From the NCBI GenBank assembly GCA_028554795.2, contig CM068830.1, positions 45,522,227-45,586,226 of the forward strand: DNA of 64,000 bases. The letters are read 5' to 3'. The notes under the pieces were generated by a model that saw only the letters and a list, made by a program, of their open reading frames with translations, had not been told where the DNA came from and ran no database searches. The stretch's first letter is position 1. Every line of letters starts with the position of its first letter. Positions 1 to 64,000 of this stretch are shown piece by piece. The position numbers were made by a program, and so were the translations under genes. This stretch comes from Sinohyriopsis cumingii. Its lineage: Eukaryota > Mollusca > Bivalvia > Unionida > Unionidae.

Positions 1-297
1 CCTTCAGTGTAAAGGTTTTCTGTGCGCGTGCTCAGTCGTAGATATGTCTGACGAAATTGTACCAATATCTGTCGGTTGATTCGTGCGCGCCTTCCCGAGA
101 ATTTCGTCATGTACCACGTACTGTATGAACCTGCTGCTGTCTGGACAGCTGGGCTACCTGGCGCAGGGACGTAAAGGCCCAAATTATTCTTGAGAAACTT
201 TATATTCGAAATGATGTTGCTGATATATCTGTGGTTTGTTATTTGGCCATTATGCATTACATTGGCTTCAAACAGGGTATTATTCTCAGAGCCAGAC
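1..297 (-). pseudogene. Copy A exon 9 remnant (PL6 C-terminus)
   Basis: The minus strand reads SGSENNTLFEANVM and the following segment nearly as in exon 9 of copy B (24155-24503). One base is missing after the GSYS segment relative to copy B, which shifts the frame. The splice acceptor at the 297 edge has changed from CAG to CAT. The 3' end lies outside the window. Confidence 0.85.
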
Positions 298-777
298 ATG
301 TTCACCAGAAAGAAATACGGAGCACAAAACTTGTAAACCAGTCAATGTTTGGTTTGTATCGAAAGTTAGTGTAGATTTATTGCTTGTTTTTCTAAGGTTT
401 CCATAGGAATACTGGATCTTTCACATCATTACAGTCTGAAAAATGCAAATAACTGATGAGACATTCATATCATAGTCCAGCTCCATGCTAAACCCACTTT
501 CCTTGCAGATTACTAAATTCAATAAATTTATATTTTCTTGCAGCGGAATTCTGCACTTGTAATTGAAACCTTCAAATCAAGGAAAGCTTCTCGGTAATGG
601 TTTCTTCAAATTTCATCAGATAAAATATTTTACATATTGTATAAAATATTTTACATATTGTATAAATTATTGTACATATTTCATTATCAAGGGATAACAT
701 GTATCTGAATGTAAAAATGGACTGGGCCCATAAAGTACATTTGAAAACTATCTACCAATTTGTATGCATGTATGACA
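298..777. other. AT-rich intron remnant of copy A
   Basis: Non-coding sequence matching copy B between exons 9 and 8. It contains a short direct repeat of about 26 bp (TATTTTACATATTGTATAAA type) at about 627-680. No gene is seen. The same holds for 817-1237 and for about 1440-2100, apart from similarity to copy B. Confidence 0.6.
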
Positions 778-816
778 ACTGTACAATGTGTTGAACGCAA
801 TTAAGTTCCGGTTACC
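778..816 (-). pseudogene. Copy A exon 8 stub
   Basis: The minus strand starts after an intact CTAAACAG acceptor with codons for GNRNLIAFNTLYSC, then CIQIG, as in copy B exon 8. It runs into a stop where the second half of the exon has been deleted. Confidence 0.65.
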
Positions 817-1237
817 CTGTTTAGACAAAGGAGTTGGAATTTATTTGTTCATTTCAAAAGTGCATTAACAATAAAGCGATTGTCATCAAGTTCACTAAGG
901 AGTAAATTGGAAGCAATAATGTATACCACTGTCTGCAGCATAAAACGAGAAAGTAATTTTATCACACTTGCGTCATAATCAAAAGCATCTATCGGTGCAG
1001 ATAATCACTTTATTTCTTTCTTTCCTTAAATTTCGGTCTCGAGCTTATAAATGTATATAATATATTAGAAATATAAAATTCAACCACAATTAGTGTCACT
1101 TTTGGCAAGCTCATTGTTACTAATTCTTTACTGCCGCTGCCACAAACGCCTATGCTACAACTATTTCTGCTGCTACTACTTACACTACTATATCTAATAT
1201 ATTACCATCGCCATTAATGTTACAAAAACTTCTTTCA

Positions 1238-1436
1238 ATCTCTTGCGAAAAGAGGATGATTGCTCCAATTGTTGGCGACTTTATGGTGGCCTCCACGCAT
1301 GCGCACACCACCACATTCGTGAACGTGATGGCAAATGAAGAAGTTTTCTTTCGGCAACATTAATGTCACCGAATCGGAATGATACTAATGCACCACACTC
1401 TTCAAACGTGTTATACCGCACCGTGTTGTTGTTCGA
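1238..1436 (-). pseudogene. Copy A exon 7 remnant (PL6 catalytic Arg region)
   Basis: The minus strand encodes NNTVRYNTFEECGALVSFRF, matching copy B exon 7. After the INVAE segment an extra A in a short A run shifts the frame, so the following codons no longer resemble a lyase. The GTAAGT donor of copy B is also lost. The acceptor TTTTGCAG at the upper edge is still present. This exon is a dead relic. Confidence 0.85.
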
Positions 1437-2099
1437 CTGCAAAAGACAAACATTGTAACAGAAATACTTCCTTTGAATTGACTTTTGTATACAAGTATCC
1501 AGATCTCGAAAGGTAAAATATAAATTATAGATTTGTAATTTGTAAGCTGGTCTTGTTAATGCCATTTTTTTTTCATTTCACGCGAGTTAAAACTGCATTT
1601 TAAGTTGTTAATCATTCCATTCTTTGAAGCATAATCACCGATGTTTCAAGTGTTCACATTTTGTCAAATGTATTCTCTTTTATTTTGGTGGGAGGGGGCA
1701 GCTGCTACTGAACAAGTCTCAATAAAATTGTATCGATATTCTGACAGCAACTCGTCGGCATTGAGCACGGATGACCTCACGTTGAGAGAGAATAACAAGG
1801 CAGGGCCGAATGTATAATGCGTATTTGTCCTGTTGCTATAAAATAGAACTGGTATCTTTATAATAAATTAACAAGTAACCTTACTGATGTCCCTAAAAAT
1901 ATGTTTAGAAACTGCAAGAAATAAACAGAACTAATTGGCTTGACTTCGCTTGATGTTTAACAGCCCATGAACACATACATGGATATGGTATGGAACACTT
2001 TAGAGTAAAGTGCCATGGCGGAAGACCACAGCGGCCGATCCGGCCTAGCCAGGGCAGGATGATTCAACTAGATGAATTTCATGAAAGGCGACTTAAGTT

Positions 2100-2330
2100 G
2101 GCATCTTCCTGGTGGGAATCGAGTTGTGGTAGAAAAGGCCTGGTCTCGTCTAATCGAGCTGGGTTAAAAAAGGCCAGGTTTCATATGATCGAGCTGTGGC
2201 TAAAAAGACCAAGTCTAGTTGTGGTAGAAAAGGATAATGTCTTGTCTAATCGAGTTGTGGTAGAAATGGCCAGGTCTTGTCGAATCGACGAATCGAATTG
2301 TGGTAGAAAAGGCAAGGTTTCGAGTGTGGG
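2100..2330. repeat. Degenerate tandem repeat of about 37 bp
   Basis: About six imperfect units share the core TCGAGTTGTGGTAGAAAAGG followed by CAGGTCTCGTCTAA-like sequence. The homologous block in copy B is at about 26460-26810, so the array predates the segmental duplication. The small open frame running through it is a by-product of the repeat. Confidence 0.75.
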
Positions 2331-2880
2331 GCTAGGTCAAAAACTTAGATTGGATCATTTATTACGTTTAACCTTGTTTATCTGACCATTACATACCTAT
2401 TATATGAACCTAATTAATTATCTGACGGTATGTACCCATTACCTGGAACCTAATTATTTAACGAACGTTAGCTGTCACTACGGGCACTATGGTCATCAAG
2501 AAATCTCGAGTACAATTTTTTTATATACAAAATCGCATAATAATTTGTTAGTTTTATTTCGATTTTATCTCATTTGAGTAGAGTTTTCAGCTTTTGTGTT
2601 TATCACTTTAACTAAACATTTATTTTGTCTGTGGTTTTCTTTCAGTACAAAAACATAGTATAAGTTAGAAATGTATTCGAGCTGCAAACCTGATTTGACT
2701 TGTTGAATTTCCGCTAGAATTTCAATACGAATGAATTAATGTTAAGATCAAAATACTCTTGAGCAGCCACCTTTGTCCACCACTCTTTTCAATTTCATTT
2801 TCAGCTTTACGTGTTTTTCGTCAAATGATGCACGTTCTCTGTACACAGGCTATCTATATATATATATATACAGGTGCCGA

Positions 2881-3184
2881 ACCGCTCCAGTGGTCTAGTG
2901 GTTAGAGCGTCCGCCTCGGATGCGAGAGGTCGTGGGTTCGATCCCCGGCCGAGTCATACCAAAGACTTGCAAATATGGTACTAACAGATGCCTCGCTTGG
3001 CGCTCATTATTAAGACGTTAGTGTGACTAGTCGGCCTGGTGTCAGGGTAATGTGATTGGGTGGGACATCATGCTACACGACTGCGGCATGATGCCCCAGT
3101 GCTAGATATCACTATGAACTGTCACACTGCAGACATTGTAGCGATATGACTGAAAAATTGTTAAAGCTATGTTAAAAATCCAAA

Positions 3185-3212
<28 letters not shown>
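2881..3212 (+). mobile_element. tRNA-derived SINE with 11-bp target duplication
   Basis: The body starts with a tRNA-like head: an A-box-like TGGTCTAGTGG and a B box GGTTCGATCCC at about 2935. A tRNA-unrelated region follows, ending in a CA-rich tail. It is flanked by perfect 11-bp direct repeats ACAGGTGCCGA at 2870-2880 and 3213-3223. The matching position in copy B (near 32250) has no SINE, so insertion followed the duplication. A related copy is at 38010-38331. The pol III promoter is probably no longer used. Confidence 0.85.

Positions 3213-3216
<4 letters not shown>
3186..3216. repeat. (CA)n microsatellite
   Basis: An uninterrupted CA run forming the tail of the SINE. It overlaps the 3' target duplication. 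Confidence 0.9.
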
Positions 3217-3220
<4 letters not shown>

Positions 3221-3459
3221 CGATGAACGTAATGACATCACATCATCATTATATTTCCACATGCAGGTTTATTGTCCTATTCATTTACTTATCTAGCGAT
3301 GTTACAACATCATGATCTATTATATTAGCCTGTTTGCAAATCAGAAATAATAATTTGCCAGATTCTGTTTGATATTTGTTCTTCTTTAACTTTATTATAT
3401 GTCAATGACGAAATATATATTTTTGCGGTTTTCGGTTTATGTGCCATAGTAAGGTGTCA

Positions 3460-3462
<3 letters not shown>

Positions 3463-3506
<44 letters not shown>
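3463..3506. repeat. (CT)n microsatellite
   Basis: A simple CT run of about 44 bases in non-coding sequence of copy A. Confidence 0.95.
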
Positions 3507-3509
<3 letters not shown>

Positions 3510-4500
3510 CAGGACTGTATACTCGAAAGCTGTTCATACTAATATACTAATTTTTGGATTATGAGCAGTAGAGTGTACACGAGAAATTCTTCATAATACT
3601 TCCAGGTTTATTACATGCTGAGTCTACTCGAAAATCTTTTCATAATATTAACTGGATTGTTAAAGATGAGAATTTCAAGACATCTGGACTCGTTTAATTA
3701 CACAGAAACGTTATTACTGTACTAAGGCATTTAAAATGAAGTTTTACCCAGCAGCCACTAACGTAAAAGTTTACTGATTTCGCAGCCACTTCAAGTAAAA
3801 ATGATCATTGATTTTGTACAGCTTACGGTCATAAATTGTGACCACAAACATTATAAAAACAATTGTTTTTGATTTATAAGTCCTAAATGAAAAAAAGACT
3901 CAGAAAATAGTTATCTGCCAATTATATCGTGTTAAACCAGGAAGTATTATGAAGAACGTAGACTCCTGTTCTTAATCCAGGAAATATTACGAGGAGCATT
4001 TCTATTAGATTCAACATCTCATAAACAGGAAGTATTATGAAGAGCTTTTCGAGTAGACTCTAGTGCTCACAATCCAGAAAATATTACGACGAACTTTTCG
4101 AGTAGACTCAACATTTCGTAAACCAGAAAGTATTATGAAGAGCGTTTCGAGTAGACTCTGTTCATAATTCAGGAAGAATTATGAGTAGCTTGTCGAGTAG
4201 ACTCAACATCTCCTAAAGAAGGAAGTATGTTGAAGATCTTTTCGAGCAGACTCTAGTGCTCATAATTCAGGAAGTATCTTGAAGGAGGTTTTGGAGTAGT
4301 CACTACTGCTCACATTCTAGGAAGTATTATGAAGACTTTTCGAGTAGACCCAACTGCTGTCAATCCAGCAAGTATCATGAAGGGGTTTTTCGAATAGTCT
4401 CTACTGTTCACAATCCAGGGAGTATTATGAAGACTTTTCGATTAGATAGCAGAGCTAACGATCCAGGAAATACTATGATGAGCTTTTCGAGTAGGTCGTG
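3510..4500. repeat. Degenerate tandem repeat of about 50 bp
   Basis: Imperfect units contain GGAAGTATTATGAAGAGC then TTTTCGAGTAGACTC, with alternating linkers such as AGTGCTCACAATCCA. They are clearest between 3940 and 4500 and more diverged before that. The block lies in the intron between the deleted exon 5 and the exon 4 stub of copy A. No coding function is seen. Confidence 0.75.
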
Positions 4501-4763
4501 CAGTATTTCCATTCGAAAAACTCGTTCATATTTTCCCATACAAATTGAGTAACCTATATTATTTCACGAATGGTTCTTTGTTAAGGCTACATTCGTGTGA
4601 TATGTCCAGAGATCTTATGTGCTCACAAATCATATATGGGTTAAGCCATGTGCTGAGCAGTCAAAACCTAGCGCACACAGCTCATTGTCGCGATTTGGAG
4701 CTATTCTACTCATTTCTTTCTCTTATACCGTATACAAGCTATGTGCTAAAGTCCGATGACGTA

Positions 4764-4810
4764 CCTTGCGAGGTGTCTTAACTCGCAGATAAATTTTCTT
4801 CCCAAACCGT
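4764..4810 (-). pseudogene. Copy A exon 4 stub
   Basis: Sequence matching the 3' end of copy B exon 4 (the segment with CTCGCAGATAAATTTTCTTC on the plus strand) is followed directly by intron-like sequence. About 190 bases of the exon are missing. Confidence 0.7.
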
Positions 4811-5620
4811 TTTTTGTATGAATCTTCCTTACAGCTGTCATAATTAGTTTCATATGGTTATTCATTCTTAGAGAAGTCGACAAGCTCACTCAGTTCTTTT
4901 AAAATTCACCTAGCTACTGTTCACTACATGCTTGAACGGCAGTCGTAATTTATATTAAAATTTAAATTAAAAAAGTTAATAACAGGTTCAAAACCACTTT
5001 TGTTTTCTTTGTTCACACCAACATACCGTTGAAAGTAAGCCTATTCATGTATAATTCTGAGGATATTAATACGAAGAGTTCATCTCATACTTTACGGCGC
5101 ATTGGCTGGGTATGAATAACTTTGAAACAGTCAAATGTTGACTTTTCTACATCAAAATACTTAGTAGTAACCTGATTGTTTTCTACCGTTGACTATAATA
5201 TCATTATCAAGTAAGAACATTTGCAGCTAAACCAAAACAAGACTATAAAAATTATTTTCTTTCACAAAAGGATATGTTTGAGAGGTAGTCATTGGGGTCC
5301 TTGTTTCGCGCTGAACAACGAACAACCTTCAACCACAATCCATCCCATAGATGCCTGACGATTCAAATTATTTATGTCACGTGAGGCCGCTGTGCAGCTA
5401 TCTTGATGTGGGTCCATACGCCCAAAAATATTAACCCCATCCGGAGGGCTTTCGCGTTAAACTGTTCAAGATTCGCGAAGAATTATGTGTGTGTTTGAAG
5501 GGGGAATCACAGATCATAACAGACTTTCATCTTCAATTGTAATCAATTTTATTTGTTTCTCTAGATTTACTTAATGACTACACTTGGCATAAGAACTATA
5601 TTTGCACTATTATCATTTAC

Positions 5621-5770
5621 GTTTCTGGCAGATAAAAACGGAGGTTCCTTGGCAACTGGCTCTAGCAAATCAGTGTCTTGTCTGCTGATTTTTGCAGTCA
5701 AGAAAATTCTGGTGGCTATCCCAATTATACCACGCCAATGCTATTCCGTCAGACCATCTGTATGTGCTAC
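5621..5770 (-). pseudogene. Copy A exon 3 remnant (second half of C-type lectin domain)
   Basis: The minus strand reads YRWSDGIALAWYNWDSHQNF after an intact TAG acceptor, almost as in copy B (38820-38975). Small deletions around the DDC segment then shift the frame into a TGA stop. The plus-strand open frame over this interval is a shadow. Confidence 0.85.
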
Positions 5771-6219
5771 CTAGTAAATCGAAAGATCGGATTACATTTG
5801 CATTCTACACGAATTATCTAAAATTAAGATATTAATTTACACAAAATTAAATTTCGATCAGTTAGATTAAATATCGACAATTTACGTCTGCATACATTTA
5901 TATATATCACTATATCGACCATGTGCAACATCGCCGAACGATAGTTGTGGTAGAAATGAAAGTAATATTTTTTAATTGCTAAAGTTTTACAGATATTTCA
6001 ATTCCGATTGATATGTAAAACAACTAAAGGTCTGACGTAAAAATGCAAAACGTGCAAACTGGGATGACAAAACTGGTCGAAAATAGTTTTGGTATCAAGG
6101 GAAGTGGCTGAGGATTATTTCATAAAACTATACTTTTCTTTTAGAAAACCTTTAAACGATTAATAATACTAAAAGTGTTTCTTTTTCATTTTTTTCCGAC
6201 CTTCGGTATTACAGTGATA

Positions 6220-7120
6220 CCAGACTTACACTTTCCGTAATAGATACACTCCACAATCAATCATTCTGTTTTAAGAACTTGAGTACTTCAATAATGCAAA
6301 CTGTACACCTTCCACACTGTATACACTACACCGTGAATCATTCTCATTTAAAGACTTCATTATTACAGTAATACAAAATGTACACCTTCCATACTGTATA
6401 CGCTAGGCCATGAATCATTCTCATTTAAGGACTTTAGTATTACGATAATATAATCTGTACACTTTCAGTACATGATACCCCCTATACCATCAATCCATCT
6501 CTTTTAAGGACTTTAGTATTACAATAATACAAACTGTACACCTTCCATACTTAATACACTACACCATAAATCATTCTCTTTTAAGGACTTTAGTATTACA
6601 ATAATACAAACTGTACACCTTCCATACTTTATACACTACACGATAAATCATTCTCTCTTAAGTACTTTAGTATTATAATAATTCAAATTGTACACCTTCC
6701 ATACTTTATACACTACACCATGAATCATTCTATTTAAGAACTTCACTATTACAATAATACAAACTGTACATCTTCCATGCTTAATACACTATACCATAAA
6801 TCATTCTCTCTTAAGAACTTTAGTATTACAATAATACAAGCGGTACACCTTCAGTACATGATACACTACACCATGAATTATTCACTTTTTGGGGCCTTTA
6901 ATACCACAGTAAAACCAAACATACTTCATCCGTACTTGATACCCTTTAACACGAATCGTTCATTCTTATGGTCTTATTTATTATAGTAATACCAACTATA
7001 CATATTCCGTACTTGATACCCTAAAAATAAATCATTCACTTGTTTAGGCTTTCGGTGTTACAGTAATACCAACCGTACTACACTTGTACTTGACACTACA
7101 TAAAAATCATTCACATTTTC
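6220..7120. repeat. 77-bp satellite-like tandem repeat
   Basis: About eleven units of about 77 bp share TTTAGTATTACAATAATAC, ACCTTCCATACTT and AATCATTCTCTTTTAAGG. Related arrays lie in copy B at about 39395-39620 and 40420-41140, and a single unit lies at about 14825-14900, beyond the Gypsy insertion. The array is therefore ancestral to the duplication and the Gypsy element landed within or beside it. Confidence 0.8.
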
Positions 7121-7685
7121 AGGTCTTCTTTGTTTCAGATGTAATGGTGCAAAATGCTGTAGAATAATTTCTGAAGTATAATTTCACAGTGCATTCTGTC
7201 CGGGTCAGAGTGACACTTAAACATTAAGGTTGATATATTGGTTAGTCCGCTATTGGCTGATACTCTATAATTTGGCAGTTTGTAATAATTAAATTTCGCT
7301 TGCTTGGAGTCATGAACTGAATTTTAATGAGTCCATTCGATACCGGTCCAACGGATATGTCTGTTAAATGTCATCTATTGGTAAACGCCGAGAGTTGAGA
7401 CGACCCAGGGAAAAGTGTAAAAAGTTGTGGTCCATTCGAAACAGGTGTCATAAAATGGTATTTTCCAGAATATTTATTAATAAAAGCGGACAAGAGATGA
7501 TTGTTCTAACTTAGATGGGAATGATACAGATTTTCGGCGGGCAAAGAAGTAATCTTGATTGGCTATGCTAAAAGAAAGGGCGTGTGTTTCCATACGGAAT
7601 TCAGGCCTTTAATGTAATCCCCTCGCGATACTAGGCAGTCCACGTTTTATGCTGAGGGAGAAAAGTCAAAGGTTCGAAAAAATAA

Positions 7686-8822
7686 GTTCTACCTTCTTAC
7701 AAGAAGTCCGCTTTATTTGGCTACGTTATCTAGAGGGTGATCGCCCTCCTTCTTGTTGCCCGGATAGAGTAAATATTAAAATAAAGTGTGAAATTATAGA
7801 TGAAATAATTAGAGATCTGAGCAGATATATAGAACAGAATGACACAAGCCCCCGTAAATGGAAAAACAAAAAAATTAAATCAATTACATAAACAACTGGG
7901 ATAATACATTACATTAGAAAGATATACTTCTTTTGGAATAAATCTTTCACCGAATTTCAAACACAAATATGTTTTTCTAAATAGCCGATCTGTTTAAATG
8001 ATAGAATTAGTTCATCATATAATCGAGTGAACAATCGAAGTAATTGCCTTATACAACTTCATAACCTGCTTATTCCAGTCCACACCAACTTCACTGTGGT
8101 GGTTTCTCTAAATCGTTTCGCTTTTTCCCTTTTCCAACTCCTTACTGTCTGGCCTCTTTTCGGCCCTCAGACTGTGTGTGGGTAGGTGGATTCGTAAGTA
8201 CGTAGATACTTGGATAAGTAGGTACGTGGATACGTATGTAGATACTTCAGTGGATGCGTCCGTGGAGCTATTTTCCCTTGTACTTTCAAGCTTTTTTCGC
8301 TTCTACCACCAGAATTGTGTCCGTTGAATTTCCAGGCATCCGGTCCATTTGACCAATGTTTTACGAGAGAATTTCTTTAAAATTCAGTCTCAGAGTCTCC
8401 TATATTTTCACTCTTCCTGAAGAAATGCAGAGATGAGGGCAATTTAGCCCCAAGAAATTTCGTGTGGGAAACACGGTCCTTTTTTAGCGTAACCGATCAG
8501 GATTAAATATATTTACTGCTTTCATAGCTAGAAGCCAAAATTGAGGTCCGCCTGACTTATAGATGTCCAAACAACTGATTCTGGAAAAACTCAGCTTCTG
8601 ACAGCTCCGATATAAAATCGAAGTTAACCTTCCCTTTTCTAGTCGTCTAACGGTTAAGAAAACGAAAGCTTGATTAAGAATCACTTCCTCTCCCGACACC
8701 GACATTATAAATCATTGCAGTATAGCTATTTAACAAGCACCTGTCTCCATAAATCTAATTAATTGTTCTCTGGACCAAAATAATATGCCCTTCATAGATC
8801 GACAGATATTTGCATCCTTACA
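7686..8822 (-). repeat. 3' LTR of the Gypsy element
   Basis: Direct repeat of 13334-14463, with matching blocks through its whole length (for example GAGATCTGAGCAGATATATAG). On the minus strand it begins TGTAAGGATGC at 8822, immediately after the polypurine tract. The far end has lost about 30 bp of similarity to the 5' LTR. The small plus-strand frame at 7649-7891 is within LTR sequence and not a gene. Confidence 0.8.
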
Positions 8823-8827
8823 TCGAC

Positions 8828-8844
8828 ACCCACCCCCACCCCTT
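8828..8844 (-). other. Polypurine tract of the Gypsy element
   Basis: The minus strand reads AAGGGGTGGGGGTGGG directly before the 3' LTR start. This is the expected position of the plus-strand primer site and supports the LTR boundary at 8822. Confidence 0.7.
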
Positions 8845-8929
8845 GAAGAGTAAAATCAGGGATTTTTATTCTCCAAATTTCGGACAACTAGCCTGATTCA
8901 TTTACACGTCCTCGGGTGAACCCTTCACC

Positions 8930-10625
8930 TCAGACGTCTCTAGTCTACTTAAGGAGTCACCCATACACTATCCTTACCCTTAATATACTGTACCTGGACT
9001 TGGTACTGTTGTACAAATAATTACCATCTCATTAGGGGGCCCCGAGTGGCCGAGTGGTCTAAAGCGTTCTTCGTTACGGATCACTGCCATCTCACCTCTG
9101 TCTGCGGCGGTTCGAGTCTAAGATTCAGCCAATGTGGGTATGTGAGAAAGCTTGCCAGTAGCTTCTCGTGGGTCGGTGGTTCTTTCCGGGGTTTTCCCGG
9201 GTTCTTCCTCCACCATTAATACTGGCCGCCATGTATAGCCTATCGTGTGCTGAAAAATGGCGTTAAACCCCACAACAACAACAACAACCATCTCATTAAT
9301 CGTCCATTAGTTAAATCAGCGTGAGCTAAATAGGAGAGTGGATGGTGGTCAGTTTCTAAAATAAATATTTGTCCATACAGGTAACGTTGGAATTTAGATA
9401 CCCCAAAGATAATTGTCAACATTCTTACTCAGAGACCGAATAATTGTGTTCTGCAGATGACAATTGTTTGCTACTGTATGCAACTGGGAATATGTTTCCG
9501 TCATGCTCTTGTAATATCACTGCCCCTAAATCTCTATCATAAACGTCAGTAGGAAATTTCACTACTGTGTCTAACGTCAGTCTGTCCTTCAACGTCTGAA
9601 ATGCTCGTTCACATGCGTCTGTCCATATAACTTTCGACGGAGCCATTTTCAAGTCAGTCAATGAGCTAGCAATAGCGCTGAAGTTAGCAACATATCGACG
9701 ATAATACCCTGCCAGTCCAAAGAAAGATCGAACTTCCGTCTTAGTGGTCGGTCGTACTGCGTCCCTAAGTTGGTCGACCTTTGAACTATCGGGGATTAAC
9801 GTATCTTCACTAAGGGTATGACCTAGGTAGGTTAGTTTCCTAAACCCTACATGGCACTTAGATGGTCGTGCGGTCAGTCCCGTTTGTCGAAGTCGCTCTA
9901 ACACGTTTTTCAGCAAAATGATATGATCTTCTCATAGGAATAAATCGTCCAAGAAGTTGAAACTCGAGTCGCCATTAACGGTTCAAGTAATTTTCGCATC
10001 ATACGCGTGAAGACACTCGGCGCATTCTGGACCACGAATGGCATGACTGCCCACTGGTAGGTCCCATCTGCGATTGCAAGTTTTGCTCTGTCTTTATTTC
10101 AGACTGGAATTTGCCAGTATCCCTTAGACAGATCGATTTTCGAAAAATACTTCGCGTTGGTCACCCGGCAAATATGGACTCAGGATCAGGTAACAGTTCT
10201 ACCTGGAATTCCGTGATCATGTTCAACTTCCTGTAATCGACGCAAAATATGTGTGTACCGTCTTTCTTCTGTACCAACACAACGGGAAAGCTATACGCCG
10301 ACTCAGTTGGTTCTATAACTCCCAAATATATCATAGCTTGAATCTCATTTCGGACAGTTTATAATTTCGCATTGGGTAGCGGATATGGTTTCAACTTCAC
10401 TGGCTTCTCATCCATTAACTTCAGGGTGAACTCCTCCAACTCCGTCTTGCCAGGTAATTCTGTCAAGACGCTTGAGAAGTCTTGGAGTAACGACTCCACT
10501 TCCTTACGTTGATCTAACGTTAACGTCCCGTCAAGGACAACGTCGACGTGGGTTTCTTCCCTCGCCAAAGGACAACTAGGGAGTACTTCCGCCTCTCCTC
10601 TGTTGTCATCGGGTTCTTCAGTCAA
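8930..10625 (-). pseudogene. Gypsy reverse transcriptase and RNase H remnant
   Basis: On the minus strand the segment from 10625 carries the start of the reverse transcriptase (ELPGKTELEEFTLKL, then KPVKLKPYPLP). The catalytic FLDD is at 9944-9955. The connection follows (FFGLAGYYRRYVANF), then RNase H (ETDHHPLSYLAHADL). A SINE at 9035-9286 interrupts the RNase H C-terminus, which resumes beyond it (the FVQQYQVQVQYIKG region). Several stops and frameshifts separate these blocks, so no active enzyme can be made. Confidence 0.85.
9035..9286 (+). mobile_element. Second SINE family, nested in the Gypsy RNase H
   Basis: A tRNA-like head (GGCCGAGTGGTCTAAAGCG, then GGTTCGAGTC) leads to a tail of CAACAACAACAAC. 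It is flanked by perfect 12-bp direct repeats ACCATCTCATTA at 9023-9034 and 9287-9298. It differs from the SINE at 2881 and 38010. It inserted after the Gypsy element. Confidence 0.85.
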
Positions 10626-10839
10626 CCACTAACTCTGTGGGTGTCTCTCTTTCACGGTAAAACATTTCAGGACATTTACGTGGTACAGCTTTTCCTTGTC
10701 TCCTACCCGGATACGGTAGTTCTGCCCACCCTTTTTCTCCGTTACCATGAATGGTCCCTTCCATGAGACTTGAAGTTTGTTGTGCTCAAACAGCAGCAAA
10801 AACAACACCTTTTCACCCACCTCGTCCTGTTTCATATGT

Positions 10840-11319
10840 CCTGTTTCTTTCTGCCGCCGCCTTTATCGGACTACTAGGTCCATCGCCACCCTAGAGAAAG
10901 GTTAGTCAATCAGTGGGGTGGTTCCTAGTGGCACTGGGCGATGGGAAGTCTTAGGTGCCACCCGCTGACACTTGTCACACAACAAACAAAACCCCAGAAC
11001 ATCCCCGTACACACCTGGCCAGTAGAACGTCCTCACTAACCTATATCTGGTCTTCGCCACGCCCCATGTGGCTTCCAAGTAGACCCTCATGTGCTAGCCT
11101 AAGCACTTCTGCTCGCTTTGCTATGGACACAGCAACGTGTTTAAACATATCGGTCCCTTTCTTGGCGTACCGATACAAAATACCGCGTTTCCGTATGGAC
11201 CCATCTTTAGCGTACCTGCGTACCTTGTTGAGAAACAAATTTTCCTCTTGAAGTTTCTTCAACTCACCAGGTAGCAAACTGTCTATTGGCAAAGTCATAG
11301 GTCTTAACGGTTTTGACAT
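10840..11319 (-). pseudogene. Gypsy integrase remnant with deleted catalytic core
   Basis: The minus strand shows the H2C2 zinc-binding region (LRLAHEGLLGSHMG, then FCLLCDKCQRVAPK) and the opening of the catalytic core (PFSRVAMDL). It then jumps almost directly to the integrase C-terminal domain (WKGPFMVTEKKGGQNYRIRV and YHVNVLKCF, at about 10640-10835). Most of the DDE core, roughly 400 bp, is missing. This block lies upstream of the reverse transcriptase, which defines the Gmr1-like order. Confidence 0.8.
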
Positions 11320-11700
11320 CTGACCTTCCCTTCATAGCCCTCGTCTCAACCGACCCCACATGTACAGGTGTACACGTCATAGGGTTAAGCTCTGGCAACA
11401 CATACCTACACCCTAATATTACGTCATAAGACAGTCCCGACAAGCACGCTGATTGAATTCGTCCCTTTACATACGGCGAATCAAGATCAATGTTAACGAC
11501 CGGGAGCGAGTCTTTCGTCCGGTTAGCAAACTGGACTTCAACCGTGTCGCCTGTGAAATCTCCAGGCTTGACATATCTACTATCTACCAAGGCTGGAAAT
11601 CTACAGCAGGTATCATTTAGCACGGTTGCCATCTCACCGTTAACCGTAGCTACCGTTGTGTTAGTCAACTCCACTGTTTTCTGTTTCTTAACAGTATACG
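11320..11700 (-). pseudogene. Gypsy protease remnant
   Basis: The minus strand contains VLNDTCCRFPALVDSRYV and later LSYDVILGCRYV, fitting a retropepsin in which the catalytic DTG has become DTC. The frame continues from the CCHC knuckle of gag (11730-11782) with few stops. The family assignment rests mainly on position and the ILG motif. Confidence 0.65.
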
Positions 11701-12820
11701 GAGTTACCGAATTAATCCTTGTCGGACGATACTTCCTACAATCCTCAAAGACATGGTCTTGTCTGTTGCAGCCGTAACACACCAGCTCACCTTTCCTCCC
11801 CGTGGTATTGTTCTTTGCCCCCTGAGTCCTCGTCGACCCACGGAAATGTTCTTGGCTGGGATTTCCGGCCCCTGGCCTCCCACCATTCTGACCATTCTTT
11901 GGGGTGCCATCTCAGTGGTCTTTCTATGCTCGCCGATGCCAGGTCGGTCCCTGCCACCCCAGGTGTTTGGACGCGAGTGCGCGCTCTCATAGCGCTCGAC
12001 CATCACGCTTATATCATCCAAGGTTAAGAATTCACGCTCCGCTAAGAACACTATTAAGTTTTTTTCTGTATGTAATTAAGACGTGCTCTTTTACAATTTC
12101 TTCGCGTATGCCTTCATCCGTTAGCGTGGTAACAGACAATTTCATCCATTCATAGAAAATTACGCGTACCCGGCTATGAAATTGCGAGTACGTTTCGGTA
12201 GCTCTATTCGACGATTCTCTGAAGAGTTTTGGAGACGTTTCAACCGACAGCTCATAGTGCCGTAGTAGCGCGTTCTTCAGAGCATCGTAGTCGTCTAATT
12301 CATTCGGTGTCATATTGTGGTAGACGTCTTTCGCGGCTCCTTATAAGAATTCCGAAACATTGATATCCCATTGGTATTTGGGTAGCTGATGAGCCAGTGC
12401 CAACTTTTCAAACTGCGTCAAAAAGTTGTCAGTGATTTCATCCTTGTCGTTGAACATGGACATGGTGGTCTGTCTTCAGATAGCCTAATTGTGGGTCCTG
12501 AATGTTCATGCAGGTCTTCACCCCTTCTGGACTGTGATTCGATCCTCAGCCTCTCCATGGCTAACATATGTTCGCGTTCTCATGATTTTTCTTCGGCCTT
12601 CAATCTGGCTAGTCTGAGCTATCGTTCGCGCTCAGCTACCTGTCTGTCTTTCTCTCGTTTCTCGGCTAGTTGCTCCTTGTGTTCTATAACACTCCGCTCA
12701 ACAAATTCAGCTAATTGGGCCCCTTCGTATTACAATTTGTCCTTACCAATCGACTTAAATTCTCTAACCAATTGTCTCTCTGTCACCATCCTTGTCTACC
12801 TTTACGGTGACACAAGAATT
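11701..12820 (-). pseudogene. Gypsy gag remnant with CCHC zinc knuckle
   Basis: On the minus strand this has an Arg/Glu-rich N-terminal segment, a capsid-like region (MTPNELDDYDALKNALLRHY, then FRESSNRATETYSQFHSRV) and a CCHC knuckle (CYGCNRQDHVFEDC). Frameshifts and stops separate the segments. The plus-strand open frames over this interval are antisense shadows. Confidence 0.8.
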
Positions 12821-13302
12821 AAGTCCTTTACCTACACCTGAATTTTACTGCCCTACTTGAAAATAGCCCCACACGTATTTATCATACTCAATTAAAGCAG
12901 ACTATCCATGCACCAACAATTAATATACGGGCAGTACACAGCTGGAATGTCTCCCCAAATTCAGCATAATGCTTACACACTCAAGGCGTAATTACTACTG
13001 CGGGGTTGGCCTGAATATCTCTTCTCTCAAGAGAATACAAAGGTAATTCTTCACTTTACTTCACGAATTTAGAATACGACCCGACAGCAAGGAATGTGCC
13101 TCAATCCCTTACAATATTTTCATCAAAGTATGAAAAGAAATGGCAAGAAAATTGTATGCACGGAATCTAAAAGAAAAGAAGCAGACAATGATTCGATTCA
13201 CTCTGATCGCTTTTTCTTGACAAGAGATACTTATTCTATTCTATATTTTCTCAGACTCTTTACTCGAATAAAATGTTCTAATCCTTTGACGAACGCCCAC
13301 TT
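12821..13302 (-). other. Gypsy 5' leader with primer-binding-like site
   Basis: Untranslated region between the 5' LTR and gag. TGGGCGTTCGTC on the minus strand at 13288-13299 lies 3 nt from the LTR edge and resembles a tRNA-complementary primer site. No gene is seen in the rest. Confidence 0.65.
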
Positions 13303-14463
13303 TGTAGCGGTGTTACTGGTGGTGGTGTTGTGAGGTTCTTCCTCCTTACAATGTGTCTGCTTTATTTGGCCATCGTTATCATGAGGGTGATCGCCCTCCG
13401 TCTTATTGCCCGGATCGAGTTAATATTAAAATAAAGTTTGAAATTATAGATGAAATAAATAGAGATCTGAGCAGATATATAGAACAGGATGACACAAGCC
13501 CACGTATATGGAGAAAAAAATGTAATCAATTACATAAACAACTGGGATAATACATTACATTAGAAAGATATACTTCTTTTGGAATCAATCTTTCACCTAA
13601 TTTCAAACACAAATATATTTATATAAATAGCCGATCTGTTTAAATGATATAATTAGTTCATCATATAATTGAGTGAACGATCGAAGTCATTGCCTTGTAC
13701 AACTTCATAACCTGCTTATTCCAGTCCACTCCAACTTCACTGTGGTGGTTCCTCTTAGTCCTTTCGCTTTTTCCCTTTTCCAACTCCCTACTGTCTGGCC
13801 TCTTTTCGGCCCTCACACTTTGTGGGTAGGTGGATACGTGAGTCCGTAGATACGTAGATACTTGGATAAGTAGGTACGTGGATACGTCCGTGGAGCTATT
13901 TCCCCTTGTGCTTTCAAGCTTTGTTCGCTTTTGCCGCCAGAATGGTGTCCGTTGACTTTCCAGACATCCGCTCACTTTGACCAATGTTTTACGAGAGAAT
14001 TTCTTCCAAATTCAATCTCGGAGTCTCCTAAATTTTCACTCTTGCAGGAACAATGCAGATTGACTAGATTTTTTCGATGAGGGCAATTTGACCCCAAGAA
14101 ATTTCGTGTGGAAAACTCGCCCCTTATTTAGCGTAACCAATCAGGATTAAATATATTTACCGCCTTTTATAATAGGCGCCAAAATTGAAGTCCACCAGAC
14201 TTATAGATTTCCAAACAACTGATTCTGGGAAAAACTCAGCTTCTGAGAGCTCCGTTATAAAACTGAAGTTAACCTTCCCTTTTCTAGTCGCCTAACAGTT
14301 AAGTAAACGAAAGCTTAATTAAGAATCACTTCCTCTCCCGACACAGACATTATAAATCATTGCAATGTAGCGTTTTAACAAGCACCTGTCCCCATAAATC
14401 TGATTGTTCTCTTGCCCAAATTAATGTGCCCTTCATAGATCGACAGAAATTTGCATCCATACA
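13303..14463 (-). repeat. 5' LTR of the Gypsy element
   Basis: On the minus strand it begins TGTATGGATGC and ends CCGCTACA, giving TGTA...TACA termini. It matches the LTR at 7686-8822 along about 1.1 kb. The many differences between the two LTRs indicate an old insertion. Confidence 0.8.
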
Positions 14464-15127
14464 GACCGAAAGCATGAGATGATGCTGTCATACCGGCAAT
14501 CTGAGTTCGATCACTCACTTGATCATTTGATGAAATTTGTTCTATCAGTATAACAGAATGGCTAATTGAATTTCGCATAAATGTTTTAACTCTAGTTCTG
14601 AGAGAAAGTGAATTATTCACATATCATGTTCGATTTCATGTTGTTTATGTAATTGATTAAATTGCTGGTGTTCTTCTATTCTATATCTCTGCTCACATCT
14701 CTGTTATTCCTACCCTTAATTTCATTTTTTTTTTATTGTTTACTCTATCCTGGCAATAACGTCGTGGTCAATCATCTCTTAGATAACGATAAGAAAAAGC
14801 CATAAAGAGTGGGGGAAATCACTCATCTTCACCACCACAACAGTAAAACCAACCATACACCTTCCGTACTTTATAATCTAATTTATGAATCATTCACTTT
14901 TGTATAAGGTACAAATAATATTAATTTGTAAAAATAAGTTTTATACCTGACATCAGCCCAGCGTGTTCATGTCATATTTATTATAAACAGACAAAACATG
15001 AACCGAAAGATGGCTGATACTATTAAAGTCCGTACTTCTTCTTGTTATGGATGACATAGCAAGCCTTTATTGACATTTTTCCATCGACATAGATACATAT
15101 TTATATTTCCCGCTGTAGTATGTCTAA
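14464..15127. other. Non-coding sequence of copy A after the Gypsy element
   Basis: Holds one 77-bp satellite unit (about 14825-14900) and sequence matching copy B 41140-41350. The main part of lectin exon 2, present in copy B, is missing here. No gene is seen. Confidence 0.6.
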
Positions 15128-15486
15128 CCTTGCACGAATGTCGGTTCCAATAGAAAAGTTAGGGATATTGGTGCAAAAAAAAAAAAAATTAATTGCAAAG
15201 TCTGAAATTTTATTATATATACATCAAAGCACGATTAAATGGAAGGTAAAAATAAAATAACGACCAACGCACGTTTTTAATAGACATAACTGAGTTAAAT
15301 CAGTTTTAATTGTTAGCGATATTGGCAATATTTCTAACAATAACAAACACTGTATGCATTTTGCAACAGGTTTAGTTTTCCTTTAATAGTAATAAATATA
15401 TTCCCCCTAATAGTAGATGCAATGTCTAGCATGCTTAACGGATTATTGATGACTCCTTGTAATATTATAGATAAAGAAGTACTCAC

Positions 15487-15522
15487 CAATCACTAGGATG
15501 ACAAATGTAAAAAGAACTCCAT
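15487..15522 (-). pseudogene. Copy A exon 1 remnant (signal peptide)
   Basis: The minus strand has an ATG and a hydrophobic stretch before a GTGAGT donor, as in copy B exon 1. It is 36 nt rather than 37 nt: one base is missing, which shifts the frame to a TAG. Confidence 0.7.
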
Positions 15523-17554
15523 TTGTCTTGGCTATTAATTCGTCAAATTTTCTTATTTTCCTTTACCGCTCTAGAAAGATAACATTTTTATAGTGAAATC
15601 ACTCTAATATAGATTTAAGTACAAAGACGACCTGTATTATAATATTACTTATTCGTGTGTATGTAGATATGTGTATAATTTTCTTTTCACTTATTCATGC
15701 TACACACGTGTCAGAATTCATTTGACAGTAAAAATATGCCTCATTATATTCTTTCAACATCATTTGTATATATTATTCAATATGGAATAATTTCCGTTTG
15801 GTATGATTTAATTTTTTACAATACATTCATTTGTATATTATGTTTTTAGTTTATTGCTACTAAAGATTTATTAAGTAAAACTTACTTTCTGTAATATATT
15901 AATTGTAAGCGGAGCTGCCAGAAAGTAGCCACTTGTATACAAAGGAGCCCTACGCGAGAAGCCCGGGGGCCTATACGCTAGAAGCCCTTCGATAAGAAGT
16001 AAATTAATGAATTTATTCAACCTTATGGCATTTGAGATAGACGTAGGTGGGGTTGAAATGTCAGATTTTCTCATATCAAACAGACCCTTATTTGTACCCC
16101 CAGCTGCATCTTCACCAAAAGAGTGAGGTTGGTCATATTTGCTATAATTTTCAAGAGGAAGATTTGATAATTATGAAGTTTTTGTATCTTGAATGCACCA
16201 AATGGAGGGAGAGTAAGGTAAAAAGTGTGCACATTTGCAATCATTTTCGTCATTATTAACTTTCTAAAATACGAAATTTACCGCAGGTTGGTATGCATCT
16301 TCTTGAATATATACTATTGTTTCTGTATTGTGTACAAATAATATAATGGGGGGGGGGTCAGCTCGAATACAGATCTATATGCATGAATATACATTCCAGA
16401 TATAAAAGGTACAATCACGTTTTCGGACCAGTCATTGATAGACAGAACTATGCCTGCCTTACCATCCATTGTTATCTCAATCTGATCTCCAAATCAAAAG
16501 TAGCATGGCTTTATACATGTACGGATTGTCATTGATATGTAATATGTCTATATATATAGGATTGGTAAAAAAAAAAAATCTAGGCAGCTAAGTAGGTACG
16601 TACACACTCCTGAAGTTGTACTTCTCAGGTGGGATGATTCTGAATTAAGATCAATATAGTCTTAATGTCTCTGACAATAAATAAATAAATAAATAAATAA
16701 TGTTACCACGTGTGCTTCGTGCATTTTATTATTCATGTCTCATGAATCGGATGTTCTAAAATAAATTTATACGCCGTGCCAAAGTTCGTGCGTGTAACAA
16801 ACTTTTCCTGATCAAACTATATGAAGTGAACATTTTAATCGTCTAGAAAACCGAATTGTGCCCGGCATTAAAAAGAAGGTTATAAACACTTATCCAATTA
16901 CGTTTATGCGTGCGTGTTTTTTTTTTTCTTCACGAGCGATTATAATTTTATTAATATTTTTGAAGTTCTACAAATGTTCATGATGATGGTTATCATACAA
17001 CGTCCATACCACTCCGATGAGGAAGTAGCATGTTAGTGAACCAGTGGTGAATATTTATACAGGATCGAACCAAATAAATCACCCTCAGATCTGTTTTCGA
17101 GTCACGGTGCCATTCCCAGTCTGTCAATATTGTCGTCTGCTAACTATTTTGCCCGCCGGCAAAGATTATTTGGAGTTCCTGCGACTTGATCAGACAAGGA
17201 CAGGCTTGAAATATCGTAAACAGAACTCGAGCAGGACAGGTGTCCATCAACTTTCGGGTTGGTAGGGGAAAGTCGTCAACTTAAATTCGGTGTGGCTGGC
17301 TCAGACCTTTGTGTATTTGATGAACTTACTTCTCTTGAATGTAAAAGTGTCGAGTTTATGTCCCATTTTAGTCTTTCTAGAGGGTACTGTTGTTTATATA
17401 TAAGTATAAAACATACATGTAATTGAAAGTCTGCGCATAAATTGCTCACGAAATTACCAATTAACATATTAATAATAATTGGATTTAATGCAACATTGAC
17501 AGAATAAATATTGTACGTTCTGGAGAAAACATGGATTACACGTTAAACATTTTA
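15523..17554. other. Upstream region of copy A and junction
   Basis: AT-rich, non-coding, matching copy B 42765-45035 until about 16945, where the duplication ends. It contains an AAAT-type microsatellite at about 16677-16700. The opposing short frames at about 16050-16250 are conserved in copy B only as DNA, with stops, so I do not call them genes. Confidence 0.5.
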
Positions 17555-18188
17555 GGTGGCAGGGTCCAAGTTTCGTAAATTGGCCCCTGGCAAATTTCTT
17601 AACGTAAGGCTATGGTGTGACTTCTTCAGCTATTATTGTTTAGTATTTGAAGATATGGATATATTTGTGACCTGGGTGTTTTGGGCTTGTGTTGTTCTTG
17701 AAATTGATGTCAGGCATGTACACTCTCCATAGTTACTATGTTGAAATACCAATAGTCGGCTAGGAAGAAGAGCATGCCTCCCATAGCAGTAAACACATGG
17801 GTTTGGGGCAAGTAGAATATCTAGAAAACGGCTTGGATGACATATATTTTCAGTTGCATCAGCCTGTTTAGTACACACTGTTTTGCAGAATTGTCATCTA
17901 GGAAAAGGGCCTGTGTTTGCACTGTGAGCATCACATGGTGTCAAAAATGACCTTCGGACATGAAAATTTGCGGTAGAAATTTTGGATTGGGGTGCATAAA
18001 TTTCTGCTATGAACTGACATTGACCGCTTTGGTAAATTGGATAATATTCTTAAGCTTTGTTTTAATTTAGGTATCCAAAAATATGGACCTTTTTGACCTC
18101 ACTTGTGAATTTGATTTTTTTATGATTTTGTATACTAGGTCGCTGAATGCGGCATTACATTTGTACATAAAATCTGGCCCCTGTCCCC
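17555..18188 (+). mobile_element. Harbinger-type MITE, copy 1
   Basis: A 634-bp element without coding capacity. Its ends are imperfect inverted repeats: GGTGGCAGGGTCCAAG at the left, CTGGCCCCTGTCCCC at the right. It is flanked by TTA at 17552-17554 and 18189-18191. A second copy (41354-42003) is flanked by TAA. The 3-bp TWA target duplications and G-rich inverted ends are typical of PIF/Harbinger transposons. It is non-autonomous and no transposase is seen in the window. Confidence 0.75.
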
Positions 18189-21100
18189 TTATTGTGAATT
18201 CGCTCTGTAAGGGAGGTAACCCAATGTTATAATGAATAATATTAGTTTTAGCCGTGATTACCCTACTTCATTTAAATTTCTGACTGATTCAGATACAAGA
18301 AATCCAGTGAATAAACAGTATGTTTAAGTCATGTGCAAATTATTGAATACATTCAGTATCCATAGAGTAGAGGACCGATATCAGGGTCAACAGTTCAAGT
18401 AGCACAGATCAAGCAGTCAACTGAATTTTAAGGTAACATATAAGTATGGCATACCAAACGTGTATTGAAGAGAATTGTTTTCACGGAAAGAAATTTCTTT
18501 TTCGGATGACGGAGAATATTTTTTTGGGGATATATTTAATCACGAATCATGCATTCGGATTACTGAAGCAAAATTTCTTGTTAGAAAGCGATACCAGAAT
18601 CGGATCGAACCGGCATCTTTTAAAGATGACGAAAATCTTAGAGTGAATCCACATGATACGGTATCTCTGAAGCTTTGTAGCATGTACCCTAAGCCACTCC
18701 TGGATTTTATCGTGGTCAACAGACCTGTCGCTATTCTTCTCAAATGATCTAAACAAGCCCGTCAGCCGGAAGCCCATTAATTTCTCGTACTCTATCAGTA
18801 CAATGGCGGGATCTCTTCCAATATCGCTTCCTCTTCGAAGAGTTTCTGGCCAAAGATTGATCCTTAAAGAACTTTCATGGGTAATTTTACTGTATTCCGC
18901 ATGTTTCAGAGAAGCTCGTCAAATTCTGCTTCCACGTCTTGGTTCTACATGTAAGGGGAAATCTTTGTCATCGCTGAAATGTATTAGCTGAAAACCATGA
19001 TGGGAAAATGAACTGACCTATATAAATCGTGATGCAATTTGGAAGTAATCCAGCTTTATTTTTAGGTGTCAGATACAAAATGTCAAGAAAAACACTCATA
19101 CAGCTATATATATGAACAACGAGGCTATTAGAGGAACAAAAATATACATATTTTATTTGAAAGAAATCTGTTTATTCCATACAATCCAGTGATGTCATTA
19201 TATGCTTAATAAATAAAGGCAACCGCAAAAATGCATACTATCAGAACTCCATAGCGAGCAACTGCCGCCTATATCGTTTCCAAATCACTCTCTTCAGAAT
19301 TCACGACAAAATTACTAACTAATCGAAGACAAGGCTTACATTAGAGGAAACGCGATCTAAAGTGTTTATACGCCCGATGTCTTTCGTAGATTTCGGTGGA
19401 TTGACTTGCAGTTTAGTAAATATAATAGTTACATCCATCATATTTGTATAGCGGAGTCTTTACAATGTAATGAACTGTTCGAACGTTATACCCCTTTTGA
19501 TGATATTCGTTGATACAATATACGACCTGTCTATGGCAAATCTTGTGTGTGAAACTTTTCTCTCAGCTTTATGAAACATGGACTTTTATTTGCCTACACA
19601 GCTGATGATCCACAATTTTTAAATATGGGCGAGTTAATGCTTTTTTCAACAGGGGGCATATGCTGAATAGAGTATAAAACAAGCATTCGCTCCTGTTACA
19701 AAACTTGTTTTCCTAAATTTACATGCTAAATAAATAAATTACATACACACGACAATAATACCGTGTCTTGTACATACATGGTTTGCATGACTCGGTCTGT
19801 GTTACATGCCAGCTTGTGCAACAGAGTTTTCATTATACTTGCTGGAAACCCTTTTTCTGATGGAACTTCATGTTTTGCTTATATAAATAATTATGTTTTG
19901 GTAGAATCCATACACGTTGGGTACAACATCTTGAGCATGATCTCACAAAGGACGATGTCACAATGGAGACGAAGATAAAACTGAAATTTCGAAGAAATTG
20001 TTACCTAAATATGTGAAAAGATAGAGAAATATGAATATAGAATTCGTTTTTTTCAACCAATAAAAGTAAAAATCTTAGTTCGCTTATTTACACAGATTAA
20101 ATGGGAATTTTCATCGAAATTATAATCTTATTCGCCCTTTTGCTTGTTTAGAATGGAATCATTCCTTGCTCAACGTATCTCACCCCAGATTTTTTGTCCA
20201 TGTTTGAGTCCTAGGCTTGTCGTATACAAATGATATTCACCCATTAATGTTGTGTGTCGCAAAATGATGCGACCGTATATCTGTATTCATATTTTGGTTT
20301 TTAATTGCTTTGCGAACATTAGTTTCAGTGGCATTTCGTATGTGTCTCAGATATATATTTTCATTAAAGACGGTTCACCTTTCCTTCGTTTTTTAAATTG
20401 TTGGTTCGAAGCTACCATGCAATCCACGGAAAATCGTATAGCATGTAAAGCGATACTTGATGAAAGCAATCGGGAATTACAATATGTAATTTTGAAAATA
20501 AATCTTTCTTTTGGAAGAGTTTGCTCTCCAACGGAACGTTTGAAACAAGCAATCAGCGAACCTACTATGTATACAAATCATGCTTCTTCATTTCGCTGGT
20601 CACTTGTCGTTGCCACACTTGGTTTCGTTACTGGAAATAAACGTCCATACTATCGTAGATGTTTATTAGTGTTAATTAGCCTTTACACAAATTAACCAGT
20701 ATATGTGGTTGTGACATTCCTTTACATACCTGTCACATGTAATGTAAAGTATAGTTATAAAGTATAGAAAAAATTATTTGGTGTGTGAAAAGTACCAGAG
20801 AAGGTCGTACACAGTTTTATGGATTGTGACACTGCCTAAATTTGTGTCACTAATAGAGCGAAATACTGTACCACAGTGCTATCGTGTAGGTACTAGAAGG
20901 ACGCTGTATGTGAGACAAAAAAACATATCGCTCAGTTTTTTGATTGATGGATTGAAACACTTTGTCAGGGTTCACAGCAGCAGCAAGTCACAAATTTTAA
21001 GGCTAATTTGATGTTTCTAAATGACATAAAGGCAATATTTAAGGTCCCTCTACATGCACAAAAATTACTAAAATCATTAAAAGGTGTACGTAAAACTGTA

Positions 21101-21483
21101 TGAATGAAAAACACATATAATACCAATACGATTTTACATAATATTGGTCGAGGATTCAAAACTTTAATAATAAACTGGTTCAATGCATACCGTGTAAATT
21201 GTAAAAGAACTTCTTAATTGACCTCTTTCAATTAAAGTTATGCTGATACAAGTAAATAACACGGCATTGAAAACATATATTAAAATTTTTCTATGTGCAG
21301 TAATTTGGGGAACAACCTCTACGATAGTGCATTCGAATTACTTAGCTTTCATTTACTCCAATATAGAACTACAATCCGGGTGAGTCAAAACTGCAAAATG
21401 AGTGGTACTATCCAATGTTTCAATTACACGCATATTTGTTTCTAAACACAAAACTGTAAATTCAAATCTGAGACTAGGCTTAC
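18189..21483. other. Gene-poor AT-rich sequence
   Basis: Several open frames of 60-147 codons occur here (for example 20252-20695 plus, and overlapping frames on both strands at 18446-18777). None shows a recognisable domain, a splice pattern or a homologue elsewhere in the window. I see no supported gene, RNA or repeat. Confidence 0.4.
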
Positions 21484-22566
21484 ACTTCCAGTGTCTCACC
21501 AACTGTACGCTGATGACACCCAAATATACAAATCTAGCCACCCAACTGAAGTTGATGCTACCATCCAAGGTGTAGAGAGGTGCATTTCGGATGTGAAATC
21601 ATGGATGACATGTAACAAGCTACAGATGAATGATGACAAAACTGAGGCCATACTGATCACAATACAAAGACTTTCTCATTCACATCCTTTACCTCAAACA
21701 ATAAATATCAGCAACACCAACATTAAATTCACATAAACAGTACGAAACCTAGGTGTTACTCTGGACAGTACTCTCACATTGCACCAACATGTCATGAACA
21801 TATGCAAGGCCGCATATCTTGAGCTGAGACGCATCAGCTCAATTCGCAAATATCTTTCAGTTGATGCCACTAAAACATTTGTGTGTTCATTAGTACTTTC
21901 AAGACTGGACTATTGTAACTCAGTTCTGTCTGGTTCATCTCAATATCTACTCCAGAAACTTCAAAAAGTTCAAAACACAGCTGCTCGGATCATACTTAAG
22001 AGTACCACGATCAGAGCACACCTCTCCGCTGCTCTGTACCCTACACTGGCTATCCATTCGATCCAGAATCAAACACAAAATTTGTTCTCTGTGCTACGTT
22101 TCACTGTCGGACTCTAGTCCAACATACCTATCCAACCTCACCCATGTCTACACACCATCAAGATACTTACGCTCCTCTTCTGACAATCGTATACTCATTA
22201 TTCCCACTATGAAAACAAACTCATATGGACAGTGTTCTTTTGCATACCAGGGCCCAACAACTTGGAATGAATTGCCCACTGAACTTAGACACAAAGACAC
22301 AGCGATCACATTCAAGAGGGCTTTCAAAACTCACTTATTTCGACTGCAAGAACAAACTTAAAGACCTAATAATGTTTCCTACCTGAAATATTCTCAGCAT
22401 GTTTTTTTTAATATTTTTTAATGTTTCTCTAATTTCATGGTGTTTGTTTTTGTAATAATATTATTATATGTTTTTTATCCTATAGGTGTTGTCTAATGTT
22501 GTAAAGCGCTTAGAGCTTCTAAAGATTAGGCGATATACAAAGTCCTCATTATTATTATTGTTATTA
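21484..22566 (+). mobile_element. 5'-truncated L2/CR1-like non-LTR retrotransposon
   Basis: It begins inside the reverse transcriptase at the YADD catalytic box (QLYADDTQIY, box at 21506-21517). It continues through the thumb region (VKSWMTCNKLQMNDDKTEAI, LDYCNSVLSG, LQKVQNTAARII) to TFKRAFKTHLF at about 22310-22360. It then has a 3' UTR ending in GCGATATACAAAG and an ATT-rich tail, typical of L2/CR1-lineage elements. At least two frameshifts or stops break the frame, for example at about 21735. Truncation follows from target-primed reverse transcription. Confidence 0.85.
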
Positions 22567-24154
22567 TTTCTTCATTATGGCGAAGGGAGTCAGTTGTATT
22601 TATAGCCCTGTAGTTTGGCGCTGAAAATCGCGAAAGTAGTAGTCCGGATATTTATATCTCTTAAGCTAGTGATGAGACCTATTAAAATTACATATCTAGT
22701 GTTTGAAAAGTTGACTTTGTTATTTGTTGTGCCGACATGGGTCAAATAGTTGACAAACTGACAGTGTAACATATTTTCGAACCCTTAGATATCACTTCCG
22801 TCATGTTGGAAATGCATCTTCTGGTTTTGATCATATAATTCAAAACGCAATTTCAGGAAAAGTTCATCAATTAAAATTTTTACAAACATCCTATAAAATG
22901 GTAACATTACTGCTTTTTCTACAAATGTATGTGAAGAGCGCGCTTTTGGCCGAATAAGAGAATACATGCAATTTAGACATTTTCTTGTGCTTTTACTCAC
23001 TTTAAAATGCGCACTGAAATTAAAATAAGCCAGATACGCAAGATTTGGGGTTTCACTTGACATAAAATCCAATAATTCCATGCAATACGTTATTACTTTA
23101 ACACATGGTACGATACAAAAAAAGACCCGTCTCTGGATCTAAGGTAAACTACCAAAAGCATATTAGAGTTATCCTCCCCCCTTGCCGGAACATAGTTACG
23201 TGTACCTTTAACAATCATGCTATACCGCTTCTTGCTTTAAATCGCTGTATATACATTTATATTCGCATAGCAAAAATCTACCATAACACCCGTAAGATAC
23301 AACAAAAAAAAGAAGAAAAAACACCCCCAACCCAACCCCCCCAACCCCGAAAACGAAAAAATTCATGGCTGATTACGGCTTTTTAAGGCTAATATCAAAC
23401 AAGGTTAAATTTTGAGGCTAATTTAATTTTGTTTAGGCTAACGGCTAAAATTATTGCCTTTTCTGATGTTTGTCAAGTTGGCTACGAACCCTGCTTCATA
23501 CATATGTCTCATGGTTAAAACTATTAATATAATTTTGTATACTGAAATAAACTAACATAGCGTATTCTTTCTTGCTGCTGTTTTAAACATGGTTTATTGC
23601 CACTTAATCAACTAATACAAGATTGTAAAAGTAAAAGAAATTCGTGGGAAACGTAACACAGAAACTGCTTTCTTTACGGAAAATTAGTACCTAAAAAACA
23701 GAGCTCTTTCCGGAGAACCTAACCTGAACGTTGATTATGACAGATAAACGGACGGCAATTACAGAAACATATCATATGCCGGAGTTTCTTTGCTATTAAA
23801 ACAAAAAAGCGTAAAATGAGATCAAACACGGTAGACAATGTTACTGTTTAAAGGCCAACGTTTCTCATTTTTCAATACAAGCTAGAAATACTCGGGTCTA
23901 TGGATATTTTAACATACTAGTATGTCGCATAATCTAATTACATCTAAAAATGGGGGAAACGTGGGACAGCTAGTAATCAATAACATTAATTAATCATTTT
24001 ATTCGACAATTACCGATATTCATTATCAATCATTTGAATGAATATTTATTTTGTTATGATAGTCTAATAGAATACAAACATGACGTGAACAAATTGAATA
24101 AAACAATGACTTGAGCACGAAGTCAGTCATTAGATGAACAAAAATCCAACAATC
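22567..24154. other. Intergenic sequence downstream of the PL6 gene
   Basis: AT-rich. On the minus strand an AATAAA at 24045-24050 lies about 105 nt past the stop codon of the lyase gene and could be its polyadenylation signal. Nothing else is recognised. Confidence 0.5.
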
Positions 24155-24503
24155 CTAGTGACCGTTCAAATGGGAATCATCTGGTGCCCATGTCGGTCCC
24201 ACATCCCCTCGGTGTAAAGGTTTTCTGTGCGCGTACTCAGTCGTTGATACGTCTGCCAAAACTGCACCAATATCTGTCGGTTGTTTCGTGCGCGCCCTCC
24301 CGAGAATATCGTCATGCACCACATGACTGTACGAGCCCGATGCTGTCTGGAGAGCTGGGCTGCCTGTCGCAGGGACGAAAAGGCCCAAATCATTCTTGAC
24401 TAGATGTAGATTCGAAACGATGTTACTGCTATATCTATGGTTTGTTATTTGGCCATTATACATTACATTGGCTTCAAAAAGGCTATTGTTCTCTGATCCA
24501 GAC
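24155..24503 (-). CDS. Exon 9: PL6 C-terminus
   Basis: Starts after TTTTACAG with one base completing a Trp codon. It encodes SENNSLFEANVM, then SPALQTASGSY and the typical PL6 ending around TDIGAVLADV, and stops with TAG at 24155. Confidence 0.85.
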
Positions 24504-27500
24504 CTGTAAAACAAAAAGAAATACGGAGTGCAAAGCGTGTAAACAGTTAATGTTTTCCTTCGATGTCACTTGCAGATTGTACTGAAGGTTCGTGTAGATT
24601 TATTACTTGGTTTTTAATGTTTCCATAGTAATAATTAATCATCTATATTATTACAGTCTGAAAAAGTAATTAAAATGATGACACACTGCTATCATCTTCC
24701 AATCCCAATCCCACTATATTTTTTCGGCAAGCCCGCTTACTTTACAAATTGCTAAACTCAATGAATTTTTGTTCTATTCTTTTTCAGATGAATTCTGCAC
24801 TTTAAATTAAAATTTCAAATAAAGGAAAGCTTCTCGATAACCGTTTCTTCAAATTTCGTCGGATGAAATATTGTACCTATTATTTTATATAGGTATAAGA
24901 TGTGTATGAATTTTATAGTGGACTGGGCCCATTTGAAATCTACCTACCATACTAGATGAGAGTGGGAACTGTGTCCCTCGACCACGTTGTTAGAGAAAAT
25001 ATTGTCAGACAAAGTGTGTTTACCGCTTCCGGTTCCAATTTGTATGCATGTATCACAACTGTATAATGTGTTGAAAGCGATTAAGTTCCGGTTACCCTGT
25101 TTAGACAAAAGATTTGGAATTTATTTGTTCTTTAGAAAGTGCGTTAACAATAAAGCAAGTACCATTAAGTTTACTATTTACTATATTAAATGAATACTAA
25201 GGAATAAATGGAAGCAATAATGTATACCTCTACAAAATGAGACAGTAATTTTAGACAAAGTGTGCTGCATAATCAAAGAATAAATCCGTACAGTTAACCT
25301 ATGATTTTTTTCCCATTGTTTCTGTCTTTCATTAGGTTTCGCTTCTCGATTTTACATAAGCATATCATATGTTAGCATTTTCAAATTCAAGTACAACTGG
25401 ATTCACTCTTGGCTAAAAAAAATTGTACATACTAATACTACTACTACTGACGTTTGTATTGCTGCTACTACTACTACTTACACTACAACTAGATCTAATA
25501 TTACTACCTCCGCCACTATCACCACTATTAATACAACTACTTACAATCTCGTCTGAAATGAGGATGATTCCTCCATGTGCGGCACCGTCTATATAATTGT
25601 TGATGACTTTATGATGGCTTCCACGCATGCGCACACCGCCACATCCGTCAACGTGATGGCAAACGAAGAAGTTTCCTTCGGCAATATTAATGTCACCGAA
25701 TCGGAATGATAATAATCCACCACAATCTTCAAACGTGTTATACCGCACCGTGTTGTTGCTCGACTGCAAAAGACAAACAATGTAACTTCTTAAATTGACT
25801 TTCGTACTGAATCTACCACATTCTCGATCGGAAAAACACAGATTCTAGATTTGTAATTTTAAGTGGGTCTTGTTGGTGCCATTCTTCATTTATTTCACGA
25901 GAGTTGAAACTGCATTACAAGTTGTTAATCATTCCATTCTTTGAAACATAATCACCTATGTATCAAGTGTTCACATTATTTCACATTTATTCGTCATTAA
26001 TTGTTTGTTTTTTTTATAGGGGGAGGAGGCGGGGCAGCTGCTACTGAACAAGTCTCAATAAAGTTATAGCGACATATTGAGAGCAAACCCCGTCAGCTTA
26101 GAGCACGGACGATCTAACATTGAGCGAGAAGTCGTTGTTTTATTCCGTATCTGTCTTGTCGCTATAGAATAGAATTGGTATCTTTATAAATAAATTAACA
26201 AGTAGCCTCACTGATGACTTTCTCACACATTCACTCTCGATGACCCTACAAATAAGATTAGAACTGCAAATAATAAATGGAACTAAATGGCTTGACATGG
26301 CTTGCTGTTTAACAACACATCAGGTCATTCAAGGATATACTGTTGAACAATTTAGAGTAAAGTGTCATACTGGGAGACCACCGTGGCCTATCCAGCATAG
26401 CCAGGACAGGAGGATTCCACTAACTGTAACTTATAAAAGGTGACGCAAGTTGCATTCCATTTCTTCCTAGTGGGAATATAGTTGTGATAGAAAAGGTCAG
26501 GTCTAGTCTAATCGAGTTGTGGTAAAAAGGTCAGGTCGAGTCTAATCGAGTTGTTCTAGTAAATGCCTGGTCTTGTCATTGAGCAAGGTCTAGTCTAGTC
26601 TAGTCGAGTTGTGGTACAAAAGGCTAGGTCTCGTCTACTCGAGTTGTGGTACGAAAGACTAGGTCTCGTCTGATCGAATTGTGACAGAACGTGCTGGGTT
26701 TCATCTAAACCGACTTGTGGTACAAAAGGTCAAATATGGTAGACAAGGCCAGGTCTTGTCTAATCAAGTTGTGGTAGAAAAGAGCAGGTCTCGTCTAGAC
26801 AAAGCCTACTTAACTGTATCTGCACAGAAAATATACAGATATCAGTCGACGGGAAAACACGTGCAAATTTCCAGACAGTTTACGTAAAGAAGATATCTTT
26901 TCAATTCATCCCTTGTGAAACTATTGGTGTCTTCAACTTTATGACGTTATAAAAGCATGATGTAAAAATAATAATAAGATAAGTTTCGTTACACTTCGTT
27001 TTTTTTTCTATTTTAGTTTGTTTCGTCTTTTTTGTTTTGTTGTTTTTGTTTGTTCGTTGTTTTGTGTTTGAGGCCCAGGTTTTTCTTTCTTTTGGAATGC
27101 GATGAAAATGAAAATCGAAGTGAATCGGATGAATCAGGTTATATTTCGACTAGAGTGTCGCTACTCGGGTAACCAAAAGTATTTGTCGAAAGGCAGAAGC
27201 CTATTTTGGCGGAATTACATAGCTTTGGATTGTTTGACATTATCAGCAGAGAATGAAGCAGCTATCCCAGTAAATTTCAAACTTAATTCACTATAAATGA
27301 ACCAAACCTTTATGGAGATAGTTTCCACATCTCCCGAATGATTGCCTAGGTTTCTGAAGAAGTAGTTGTATTCCACGACGGTCTCCAGATGGTGTTGGTG
27401 GTTTTCCAGTCCAATCTGTATCGATTCCCCGCCATTTGACGGCACTGACCTGGGTCCGAAATAGTTGTAAGCGATTCGATGTCCCCATGACTCTCTAGTG

Positions 27501-30500
27501 CTTGAGGCATCACCTTTTACCCTCAACAGTTCACCTAGGTATGTTTTCCCGACAAAAGCGTTCCTGGATCGCACAAAGAGAGCTCAAATAGTGAAAATCA
27601 AAACACTCTTGAAAGTAGTAGCAATATTTTCCTAGCATGAAAACATTCCAAAAATCAATCTTTCCTTAATTGCGATGAATATATGTAGAATCGTGATGTG
27701 CTAGCACTCATGAATGAGATCCAAATTGTGGTGTTCTAGTACTCATGAATAAGATCCAAATCGTGATGTGCTAGTAGTACTCATGAATGAGATCCAAATC
27801 GTGGTGTTCTACTACTCATGAATGAAATGCAAATCGTGATGTGCTAGTACTCATGAATGAAATGCAAATCGTGATGTGCTAGTACTCATGAATGAGATCC
27901 AAATCGTGAGGTGCTAGTAGTACTCATGAATGAGATCCAAATCGTGATGTGCTAGTACTCATGAATGAGATCCAAATCGTGATCTGCTAGTGCTCATGAA
28001 TGAGATCCAAATCGTGATGTGCCAGTACTCATGAATGAGATCCAACTCGTGATCTGCTAGTGCTCATGAATGAGATCCAAATCGTGATGTGCCAGTACTC
28101 ATGAATGAGATCCAAATCGTGATGTGTTAGTACTCATGAATGAAATGCAAATCGTGATGTGCTAGTACTCATAAATGAGATCCAAATCGTGAGGTGCTAG
28201 TACTCATAAATGAGATCTAAATCGTGATGTGCTAGTAGTCATAATGAGATCCAAATCGTGGTGTGCTAGTACTCATGAATGAAACGCAAATCGTGATGTG
28301 CTAGTACTCATAAATGACATCCAAATCGTGATGTGCTAGTACTCATGAATGAGATCCAAATCGTGGTGTGCTAGTACTCATGAACGAGATCCAGATAAGG
28401 GTTATTTGGTCTTTAAGTGCTAACGGAATAAATAATAATGAATAATGGACAATGGTAATTTGCAAGTCGATACAAGCTTATCATAAGAGATAAACAAAGC
28501 ATGCTTAGAGAAGACATACAAAAATTGTATTTGAACAACATGGATAATCTATATTGTTTCTTGGTTTGGTTCGACCATACTTTATTTGTTAGAAATGCTA
28601 ATAAATGCAAGGGGGATACACGTTCTCAAAATACATTGTCTATCGTGACAAAAATAACAATGGAATAATGCACTAAAATGTGTTTATTGTCAATTACTAT
28701 GCCATGAGGTGCAGAGAGATTAAATGAATCGGGCCAATGTTAGTCAAACAGTCCTGCTCACGTACAAGGAGCATAAAAGTATCAGAACTGCAAATAATGA
28801 GGACTGAAAAAAATACCATTACCATTTCAGTAATAGAGAAGTTATATTCGTACAGTATAAACACCTGTTGTAATAAGTACATAAACAATATTTATTTTTG
28901 TAATGTATATTTTGGAATAATTTTAACAAATAAATGTTAATATTTTCAATGTTTCATGTAAATTAAATTCAGATGCATGACAACGATTTTAAAATCAGGA
29001 GACTAAACACCACTGTTTTAGCAATATGCAGTAACCAGAGACAGAAAGACATAATCACTATACGGTAATAAGACTTCATATTCGATATCAATTTTAGTAT
29101 TTAATATTTAAAAGCTGCATCAGTATTGCATTCAAATTGTGGAGTTAAAAACTTCGTACTTACAGATTCTTCCTGTCATTCGTAAATTTAAGGTTTATAA
29201 TTTGACGTAAAATATCAAGGAAATATGTTTCTACCTCTCTACGGTATGATGTGATCCCCAGATCTCCACCCAAACGTGTTTATGTGGCGTGTTGCTTGGA
29301 TTGAAATTCACAATGGCGCTCTCGGCAAAGCGGTTGTGGTGAGTTCCCTTGTCAAATGTGACTGCCACTTCCGGATGTGAAGTATGGCCTGTAATCTGCA
29401 TTCCTTCCACATCGATATAGTTGCCAGAGTACTGGATGTGGGTATTTCCTTTCAATATCACCTGATCAAACAAAGAACACTTATTAGATTTAGCCTGTTT
29501 TATATAACCGTTATGTACCTATTACATGAACCCAATTCGAATCATCTAGAGGAAAGTGTTCGTGTCTTCACTTTTTTTAGAACTTCAAGGCAGGTATCCA
29601 GAAAAAAAAACTTAGTTTTTCTGGCCGTTATCTATTTATTACACTAAACTAATTAATGCTATTTGCAGACAGCTTTATATTGGCTGAATTCTTATGATTT
29701 TTAAGGAAGGCTCCCGTGAATTAACTTCAATAAAGTATGCTTCAGAATAGGTAATGCTAGTCAAAATGCAAGCGAAATGCACAAAATGTAAAAGTTTATT
29801 TTACCTCATATAAACTTTGTTCGTGCCACATGTGTCTATACATTACCTATCTCCTGATAATTCAAAATTAGTAGATAAAGCAATTTTGTGTATCTTGATG
29901 AGAAAGTGCAACACCTGTAACAAATGCGAAAAACGTTATGCAATTACCTGCATAATGGATTTAACATTACCTAAATCAACCAGTCAGAGGTCTCCTTACA
30001 GATCTGAAAATTATCTAGTAGGAAAATATACTAAAGTGGACTTAACCCATCCCAACCAAAATATTGTTATGCGTCTATGATACTGATGAACTCGTATTCG
30101 TTGCTATTATAAAGTTTTATTTCATGCAAGGCCATGAATTACTGGCTTTTCTAGGTAAAACAAACTGATAATCCACTGGAGTGAAATACAATAAATATTT
30201 ACACTACCGTATGGATAACCGTGATTACCGTGAAATCCGAAGTTATTCGTAGATACTTACATGGCAGAGTGGTAATATGCGGCCGACTCCTGGTAAGAGT
30301 TCAAATCCGACACCGTTCAGATTATAATTTTGTTCTTAATGAGATATTTTATTTTGAATTGAGAAGGTGACTTATGTAACTGTTTATATTTTCTTTGCGA
30401 ATAATCGCAAAACACAACAAAACATATACGGTAAACTGGTGACATCGCGCAGGATCCAGTAAGAAATCTGCTACTATAGTTTGTTATACAGTAAGTACAT

Positions 30501-32324
30501 CTTGCGCCAGCCAATATGTTTGAGCATGAAATAATGTAATAAATCTGGGGCCATTTGTATTTACGTCCCCATTTTATATGTTTATTAGATTGTATTGCAT
30601 GCCTCACAATCATCAGGACTTACCAAGACAACCCTGCAAGGCACTGTGCAAGGAAGAAGAAAGGGAGCAGGCAAAGAAAGAGGTGGGAAGATAACATTCG
30701 AGAGTGGACAGGCTCACTGAGAAAGACGGAAAATCGAGAGGATTGGAGGAAGCTGGTTGTTAGGTCTTGTGCAGTGCCCCAGCGGTCTACCAGACTACGG
30801 GACTGATTAGGATTATTATGATAGATTTTATTGATTAGTTGATTAATTATGGGAAATCGGTGTTGGGGAAATATTTATCAGCCCGAGTAATTATCCAATT
30901 GCTAGGACAAACGTAACAAAAGTGCAGTGTTTCATGATGGCATGGTTTAGTTTCGTAGTGAGTTCAGGTCAGAGCCGAGCCTTTAGCCAAATAGGTCCTA
31001 TTAAACTCTAAATGTGTTGATTGATTGTGTATCTCCATGTGAACTATTTGTGATAGGGACTGATATTTTGTACAGTGGAATAATTGAGAAGGAATTGTTC
31101 TGGGGCCGCTTTTTTGTTGATAGAATGGGAAATACGGCGTAAGTTACATGAGAAATATGGCTTCATGTCTTGATTTGACTGACCTAGAAATAAAATAGGA
31201 AAATAGTTCCCTGTATTTAATGTTTGAGTTGTATTTATATTTTCACGGCCTGAAGTGCTGGCGCTACGTTACCGGAAGCTAATAAGGAGAAACTATGCAG
31301 TTGTGAAGTTGTTATGCGAGTGTAAAGTTGTGATATCTGTGATCATTTATTGATAACAGGAAAATTATTTATAGTCTTGGTGCCATGTTAGAATTTCCAG
31401 TAGGCAACAGTTGTCGAGAATCCCTTGGAAATAAGGGGGAAACAAATGACATCTTTCAGAATTCACGCGAGGAGTGGATTCGCTCGGTAAAGAGACTCAT
31501 TTGGCGTATTACAATAAAAGGAAAATGTGTTTTCTACGAATGAATAACGGATATAGTTCACCCTGTGAGTGAAAAATTTAAGTACTTTTCAAAAGTGGCT
31601 TAGCCACTAATGAAAATAATGATTTTATCACCCAGTCGATGAAATATATCCGTTATTCATTCGTTTCAATCAAATATCCTCCACATATTGAAACGTTTAA
31701 TTGCTTGGAAAATTATGACCCTCATAAAAGCTGTAGCAAGTATTACCCGTCCCTGATATGTATACGGATGTGACGTAAAACTAGAACTAGGAACTTGCTA
31801 TCATTTAGATTATAGTGTATCGGGATTTGCGATATGTTATGAAATGGGCAGTGATTCTGTGGAAATTTATGCAACTGAAATAACTAATGCTACAATTACA
31901 GTCAATGTAAACATCGACAGATCGAGGGTACAAAACAAAACAAAAAAATATTGGAAAATATTACGATAAATATTTTCCATTCGAATACAGATGCTCGATC
32001 TCAGCATATTTGCTCTCTTTTATTTTTTGTTTTTCGTTCAGTACCAGGACATACTATTATTTTGGAACGTATTCTAGCTACAAACCTAATGGAATTTGTT
32101 CAGTATCAGATAGAATCTCAGTTCAAAGGAACTAAATGTTAGTAACAAAATGCTCTTGAGGAACCATCCTTGTCCAACACTTTTTTCACTTTCATTTTCA
32201 GCTTTAATTGGTTTTAGTCAAATGATGCATGTTCTCTGTACACAGACTATCTAAAGATTTGTATAAGAATATTTCAGTTTATGTATGCATCTGTTTATAT
32301 ATGCATCTAATGTATGTATGTATG

Positions 32325-32373
<49 letters not shown>

Positions 32374-35300
32374 CTTGTGTGCAGGTTGTATTTTTAATAA
32401 AAGGACGGCTGTTGTGAGGGATTCACAGATTCGTTACATGAGTTTGTCATGTTTACCCCGTCCCAGATTAGCCCAGTTGAAACATGTATAATCAAAGTAA
32501 TTCTGACAAGCCATTGTTTGATGTTAAACATTGCCGTAAGATTGCCGTAGCTAGAAGTGGAGAGCCGGACCTCGGAGTTGCGAAGTCACAGATAGCCAAT
32601 TATCACCTAGGTGTGGAAATGTTTGTCCAAGATCAAAAGAAGTTGCCTGAAGAAGTGGGAGTGTCTTAACTTCTTTTCCCTGCAGACAGACAGACAGGTT
32701 GAACTGGCCGCTAAGACGATTGGACAGGGTCACAGCGCCCCCCCCCCCCAATCAGAATCGAGATAGGGGAGAGACCTTGATTTGGGTAGAATGAGACCTC
32801 CGCGTCTTCCGGCAAGAATTAGTTCGCTGAGAGAAATTACCCAGAGGAGAGGTTAGCGTAACTCCGAATAGCCATTCGTTATTGGCGGGAAAATCTTAGA
32901 GCATGAAATTCTAAGTACAGAGAGCTTCAAATAAGGAAGCTTTGAGGGACAGCCCATTACAGTTTGGTCCCGTAGTCTCAGATAGAGAGACGGAGGAAAG
33001 GAGAAAAAAGGAGAAGTTGAAGTCTGGGAGCGAAATTGGAGGAGGAGATAGTAGAGAGGGAAACGGAGACAAAGTTAGAAGAACGGAAAGAAGGAAGGAA
33101 TTAGCGGGAAAGAAAGAGATGAGTAGATGCAAGGTCGGGAAAAATCGAACTCACACTGTAAATCACGGGATGAATTAGGCTGTCACTTGGTCGAGGGAAA
33201 GACGAGTGATTGGAAGTTATCGTTTTTAAATTATCGAATTTATTAAATTGTTATTGATTGAATTTCATCTTCGTGTTCTTATAATTTAGCCGTTGGCATA
33301 GCTGACTGGGGGCTCAGAGCTGTAAATCTACCTCGTCACTAATTTAACTTTCTAACCTCACTAGCCAGGGTGGAACTTTCATCATAATTTAATTAAATTA
33401 TATTGGAAGAACCCCACCCCAATGCGTGCAAACGTCACAGAGTTGTCTGTAATCATTGACAATATGTGATAATAATAATCAAACAATTCAGACAGATGGA
33501 ATACGTCACATGACACTGTAATTTAACCAGCATTACCTACCCTGAAATGCATGTTATCTAAAGTAATGTAACATCTGAGAGGTTCGCACTACCTGCCAAT
33601 TTAAATTATCTTGACAAAATGCTTATTAAGTACAGATAAGGTATTGTGACATACAAAATAATGTAGGCATATGCGAGGAAAGCATAATTACCTGAATTTG
33701 TTTTTAATTTCGTGAGCCATGATTAACATACGTATCAGATATTGCAATTTCTCATAAAATAGATGGACAATTTGGCACATCTGCAAATTCTTTAATCTGG
33801 AGATAATGTGAACTAGAGTCAAGTAATAAATATATATCTGTCAGGTAAACTAGGTTTATCTGAGATAACTACATATTGCCTGATATGTTTTTTTCTTCTT
33901 CAGAATTTAGAGAGGCATGGTTAACATTCACATCATAAAATGCAATTTCTCAATTAAAAAAAGAAACAGTTATTATTACTTAACATTTTACTTACCTGGA
34001 TATACTCTTAGGTAATATACAGATGTAAGGCACAAAACATACGAGGTATCTAAATATTATGTGTAAACCTCGTTTGCTGTAGTGCTACTCGTGAAAAATG
34101 TGACAAGTTTCACTGACAGATTAAATAAATACAATCTGGAAAGCGATACAATTTAGGGTGAGGCTATTTCTGTGCAGCTATGTACATAACTATGTATATT
34201 ACAGTAGAGACCGTCCTAAAAATAGCCAAGAACAGCACAGTATAGACCGTCCTAAAAATAGCCAAGAACAGCTCAGTATAGGCCGTCCTAAACATAGCCA
34301 AGAATAGCACAGTACCATCCTCAACATAGCATAGAACAGCATAGTATCGATCGTCCTAAACATAGTCAAGAACAGCACAGAATAGGCCGTCCTAAACATA
34401 GCCAAGAACAGCACAGCAGAGACCGTACTAAACATAGCCAAGAACAGCACAGTAGAGACCGTCCTAAACATAGCCAAGAACAGCCTAGTATTGACCGTCC
34501 TAAACATAGCCAAGAACAGCAAAGTATAGACCGTCCTAAATATAGCCAAGAACAGCACAGTATAGACCGTCCTAAACATAACCAAGAACAGCTCAGTATT
34601 GACCGTCCTAAACATAGCGAAGAACAACTAGGTATAGACCGTCCTAAACATAGCCAAGAACAGCTAGGTATAGACCGTCCTAAATATAGCTAAGAACAGC
34701 ACAGTATAGACCGTTCTAAACATAGCCAAGAACAGCACAGAATAGGCTGTCCTAAACATAGCCAAGCACAGCACAGTCGAGACCGTCCTAAACATAGCCA
34801 AGAACAGCGTAGTATAGACCGTCCTAAACATAGCCAAGAACAGCACAGTAGAGACCGTCCTAAACAAAGCCAAGAACAGCCCAGAATAGGCCGTCCTAAA
34901 CATAGCCAAGAACAGCACAGTATAGACCGTCCTAAATATAGCCAAGAACAGCACAGTATAGACCGTCCTAAACATAACCAAGAACAGCTCAGTATTGACC
35001 GTCCTAAGCAGAGCCAAGAACAGCACAGTAGAGACCGTACTAAACATAGCCAAGAACAGCACAGTATAGACCGTCCTAAACATAGCCAAGAACAGCACAG
35101 TATAGACCGTCCTAAACATAGCCAAGAACAGCACAGTAGAGACAGTCCTAAACATAGCTAAGAACAGCACAGTATACACCGTCCTAAACATAGCCAAGAA
35201 CAGCACATTATACACCGTCCTAAACATAGCACAGTATAAATCACACTAAATATAGCTATTAACAGCACAACATATATCGCCCTAGACTAAGAACATCATA

Positions 35301-38300
35301 TTATAAAAGAGAATTTGCATAAACAGGGTGATATTTTTTTCAAACATAGCAGTTGTGTAATAAATAAGTTCATCTTTTAGGTTGTGTATAAAGAAGATTT
35401 GAACATAAAACAGAATGAGATCATATTATCAACGCCACTATGGACATAAGATCTACATGACCTTAAGTGGCAAGGAGCTCTGTAAATACAACATAATGAG
35501 ACAACTCGCACAAGGAAGTTACGATTTTAACATGCAAGAGCTAATGGGTATTCAGCGTCACTTTTCGAGTGTTATGGATAAAGCGACTCTATGATGTCCA
35601 AAGTATGCTCAGTAAATGACTTTGTCATTAAGTCACAAACAAACTTTCTCCGTAAATAGTGAATCATCCTGACTTATTTTAAAAATCGTTCTTTGTAGAA
35701 GGCTACTTTCTTGTGCTTTGTCCAGATAAGTTACGTAATACAAAATAATTGTCTTAAGCCCTGAGCTTAGCAGCAAAAATTCAGTGTGTAGCAGTAAAAA
35801 TTCAGTGTGTAGCGTTCAGTGCTTGCTACAACACTCTCACAGTACAAATTATTGAGACATCTGATATCGCGATACTGAGCTTTTCTACCAAGTTTGTTCC
35901 CTTATACTGTACACATGCTATGTGCCAATGCACGATGACATATAGAATCTATGTTGGGGTTTGGACCGACACAAAGAAATCTCATTCAAGAGTTTATATT
36001 ATTTGTCTCCCCACTCGGGCAAGCCTCGTGGGGAGACATATAATATAAACCCGCGACTGGGATTTCCTTGTCTCAGTCCAAACCCCACAGTAGATTATTT
36101 TTCTCACCCAATATTTTCCTTTAAAGTAAAAATAATTCTGCACCAGTGTTCACGTACAATGTTTACATGCGGCGCATGAATATAACTATGTTAATGAGGG
36201 CTGTGGTGTGACCATTGCGTATGAAGTACACAGTTTATACGCGTGAGCAAAGAAAAATAACAACATAAAACGTCGCATAATAATGAGGTATTATCACATT
36301 TAATATATGGATGTTATATGAAATTGACAACAAATAATTAATATTATAAGAAACTGTCTTATTTCCATCAGTTCCAATTTTGAAAAGTTATATTGTAAAT
36401 AATAAAACGATATAGGCTACTCAGCTCTACTGTAGTTATACTTAGTACAAGCTGTAACGAAGAGTAACATCTTTCTTTAGATTATTCATGGGTAATTAGA
36501 GATCTGTGTCACTATCGTATATAACTATTCTTTTCTTTGGAGGAGGTGAAACTGTGTGACATACTTGTGTTGTCATTAATATTGATTGTAAAATTACCCC
36601 CGTGTAGAATAGACCCTCTAAAAACGGACTCTAGCGGATAACCATGTGCTAACCTTTCAAGTTCACGGATTCTTTGAACATTTATTTTCTGTCCTGGAAA
36701 CATGGCAAGTGCTACAGTAAAGTTTGCTTATGGATTAATGTGCTGACGGATAAATGATTCCTTCTGGCTGATAAGTGTATTATTTGTCCTTTAATATTGT
36801 AGGTATATTTTTGATTCAACCGGGTCACAATGGAGATGCTTAACAAAATTAGGAAAACGCATGTTTTATATAACACTTTTCTGGCTGTTACTAATTTATC
36901 CGTATTTGTTAAGAGAGTTGGGAGGCTATGAAGTGTATAGGTCTATAGTCATGGATCAGTGTTTTCTGTTATATTGTTCATTTCACACAGCATTGAGAAT
37001 TTTATCCTATCTGTAGCACAGTCATTTTCAGGTCAGCGTCATTTAATGTAGCTAATAGTATATAATTTGTTTCACACGAAGTATTTAAAACTAATTAGTT
37101 GCTTTAGCTACATTTAATGACGCTGATTTAAAATTGTACTGAGCTAGGACTGCATATAGGATAAATTTGACCATGTTGTGTGGAATGAGCAAGCATTTGT
37201 CATTCTCGAAATATTTTTGTATGGTGTGTTCTCAAAGATGGATTTAACTTAAGTTACTGTGTTTTTGTTATATATGTGTTGATGTTGTGATGTTGTTGTT
37301 TGATTTTAGTACAACTACGTCAGGCAGAGCAGAAGACAACAAGGGTTTCTTTTGTTAAAAATAGTTCTGAGCGCGTGAACACCTTGACTGAGACGACTGG
37401 TCTGAGATGACTAGACTGAGACAGGAAAAGTAAGGTTAGCAAAACAAGTCGATTTCTCTGTCGCAAGGGTGAGAAATACCTTGCCAGGTGCCTTAGCTCG
37501 CAGATAAATTTTCTTCCCACAGTCCGCTAAACCGCTTTTGGTCAGATGAATACGGAGATCATGGTAAATCCCGTCTGCCAACTGCAAGATGTCTCCAGGC
37601 TGCATGACAGCTTGTCGGCTTGTGATCTCCGCTGCAGATGCCACAGTATACACATGACCGACCGGTGCGCATGCAGTGTTTGAAGTTGTCCCCACTAGAA
37701 AAATACACAATGACTTTGTATAAACTTTCCTTACTACTGTCTACATTGATTATTGTTGATTATATGGTCTTTCGCTGGCTACATGCAATATGCTGTGAAA
37801 TCGCCGCGATCATCGACGTCATTATTATTCGTTGCCATTAAGGTCTACGAGCTCACTCAGTTCTTATAAAATTCACCTAGCTGTTGTTCACAACGCAATG
37901 GAATGGCAATCGTAAGTAATCTATTTACAAAAGTATATAACAAATTCAACAACCATTTCTTGTTTGTTGACACCAACAAAATGCTGTTATTAAGCCTTTT
38001 CATGTATAACCGCTAAGGTGGCCTAAGTGGTTAGAGAGTCCACCACGGATGCGGCTGGTTGCGGGTGCCAGACGAGGCATAGTCATACCAAATACTTATT
38101 TCAGAATGGATATTGCAGCTGCCTCGCTTAACGCTCATCATTAAAAGGTTAGTGTTAGAACTGGTTGACCTGGTGTCAGGATAATGTGAATGGGTGGGAC
38201 ATGATGCTACATGTCTGCATCATGATGACCCAGTGCTTAACATCACCATAAACTGCCACACTGCAGACATCATAGCGATATGACTGAAAACATTTTGAAG

Positions 38301-41300
38301 CTACGTTAAGAAATCCAAATCAAGCACACACTTTCATGTATAATTCTGAGTATATTAATATACAATTCTCTCATGCCTTAGAGAGTATTCCTTGGGTATG
38401 AATAGCTTCTAGCCAGTCAAGTGTTGAATCTTCTGCACCAAAATGCTTCGCAGTTAACCTCATTTTTGTGTACATATGACAATTACGAAGAAAGAAAAAA
38501 CACCGTTTCGCCTAAACAAGAGTATAAAAATTGATTTATCCTCGCATAAGGTTTTATTTGGGAGGTGAGATGAGGTCCTGATTTCGTACTGAACAACTAC
38601 CACCACCCCACCCCAAAGGGTCAGCCAATTGAAATTATTTAGGCCACCTGAAGTCGCTGTCCCATCAGTGGAGTTATCATGTCAGCTTCAGTTCATGATT
38701 CATGAAAAATTGTGCGTCTGTGTCGGGGGTGGGTGTTACAGATAATATGATGCTATTTCTTCAGATTTGCTTATTAATTTCACTGCAGATATGGACTTTA
38801 TTGCATTATTAACATTTACCTTTCTGGCAGACAAAGGCCGAGGTTCCTTGACAACTGACGTCAAGCCAATCAGTGTCTTGTCCGCTGATTTTTACACAGT
38901 CATCATGAAAATTCTGATGACTATCCCATTTATACCACGCCAATGCTGTTCCGTCGGACCACCTGTATTCGTTACCTAGAATACGAATAAATTGAACAAT
39001 CGGATTAGCATTCTTTTTGAACCGATATATTAATTTACAATAAACTAAATTTAGATCGCCTAAGTTTAACTCCTAGGTAATTTACGTCTGCATTCAATTT
39101 AGAAATACCACAACAATGACAATTTGCAACATCCTTTAAACGATAGTTTTAGCAGAACTGAAAAATACATTTTTAGTTGCTAAAGTTTGTACAGTCATTT
39201 AAATTCAGATTGATATGTCAAACAACTGAAGGTTTGTCCTAAAAATGTAAAAAGTGCATACTGGGATGGCAAGACATGCTGATAGTGTGTTGGGCATGAA
39301 CTGTGCACTGTTTCATAAAACTGAACGTTTCTAATGGAAAACATAAAAATGATAAAAATATTAAAAGTATTTCTTTTTCAATTTTGTAAGGCCTTCATCA
39401 TTACAGTAATACCAACCAAATACCTTACCTACTTGATACTCTACATCATAAATCATTCACTTTTAAGGCCTTCAGCATTACGCTAATATCAAATAAATGA
39501 GTTCCGTAATTGATGCCCTACATAATAAATCGTTCACTTTTAAGGCTTTCAGTATTACAGTAATACAAACCACACACTTTCCGTCCTTCCTACCTAACAT
39601 ATAAATTATTCGAAAGTTTGGCCTTTTTTATTACTGTGACAATCCACGGGGTTTTATTTGTTCTTGACCGAGCTACGTCAAACCCTGGCGCGATTCCGCT
39701 AGAAGTCATAAGTTTCCCCCAATTCCAAAGACAACTATACAACAACAGTTATAAACTAGAAAGTCCAACGTATCCATTCTATAAATAATTTTGCTCTAAT
39801 TAATACAAGGCCACAGATGTCACAACTTCCCCATTGTCTATCAATCGCTGTACTGCATGGTTTCACTTCGTTAACTTTCCGTAACGTACCGTAAGTATTT
39901 CACACCGTAAAACTATACAACTCCCCCAAATACAGGGAACTATTTTTGCTAGGCCACCTTGGGCCAGTCAAATCATGGTTTTAAGGCACATTTCGCCTGT
40001 AACTCGACCATCACATTTACCACCATGGCAACAATACAAGGTGCCTGCCAACGACGGCATAGACCCTTCTCGTTTATTCCATCGTGTAATTTACCAGTCT
40101 CCAATCATAAATGCTGTTCCTGGAGTCACACAATCAATGTACACTACTATATTTTAATAGGGACTATTGAACGACAGGGACGCTAATCCGGCTCTGACCT
40201 GAGTTCACCAAAAATAAACCATGGCATCATGGAAACACTTCATTCCGTGACGTTTGCTCGTAGTAACTGGCTAATTATTTCGGTGTGAGGAATATCTCCC
40301 CAGGACCGACTTCCCATAATCAATCAAGTAATAACTAAAATCTAAGAGTTCATTAAAACGGAGCTCTATAAACAAATGCGCGTACTCCAAATTTATTACA
40401 TTACATTAATTCAGAAAAATATACATTCCGTGATTGATACCCTACATCATAAGTCATTCACTTTGTTAGGCCTACATTGCTGCAGTAATACCAAGGTACT
40501 TCTTTCGTACTTGGTACCATAAACTCATTCACATTTTAAGCTTTAAGTATTACTGTATTATCAACCGTTGTAAAATTGTACTTGATGCTATATATAAAGA
40601 AAATCATTTACATTTGTAGGCCTGCAGTATACCAGTAATACGACTAATACTCTGACCGTACAGGATACATTGCATCACTAATCGTTCTCTCTTTAAGGCT
40701 TTTAGTATTACAGTAATACAAAAAACAGTCCGTCCGTAAATGATACCATACTACATAAATCATACTCTTAGCCTCTCAGTAATACCAACTATACACCTTC
40801 CGTACTTGATACCATGCATAAAACATCATTCGTTTCTTTAGGCCTTCAGTACTACAGCAATACCAAATGAACTACAATTGTACGTCACACTCTTCTTAAA
40901 AATCGTTCACATTTTTAGACCTTCAGTACTACAGTAATACCAAATATACAACAATTGTACTTCATAATCTCCATACAAAATTGTTCGTTTTTAGGCCTTC
41001 TTTACTACAGTAATACCAAACGTACTACAATTGTACTTAATACCATACATAAAAAACATTCACTTGTGTAGGCCTTCTTTATTACAGTAATACGAACTAT
41101 GCACCGTCCGTACGTGATACCCTACATCCTGAATCATTCGCTTTTATGTAAGGTAGAGATAATATTAATTCTGTAAAACTTACGTTTTATACCTGCCACT
41201 AGTCCAGTGTGTTCATAAGTCATATGCAGTGACAAACAGACTAAAACCGGACCCAATAGGTGGCCGACTCTATAAAAGCACAAGGATGACATCGCAACCC

Positions 41301-42764
41301 TTTACTGAATCTCCTCCATCGACACATACATGCCTAGCATTGTAGCTTGCTAAGGTGGCAGGGTCCAGTTTCGTAAATTGGCCCCTGGCAAATTTCTTAA
41401 CTTAAGACTATGGTGTGACTTTTTTAACTATTATTGTTTACTATTTAAAGATATGGATATATTTGTGAACTAGGTATTTCGGGCTTGTGTTGTTCTTGAA
41501 ATTTATGTCAGGCATGTACACCTTCCATAGTTACTCTGCAGTATGTTGATAGTGAAATACCAATAGAAGGCTAGGAAGAAGAGCTATCGTCCCGTGGCAG
41601 TAAACACATGAGTTTGAGGCAAATAGAATATCTCGAAAACGGCTTGGATGACAATTATTTTCAGTCGCATCAGCCTGTTTAGTACACACTGTTTTGCAGA
41701 ATTGTCATCTAGGAAAAGGGCTTGTGTTTGCACTGTGAGCATCACATGGTGTTAAAAATGACATTCGGACATGAAAATTGCAGGTAGAAATTTGGGGTTG
41801 GGGTGCATAAACTTCTTCTGCTATAAACTGCCATTGACCTCTTCGGTCAAGTGGATAATATTCTTATGCTTTGTTTTAATATAGGTATCCAAAAATATGG
41901 ACAGTTTTGACCTCAATTGTGTATTTGATTTTTTTTATGATTTTTTATACTAGATAGCTGATTGCGGCATTAAATTTGTACATAAAAACTGGCCCTTGCC
42001 CCCTAAGCCCAATACGCCACGCAAGAAGTGTGGTCCGCCAGTGGAGTTATGTTGTATGCATAATTGTTTTTTTTCTTCAATTAGAGCGCGGGGACCCGAA
42101 GGCGCGGGAAATAAGGCTACCGCTTTACCCTAAGGACGATCCTGGACATACACATTTACTTTTCTCCAAACACTTACCAATTTTCCTGGCATCTATCCAA
42201 AGGGTAGAGCCTGGAAGAAGTCCAGCAATAAAAGCATTCTCGTCTGCTGACGCCGGTCTTGCTAATATAGCCCTCTGCTCGCGACAATAGGCTTCGGCAT
42301 CTAAAGCATTCATCGGCTGCGACACTGCATGATACTGTTTCCCACCGTGGAAAATCCAGCCATGTGCGAATGTCGGCTCCAACACAAAAGCTAGGGATCT
42401 TGATGCTAGCAACATTTTCATTGCAAAGTCAAAACCTGTAGTATGCTTACATCAAACACGATTAAATAGACGGTAAAAATAAATTTACGATAAAAAGCCT
42501 ATTGATTTTAAGAATCAGAAAACCTAAACATGTACTTCATAGCAGCGAAATAAATCAATGATATTGGCAATAATTCTGACAATAATAAACACTGTAGGCA
42601 CTTAGAAATGTTTGGTTTTACTTTAATACCAATAAATATTTTCCCCTGCAATTATATATAAAATGTCTATATTTCTTGATGAATAATTGATGATTCCTTG
42701 TAAAATTATAGATAGAGTAATACTCACCCATCACTACGATGATAAAAACCGCAAATAATTCCAT
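24155..42764 (-). CDS. Secreted C-type lectin / PL6 polysaccharide lyase fusion (9 exons)
   Basis: My model has exons 42728-42764, 42178-42390, 38820-38975, 37480-37694, 29235-29461, 27308-27563, 25545-25763, 24948-25096 and 24155-24503. They total 1821 nt, 606 residues plus stop. All junctions are GT-AG and every phase agrees. Order: signal peptide (about 1-20), C-type lectin domain (about 22-135), PL6 parallel beta-helix (about 148-600). The PL6 catalytic pair is present: Lys368 (ETISIK) and Arg389 (SFRFGD), 21 apart, the spacing of Lys250 and Arg271 in chondroitinase B. PL6 enzymes cleave alginate or dermatan/chondroitin sulfate by beta-elimination; which one is cut here cannot be told. 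The lectin domain has the four core cysteines and WSDG but no EPN or QPD sugar motif. It is likely a digestive or host-defence enzyme. The lyase half may derive from bacteria. Confidence 0.85.
24948..25096 (-). CDS. Exon 8: PL6 helix coil
   Basis: Too short and shifted to stand out as an open frame, but it is required by phase. After CTAAACAG it encodes GNRNLIAFNTLYSC, then CIQIGTGSGKHTLSDNIFSN, and ends at a GTAGGT donor with two bases of a Trp codon. The pattern of an NT, then a Cys, then an IxIG fits PL6 beta-helix coils. The stub in copy A supports its being a real exon. Confidence 0.75.
25545..25763 (-). CDS. Exon 7: PL6 catalytic Arg segment
   Basis: Begins after TTTTGCAG with SSNNTVRYNTFEDCGGLLSF, followed by RFGD (catalytic Arg389) and GGVRMRGSHHKVINNYIDG. 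It ends at GTAAGT, phase 0. Downstream codons rich in Ser (25413-25544) are intron. Confidence 0.85.
26460..26810. repeat. Tandem repeat of about 37 bp, copy B
   Basis: About eight imperfect units with TCGAGTTGTGGTAGAAAAGG and GGTCTCGTCTA-like cores, homologous to 2100-2330 in copy A. It lies in intron 6. Confidence 0.75.
27308..27563 (-). CDS. Exon 6: PL6 substrate and calcium segment, catalytic Lys
   Basis: Encodes NAFVGKTYLGELLRV, then ESWGHRIAYNYFG, NGGESIQIG and GDVETISIK, ending with the catalytic Lys368 at a GTTTGG donor. In chondroitinase B two calcium ligands precede the lysine by 7 and 5 residues; here those positions are Asp361 and Glu363. Confidence 0.85.
27689..28396. repeat. 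35-bp minisatellite, about 20 copies
   Basis: The unit is CAAATCGTGATGTGCTAGTA plus CTCATGAATGAGATC, with scattered substitutions and 3-bp insertions. It lies in intron 5 about 130 bp from exon 6. There are no unique spacers, so it is not a CRISPR array. Confidence 0.95.
28397..29234. other. Intron 5 remainder
   Basis: AT-rich, with small open frames of no recognisable content. Nothing is seen. Confidence 0.5.
29235..29461 (-). CDS. Exon 5: PL6 beta-helix
   Basis: After GATCAG it reads VILKGNTHIQYSGNYIDVEG and continues with FDKGTHHNRFAESAIVNF and VWVEIWGSHHTVE. It ends in phase 2 at a GTAGAA donor. It continues directly from APGK at the end of exon 4, as in bacterial PL6 enzymes. Confidence 0.85.
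29462..30599. other. Intron 4, first part
   Basis: AT-rich sequence with no recognisable element or gene. Confidence 0.45.
30600..30810 (+). mobile_element. 3' scrap of a non-LTR retrotransposon ORF2
   Basis: Encodes GSRQRKRWEDNIREWTGS, then NREDWRKLVV and PQRSTRLRD with a stop at 30806. This is the C-terminal signature of many animal endonuclease/reverse-transcriptase elements. Only the last 70 or so codons remain. Confidence 0.7.
30815..31510 (+). repeat. Dispersed repeat of about 700 bp, copy 1
   Basis: Matches the reverse complement of about 39640-40350. Shared blocks include GATTAATTATGGGAAATCGG, TTTCATGATGGCATGGTTTA and GAGTTCAGGTCAGAGCCG. No coding capacity or clear termini; possibly a solo LTR or non-autonomous transposon. 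Confidence 0.6.
31536..31664. mobile_element. Small 129-bp MITE
   Basis: Its ends are near-perfect inverted repeats: ACGAATGAATAACGGATATA at the left and its complement at the right. The centre is short and non-coding. No unambiguous target duplication is seen. Confidence 0.65.
32327..32370. repeat. (TG)n microsatellite
   Basis: An uninterrupted TG run of about 44 bases. The Val-Cys repeat frames across it are artefacts. Confidence 0.95.
32371..34200. other. Intron 4, middle part
   Basis: Mixed sequence including a purine-rich stretch at about 32990-33130 that yields a charged open frame on one strand and a Ser/Leu-rich frame on the other. No domain, promoter or splice context supports a gene. 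Confidence 0.4.
34201..35250. repeat. 36-bp minisatellite, about 29 copies
   Basis: The unit is AGTATAGACCGTCCTAAACA plus TAGCCAAGAACAGCAC, with frequent AGTAGAG and AATAGGC variants. Since 36 is a multiple of 3, long minus-strand frames repeat a 12-residue hydrophobic unit (MFRTVYTVLFLA). They have no start or termination context, so I treat them as repeat artefacts. It lies in intron 4. Confidence 0.95.
35955..36087. mobile_element. Fold-back element
   Basis: A 133-bp near-palindrome. The arms are about 59 bp, starting TGGGGTTTGGACC and meeting at GTCTCCCCA, around a loop of about 15 bases (CTCGGGCAAGCCTCG). The transcript would fold into one long hairpin. A MITE-like origin is likely; no target duplication is obvious. 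Confidence 0.7.
36495..36705 (-). pseudogene. Possible tail of a transposon protein
   Basis: The minus strand encodes LERLAHGYPLESVFRGSILH, then a GNFTININD segment. One frame over it reads PPPKKRIVIYDSDTDL before a stop. The layout, with a basic patch and an acidic terminus, resembles the ends of Crypton-related tyrosine recombinase or ZMYM-like proteins. That is a tentative resemblance from memory, not a clear homology. Confidence 0.3.
37480..37694 (-). CDS. Exon 4: PL6 N-terminus and linker from lectin domain
   Basis: After TTTCTAG it reads VGTTSNTACAPVGH, a linker. The PL6 start follows: VYTVASAAEITSRQAVMQPG, DILQLADGIYHDL, then YLRAKAPGK. It ends at a GTATTT donor in phase 0. The phase-1 acceptor matches the phase-1 donor of lectin exon 3, which joins the two domains in one frame. 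Confidence 0.85.
38010..38331 (+). mobile_element. tRNA-derived SINE, copy 2
   Basis: Same family as 2881-3212, but with a more decayed B box. It is flanked by 12-bp direct repeats TTTCATGTATAA at 37998-38009 and 38332-38343. Copy A (near 5050) has the empty site, so insertion followed the duplication. Confidence 0.85.
38820..38975 (-). CDS. Exon 3: second half of the C-type lectin domain
   Basis: Reads NEYRWSDGTALAWYKWDSHQ, then NFHDDCVKISG and VSCQGTSAFVCQK. WSDG, the DDC, VSC and FVC cysteines and the closing C-Q-K are standard for the C-type lectin fold. The canonical calcium/sugar triplets (EPN or QPD) are not evident, so carbohydrate specificity is unknown. Confidence 0.85.
39395..39620. 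repeat. 77-bp satellite-like repeat, copy B first block
   Basis: About three units like those at 6220-7120. Confidence 0.7.
39640..40350 (-). repeat. Dispersed repeat of about 700 bp, copy 2
   Basis: Reverse complement relative of 30815-31510. It lies within the satellite block of intron 2. Confidence 0.6.
40420..41140. repeat. 77-bp satellite-like repeat, copy B second block
   Basis: About nine diverged units sharing TTTAGTATTACAGTAATACC and CTTCCGTACTTGATACC-type cores. Confidence 0.7.
41354..42003 (+). mobile_element. Harbinger-type MITE, copy 2
   Basis: A 650-bp relative of 17555-18188 in the same orientation. Inverted ends are GGTGGCAGGGTCCAG and CTGGCCCTTGCCCCC. It is flanked by TAA at 41351-41353 and 42004-42006, and lies in intron 2 about 175 bp from exon 2. 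Confidence 0.8.
42178..42390 (-). CDS. Exon 2: first half of the C-type lectin domain
   Basis: After CCCTAG it completes an Ala codon and reads FVLEPTFAHGWIFHGGKQYH, then AEAYCREQRAILA and STLWIDARKIG, ending at GTAAGT in phase 1. The first lectin cysteine (AYC) is here. An internal ATG at 42419-42421 upstream of the acceptor could start a shorter form, but the phase with exon 1 favours the spliced version. Confidence 0.8.
42728..42764 (-). CDS. Exon 1: signal peptide
   Basis: ATG followed by ELFAVFIIVVM and a GTGAGT donor in phase 1. The hydrophobic core continues into exon 2 (AFVL), giving a typical secretion signal. No TATA box is obvious upstream. Confidence 0.75.
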
Positions 42765-44536
42765 GGGTATTGGCTATTAATTCATGAAGTACTCTGATTT
42801 TTCTTTTCCACTATGGAAAGATAGCAATTTCATAATTCTAATGCAGATTCAAGTACAAATATTAATCTATCATGCATTTGATATAAAAATTAATACACTA
42901 TATTATAATTATGGCATATTTACTGTTACAACTCTATAATCTTAAAAAAAGAAACAAGAAAAAGCAAAACCAACAAGTTTTGCATAATTGGAAAGATTAA
43001 TGTGTTTCCCTAAAATACGAAGTGACGTTTACTTGAACTTATATTCCGACTCAACCTCGGAAATTATGAATGAATCAATTTACGTATTTGATGCATGACC
43101 CATCTTACAGTACAAGCCCATTCATGGGATAATAACATTAAAAATGTCAGCAATTAAATGAGAATTGGTAAATATTTGTTTTTGAGATTTAAAAACTTTT
43201 TTCTAGCTTTTACGTTTGTTTGCAATTGTTCATTAAATAATAATAAATACTCGATATAACTTGATAGTGTTCGTGAGAGTGCCTAGCAGATAACTGTCCT
43301 ATACGGTTTCCTTGCTTAAGATAACAATATCCGAATAGAAAGCAGATCTGCAGCAAATAAAATCTGGAGAGGAAATAGTTTAAATCATGCTAATTACTTT
43401 TTACTTATTAGTGCGATACACGTGTCAGAAGCCATTTGACTGTAATCACATGCCTCATTATATTCTCTCTACATCATTTGACTATATTGTTCACCATGCA
43501 ATAATTATGCCGTGAAATAATTTTGTACACTGTAATCTTTTGCATATATATGTCTGCATCTTAGTGTAATTAAAGGATTGTAAGTAAAATATACTTACTG
43601 TAATATATTACTTCAAGAATAACTAATGAGCAGAGACGCAAGATAGCAGCTACTTCTATACATAGGTACACTAAATGATAAGCCCTTTGATAAGAAGTAA
43701 ATAAATGAATTTGTTAAACCTTACGGAATGAGAAATAGAGATTGGTGAGGTTGAAAGGTCACATTTTCTAGACACTCTTGATGCAACCTCAGCTGCATCT
43801 TCACCAAAAGAGAGAGGCTGATCATAAATAGTATAATTTTTCAAGAGGAAGATTAGATAATTACGAAGGTTTTGTATCTTGAATGCACCCAACGGAGGGA
43901 GAGTAAATTACAAAGTGTGCACATCTGCAATAACCGTTGCACTCGCTTATTAGTTGATCAAACTGCAAACAATAAAAATCATGATCGTGATCTGCCAAAG
44001 CATAATACGCCTGCAGATCAGTGTCTTGTTTGCTCTTCTGATTATTCTTATCAAACTGCACAGACTCAGAATTGTGGGCGCATTATGCGACGGCAGATAT
44101 TGGTATGTACAGTTTGCTGTTGGGCTCGTCTTATAAGCGAGTACAGACGGTATTTTTCATCACTCGTGTCGTTCAAAATAAGAAATTGCCTCAGGTTGGT
44201 ACATATCTTGTTGAATATATAATATATTTTATCTATATGTTGATACATTAATCTAATATGTATTTTGTTCAAATCGAATACAGATCTACATACATGAATG
44301 TACATTCCAGATATAAACGGTACAAGCACGTTTTCGGATCAATCATTGGTAGACTTCAAGACAGACCTGTGTATGACTTATCATCCATTCTTATCTCAAT
44401 TTGATCTCCAAATTCAAAGTATCATGGCATTGTACATAGGTTAATTGTCCCTGATATGTAATATCTAATATGTATGTATGTATACATGTATATATGTATG
44501 TATGTATGTACGTATGTATGTATGTATGTATGTATG

Positions 44537-44616
<80 letters not shown>

Positions 44617-45035
44617 TTTTTGTCTGTGTCATTGTTTTACTCGTTATATTGGTAGATAGCTAGGTAGCTAAATAGGTAATAGGTAAGTACACAATCCTCA
44701 AGTTCCACATCTAGAGTTAGCGATAGTTCTGAGATAAGATCAGTATAGCCTTAATGCCTCTAACAATAAGTCAGTAAATGCATAAATCATGTCTACCATG
44801 TGCGCTTCGTGCATTCTGTTATTTATGTCTCATGAATCGGATTTACTGCAATACAAAATTTCTATGCCGTACCACAATTCATCCGTGTAAGTAAATTTTC
44901 CTGATCAAAATACATGAAGTGAACATTTGAATCGTCTTGGAAAGCTTAACTGACCCAGCGTTAAAGGGGCTTATAAACACATATCCAATTATGTTTATGC
45001 GTGCGTTGTTTCTTTTGGATTTTCACGAGTGATTT
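42765..45035. other. 5' flank of the lectin-lyase gene
   Basis: AT-rich, matching copy A 15523-16945. It contains a TATG repeat and a long TA repeat at 44468-44613. Overlapping short frames in 43670-44330 have no recognisable content. Confidence 0.5.
44468..44613. repeat. (TATG)n and (TA)n microsatellite
   Basis: TATG units to about 44540, then pure TA to 44613. Three overlapping Tyr/Ile-Cys frames across it are artefacts. Confidence 0.95.
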
Positions 45036-45235
45036 TTACGTGCGACTTTTGATCATGTAAATTGCTGTAGTGGCGGTCAAGAAAATAAATACTATATTCT
45101 ATTTTTTGTTTTAGTTTGAGTGATTATTTTTCATAATTGATGGGTTTATCAAAATGTCGTTTAATGACTTAGAAAACAAATTCATTGCGCTTCGAAGCCC
45201 GTAGATCAGACAAACACAATGCTAATAGTAGTGAA

Positions 45236-45405
45236 TAGGGATAGTATACGTAGAATGGAAATTAGCATTACAGACCCCCTTGGGAACATATACGTACAAT
45301 GGAAATTTAACATGGCGAAAAATCGTGGGAACATATACGTACAAGGGGAATTTAACATGGCAATAAATCGTGGGATACTATACGTACAAGGGGAATTTAA
45401 CATGG
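45236..45405. repeat. 45-bp tandem repeats at the Polinton left end
   Basis: Four imperfect units contain ATACGTACAAGGGGAATTTA followed by ACATGGC and a short A/T linker. They probably belong to the terminal inverted repeat, which in Polintons often carries tandem units. A long A/T homopolymer patch follows at 45408-45442. Confidence 0.6.
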
Positions 45406-45463
45406 GATTTTTTTTAAATTTTAAAAAAAAATTTTTAAAAAAGGGGTAGGCAATGGAAAGGCT

Positions 45464-45501
45464 ATCTCTTTTCGAGATATATGGGGGCCCTGAAAAGGGC
45501 C
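45464..45501 (-). terminator. Histone-type 3' stem-loop and downstream element, gene 1
   Basis: On the minus strand CAAA precedes GGCCCTTTTCAGGGCC (45486-45501), a 6-bp stem with a TTTC loop. A purine-rich CGAAAAGAGATAG lies about 8-20 nt downstream. This matches the replication-dependent histone mRNA 3'-end signal (SLBP site plus U7 snRNP site). It starts 24 nt after the stop codon of the gene at 45526. Confidence 0.85.
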
Positions 45502-45525
45502 TTTGGGTTTTTTCTTCTTCTTCTT

Positions 45526-46122
45526 TTAACTTCTTAACTTCTTCCACCATCCTCTTATTTTGTCCATCATTCCTTTCTTCTTTTTCTTTTCTGTTTCCGG
45601 CAACCAGTCCGGGTGGCCCATGGCCCGGAACTTCTCTTGGATTTTCATCCAGTTTGTGTTCAGTTTTTCGAATTCATCCCTTTTTTTTCTATTTTCTTCT
45701 TCTTTTCTTTCCGTTGACCACTTTTCTTTGATCTTCTTGACCTCTTCGGTCAGCACATTCCTCATTAGTTCTTCAGCTTTCTTAAGTTTTTCTAGCCCCC
45801 ACTTCGCGAAACACCAATCTGTCCATTCTACAATGTCTTCTAGAAAGCACCTTGCACTCGTCACATGATCTATCGCTTCTTTTAACTTACCCACTTTGAC
45901 ATACGGTGGGTTAATTAAACCTCTTATTCTCTTCTCCTCATCCTCTATCATTTCTTTTACAATATTTACGGATAAGTGGAGGCTGGTTACTTGTCTTGAG
46001 ACGAAGTCTTTTGTCACTGCATACCTCCATTCCCGTTCAACCCTTTCTACTACACTCAATCCATCTACCATCCAATACCAACTTCCCATAAGATCGTTGT
46101 ATAAAGCTGAAGCTGCTGGCAT
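45526..46122 (-). CDS. Unknown Polinton protein 1, Lys/Glu-rich, histone-type 3' end
   Basis: 198 residues, ATG at 46122. I do not recognise the family. The N-terminal half is mixed (DLMGSWYWMVDGLSVVERVE). The C-terminal half is a charged, probably coiled-coil region (KKAEELMRNVLTEEVKKIKE and on) ending with KKKKKG, MMDKIRGWWKKLRS. It is the first of three consecutive small genes with the same promoter motif 62-63 nt before the ATG and the same 3' stem-loop, so it is probably co-regulated with them, perhaps in S phase. Possible roles, such as DNA or chromatin binding, are guesses. Confidence 0.75.
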   Translation of the reverse strand: MPAASALYNDLMGSWYWMVDGLSVVERVEREWRYAVTKDFVSRQVTSLHLSVNIVKEMIEDEEKRIRGLINPPYVKVGKLKEAIDHVTSARCFLEDIVEWTDWCFAKWGLEKLKKAEELMRNVLTEEVKKIKEKWSTERKEEENRKKRDEFEKLNTNWMKIQEKFRAMGHPDWLPETEKKKKKGMMDKIRGWWKKLRS

Positions 46123-46173
46123 CTTCTTGTTTGCTTATTCCGTAGAATGGGTTCCAATGGCCAACACTGTTAG

Positions 46174-46212
46174 TTTTATACTCAAAGCGCGAACGTGAAG
46201 GAAAACATCCCC
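46174..46212 (-). promoter_or_regulatory. Promoter module of gene 1
   Basis: On the minus strand GGGGATGTTTTCCTTCACG plus TTCGCGCTTT (46184-46212) is followed 3 nt later by TATAAAA (46174-46180). The ATG is 52 nt beyond the TATA box. The same module precedes the next two genes at the same spacing. Confidence 0.8.
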
Positions 46213-46252
46213 TAAAACATAAAATGGATCTTACCTAGATCATGACCCAACA

Positions 46253-46281
46253 ACGCGCGGACGTGAAGGAAAACATCCCCC
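46253..46281 (-). promoter_or_regulatory. Second copy of the upstream promoter motif, gene 1
   Basis: GATGTTTTCCTTCACGTCCG followed by CGCGT, 41 nt further upstream than the first copy, with no TATA box. The gene 2 promoter has a degenerate second copy at about 47060-47082 in the same relative place. Confidence 0.7.
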
Positions 46282-46488
46282 TACTTTCTCATTTCATATA
46301 ATATAACCCTAACTATACTCTCTACATACGCTAAGAATCAATAAATAAATCCATAATCTACTATTCACACAAACTTACTTCAGCATTTACAAACACAAAC
46401 ACACAAACACATACCCTTCCACTATTAATAAAGAGTTAGTGTTTATATTCACACTACTCTACCTACTCACATTGGCAAATCTATCGTT

Positions 46489-46527
46489 ATTTCTTTTCTA
46501 GAGTATTGGGTAGCCCTGAAAAGGGCT
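46489..46527 (-). terminator. Histone-type 3' stem-loop and downstream element, gene 2
   Basis: The minus strand has ACAAAAC, then AGCCCTTTTCAGGGCT (46512-46527), then ACCCA, the classic sequence after histone stem-loops, then AGAAAAGAAAT about 12 nt on. The first stem pair is A-T rather than the usual G-C. It starts 29 nt after the stop codon at 46557. Confidence 0.85.
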
Positions 46528-46556
46528 GTTTTGTTTGGAACTTCATGGACACCTGG

Positions 46557-46919
46557 TTAATGGTGGCACCTTCCAGGCCTGGCGCCACATACACATCTTA
46601 TCCCCCAGTTACTTTTTACCTTTTGGGGGGAGAGAGCAGAGGCAGGATATGTCGCTTCAGAATCCCAATTTTCGCTCTCTGGGATTTTGAAATTTCTTCT
46701 CTCCTTTTCCTCCTCCTCTTCTTTGTTTCTTCTTTCCTCTTTATATCTTCTTTCTTCTTCTTCTTTATATCTTCTCTCCTCCTCTTCTTTGTTTCTTCTT
46801 TCCTCCTCTCTTATCCTTCCCTCCTCGACAATGGCTTCCGCGGCCAGTTCATTTAATATGCGCCTGGTATATTCCAGATGCACATGAAGCTCCAACAGTT
46901 TCTCAAGTCTCGTGTTCAT
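46557..46919 (-). CDS. Unknown Polinton protein 2, Glu/Arg coiled coil, histone-type 3' end
   Basis: 120 residues from the ATG at 46919, chosen because it lies 63 nt from the promoter motif as in its neighbours. The N-terminus (MNTRLEKLLELHVHLEYTRR) resembles that of the next gene (CSKLAKLNEAYVNLHRVRH). The centre is an EEERRxKEE repeat forming a long charged helix. The end (GIRCVCGARPGRCHH) has Cys and His that could bind metal. Function unknown. Its promoter, 5' flank and 3' signal are clearly duplicated with the next unit, about 865 bp away, while the proteins have diverged fast. Confidence 0.75.
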   Translation of the reverse strand: MNTRLEKLLELHVHLEYTRRILNELAAEAIVEEGRIREEERRNKEEEERRYKEEEERRYKEERRNKEEEEEKERRNFKIPESENWDSEATYPASALSPQKVKSNWGIRCVCGARPGRCHH

Positions 46920-46972
46920 TTTTTGGTGTTGATCAATCAACAAGGGTAGCTGGACTGCCGAACGAGTTTCAA

Positions 46973-47010
46973 TTTATACTGAAAGCGCGGACGTGAAGGA
47001 AAACATCCCC
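46973..47010 (-). promoter_or_regulatory. Promoter module of gene 2
   Basis: GGGGATGTTTTCCTTCACG plus TCCGCGCTTT (46982-47010), then TATAAA (46973-46978), then the ATG 54 nt later. Confidence 0.8.
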
Positions 47011-47354
47011 CTAATAACATAAAATTCATCTTACCTAGATCATGACCAAAAAAACAACAACGCGCGGACCTAAAAGAAACACTCACTCACTTTTTATGCT
47101 ACCCATCACTATTTTAAAATTTTTTTATAAATCACTTCAATAGACTATCCACATACGCAAAGCAATTCAATCTAACTCCAAATATACACCTCAAACACTA
47201 AGAAAAGATATCATTTTAATCTACTATCCACACCAACTTACTTGAGCTCTTACAAACACAAACACACCAACACATACCCTCACATTTTTAAAAAGAGTTA
47301 GTGTTTATTTTCACACTACTCTACCTACACACACATTGGCAAATCGATCCTTAC

Positions 47355-47392
47355 TTCTTTTCTAGAGTATTGGGGTAGCCCTGAAAAGGGCT
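47355..47392 (-). terminator. Histone-type 3' stem-loop and downstream element, gene 3
   Basis: AGCCCTTTTCAGGGCT (47377-47392) is followed by ACCCCA and, 12 nt on, GAAAAGAAG. It starts 29 nt after the stop at 47422, the same spacing as gene 2. Confidence 0.85.
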
Positions 47393-47421
47393 GTTTTTTT
47401 TGTTTGCTATGGCATTCTTTT

Positions 47422-47763
47422 TTAGTTTCTAAGAATGCGATGTCCTCTGAGGATAGACTTTCTGGCGATAGGTCTGCTTCTTCGGAAAGAGAAGAAGAAC
47501 TCTTTGGTGTCGATACGGCAATCGACAAAGCCTCTGTCAGCTTCAGGTTGTTGCTGCTGTTGCTGCTGTCTCTGAAGTCTGTACTTTTCTGTCCATTCTT
47601 CTTTTTCCCTGTTCATTTCTTCTCTGAAGAGCTCTTCTATTAGGTCTTCAGTGACTTTTAGCATTCTCACGTTCTCTATTTCTTCTGGCTTCGGTATCAG
47701 ACTGTGTCTGACCCTATGCAAATTCACGTAGGCTTCGTTGAGCTTAGCTAGTTTGGAGCACAT
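47422..47763 (-). CDS. Unknown Polinton protein 3, helical with poly-Gln, histone-type 3' end
   Basis: 113 residues from the ATG at 47763, 63 nt from the promoter motif. N-terminal helix CSKLAKLNEAYVNLHRVRHS, then a Glu-rich helix and a run of eight Gln. After the Gln run this frame becomes Arg/Phe-rich. A neighbouring frame (47325-47528) is Ser/Glu-rich and looks more protein-like, but it runs through the stem-loop. The stop spacing of 29 nt supports the frame chosen; an indel in the CAG/CAA run is possible. No known family. Confidence 0.65.
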   Translation of the reverse strand: MCSKLAKLNEAYVNLHRVRHSLIPKPEEIENVRMLKVTEDLIEELFREEMNREKEEWTEKYRLQRQQQQQQQPEADRGFVDCRIDTKEFFFSFRRSRPIARKSILRGHRILRN

Positions 47764-47813
47764 CTTCGTTGGAGGATGAGTCGACAATGGATGGTTAGAC
47801 TGGGAACAACCCG

Positions 47814-47854
47814 GTTCTTAAAGTTAAAGCGCGGACGTGAAGGAAAACATCCCC
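47814..47854 (-). promoter_or_regulatory. Promoter module of gene 3
   Basis: GGGGATGTTTTCCTTCACG plus TCCGCGCTTT at 47826-47854. The TATA box position holds a degenerate TTAAGAA. The ATG is 63 nt from the motif edge. Confidence 0.75.
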
Positions 47855-47984
47855 CACACGGTTTTCGAGCCGCAACGTTCAGTGAGTGTCATGAGAGGGA
47901 TAGTAAGAAATGAAAGAGCATCAATCCAACATTCTTTATAGCTAAACAAAAGACAAAGGCATTTTTTTTCAAAACACAACATTT

Positions 47985-47990
47985 TTTATT
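47985..47990 (-). terminator. Polyadenylation signal after the protease gene
   Basis: AATAAA on the minus strand, 109 nt past the protease stop. It contrasts with the stem-loop ends of the three genes to its left. Confidence 0.6.
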
Positions 47991-48098
47991 CAAAAATCAC
48001 TTAACACTAAACAACAACTCTAACATTTTTAACACTATAACACTATAACATCAAACAATTTTTTTCAAATCACAAACATTTTTTTCTCAATTCACAAT

Positions 48099-48659
48099 CT
48101 ACTTTAAACAGGGTTGACAACGTTGTGAATGAAATTGTGATTTCCACTGTTGGAAATCATTAGGCCATTGATGGACACTACGTTTCCTAGCTTGAGACAA
48201 AAGATAAGCATAATGGTCACAAAACCATCGATCTACTTTCACATCGTTTCTAGCAGAAGAACGAGGATCAAAATGAGTCACTAAATGTTCTAAGGAATAG
48301 CCCAGGCTGCGATGATGCAGAAAATACACACAGTACTGTCCACACACCAAGGAATCTGTTCCTTGTAATTTCACGTTATTGAATCGGGTGGTTTGAGCAT
48401 TTCTTCTCATAAAGTCGATGATATCGTCTTCCAAAGGGGGCAATCCGCACGAATCGAAATATTCCACACAGCCTTCTTGAGGAAAGTAGACGGCTACCCA
48501 GTGGGTTCCTGGGAGATGACTGTCGTCCGTGTTGATTACGTAAGCTTGATGGTCTTTAGGTTTGCGATGAGGGAGTTCATCTTTAGCACAGACGACAGGA
48601 TTCCAAGAAGCCGTATACGAACTGTGGTTCAAAAGGTAATAAAGTTCCCAGGTATCCAT
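48099..48659 (-). CDS. PRO: Adenain-like cysteine protease (maturation protease)
   Basis: 186 residues, ATG at 48659. It has the Ulp1/adenovirus-protease layout: catalytic His53 in GTHWVAVYF, acidic Asp69 in EYFDSCG, oxyanion Gln99 in KLQGTDSLVCG, and nucleophile Cys106 in VCGQYCVYF. In Polintons and adenoviruses this enzyme cleaves capsid and core precursors during virion maturation. It lies next to the capsid genes. Length and catalytic residues look intact. Confidence 0.92.
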   Translation of the reverse strand: MDTWELYYLLNHSSYTASWNPVVCAKDELPHRKPKDHQAYVINTDDSHLPGTHWVAVYFPQEGCVEYFDSCGLPPLEDDIIDFMRRNAQTTRFNNVKLQGTDSLVCGQYCVYFLHHRSLGYSLEHLVTHFDPRSSARNDVKVDRWFCDHYAYLLSQARKRSVHQWPNDFQQWKSQFHSQRCQPCLK

Positions 48660-48678
48660 TGATTTGTGTTTTTTTTCT

Positions 48679-49185
48679 TCACAGGTAATAATAAGTCGTC
48701 AATTCGATCCTGACTTTTTGCTTGAAAATATCTGACGAATAAACGGTTATTCGTTCTGTTTCCTCACTCTGATTCAGGAGAGCTTCGATGCGATGGATCT
48801 CTTGAGTGGTTAATGGTGGACAAGAATGTTCACGCAAGTCTTTATACCACTGGTGCAACACGTCTTTGTTCGAGATGAGACTCCAAGCTTCGTCCAGATA
48901 CTCGTCCAATTTTTCTTCTTGACTCAACATCAGGCATTTATCGTGTTGAATTTGACTGGGATGATCGTTTTGACATCCATAACAATTTTTCTTAATCAAT
49001 TCCGTCATTTTGTCAACCAAGTGTTTGGCAAAACAGGAGACTAAATGGGCTTCTTGTTCTGGCCATCTCGACTTCATTATGATATCTTCTTCGTCTTTGT
49101 CTTGAGATTCTTCTTTTTCCACGGTCTCCTCACATTTCATCTCCAAAGTTTCTCCACTAGGTAAAGAGGGATAACAGTCTTCCAT
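48679..49185 (-). CDS. Polinton-conserved protein with zinc-like C/H motif
   Basis: 168 residues, ATG at 49185. An acidic N-terminus (EETVEKEESQDKDEED) precedes a conserved core with CYGCQNDHPSQIQHDKCLM, a CxxC...H...C pattern that may bind zinc. Helical sequence follows (LDEAWSLISNKDVLHQWYKD). I recall similar uncharacterised proteins in other Polintons beside the capsid gene, but know no function. It is packed 6 nt from the capsid gene stop. Confidence 0.75.
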   Translation of the reverse strand: MEDCYPSLPSGETLEMKCEETVEKEESQDKDEEDIIMKSRWPEQEAHLVSCFAKHLVDKMTELIKKNCYGCQNDHPSQIQHDKCLMLSQEEKLDEYLDEAWSLISNKDVLHQWYKDLREHSCPPLTTQEIHRIEALLNQSEETERITVYSSDIFKQKVRIELTTYYYL

Positions 49186-49191
49186 GGCTTT

Positions 49192-50511
49192 CTAATAGTC
49201 TAAAATGACTTCTCTCAAACTGTTGATTTCTATCGTATTGTCAAATTCTGCATACAGGATGACGTTCAACGTTGGATCAGCAGGGTCTCGGTTTGCAAAC
49301 TGAATTTCCACACGAATCTGGCCTGATTTTATAGGGTGGAAATGTCCCTCGTCGCTGCCTTGGTCTGGAGTGAAATCGAAAGCCCACAAAGCATAGCCTC
49401 CTGCATAATCGTCGTACGTAATCCCGTGACTGGTGTTGGTCCCTAACTGTCCCGTGGCTTCGTACAGGGACAAGTACGATCTCAAGTAATTGTTCTGGGT
49501 AAAATTAGACTCAAAGGGTCGGGTACACAAGGTCTTGCCGTCGCGACTGACTTCGATCTTGGACACGCTAGAGTGTCGAAACTCAAAAGGATTTTCGTTG
49601 TGAAGTCCATTGAAAGCTGAATTCCTGACGATACCAACGATCAAACGCTTGGGTAACTGTCCTTGGAACAGATGATCTTCGATCATGGATTGCTGTCCAA
49701 CAGGAATGGTGAACGTTTTCACTTCCACGCGTCGTATGGGATACTTGGCGGTCGTTCTGCTCAACGTCTGACTGATGTCGTTTCCCACTTTAGGTAACAC
49801 TTCCACACGGCGTACGTAAAGTCTGGCTTCTTGGATAACAGTTTTGTATTCGTTGGCATTGGCCATCAAATGGAAAGCGGCAGTGCTACGATTCAGTCTC
49901 AGGCGGATATCCACGCCGTTCAGCAAATACTTTTCTTGTAACCACATGTCCAAATGCAAACGATCCATCAGTTCTAAACTTCGCCCTTGCAGAATTTTAG
50001 TTCTACGTGTGTTAAACCCCACATTGTGAGGATCGTCATCTGCTGTCAGGACTGTGTCGTTAAACGTGCCTGCCGTGTCAGGTTTCCATACCACACAAGC
50101 ATCCAGATGAGTATTCTTGGCTTCTTTTCCGTACGTCAAGAGATTTTCCAGGTAGGCACGATATGGGTAAGTATCCATGCTGCTGCTGACCAGTTTGTTA
50201 TTCAAGTACAAGTCCACTTCGCTGAACAAGGAATGCATGAAATTGTTAACAGGAGCTACCCTATCATTGGCTCCAGGATTGCTGTTGTCCGTTTTGCTCA
50301 CTTTGACTTTCAAATACAGGTAACTGCTATTTAGATCGATGTAATCTTCGGGCTGTCCTTTGATTTCAAACTCGATGGGAGCGGAATCGGTCAATGAGGA
50401 GACGGGATGAAATTCCACCCACTGGGATTCTTGCATGGTCATCATGGTGGGGGGCATGGCAAACATATCCAGTTCCGTCTTGGAACAAGCGCAAGACTCT
50501 CGGTGCATCAT
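49192..50511 (-). CDS. MCP: Major capsid protein, double jelly-roll
   Basis: 439 residues, ATG-ATG at 50511. The N-terminal part carries the conserved MPPTMMTMQES then WVEFHPVSSLTDSAPIEFEI segment (about residues 19-50) and EDYIDLNSSYLYLK. The Polinton major capsid family has two vertical jelly-rolls and forms pseudo-hexameric trimers of an icosahedral shell. The frame is open throughout. Neighbours are the pVI-like gene and the protease. Confidence 0.9.
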   Translation of the reverse strand: MMHRESCACSKTELDMFAMPPTMMTMQESQWVEFHPVSSLTDSAPIEFEIKGQPEDYIDLNSSYLYLKVKVSKTDNSNPGANDRVAPVNNFMHSLFSEVDLYLNNKLVSSSMDTYPYRAYLENLLTYGKEAKNTHLDACVVWKPDTAGTFNDTVLTADDDPHNVGFNTRRTKILQGRSLELMDRLHLDMWLQEKYLLNGVDIRLRLNRSTAAFHLMANANEYKTVIQEARLYVRRVEVLPKVGNDISQTLSRTTAKYPIRRVEVKTFTIPVGQQSMIEDHLFQGQLPKRLIVGIVRNSAFNGLHNENPFEFRHSSVSKIEVSRDGKTLCTRPFESNFTQNNYLRSYLSLYEATGQLGTNTSHGITYDDYAGGYALWAFDFTPDQGSDEGHFHPIKSGQIRVEIQFANRDPADPTLNVILYAEFDNTIEINSLREVILDY

Positions 50512-50527
50512 TTTTTGTTGCTGTGTC

Positions 50528-50944
50528 TCAATAATCGAAAACGTCTAAGTCTCGAACGGTTCTTCTTTTCTTGGCCTTTCTCGCTTGAAGTCTGGTGAAA
50601 GGGTGTTTTCTTCGTCGTCTCTTTCTGCCTTGTCCTTGCTGAATGCCTGACTCGGTAGCGTGCAGGGCATTTATAGGTGTGTCTCGTCGGCCCAAAATGT
50701 CTTTACCCGTTTGCAGCAAGACATTTTTGCCTGCCCTCATGAAGGCTTCTTTAGGGTTTTGTTTGTCGATGATGACATTTTGGAGAAATTATTTGCCTTG
50801 CGTCAGTGCCGCATCTTTCAAGGCGTGCAATCCGCGTGTCACCATCGGTTTCAACACCGGGGCCACCGAACGAAAGGCCGATTTTAACATATCTCCTAAA
50901 CCGTGTCCTCGCTGTCGAGCAACTCCTCGGTACACTGGATACAT
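50528..50944 (-). pseudogene. pVI-like glycine-rich minor virion protein with in-frame stop
   Basis: The frame runs from ATG at 50944 to a stop at 50528 (139 codons), but TAA at 50789-50791 cuts it after 51 codons. The N-terminus has VYRGVARQRGHGLGDMLKSA, a pattern common in Polinton virion proteins and loosely like adenovirus pVI or pX. The C-terminus is a basic GRKRRRRKHP and KAKKRRTVRDLDVFDY. It starts 3 nt after the stop of the penton-like gene. A plus-strand open frame over it is a shadow. Whether the stop is real or a sequence error is unknown. Confidence 0.75.
50669..50675 (-). promoter_or_regulatory. TATA-like box upstream of the major capsid gene
   Basis: TATAAAT on the minus strand inside the pVI-like gene, 158 nt before the capsid ATG. 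Weak evidence. Confidence 0.35.
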
Positions 50945-50947
50945 GAC

Positions 50948-51874
50948 TTACGAGTCGTGAGAGAACCGTTTTCTAAAATGGAGTTTCACCGTGACTTTTC
51001 CTTTGGTGAATGGAATATTTTGTCCCAAATCTCCTTTTATAGTAATGTTGACCGTGTCCAAATACGACTTGCTGACAGGCAAATAGTGAGGATGGACAAA
51101 TTCGCGGTGGACGTGGTAAGTGTTTCCACCTTCCTCGTCAGCGTTCGTGACAGAATCCACTTTGAAAGGAATGACACGCAGTAACGGTACGGAGGTGTGT
51201 CCCACCACGTTGTACTCCACCACATCGGAGTACACAAACATCAAACTCAGTCCTTGGTTCAGTTCTACCGGGGAACGAAAATACCTGGCAAAAGAATCGT
51301 TGTCAGAAATGACTGGTAATTCGTTTTTTTCTTCTACTTTCTTCCTCATCTCCATGTTCCCCCCCAACATGTCAAACAATTCAGGACAAAATACAATGGA
51401 CACGATTTTACTCGGCTCAATTTTCATCAAGAAGCGACGAGCTGCTTTGTGGTACTCCATGGTGACCTTTTTTTGGGCAAGCTCCAAAGCTTTCAGAAAC
51501 ACGACATTAAACCTGGAGCTTATGGTGCTGACCAAATGTTGACCACTAAAATAATAGCCTGGGTTAATCAACAAGTGGTAGGTCCACGTTTGAGTTTTTT
51601 CATTATAGGTTTTATTGTCATATTTGACATTATTCAAGTGCTTTTGCAATTGCTCGTCATGAACTTCCACATCAAATGTATTTTGATTGGGAAGGACATT
51701 GAGGACTTGGGTCGGGTGAATCATTTCCACTAAAGCCACTTCCCAATGGGCTTCGTGATCTAAGGGGATGGCCTGAGGTAATTTGGCCGTGTAACAGCAC
51801 AACGTGTTCTTGGGAAACACCTCCATGGAACTGTCACTGGGTAAGGTTAAGTAAAATTGGTTTTGGTGACTCAT
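50948..51874 (-). CDS. mCP: Penton-like minor capsid protein
   Basis: 308 residues, ATG at 51874. The N-terminus FYLTLPSDSSMEVFPKNTL, then WEVALVEMIHPT, and the C-terminus IPFTKGKVTVKLHFRKRF match the Polinton minor capsid (penton) family, a single jelly-roll at the five-fold vertices. The start overlaps the end of the membrane-protein gene by 4 nt (51871-51874). The frame is intact. Confidence 0.85.
   Translation of the reverse strand: MSHQNQFYLTLPSDSSMEVFPKNTLCCYTAKLPQAIPLDHEAHWEVALVEMIHPTQVLNVLPNQNTFDVEVHDEQLQKHLNNVKYDNKTYNEKTQTWTYHLLINPGYYFSGQHLVSTISSRFNVVFLKALELAQKKVTMEYHKAARRFLMKIEPSKIVSIVFCPELFDMLGGNMEMRKKVEEKNELPVISDNDSFARYFRSPVELNQGLSLMFVYSDVVEYNVVGHTSVPLLRVIPFKVDSVTNADEEGGNTYHVHREFVHPHYLPVSKSYLDTVNITIKGDLGQNIPFTKGKVTVKLHFRKRFSHDS
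51034..51041 (-). promoter_or_regulatory. TATA box upstream of the pVI-like gene
   Basis: TATAAAAG on the minus strand, within the 3' part of the penton gene and 90 nt before the ATG at 50944. Confidence 0.5.
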
Positions 51875-52281
51875 AATTCCAGAGTTCTGTGGTTGTCCGA
51901 GGGGTTACTGGACGTCAGAGGCGTGTCTCCGCCCAAAATGGGGTTCTGATTGTGGATGTTGGAGTGGTGACTGGCACTGGCACTGGACACAAGGTTCCCG
52001 TTCGAGGAGAATTTCAGGGAGGGATTGGGAAGCAGGTAACCGATGCAACTGCTCAATAAAATGGTCCACAATTGTTTGTCTCCTTGTTGCAAACTCAAAT
52101 TGGCGATGGCTGCCCCGATGACACAATACACCACGAAGATTTGGCAGAAAAAGACGATTTGCGTTTTAGGCACACGTTCTCCACACCACACCCACAAGGG
52201 TTGTTTTTGTAAATCTTGCACAGAAGAACTGGGTGAAGGAGGAGTGGTCGACGTAGCTGCGTCTGCTGTGTGAAAGGGCAT
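51871..52281 (-). CDS. Polinton-conserved membrane protein
   Basis: 136 residues from the ATG at 52281, which is preferred over an upstream GTG. A Ser/Thr/Pro-rich head, then CGERVPKTQIVFFCQIFVVY, a first membrane segment (about 41-62), NLSLQQGDKQ and a second (about 71-85) ending SSCIGYLLPNPSLK. I remember this VPK/FFCQ...GYLLPNP pattern in other Polintons; its role (virion membrane or assembly) is unknown. It starts 6 nt after the integrase stop. Confidence 0.75.
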   Translation of the reverse strand: MPFHTADAATSTTPPSPSSSVQDLQKQPLWVWCGERVPKTQIVFFCQIFVVYCVIGAAIANLSLQQGDKQLWTILLSSCIGYLLPNPSLKFSSNGNLVSSASASHHSNIHNQNPILGGDTPLTSSNPSDNHRTLEL

Positions 52282-52286
52282 GATGG

Positions 52287-53396
52287 TCACTTCTTTTTAT
52301 AGTCGATGACTTGCGAAGCGTCGATCCAAGAATCGAAACTGGGTGGATATCCTTTCCAACGTACTTTGACTTCTTTGACACGTCGTTTGCCCACTTTACG
52401 GGTTCTGCGTTCGAGAATGCTTTCGATGTCGTACACGTCGTCTTCTTTTTTGGTGACACGTTGTAACTCGGGCAAATAAAACGTTCCTTTGAGTACTTCT
52501 CCGTTCATGTCTTCCAATTTATAGACGGCAGGATGACGGCCATGCACTCGTCCAGTGACGCGAAACAATTCGGTTGTCCAGTTAGGTAAGTAACCTTTGT
52601 CGAAAGTGCGTTTGGTTTTGCCAATGCGCACCCAATCTCCTACGGTCAACTCTCCACTTTTCTTGGGGACAGCCCTCGTCGGGGACGTACCGAACAGACG
52701 CTCAAACACCAACACTTCATTGTCGGGAGTCACGTCTTGCGGGGCACGTCCGATGCTTCGATGGTAAGATTGGTTGTACGCTTGCACCAGGTGCGGTAAG
52801 ATGTCGATGTACTTCAGAGTGTGGTGATGCGTAAAATATTTCCACATGCGTTCTTTCAAAGTGCGTTGAAAACGCTCCACGATGCTGGCTTTGGTTTCGG
52901 GATTCTCGGTGGTAAAAAAATGAATGTCACGTTTCTTTAATTCTTTTTGGAAAGCTTGGTTCAGAAATTCGGTGCCTTTGTCCGTTTGCCATCGAAGAGG
53001 GTGACGGCCACTTTGTTTCAACACTCGTTGCAGGGCTCGCACTAACTCGCTGCTGGATTTGGAAGTCAAGGGCACGACCCAGGCAAATTTGGAAAAGACG
53101 TCGATGACACAAAACAGATATTTGTAGCCACGATTGTAGCTGGCCAAATGAGAGACATCGGCTAAATCGGCTTGCCATTGATGATCGATGCCTTCCACTC
53201 GGGTGCGACTTCTGGCAAACTTGCGTCGAATGGGTTTGTGCAAAGTGTAGGTAGCTTGTTCTTGTAACCATCGTTGCACTTGAGGTAAACGGAGACTTTT
53301 CAGTTGAGTTTTGGCAGCACGATACAATTTTTGAACTCCTGCGTAACCTGCAGGATGCGAGGGATCGTAGTAAATGCTAGCTAAGACTTTTTCCAT
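52287..53396 (-). CDS. INT: Retrovirus-like integrase with C-terminal chromodomain
   Basis: 369 residues, ATG at 53396. The RVE-type DDE core has Asp77 (HQWQADLADVS), Asp139 (WQTDKGTEF) and Glu174 (SIVERFQRTL), with the D-35-E spacing of integrases. An SH3-like part follows (GDWVRIGKTKRTFDKGYLPN). A chromodomain is at about 315-366 (YDIESILERR, VKVRWKGYPPSFDSWIDASQ). The chromodomain probably steers insertion to methylated-histone chromatin, as in chromoviral integrases. The frame is intact with all catalytic residues, so integration could be supplied in trans to broken copies. Confidence 0.95.
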   Translation of the reverse strand: MEKVLASIYYDPSHPAGYAGVQKLYRAAKTQLKSLRLPQVQRWLQEQATYTLHKPIRRKFARSRTRVEGIDHQWQADLADVSHLASYNRGYKYLFCVIDVFSKFAWVVPLTSKSSSELVRALQRVLKQSGRHPLRWQTDKGTEFLNQAFQKELKKRDIHFFTTENPETKASIVERFQRTLKERMWKYFTHHHTLKYIDILPHLVQAYNQSYHRSIGRAPQDVTPDNEVLVFERLFGTSPTRAVPKKSGELTVGDWVRIGKTKRTFDKGYLPNWTTELFRVTGRVHGRHPAVYKLEDMNGEVLKGTFYLPELQRVTKKEDDVYDIESILERRTRKVGKRRVKEVKVRWKGYPPSFDSWIDASQVIDYKKK

Positions 53397-53417
53397 TTTT
53401 TTGTGTTGATTGGTGTG

Positions 53418-54044
53418 TTAATAAGGCACCCACTCTTCGAAGAGGCTACTCTTTTTCTCTTGGGGTATTTTCTTGGATTGCAAGGCTTTGCGTGTGCGAC
53501 CGGCAATAGGTGTTGAAGAGGAGGAGGATGTCTGAGCGGGGGATATCGGTTCTTGTTTCACTTCTGTCTTCACTTTCTTTTTCTCTTGTGAGGAAGAAGG
53601 GGTGGCCATCATCTTTTTAATCCATCCAATTCTGGAGGTAGGTGGTGTTGTTAACTTGCGTACTTTTTCTGGTGGAGTTTGAAACCCTTCTTCTTCTTTT
53701 CCTTTTTCTGTCTTGGTCACGGGTAGTGGTGGAACTGGTACTGGTACTGGTGATGGTGCTGGACTTTTCATCAAGGTCTTAAAATCTTTCAAAGTGGGTA
53801 GAGCTGTTTCGTCTAAAGCTTTCTGGTGAAAGAGTTGCAGTCGTTGCAAGAGTTGACCGTACTTTTGCGATTTTTCTGTTTCGGACAAATCTTGGCGATC
53901 CATCAAGGACTGCAATTCGTGTTGTAACTGGGACATTTCGCTCAAATGGGGATTGGGAGGTAAATGCGGGGTGTGTTGTTCTTGCCACCGATGGTATTCC
54001 ATCCATCGTTTGTAAGGCACTAAAGCTAGTTTTCGTCCTTCCAT
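53418..54044 (-). CDS. Polinton-conserved structural or core-associated protein
   Basis: 208 residues, ATG at 54044. The N-terminus MEGRKLALVPYKRWMEYHRW and a helical region (ELQSLMDRQDLSETEKSQKY) match a conserved but uncharacterised Polinton family. The rest is Pro/Lys/Ser-rich and probably disordered, with a VKQE SUMO-type site. Transcribed from a TATA-like box at 54091. Function unknown. Confidence 0.7.
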   Translation of the reverse strand: MEGRKLALVPYKRWMEYHRWQEQHTPHLPPNPHLSEMSQLQHELQSLMDRQDLSETEKSQKYGQLLQRLQLFHQKALDETALPTLKDFKTLMKSPAPSPVPVPVPPLPVTKTEKGKEEEGFQTPPEKVRKLTTPPTSRIGWIKKMMATPSSSQEKKKVKTEVKQEPISPAQTSSSSSTPIAGRTRKALQSKKIPQEKKSSLFEEWVPY

Positions 54045-54090
54045 GGGGTTGTCAGGGGTGAATTCTGAGATCTTGGGACTTCCGAAGGCC

Positions 54091-54098
54091 TTTTTATC
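54091..54098 (-). promoter_or_regulatory. TATA-like box
   Basis: GATAAAAAGG on the minus strand, 47 nt before the ATG at 54044. Confidence 0.5.
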
Positions 54099-54504
54099 TT
54101 GCTCCCACCAGTCCTCCCAACATGGTTCCCAAGACTCCTTTCAGTATGGGGCCTAACAAGAGAGGCAAAATGCCTCCACGTTGCACTAACATTTTCTTTT
54201 TTTGACGAATGGGAATTTTCTTTTGAACCATTTGGCGAAGAACGTGACGATGTTTGCCTAAGCATTGTTTCTGGTGTTTGGACAAAGGGATCGTGCCTTT
54301 CAAAACGTTCAAACAACATTCGCACACGGTATCGATGACCTCTTTGGAGGCCGTTTGAATGAGTTTTTTTCGTAGGGGTGGAGAAGCTTTGGACAGGACA
54401 GATAACAGGTCCCCATGTTTAGCTAAACGTGGTGGCAGTCCTTTCCTTTTCTTTCCTTGGGGTTTTCTGGAGGGTGACATTTTTGCTTGTGGGTTCCGGG
54501 ACAT
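54094..54504 (-). CDS. Polinton-conserved basic protein with Gly-rich C-terminus
   Basis: 136 residues, ATG at 54504. After a basic head comes LSVLSKASPPLRKKLIQTAS, then VCECCLNVLKGTIPLSKHQK and the basic KKKMLVQRGGILPLLLGPIL, ending in a hydrophobic Gly-rich tail. The CECxLNxLKG...QxGG pattern is a widespread Polinton family of unknown role; basic charge and a membrane-active-looking tail suggest a virion protein. The gene at 55442 looks like a diverged relative. Confidence 0.75.
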   Translation of the reverse strand: MSRNPQAKMSPSRKPQGKKRKGLPPRLAKHGDLLSVLSKASPPLRKKLIQTASKEVIDTVCECCLNVLKGTIPLSKHQKQCLGKHRHVLRQMVQKKIPIRQKKKMLVQRGGILPLLLGPILKGVLGTMLGGLVGAR

Positions 54505-54545
54505 TCACCGAACAGACACTAACGTCGATGACTTAACGCACACCC

Positions 54546-54552
54546 TTTTATC
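54546..54552 (-). promoter_or_regulatory. TATA-like box
   Basis: GATAAAAGG on the minus strand, 42 nt before the ATG at 54504. Confidence 0.45.
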
Positions 54553-54564
54553 TTTTTTTTGGGA

Positions 54565-54753
54565 CTATCGCTTTGTCATAAAGGTGACAATGTTTTTCCC
54601 AAAATCACCAAGGAATCCTCCCCTTTGTTGACGCCTCTTTTTCTTGGAACGACTGTGTCTTTTCTTAGGGTAATGTCGATGCTTGGCTAAGCGCTTTGTC
54701 GGATGACGCGTCTGCCTTTGTCTCTTTCTTTTGTGGCTTCTTGGAGGTGACAT
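54565..54753 (-). CDS. Small very basic core-like protein
   Basis: 62 residues, ATG at 54753. About 45 percent Lys/Arg/His, then QQRGGFLGDFGKNIV. Composition and the RGGFLGDF tail recall adenovirus core peptides such as mu or pVII, which condense viral DNA. TATAAAAA lies 44 nt upstream. Assignment by composition only. Confidence 0.65.
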   Translation of the reverse strand: MSPPRSHKRKRQRQTRHPTKRLAKHRHYPKKRHSRSKKKRRQQRGGFLGDFGKNIVTFMTKR

Positions 54754-54796
54754 CTTTTTTACAAGTTCACTGATACCCCGACTTGGTCACAGGCTC

Positions 54797-54804
54797 TTTT
54801 TATA
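54797..54804 (-). promoter_or_regulatory. TATA box
   Basis: TATAAAAA on the minus strand, 44 nt before the ATG at 54753, overlapping the end of the preceding gene. Confidence 0.6.
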
Positions 54805-55441
54805 CTGGAACGCGTCGCCACTGATTGTCTTTACGTTTTATCAGTTTGAGGACAGGCATGACACGTCGTGCAGGGGTACGCAACGGACTAAATCGAGCCA
54901 GTTCTTGCTTGAACAAATCCAGTAAACTTTGTAACATGCCCGATCTTTCTTGGACTTTGATTTTGGGAGAAGGTACTTTGTGAGCAGCAGCCACTGCCAC
55001 TAAATTGGAGGGTCCTGCCACTGGGGAAGTTCTTTTGGGGGTCATCAACGGAGATGTTCTTGGTGTGATCAACGTCTCCAAGTACTCTTCAGTTCTGGGT
55101 GTCATCAACGGAGAAGTGGATGAACGTGAGGATGCCGGACACGCAGTCACTGCCGTGGCAGGTCGTGGTTTGCGAGTGTAAGGTTGCGTCCTGGCCGAAG
55201 TGCCTCTCTTGCGACTAGTTTTCTTCTGTGGACTTTTCTTTTTCTGGGGACTTTTTCTCTGTTTCTTTTTCTGGGGGCTTCTTTTCTTTTTCCGGGGTGG
55301 TGGTGTCTGGTAAGAGGAGGGTCCTGCCACTGGAGAAGTTATTCTTCTTGGGGACCTGGTCTTTTTCTTTTTCTTCTTGGGGCTTCGTTGGACTTTTGTC
55401 TTGGGGATAACTTTGGGGGCATTAGGATCCCATCTTAAGAG
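54800..55441 (-). CDS. Histone H1-like SPKK-repeat open frame lacking its own ATG
   Basis: The frame is open from the TGA that ends the next gene (55442-55444) to 54800, but has no ATG near its start; the first plausible initiator is a GTG at 55330. It is Lys/Pro-rich with SPKK, SPRR and repeated SPQKKK motifs, as in the minor-groove-binding tails of histone H1 and sea-urchin sperm histones, plus TPRT/SPLMTP repeats. The C-terminus is helical and basic (LQSLLDLFKQELARF). It is in phase with the gene before it, so the two may be one protein, by readthrough of TGA or before a CGA-to-TGA mutation. A separate TATA box is not seen. Confidence 0.6.
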   Translation of the reverse strand, partial: LLRWDPNAPKVIPKTKVQRSPKKKKKKTRSPRRITSPVAGPSSYQTPPPRKKKRSPQKKKQRKSPQKKKSPQKKTSRKRGTSARTQPYTRKPRPATAVTACPASSRSSTSPLMTPRTEEYLETLITPRTSPLMTPKRTSPVAGPSNLVAVAAAHKVPSPKIKVQERSGMLQSLLDLFKQELARFSPLRTPARRVMPVLKLIKRKDNQWRRVPV

Positions 55442-55756
55442 TCAGCGAATGATGACCCCTCCTAGAGTACCGCTCCCTCCAGGTTTCAAAATGATTTGTT
55501 TTTTGGTTTGAGTGTCGATGCGGGGATCGGCCAGTTGGACCAAAGCGACTTTGTTTCGATCGAAAAAGCGTTGGGTTTGATGAGGAATCTGAATGATTCC
55601 TTGGAGTAATTGACGTGCCGTCACCGTGAACCATCGTAAGACTTCTTTGAGACTAGCTTCTAAGACACGGGCTCGTGTTTGTGGATCTTTTTCTCGACTG
55701 ATGCCATACAAGGCACGAATCAATTTGACGGGAAGATGCGACTGAAGGGACGTCAT
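55442..55756 (-). CDS. Polinton-conserved protein, relative of 54094-54504
   Basis: 104 residues, ATG at 55756. LIRALYGISREKDPQTRARV, then LRWFTVTARQLLQGIIQIPH and KKQIILKPGGSGTLGG align loosely in order with the LSVLSK...LNVLKG...LVQRGG protein, suggesting old duplication. Stop is TGA, followed by a long open frame in the same phase. TATAAAAA lies 39 nt before the ATG. Function unknown. Confidence 0.7.
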   Translation of the reverse strand: MTSLQSHLPVKLIRALYGISREKDPQTRARVLEASLKEVLRWFTVTARQLLQGIIQIPHQTQRFFDRNKVALVQLADPRIDTQTKKQIILKPGGSGTLGGVIIR

Positions 55757-55794
55757 GTTCACACTGTGTGAGACAGACGAAAAAGGGTCTGAGG

Positions 55795-55802
55795 TTTTTA
55801 TA
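55795..55802 (-). promoter_or_regulatory. TATA box
   Basis: TATAAAAA on the minus strand, 39 nt before the ATG at 55756. Confidence 0.6.
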
Positions 55803-55810
55803 GATTTTTT

Positions 55811-56554
55811 TCATGGGGAGTGAAATGAAGTCGAGGACGGAGACGTGTACAGGACAGGCCCTCCGTCTTGGCACCAGTGGTGAAACAAGTGGGTACGAAA
55901 TCGCAAATCCTCGGGGGTCGTAGGTTTCAAATCGACGAGTAAATAGGCGTGTGGCGTTTGAGTGGCATCGTCGTACGCCTGAGTCAGCCAAGGCGTTCCT
56001 AACTGTTTGGCTAAGACTTGCACTTGCGATTTATCTCGAGGGCTTTTAAACAAGACCACGTAATGCGCATTGAGACTGATGGTGCGATGGGCTTTACTTT
56101 GTTGAAACAAATTGTGGGTGATGTAAACGACACTGGCATTACGGTGATGCCCTTTGCGCGTGAACCACAGTTTAATTTCTTCTTCGTCTTCTCCTAACAT
56201 GTCGTCGAAAATGACCAAATGGGTTTGACGGGAGTCAGAGACGATGCCGTCGTCTTCTTTAGGAATGCCTTCCACAAACACGATGGAATCGCCTTGACTT
56301 TCTCGCAAGAGGCTGTACGCCGATTGCCACTCTTTGTAACACCACACGATCCGTTGAGGGGGCCGATCGATCAAATGATGTTTATGTTCGATCAAACGTT
56401 TGACGAATTCGGTTTTGCCTGAACCGCTAGGTCCAGCAATGAGCATGTTAAAGGGATGGCGAAGATACAAAGCCTCCCAACTGGCACGATCTAAGTGTTC
56501 GTCGATGACTTTGACAGTAGAGGAAGAGGGAGCAGAGACAGTAGAGGTAGCCAT
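55811..56554 (-). CDS. ATP: FtsK/HerA-type genome-packaging ATPase
   Basis: 247 residues, ATG at 56554. Walker A is GPSGSGKT at 41-48, Walker B is HLVIFDDM with Asp117-Asp118, and a sensor-like SVVYITHNLFQQ lies at 141-151. This is the A32/FtsK-HerA packaging ATPase shared by Polintons, virophages and large DNA viruses; it pumps DNA into preformed capsids. The frame is intact and TATATAAA lies 47 nt upstream. Confidence 0.93.
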   Translation of the reverse strand: MATSTVSAPSSSTVKVIDEHLDRASWEALYLRHPFNMLIAGPSGSGKTEFVKRLIEHKHHLIDRPPQRIVWCYKEWQSAYSLLRESQGDSIVFVEGIPKEDDGIVSDSRQTHLVIFDDMLGEDEEEIKLWFTRKGHHRNASVVYITHNLFQQSKAHRTISLNAHYVVLFKSPRDKSQVQVLAKQLGTPWLTQAYDDATQTPHAYLLVDLKPTTPEDLRFRTHLFHHWCQDGGPVLYTSPSSTSFHSP

Positions 56555-56600
56555 GGTGTGAGAAATGTCACTTGTGACACGAAAACAAACAAGACAAGAG

Positions 56601-56608
56601 TTTATATA
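56601..56608 (-). promoter_or_regulatory. TATA box of the ATPase gene
   Basis: TATATAAA on the minus strand, 47 nt before the ATG at 56554. Confidence 0.6.
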
Positions 56609-56624
56609 CTTTTTTCAGAACACG

Positions 56625-56630
56625 TTTATT
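56625..56630 (-). terminator. Polyadenylation signal
   Basis: AATAAA on the minus strand, 13 nt after the stop of the small membrane-protein gene at 56643. Confidence 0.6.
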
Positions 56631-56642
56631 GAATGTTTTTTT

Positions 56643-56990
56643 TCAAACATGAATACGAAAGACAAAAATACATAAAAGCCAAAGGCTTAAGTACAAGGAT
56701 AAAAGGCACATGATAACTATGAATGTGGAATAAACACAAGTGTCTGTACAACAACCACATGTTTTGGGTAATGTTCTAACCAGTTCAACAGGGGGTAAGG
56801 TCACACAAGTGTCCTCCCGAAAGGGTCTTTCAGGCCTGTCCACGACAGTCCCGTCCTGGGTGACGGGTTCTTCTGGCACCGTCACTAACACGGGTTGAAA
56901 AGTAACTTTTTTCCTTGAACAACTCTCGTGCATACTGGGCCACTTCTTGGGTCCAAGCCTCAAAACCCCATTCTTTCCAGGCACGGACAT
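56643..56990 (-). CDS. Small tail-anchored membrane protein, unknown
   Basis: 115 residues from the ATG at 56990. Pro/Val-rich middle, then a Cys cluster (KTCGCCTDTC) before a strong membrane segment (about 88-111) at the C-terminus. It overlaps the preceding gene in another frame. The part before a run of six A (56907-56912) looks less protein-like than the part after, so the true product may be the C-terminal part of a longer protein joined by a frame change. No known family. Confidence 0.55.
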   Translation of the reverse strand: MSVPGKNGVLRLGPKKWPSMHESCSRKKVTFQPVLVTVPEEPVTQDGTVVDRPERPFREDTCVTLPPVELVRTLPKTCGCCTDTCVYSTFIVIMCLLSLYLSLWLLCIFVFRIHV

Positions 56991-57153
56991 CTGTCCAATG
57001 GGGATGTAAGTCACAAGCTACACACACATCGTCATACACGTCTTGGGTAGCTAAAAGTTGACGAATCTTTTTTTCCTGTTGTGGTCGAGAAGTATCCAGA
57101 TGAAAACGCAAGGCTTTGAGCAAAAGGAGTTTTTCGTGACCATTTAAGGCCAT
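56830..57153 (-). CDS. Unknown Polinton protein overlapping the membrane protein
   Basis: 107 residues from the ATG at 57153. Helical start (LNGHEKLLLLKALRFHLDTS), then VYDDVCVACDLHPHW. The composition is normal until the A6 run at 56907-56912, after which the residues look random up to the stop at 56830. Beyond that run the other frame looks coding, so a one-base slip or lesion is likely. I do not recognise it. Confidence 0.5.
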   Translation of the reverse strand: MALNGHEKLLLLKALRFHLDTSRPQQEKKIRQLLATQDVYDDVCVACDLHPHWTDVRAWKEWGFEAWTQEVAQYARELFKEKSYFSTRVSDGARRTRHPGRDCRGQA

Positions 57154-57368
57154 GGAGGTGGTAAGTACTGATCGTAAAGAGTCCACAAAGAATCGGCTGG
57201 TAAACGAAATCCCAGAAAACAAGTCACTAAGACACACACCACTTGTCGTCCCAAATTGAATGGATACAATTCTTGTAATAATCGATGGTAATGATCCACG
57301 GTTTGAATATGGTCATTGAGTTCCTTCCACGGAATCTGTTGGATTACATGCGACATAAGTCGTGGCAT
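57144..57368 (-). CDS. Small unknown protein
   Basis: 74 residues, ATG at 57368, stop overlapping the next gene's start by about 10 nt. Sequence includes IPWKELNDHIQTVDHYHRLL and a hydrophobic VVCVLVTCFLGF. A TATAAAAA at 57378-57385 is very close to the ATG. No known domain. Confidence 0.5.
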   Translation of the reverse strand: MPRLMSHVIQQIPWKELNDHIQTVDHYHRLLQELYPFNLGRQVVCVLVTCFLGFRLPADSLWTLYDQYLPPPWP

Positions 57369-57831
57369 AGCAGCCTGTTTTTATAGTCTCTTTGTTTCGA
57401 AAAGAATACACGTACTTTCTAGCCAGTGATCTTCGTTCTCCAGTTGGGAATGTAAATCTTGCATACTGTAACCGAAACTTCAGAGTTCGTTTAGAAGTTT
57501 CCTCTTCCGCTAAGTAGATTCCACGTAACAAATGTTGGTAATCCTTTACCTCGTCTTCCTCAATGGGTTGCTCTAGGTGAATCTCGAAGTAACCAAAATG
57601 ATCAACACGTGAATCATCGGGGGCCTGGAAGTATTGAACAAGGTCTGACCACTGAAACAATTTCTGACGAATCAGTTCTCTTATACCATTCAGGTACCAG
57701 TGGTTAAAAATCTGGTGACGTAACGGATGCAGTTGTTCTTTACGTTTCACTTGTATTTTCACCAGCTCTCGGTAAATGCGTTCTCTCAACTCCACAGGTA
57801 AAGGACGAATGTTCTCTAGCAAAGTAGCCAT
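57313..57831 (-). CDS. F-box-like protein, tandem paralogue 1
   Basis: 172 residues, ATG at 57831. The first 47 residues (ENIRPLPVELRERIYRELVK, then RKEQLHPLRH) are nearly identical to the next gene; the rest has diverged. The LPxELRxRIYxEL pattern resembles F-box-like N-termini, which bind SKP1 in ubiquitin ligases, but this is a motif-level guess. The last 20 residues overlap the next gene down. It may recruit host ubiquitin ligases. Confidence 0.65.
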   Translation of the reverse strand: MATLLENIRPLPVELRERIYRELVKIQVKRKEQLHPLRHQIFNHWYLNGIRELIRQKLFQWSDLVQYFQAPDDSRVDHFGYFEIHLEQPIEEDEVKDYQHLLRGIYLAEEETSKRTLKFRLQYARFTFPTGERRSLARKYVYSFRNKETIKTGCYATTYVACNPTDSVEGTQ

Positions 57832-57843
57832 GAATAGGTCATA

Positions 57844-58299
57844 CTAAATCCTCTTTGGTCTGACACAAGAAATGTACTCTTTGCACAAACATGGTTTCAC
57901 TTCAGTGTCGAATTTAAATCGTTGAGTCACTAATCTACACATTACAATTCGTTCAGAAGTTTCCTCTTTCACTAAGTTGACATTGTGTTCAAGATGTTGG
58001 TAATTCGTTAACTCTTCCTCTGGAATTCGATGCAGTACGTTTACAATGATGTAACTACAATCGTCCATACCAAACCAATCCTTTTTAAAACTAGAGGATC
58101 GTTGATCAATGTCTGTCCGATGGAACACTTTCAATTGAATCAATCCTTGTATAGCCTTCAGGTACCAGTGGTTCAAACACCGGTGACGTAACGGATGCAA
58201 TTGTTCTTTACGTTTCACTTGTATTTTGACTAGTTCTCGATAAATGCGTTCTCTCAACTCCACAGGCAAAGCACGAATGTTCTCTTGTAAAGTATCCAT
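57844..58299 (-). CDS. F-box-like protein, tandem paralogue 2
   Basis: 151 residues, ATG at 58299. Same N-terminus as its neighbour (ENIRALPVELRERIYRELVK) and a common layout, including a DYQHL/NYQHL and EETSxR segment in the C-terminal half. The two arose by local duplication inside the element. No TATA box is clear. Confidence 0.65.
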   Translation of the reverse strand: MDTLQENIRALPVELRERIYRELVKIQVKRKEQLHPLRHRCLNHWYLKAIQGLIQLKVFHRTDIDQRSSSFKKDWFGMDDCSYIIVNVLHRIPEEELTNYQHLEHNVNLVKEETSERIVMCRLVTQRFKFDTEVKPCLCKEYISCVRPKRI

Positions 58300-58327
58300 G
58301 AACAGATTATTATGGTAAGAAGTTACT

Positions 58328-59072
58328 TCAATGTCTCGGTCCCACTAAAGGTAAGTAATGACAATTCGGTGACCATCGAGCATGTTCAACGTAGGCCGAA
58401 TCTTGCGGTTCCCAGTGGTGAAGTGACACACCGCAACTGAAGCACTTGACTTTATCTCCTTCGCCCAAGTAGAAAAATCCGGCTCTGGCTAATTCTTCGG
58501 GGGTCGGTCCTCCCAGATACTTTGGCCATTTTCCTTTGAACGATTGAAGACGATTTTCAAAGTCGCAGTATTCCGACAAACGCACAGGGAACGAATATTC
58601 GTTTTTCACAGGTTCGTTTCGATAAGGGTTGGGTGACAGGAACAGGAGTTTGCTCAGGGCTGGATGACATCCGTAGGGGGGGTAGACGTGAAGGTGAACA
58701 TTCCCCTTTAAAACGAAACCCAGTAAAATGTCCAAGAGGACGAGCAGCATCGCTTTCGCACCCCACAGGTTTGACACGCACAGCATCACTTTCCATGATA
58801 GGGGTAGGGGCACTAAAGTTCCCATGATGCTTTACGGCATCGCTCAGGTCACAACGTACAGCATCGGTCCCATTGCAAGGCTCACAATCGCACTCGTCTG
58901 CAAACTCCGTTACGCAATTACAATGGTAACCACATGGACAATCGCAGTTTCCTTCCGGACATTTTCCGTCGCAATGCCTGGGTCTTATCCATCCAGTATT
59001 AGTCACACTAGAGAAAGATACAGCTTTTTTACAATCCCCAAACTGGAACGATGTCTCTTTCAAAGTATTCAT
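58328..59072 (-). CDS. BIR-domain (IAP-like) gene with Cys-rich N-terminus, frame-shifted
   Basis: Two overlapping frames seem to form one gene. The upstream frame (ATG at 59072, to 58557) has a metallothionein-like Cys cluster (CDGKCPEGNCDCPCGYHCNC, then CDCEPCNG). The downstream frame (stop at 58328) has a complete BIR domain at about 58355-58573: zinc ligands C128, C131, H148 and C155 counted from its ATG at 58825 (CFSC, EHARWSPNC). The switch lies between about 58573 and 58640. There is no RING. BIR proteins in insect viruses block caspases or immune signalling, and the same is plausible here. Either a frameshift lesion or an unseen intron explains the break; the BIR frame alone could also be used. 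Confidence 0.7.
58686..58706 (-). promoter_or_regulatory. Partial match to the gene 1-3 promoter motif
   Basis: GGGGAATGTTCACCTTCACG on the minus strand differs from the shared motif at a few positions. It lies within the Cys-rich part of the IAP-like gene, with no TATA box at the expected place. Confidence 0.3.
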
Positions 59073-59117
59073 CTTGTTCGCTCGGTCTTGGTAGTCCCAA
59101 TGAACTATCGATCTTGC

Positions 59118-62100
59118 CTAGGGTTCCTTTTTTATATACAGACCAATACCGACGTGACCGTACGGTAAGGTGAAATGATTGGGAAGTCTCACTCGCTTCT
59201 GGTACACGATTTGATAGACTTTTTCCAAGGGTCGACTGACGATGTGGTGAGTGGGTAAACGTACAATCTTGTTCGATTGGTAAGTGGTCACTTTAAAGTT
59301 TCCATCCTCTCCCGATTGCAAGGCTTCTTTCAATACCCCAAAGTTGACCACACGACTGGTACGATAATTCAGAGTCAGTCCTTTCACTTTGCACGTCGTG
59401 TGCACTTCTCCTTGTTTGTCACGGTATTCGTAGCCGTAATTTTTGGGACCGCCACTGACGAAACTTAGAATCTTGTCGTCGGGATGCTCGTCTGTCCAGG
59501 CTCCTAAACGGTCTCCTTCGATGCTAGGGTGATGTTGAATCGGGTGATGGATGTAAATGCAACTGTCCGTGTCAAAGTACAGGACGCGTTCTTCTAACAG
59601 TTCTAAAGCTTCGTACAATTTTAAGCGAGCATGGGCTGTCACGTAAGCCGCAATGATGACATTTCCAAAAGGGTCGTCTTGTACAAAGTCCAGATCTTCT
59701 TCGTAATTGACCAAGATCAAATTCTCTCGAACGACGTCCACGTGTTTCATGTATTTGGTTTTGTCGTGAATCATCTGGAAGTAGCGGGAAGGTTCTGTCA
59801 AATATTCCGTCTTGGGTAAACACGGTCGTTGTGCCATTTTACCCCACAAGCAATTTAACATCACTTTGGCAAACGATCGCCTGCCTTCGTTTTTCTCGAT
59901 GTGGTCTAAAGTGATGCCTTCTTGTTCGTAGTATTTCTCTTTGAATTGTATTTGGTCTTCGGGAGTGTGACACCAGGAAGGATAGCCGCTGGCTTCTTGC
60001 TTCAGTTTCAAAAAGGCATCCACGTAGTCTGCGAAAATGCCTTTCTGCGTGGGGTCACCCTTGCAGTACTGTTGTGTCTTGGGAAAGTGGCAAATTTCGT
60101 ACACTTCTAACAGTTGGTATCCCATGCCCAGAGCTTTGAACAATTCTACGCTGACCCAAGTTCCCGTCAAGGCCCGTTCTTCCTGGCTGTGATGGCAAGG
60201 TTGGTCTTGGTTGCACGTTTCGGCACAAGTACGGCACAAGGGAAACATCAGTTTGCCTTGACAATGGTGAGGTAAGATGGGATGGTATAGGTTCGTGGGA
60301 GGCAAAACTTTGCACTTGATCAAGCCTTCGTATTGTCGAATGTTTTTCAGGTCGATGTGTTCCGTCAGCAATTGCGGGTGCCCTACAGGAAAGCGACAAT
60401 ATTTGCACACGTAGGGATACAGCGAACACACGTCCAAGTATTTGATTTCTTCTCCTTTCTCTTCGTCGGCTTGGTACAGCAAACAGGTGGCATTGGTCCT
60501 TCCTCCGTACAAACTATCCCTCGGGTTCAGCGGGTCCATGAACTGGTAACTTTCCACGAGGCGTTTAAACTCGGGATCGGTTTTCATACGGTGATCGTAC
60601 TCGTGTTCCCACATTTCCACCACTTGGTATCCTTGCTGTTCTAACTTTAGGCGTCGCTGACAAGTGTCCTGGTACAAGTCTTCCATGGTTCGTTGCAAAA
60701 ACTGATTTTTAGTGCCACGGTCAGGATAACAGACGGGACATCCGTGAAATAAGCAACCGTTAAACTCGTACACGATCTTGGGGTTTTCTAAGTCCCAGCC
60801 ATCGACCGAATACGTTCCGATGGTCTTTTCGCCTCCTCCGTTGCGGGCATGCTGAATCCACTTGTCTTCCTTGTAGCACAAGTAATGTAACCAGCGTAGG
60901 GCTTTGACCGAGTATTGACGTTTGACAAAGTGGGTCGTTTGAGGGCTGATGACAGCCACGGTCTTTTCAGGCATGAATCGTTGTCGATACACTAAGGAAC
61001 ACGCTTTGGCAATGGTGCAAGCTTCTTTCAAAGGATCGACCCCTCCGTGTTCCATGAACAGTTCTCGAAATTTTCCACAGCAACGCCGTAAAATGTCCAC
61101 GTCGGAACGACAATACTTTAGCATTTCTTCCTGAAAGTCGAAAGGGTCCGAGGCGTGAGCCTGGTACCAAGCGTAGAAAGCTTCTCGTTGTTCGGTACGC
61201 ATGTTGTCGGGGTCGTAATAGTGAGCCTCTGGTAAATGGGGTAGAACGACATGTTGATTGGCTTCCGTATTGAAAAAGTGTGGAAAGTACCCTTTAGCCA
61301 TTTCTGTCATTCCAAACGTTTTAGGCATTCGACTCAAAGGCATGGCCAAATAGCTCATCGAATCTTTAAACTGTACTTGTCCCACTTGCATGAAAATGAT
61401 TTTGGCTCCGTTCAAAGTCACTTTAGGACGCTCGGTGCCTTGTTCCGTATAGTATCTGAGAAGAAACTGTCCATCGTATCCGGAGAAATTGTGAGCCATC
61501 ACTGTGGCATGGCGATGACAACCTCGGTAACGTTCGATGTCCTCTTTGCTCCATGTCTTGTCGACGGGGTCTAAGACCCATTGGGCAAAATCGGCTAACG
61601 TGTTTGGTCCCCGAAAGATTTTTTCACGCCCTCCGGGAATCTTGCTGCAGTGAGGGCAATGACTGAAGATAGGTTCTTGAATGCACTTCTCGCACGCTCG
61701 ATGAGCCACACAGAAATTAGGAATGTGAATGCCGGTTTCTTGCATTTTATTCGAAATCGAAAAAGATGAAATTGCCTTTCTTCTTGTGACCGTCCTCTTT
61801 CTCTGGTGGGGGTTGGTATTTTTGCACGTAACATTGGTGTTCCAAGTCCACGATGTGGTGACAAATGTGACATTTTTTCTTTCCTGAACATACGTGTGCC
61901 TTGGTATTATTGGTACGTATGACTTGTTCACACGTAGAGCACAATCTCAGCAGTTGACAAGCGCATTTCTTCTGTGAACCTTGCGTTTTCAGATGTTGTT
62001 GGTAACAGGTAGGGCTGACAAACGTGCGCAGACAAGTTGAACAAGGCACTGGTTCTTCGCTCAGACAGGGTGAAGAGGCCAAACATCCTGTGCATTTCAA

Positions 62101-63171
62101 TCCACAATGCTTGTGTTGCTCTCGATTGTTATAACCATGATCACATTTCTCACAGTAATAACCGTATTTCAGGAATCCGGTGATACTGGTAATGGTATCG
62201 AAATGTTCATCGTGATGATAAAGATGAATGTATTTTCCGTCCTTAAAGTCTTGGCCTCGAAACAACAGAGGTCCGCGTACTTCTTGAGGGTGCACTTTCA
62301 AGGTGTAGCGTGGAGCTAGGGTATCTTGCAATTTTTGCATCTCAGGAATGCCACAGAGTGTGTCTTTGGACAGTCCGGCTTGTTGTAACAGGAGTTCTGC
62401 TTCATTTTGTTGTTTGGCTCGATCGGATCGTTGAATAGTTTTCCAGGTTCTTTTCCATTCTACCGTGTCGTTCTTGTTGGCATAGGTTCGTCCCACCACG
62501 ATGGCACGGGCTAAACACATCTGGTCATGAGAGTTGTTAATTCGGACGAGACTCTTTTTGGTGTTGCGAAGGTCGTCCACCAATAACATCTTTTTGCGTC
62601 CTGTCCCTTGAGGAGGAGAGACGTGGGTCATGTCCAGTGTGGCTTTACCATCGGTGATGTCAAACTGATCATTAGATTGTTGTACGTGTTGAATCTTGTC
62701 CATGACTTTGGAAGCAGTCAATTCTGCAGGGGTGCTAAACTCGATCCAAACAGGGGATTTCAAACCGTCGTGTTGTATGGAAAGTCTCAAACGATCGTCT
62801 TCTTTGGGTTGACATTGTCGCTTGAGTGCAGTGAGCAAAGAATCCCACACCTCGGTGATGAACACTTCTGCTTTCTCTAACGGCACTTCAGCCTTGAAAT
62901 CTTTAAACTTCACCGTGTATTTGTAAGCCGTGGTTCTAAATTTTCTAGAGGAGCGCTTTTCCGTCTCTCAAATGGAATAGTACTTTTCAGGGTTGACAAA
63001 GGGTGGTGAACTTGGTTTAGAGGGTTCGGATTCTGGTTCACTCATGTCCTCTTCAAAATCACTGGCATGAATTTGTGCCAAGATTTCAGCCCTGGTACGA
63101 GGCGATAGATCACGTTTCTGCCTCTTACTTTCTTCTTCTTCTTTCTTCTCGAATGAATGGGATCGTTTCAT
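59118..63171 (-). pseudogene. POLB: Protein-primed DNA polymerase B, interrupted
   Basis: The coding frame starts at ATG 63171, meets an in-frame TGA at 62968-62970, continues to 61747, and then needs a one-base shift to continue to 59118. The N-terminus is charged and then Cys-rich with zinc-ribbon-like pairs (CEKCDHGYNNREQHKHC). Exo I is FFDFE at the end of the first part. In the second part (residues counted from 61931): Exo II NFSGYDGQF (Asn148), Exo III YCRSD (Tyr273, Asp277), Pol A DVCSLYP (Asp500), Pol B KVMLNCLWG (Lys689, Gly697), the Pol C box YFDTDS (Asp787, Asp789) and GGPKNYGY. All catalytic residues survive. This replicates the element from protein-primed ends. The lesions imply a recently dead gene or assembly errors. 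Confidence 0.9.
59131..59138 (-). promoter_or_regulatory. TATA box of the IAP-like gene
   Basis: TATATAAA on the minus strand inside the polymerase C-terminus, 59 nt before the ATG at 59072. It supports that ATG as the real start. Confidence 0.55.
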
Positions 63172-63218
63172 CTTGAAAGCAAAAAGTCAAATGACTCAAG
63201 TTCAAACACCATAAACTA

Positions 63219-63225
63219 CTTTATA
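63219..63225 (-). promoter_or_regulatory. TATA box of the polymerase gene
   Basis: TATAAAG on the minus strand, 48 nt before the ATG at 63171. Together with the plus-strand box at 63243 it makes a compact divergent promoter. Confidence 0.6.
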
Positions 63226-63242
63226 GTCATAGCAGACCAGCG

Positions 63243-63252
63243 TATATAAAAG
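63243..63252 (+). promoter_or_regulatory. TATA box of the zinc-knuckle gene
   Basis: TATATAAAAG, 54 nt before the ATG at 63306. Confidence 0.65.
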
Positions 63253-63305
63253 GGTGTGTGTCTTGTCCTTTCACTATTCATTTCACTCTCAAGCCGAGCA
63301 CAACG

Positions 63306-63780
63306 ATGGAAGAGACTGACCAGATGGAACGTTTCGTCAGAGCTTTGCGAGGGGTCATTAGAAAATTCTCTTCAGACCAGCCTACGGACTACTCTCCTTC
63401 CTTTAGAGATAAAAGTCAAGATACTTGCTATATCTGTCAGAAGAAAGGGCATTGGTCTTCAGAGTGTCCAGACCGTCAAAAAAGAAAAAAAAACAGGGGA
63501 TAAAAAAGACAAAAGTCAAGATACCTGTTATTATTGTAAAGAAAAAGGACATTGGTCTCCAGATTGCCCAAAAAAGAAACAAGAGGAGTCAGAAGAAAAG
63601 AGGAATTCTTCAGAAGAAGAGAGGGATTCTTCAGAGGAAGAGAGGGATTCTTCTGAGGAAGAAAGAAGACAGGTGAAGAAAAAGAAACAGGAGAAAAAAA
63701 GAAGAAGGGAAGAAAGCGAGGAGGAAGAAGAAGAGGAAAAGAGTGTGACGGTGAAGAAATTCAAAAAACAGAGAGACTAA
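63306..63780 (+). pseudogene. Double CCHC zinc-knuckle protein with acidic-basic tail, frame-shifted
   Basis: From ATG 63306 one frame has a knuckle CYICQKKGHWSSEC (C41, C44, H49, C54) and stops at 63503. A second frame, ending at 63780, begins with a near duplicate (KSQDTCYYCKEKGHWSPDC), then SSEEERD repeats and a mixed Lys/Glu tail. The switch lies at a run of nine A (63485-63493), where a one-base indel or polymerase slippage is likely. CCHC knuckles bind single-stranded nucleic acid. It is the only clear plus-strand gene of the element. Confidence 0.75.
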
Positions 63781-63812
63781 ACAAGGAGACAGAAGAAATC
63801 AATGAACTTTTT

Positions 63813-63871
63813 ATTAAAGTGTTGTGTTGTGAATTGTGAATTGGATTGTAAAAAATGGAGAAAAGAATAAA
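63813..63871 (+). terminator. Polyadenylation signals of the zinc-knuckle gene
   Basis: ATTAAA at 63813-63818 and AATAAA at 63866-63871, 33 and 86 nt after the stop codon. There is no histone-type stem-loop here. Confidence 0.6.
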
Positions 63872-64000
63872 TGAATGATATAAGGTAAGAGTCTTTGAGT
63901 TTTGATTTTAAAATAAGAAGCTACACTCACGCACTCATACACAGACACGTACTATAAGGGTAACATGGGTGAGTTTTTTTGAGTTATTGGCAAATTGAAA

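Follow-up and report, generated by a model that had tools for sequence, protein, structure and literature searches.

The window analysed here, a 64,000-nucleotide stretch of the Sinohyriopsis cumingii genome, contains the left part of a Polinton copy (45227..64000, no strand assigned), which was delimited by its inverted terminal repeats and Polinton gene set and is cut by the window edge. The right end of the element lies about 1.4 kb beyond the window (L151:1431, approximately window-equivalent 65431), and the terminal inverted repeats (window 45227-45509 and L151 1431-1113) share 75% identity. Pfam searches identified, all on one strand, a viral type B DNA polymerase (DNA_pol_B_2, 5.9e-42), an integrase (rve, 2.6e-14) with a chromodomain, an A32-type ATPase (Pox_A32, 1.1e-7) and a BIR-domain protein. 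A match to an adenovirus-type protease stayed under the cut-off of its family (Peptidase_C5, E 0.012, 15.8 bits compared to a cut-off of 21.3). In its type B polymerase, integrase with chromodomain, A32-type ATPase and terminal inverted repeats, and in its length of about 20.2 kb against the 15-20 kb typical of the group, the copy resembles Polinton/Maverick elements. Among the matches listed for the integrase (120 of 2,539), the relatives with names were from oysters and lancelets. No related locus was confirmed in IMG/VR when the ATPase, the gene 1 profile and the integrase were used as queries.

Several other features were observed in the same stretch. A 439-aa ORF (49192-50511, minus strand) weakly matched a coat protein of archaeal-virus type in the PDB (E 0.2) and is a possible major capsid protein. 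The BIR (inhibitor-of-apoptosis) domain protein is encoded at 58328-58825 (minus strand, E 3.6e-24). A tandem gene duplication at 57313-58299 (minus strand) comprises the adjacent ORFs 57313-57831 and 57844-58299, which have a 209-nt stretch of 84% identity in common. In the flanking DNA, a fragment of a reverse transcriptase RNase H domain was found at 9425-9916 (minus strand).

Five short genes of this Polinton are followed by a stem-loop, three at the left end and two at the right end. Gene 1 (45526..46122, minus strand) encodes a protein of 198 aa. Its stem-loop (GGCCCTTTTCAGGGCC, 45486..45501, minus strand) is located inside the terminal inverted repeat, and its U7-type downstream element (CTCGAAAAGA, 45467..45476, minus strand) is able to fold into a hairpin of its own. 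Gene 2 (46557..46919, minus strand) encodes a K/E-rich protein of 120 aa and is followed by the stem-loop AGCCCTTTTCAGGGCT (46512..46527, minus strand) and the downstream element CTAGAAAAGA (46492..46501, minus strand). Gene 3 (47422..47763, minus strand; 113 aa counted from the first ATG) has the same stem-loop, AGCCCTTTTCAGGGCT (47377..47392, minus strand), and the same downstream element, CTAGAAAAGA (47356..47365, minus strand). The earlier note had placed the stem-loops of these three genes 24, 29 and 29 nt past the stop codons, and they were found at exactly these distances. At the right end, one stem-loop (window-equivalent 64028-64043 on L151, minus strand) lies 26 nt past the stop of a 192-aa ORF, and the other (window-equivalent 65121-65136 on L151, plus strand) 22 nt past the stop of a 76-aa ORF. 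In all five genes the stem-loop has an asymmetric loop and is oriented in the sense of the gene.

The five products are short, charged and without known domains; for gene 2, no domain was found above the cut-off. A domain search detected no histone domain in any of the five. The claim that the three window proteins are not histones thus stood, as they match no histone family, and the capture of whole histone genes was ruled out. Five relatives of the gene 1 product, with 45-53% identity, were found in JGI/ENA contigs, and one relative of the 76-aa product. A PDB search with the gene 1 profile gave a best E value of 0.015, which was taken as chance.

The stem-loops are perfect 6-bp hairpins after stop codons. 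Besides the three, only one place in the window was within three mismatches of them (62979-62994, plus strand, 3 mismatches), and in 100 shuffles the matches averaged 0.74 and did not exceed 3. The flanking sequences described in the earlier note were also recovered: the stem-loops are preceded by CCCAAA or CAAAAC/AAAAAC, and the three in the window are followed by CCCAT, ACCCA and ACCCC. The purine-rich GAAAAGA element took the form CT[AC]GAAAAGA, starting 9, 10 and 11 nt past the three window stem-loops. With both strands counted, this 10-mer occurs four times in the 64-kb window, and three of the occurrences are at these genes. The order after the stem-loop is an ACCCA-like sequence, CT[AC]GAAAAGA, and then ATTTGCC or ATTGCC.

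The Rfam Histone3 family (RF00032) has a consensus with a 6-bp stem and a 4-nt U-rich loop (GGYYYUHHUHARRRCC). The stem-loops of gene 1 and of both right-end genes fit this consensus, while in genes 2 and 3 the outermost pair is A-U. The stem-loops of genes 1-3 scored 31.8, 31.0 and 27.7 bits, under the curated cut-off of 34, so that a Histone3 search of the window at gathering level is empty. Their E values were 1.3e-6, 2.7e-6 and 4.3e-5 in a search of 2.7 kb and 9.1e-6 to 3e-4 in one of 19 kb, and no further Histone3 match was found in window 45000-64000 at E values up to 5. The two right-end stem-loops of the same Polinton scored 41.2 and 35.6 bits. The earlier note had named covariance scores below the family threshold as evidence against a histone-type signal; this applies to the three window stem-loops, but their two sisters in the same element are above the threshold.

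The host's own histone genes were used for comparison. With histone H4 as query, 114 matches were obtained in the 2.9-Gb assembly, and an 8.3-kb host repeat (L146) carries H4, H2B, H2A, H1 and H3, named by eye from their translations. Separately from this repeat, a gene judged H2B-like by eye, with a stem-loop and a related promoter element, was observed in a 1.85-kb tandem array (L148, G000:C1:5072000-5081900). The host histone stem-loops read GGCCCTTTT[TCA]AGGGCC, with GGTCCTTTTCAGGACC in H1, and those of the host, including the H2B-variant array, scored 35.0-39.4 bits with Histone3. The downstream element was CTAGAAAAGA in H4, H2B, H1 and H3 and CCCGAAAAGG in H2A, followed by an AATTTTG/ATTGTCC-like block. 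A third block was thus seen about 20-35 nt downstream of the stem-loops in both sets, as ATTTGCC/ATTGCC in the Polinton and as AATTTTG/ATTGTCC-like sequence in histones.

The spacing was similar as well. The GAAAAG core begins 13-14 nt after the stem-loop in six host histone genes and 12-14 nt after it in the five Polinton genes, so that all five flanks have a purine-rich element at the distance found in host histones. The stop-to-stem-loop distance is short in both (27-38 nt in host histones, 22-29 nt in this Polinton copy). A matrix was built from six host histone downstream flanks with the stem-loop left out, using window 1-44000 as background. The five Polinton flanks scored 16.4-23.8 with it, compared to a maximum of 13.4 among 99,947 background windows, and the host flanks themselves scored 5.1-15.9 when each was left out in turn. 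Chance palindromes were ruled out by the shuffles, by these matrix scores and by the genome counts against reversed controls given below.

Searches for the host processing factors were also carried out. An Rfam family search for U7 gave no match, with the positive controls equally silent, and a U7 pattern search gave 20 matches compared to 19 for the reversed control. One U7 candidate (L197) was rejected, being U7 neither by Rfam nor by fold. Among the pattern matches, one identical 21-mer was found on C340 in five places about 35 kb apart and on C17 in three, perhaps in a long tandem repeat. The SLBP search gave no match among 14 scored candidates, and its controls were silent too.

The three left-end genes also have a histone-type element in their promoters. 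In gene 1 it is located at 46187..46209 (minus strand), with TATAAA at -58 from the ATG, and a second copy lies upstream at 46255..46277 (minus strand). Gene 2 has an H2B/H1-type element at 46985..47007 (minus strand), with TATAAA at -59, and gene 3 has one at 47829..47851 (minus strand), where the TATA hexamer was absent within 140 nt. The same element is found upstream of the host H2B, H1 and H2B-variant genes and, inverted, before H2A (19 of 24 bases). In genes 1-3 it matches host H2B, H1 or the H2B variant at 22-23 of 24 bases. In the same comparison the highest scores were 18 among 11 other Polinton genes, 17 for the two right-end genes and 20 in 1,440 dinucleotide shuffles, which were compared with H2B, H1 and H2A. 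The likeness of the plus-strand right-end gene to H2A (17 of 24) was dropped, since it is within the shuffle range; the right-end genes thus combine a histone-type 3' end with a promoter lacking this element. A second, H4-type element of gene 2 (47060..47083, minus strand) is identical to host H4 at 22 of 24 bases, the shuffles having been scored without H4. The sequence ACGTCCGC resembles the motif of HINFP, a histone H4 gene factor and thereby a candidate for acting at the promoter element; a literature search gave no confirmation of this link.

Poly(A) signals were less informative. Neither AATAAA nor ATTAAA was found within 300 nt past the stops of genes 1 and 2, while gene 3 has AATAAA 112 nt and ATTAAA 201 nt past its stop. 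Only 4 of 18 other Polinton ORFs have a hexamer within 300 nt: 48099-48659 (at 108 nt), 51871-52290 (254 nt), 56830-57237 (199 nt) and 63256-63780 on the plus strand (32 and 85 nt). The other 14 have none, and many of these run straight into the next one. Because of these 14 ORFs and the AATAAA of gene 3, poly(A) signals give a weak contrast, and the hexamer pattern is compatible with two putative classes of mRNA end but hardly supports them.

Genome-wide, the exact stem-loop 16-mers were counted 34,230 times in the G form and 21,286 times in the A form, and for the exact 23-nt promoter element the count was 24,126; the reversed controls gave 0 in each case. Seven of the G-form places listed form the H2B-like array L148, so that some of the G-form count comes from histone genes. 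If each element has three G and two A forms, these numbers would correspond to about 11,000 Polinton copies. Among the G-form places listed, 36 were single after pairs and the array had been removed by hand; 24 of them had at least one exact A-form stem-loop within 3.3 kb and 18 had at least two. One G-form place without an exact A-form stem-loop (L196) carries a variant that differs by one base in the loop and keeps its downstream element, and the 2.6 kb examined there contained only one such stem-loop. The stem-loop string was also met in 107 stretches of IMG/VR, none of them with the downstream element and 16 followed by a T-run, and these were taken as unrelated.

The sample of copies, all within this one genome, comprised 40 element ends (L156-L195) located in the first 6 Mb of contig C1, together with the window and L151. 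The sampled ends were picked via listed exact stem-loops, and the constancy of the stem-loop in this set is therefore no evidence. Of 104 stem-loops in the 42 sources, 98 had the end of an ORF of 50 aa or longer no more than 70 nt upstream, and in 86 of the 98 the distance was 21-32 nt. The encoded proteins fell into six clusters without mutual BLAST similarity at 1e-5. The histone-type promoter element was present in 48 of 57 left-end genes and in 0 of 41 right-end genes of the sampled copies. The place of gene 1 at the left end (L156-L175, window 45526-46122) is taken in different copies by one or the other of two unrelated proteins (clusters 4 and 5), each followed by the same stem-loop, a cassette exchange.

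Pairwise dN/dS was 0.09-0.33 by group, with group mean dS of 0.10-1.15, in pairs that are non-independent, from copies required to have an open frame, and with one group consisting of two pairs. These values indicate that the proteins are under purifying selection. In five groups, mismatch per site was 0-0.033 in the U7-type element compared to 0.13-0.22 in the stretch between this element and the third block, 0-0.11 in the third block, 0-0.14 in the spacer between stem-loop and element, 0.03-0.24 in the following 40 columns and 0.03-0.40 at third positions of codons close to the stop. Since g2 and g3 also have low values across the following 40 columns, the contrast there depends on the one variable stretch. 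Among gene 1 copies, L168 has lost the U7-type element, and that of L160, L165, L186 and L190 carries one or two changes.

The reading of these ends as SLBP/U7-type signals, which the earlier note had put forward, gained support from histone genes of the same genome, which have the same hairpin family, the same 10-nt U7-type element at almost equal spacing and a similar third block. It is strengthened by the presence of five such genes rather than three and by the promoter element on the three window genes. Several other explanations were weighed. The stem-loops might be DNA-level palindromes or virus-type transcript-ending hairpins that merely resemble histone stem-loops. Perfect 6-bp hairpins after stop codons are what this would produce, the stem-loop of gene 1 does lie in a terminal inverted repeat, and Mimiviridae polyadenylate at hairpin-forming palindromes (PMC4402537), also after the stop codon. 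However, stem-loops 2 and 3 are outside the repeat, the asymmetric loop is in the sense of the gene in five of five cases, and the downstream element agrees with host histone genes in sequence and distance, a likeness for which a plain palindrome has no need. We consider this explanation very improbable. We know of no U7-type element or histone consensus at Mimivirus-type hairpins.

The promoter and 3' flanks could also have been captured from host histone genes and now be passive, with the mRNAs polyadenylated. The 3' flanks of gene 1 and host H2B are alike without gaps from the stem-loop through the third block, and the Polinton promoters match H2B best, which makes a common origin plausible. 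A passive relict is nevertheless highly unlikely in our view, as the downstream element recurs on six unrelated protein clusters and is nearly constant between copies whose coding mean dS is 0.10-1.15 by group. The genes may instead have dual ends, the histone-type one being used in S phase and a poly(A) site at other times. The AATAAA 112 nt past the gene 3 stop points in this direction, as do C. elegans histone genes, in which a poly(A) signal stands next to the hairpin (PMC1924863), but the absence of both hexamers from the 300 nt past the stops of genes 1 and 2 argues against it, and we regard dual ends as unlikely.

Based on sequence comparison, then, five short non-histone genes at both ends of the Polinton carry the 3' signal of host histone genes (stem-loop, U7-type element and third block), and the three left-end genes also carry the H2B/H1-type histone promoter element. 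They share these features with the replication-dependent histone genes of the host and differ from them in that the proteins are non-histone, the genes are in a mobile element and the outermost pair in genes 2 and 3 is A-U. This Polinton lineage thus very probably runs a subset of its genes under the replication-dependent histone-gene programme of the host. A host factor reading the promoter element would transcribe the left-end genes in S phase, a step suggested by the promoter match. As suggested by the 3' match, SLBP and U7 snRNP would cleave the pre-mRNAs of all five genes a few nt past the stem-loop. The mRNAs would lack a poly(A) tail and be destroyed at the end of S phase, and their products would appear during host DNA replication. 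The polymerase, integrase and ATPase genes, which are without these signals, would have ordinary poly(A) ends. Timing, cleavage and mRNA fate are what we infer from the known behaviour of histone genes. We speculate that synthesis alongside new DNA would suit roles in replication, in packaging of new DNA or in early regulation.

Small DNA viruses use E2F or other S-phase promoters, and likewise tie expression to the host cell cycle by cis elements. In contrast to these viruses, the Polinton appears to use the histone cassette including mRNA 3' processing. To our knowledge, no Polinton with histone-type promoters or histone-type 3' ends is known. Polintons and histone-type regulation have been described separately, and their combination appears new within the literature searched: in agreement with the earlier note, no publication joining 'polinton' with 'histone stem-loop' or 'SLBP' was found, in a search that left most subscription papers outside. 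We think it probable that a virus-like transposon took over the host histone expression cassette (promoter element plus stem-loop/U7 3' end) for unrelated non-histone genes, giving rise to a class of metazoan mRNAs with the histone stem-loop at their ends but without a histone product.

If this is true, the presence of the histone 3' signal, in some cases with the promoter element, on non-histone genes of a mobile element would end the uniqueness of that signal to histone genes. It would also provide the Polinton with a direct way to time its genes to host DNA replication, and would offer a natural test bed for SLBP and U7 function outside histones. The question is also raised how the host processes its histone mRNAs beside tens of thousands of competing signals. 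Since the approximately 55,000 exact stem-loops far outnumber the histone genes found, the Polinton may load the host histone mRNA machinery or compete for it.
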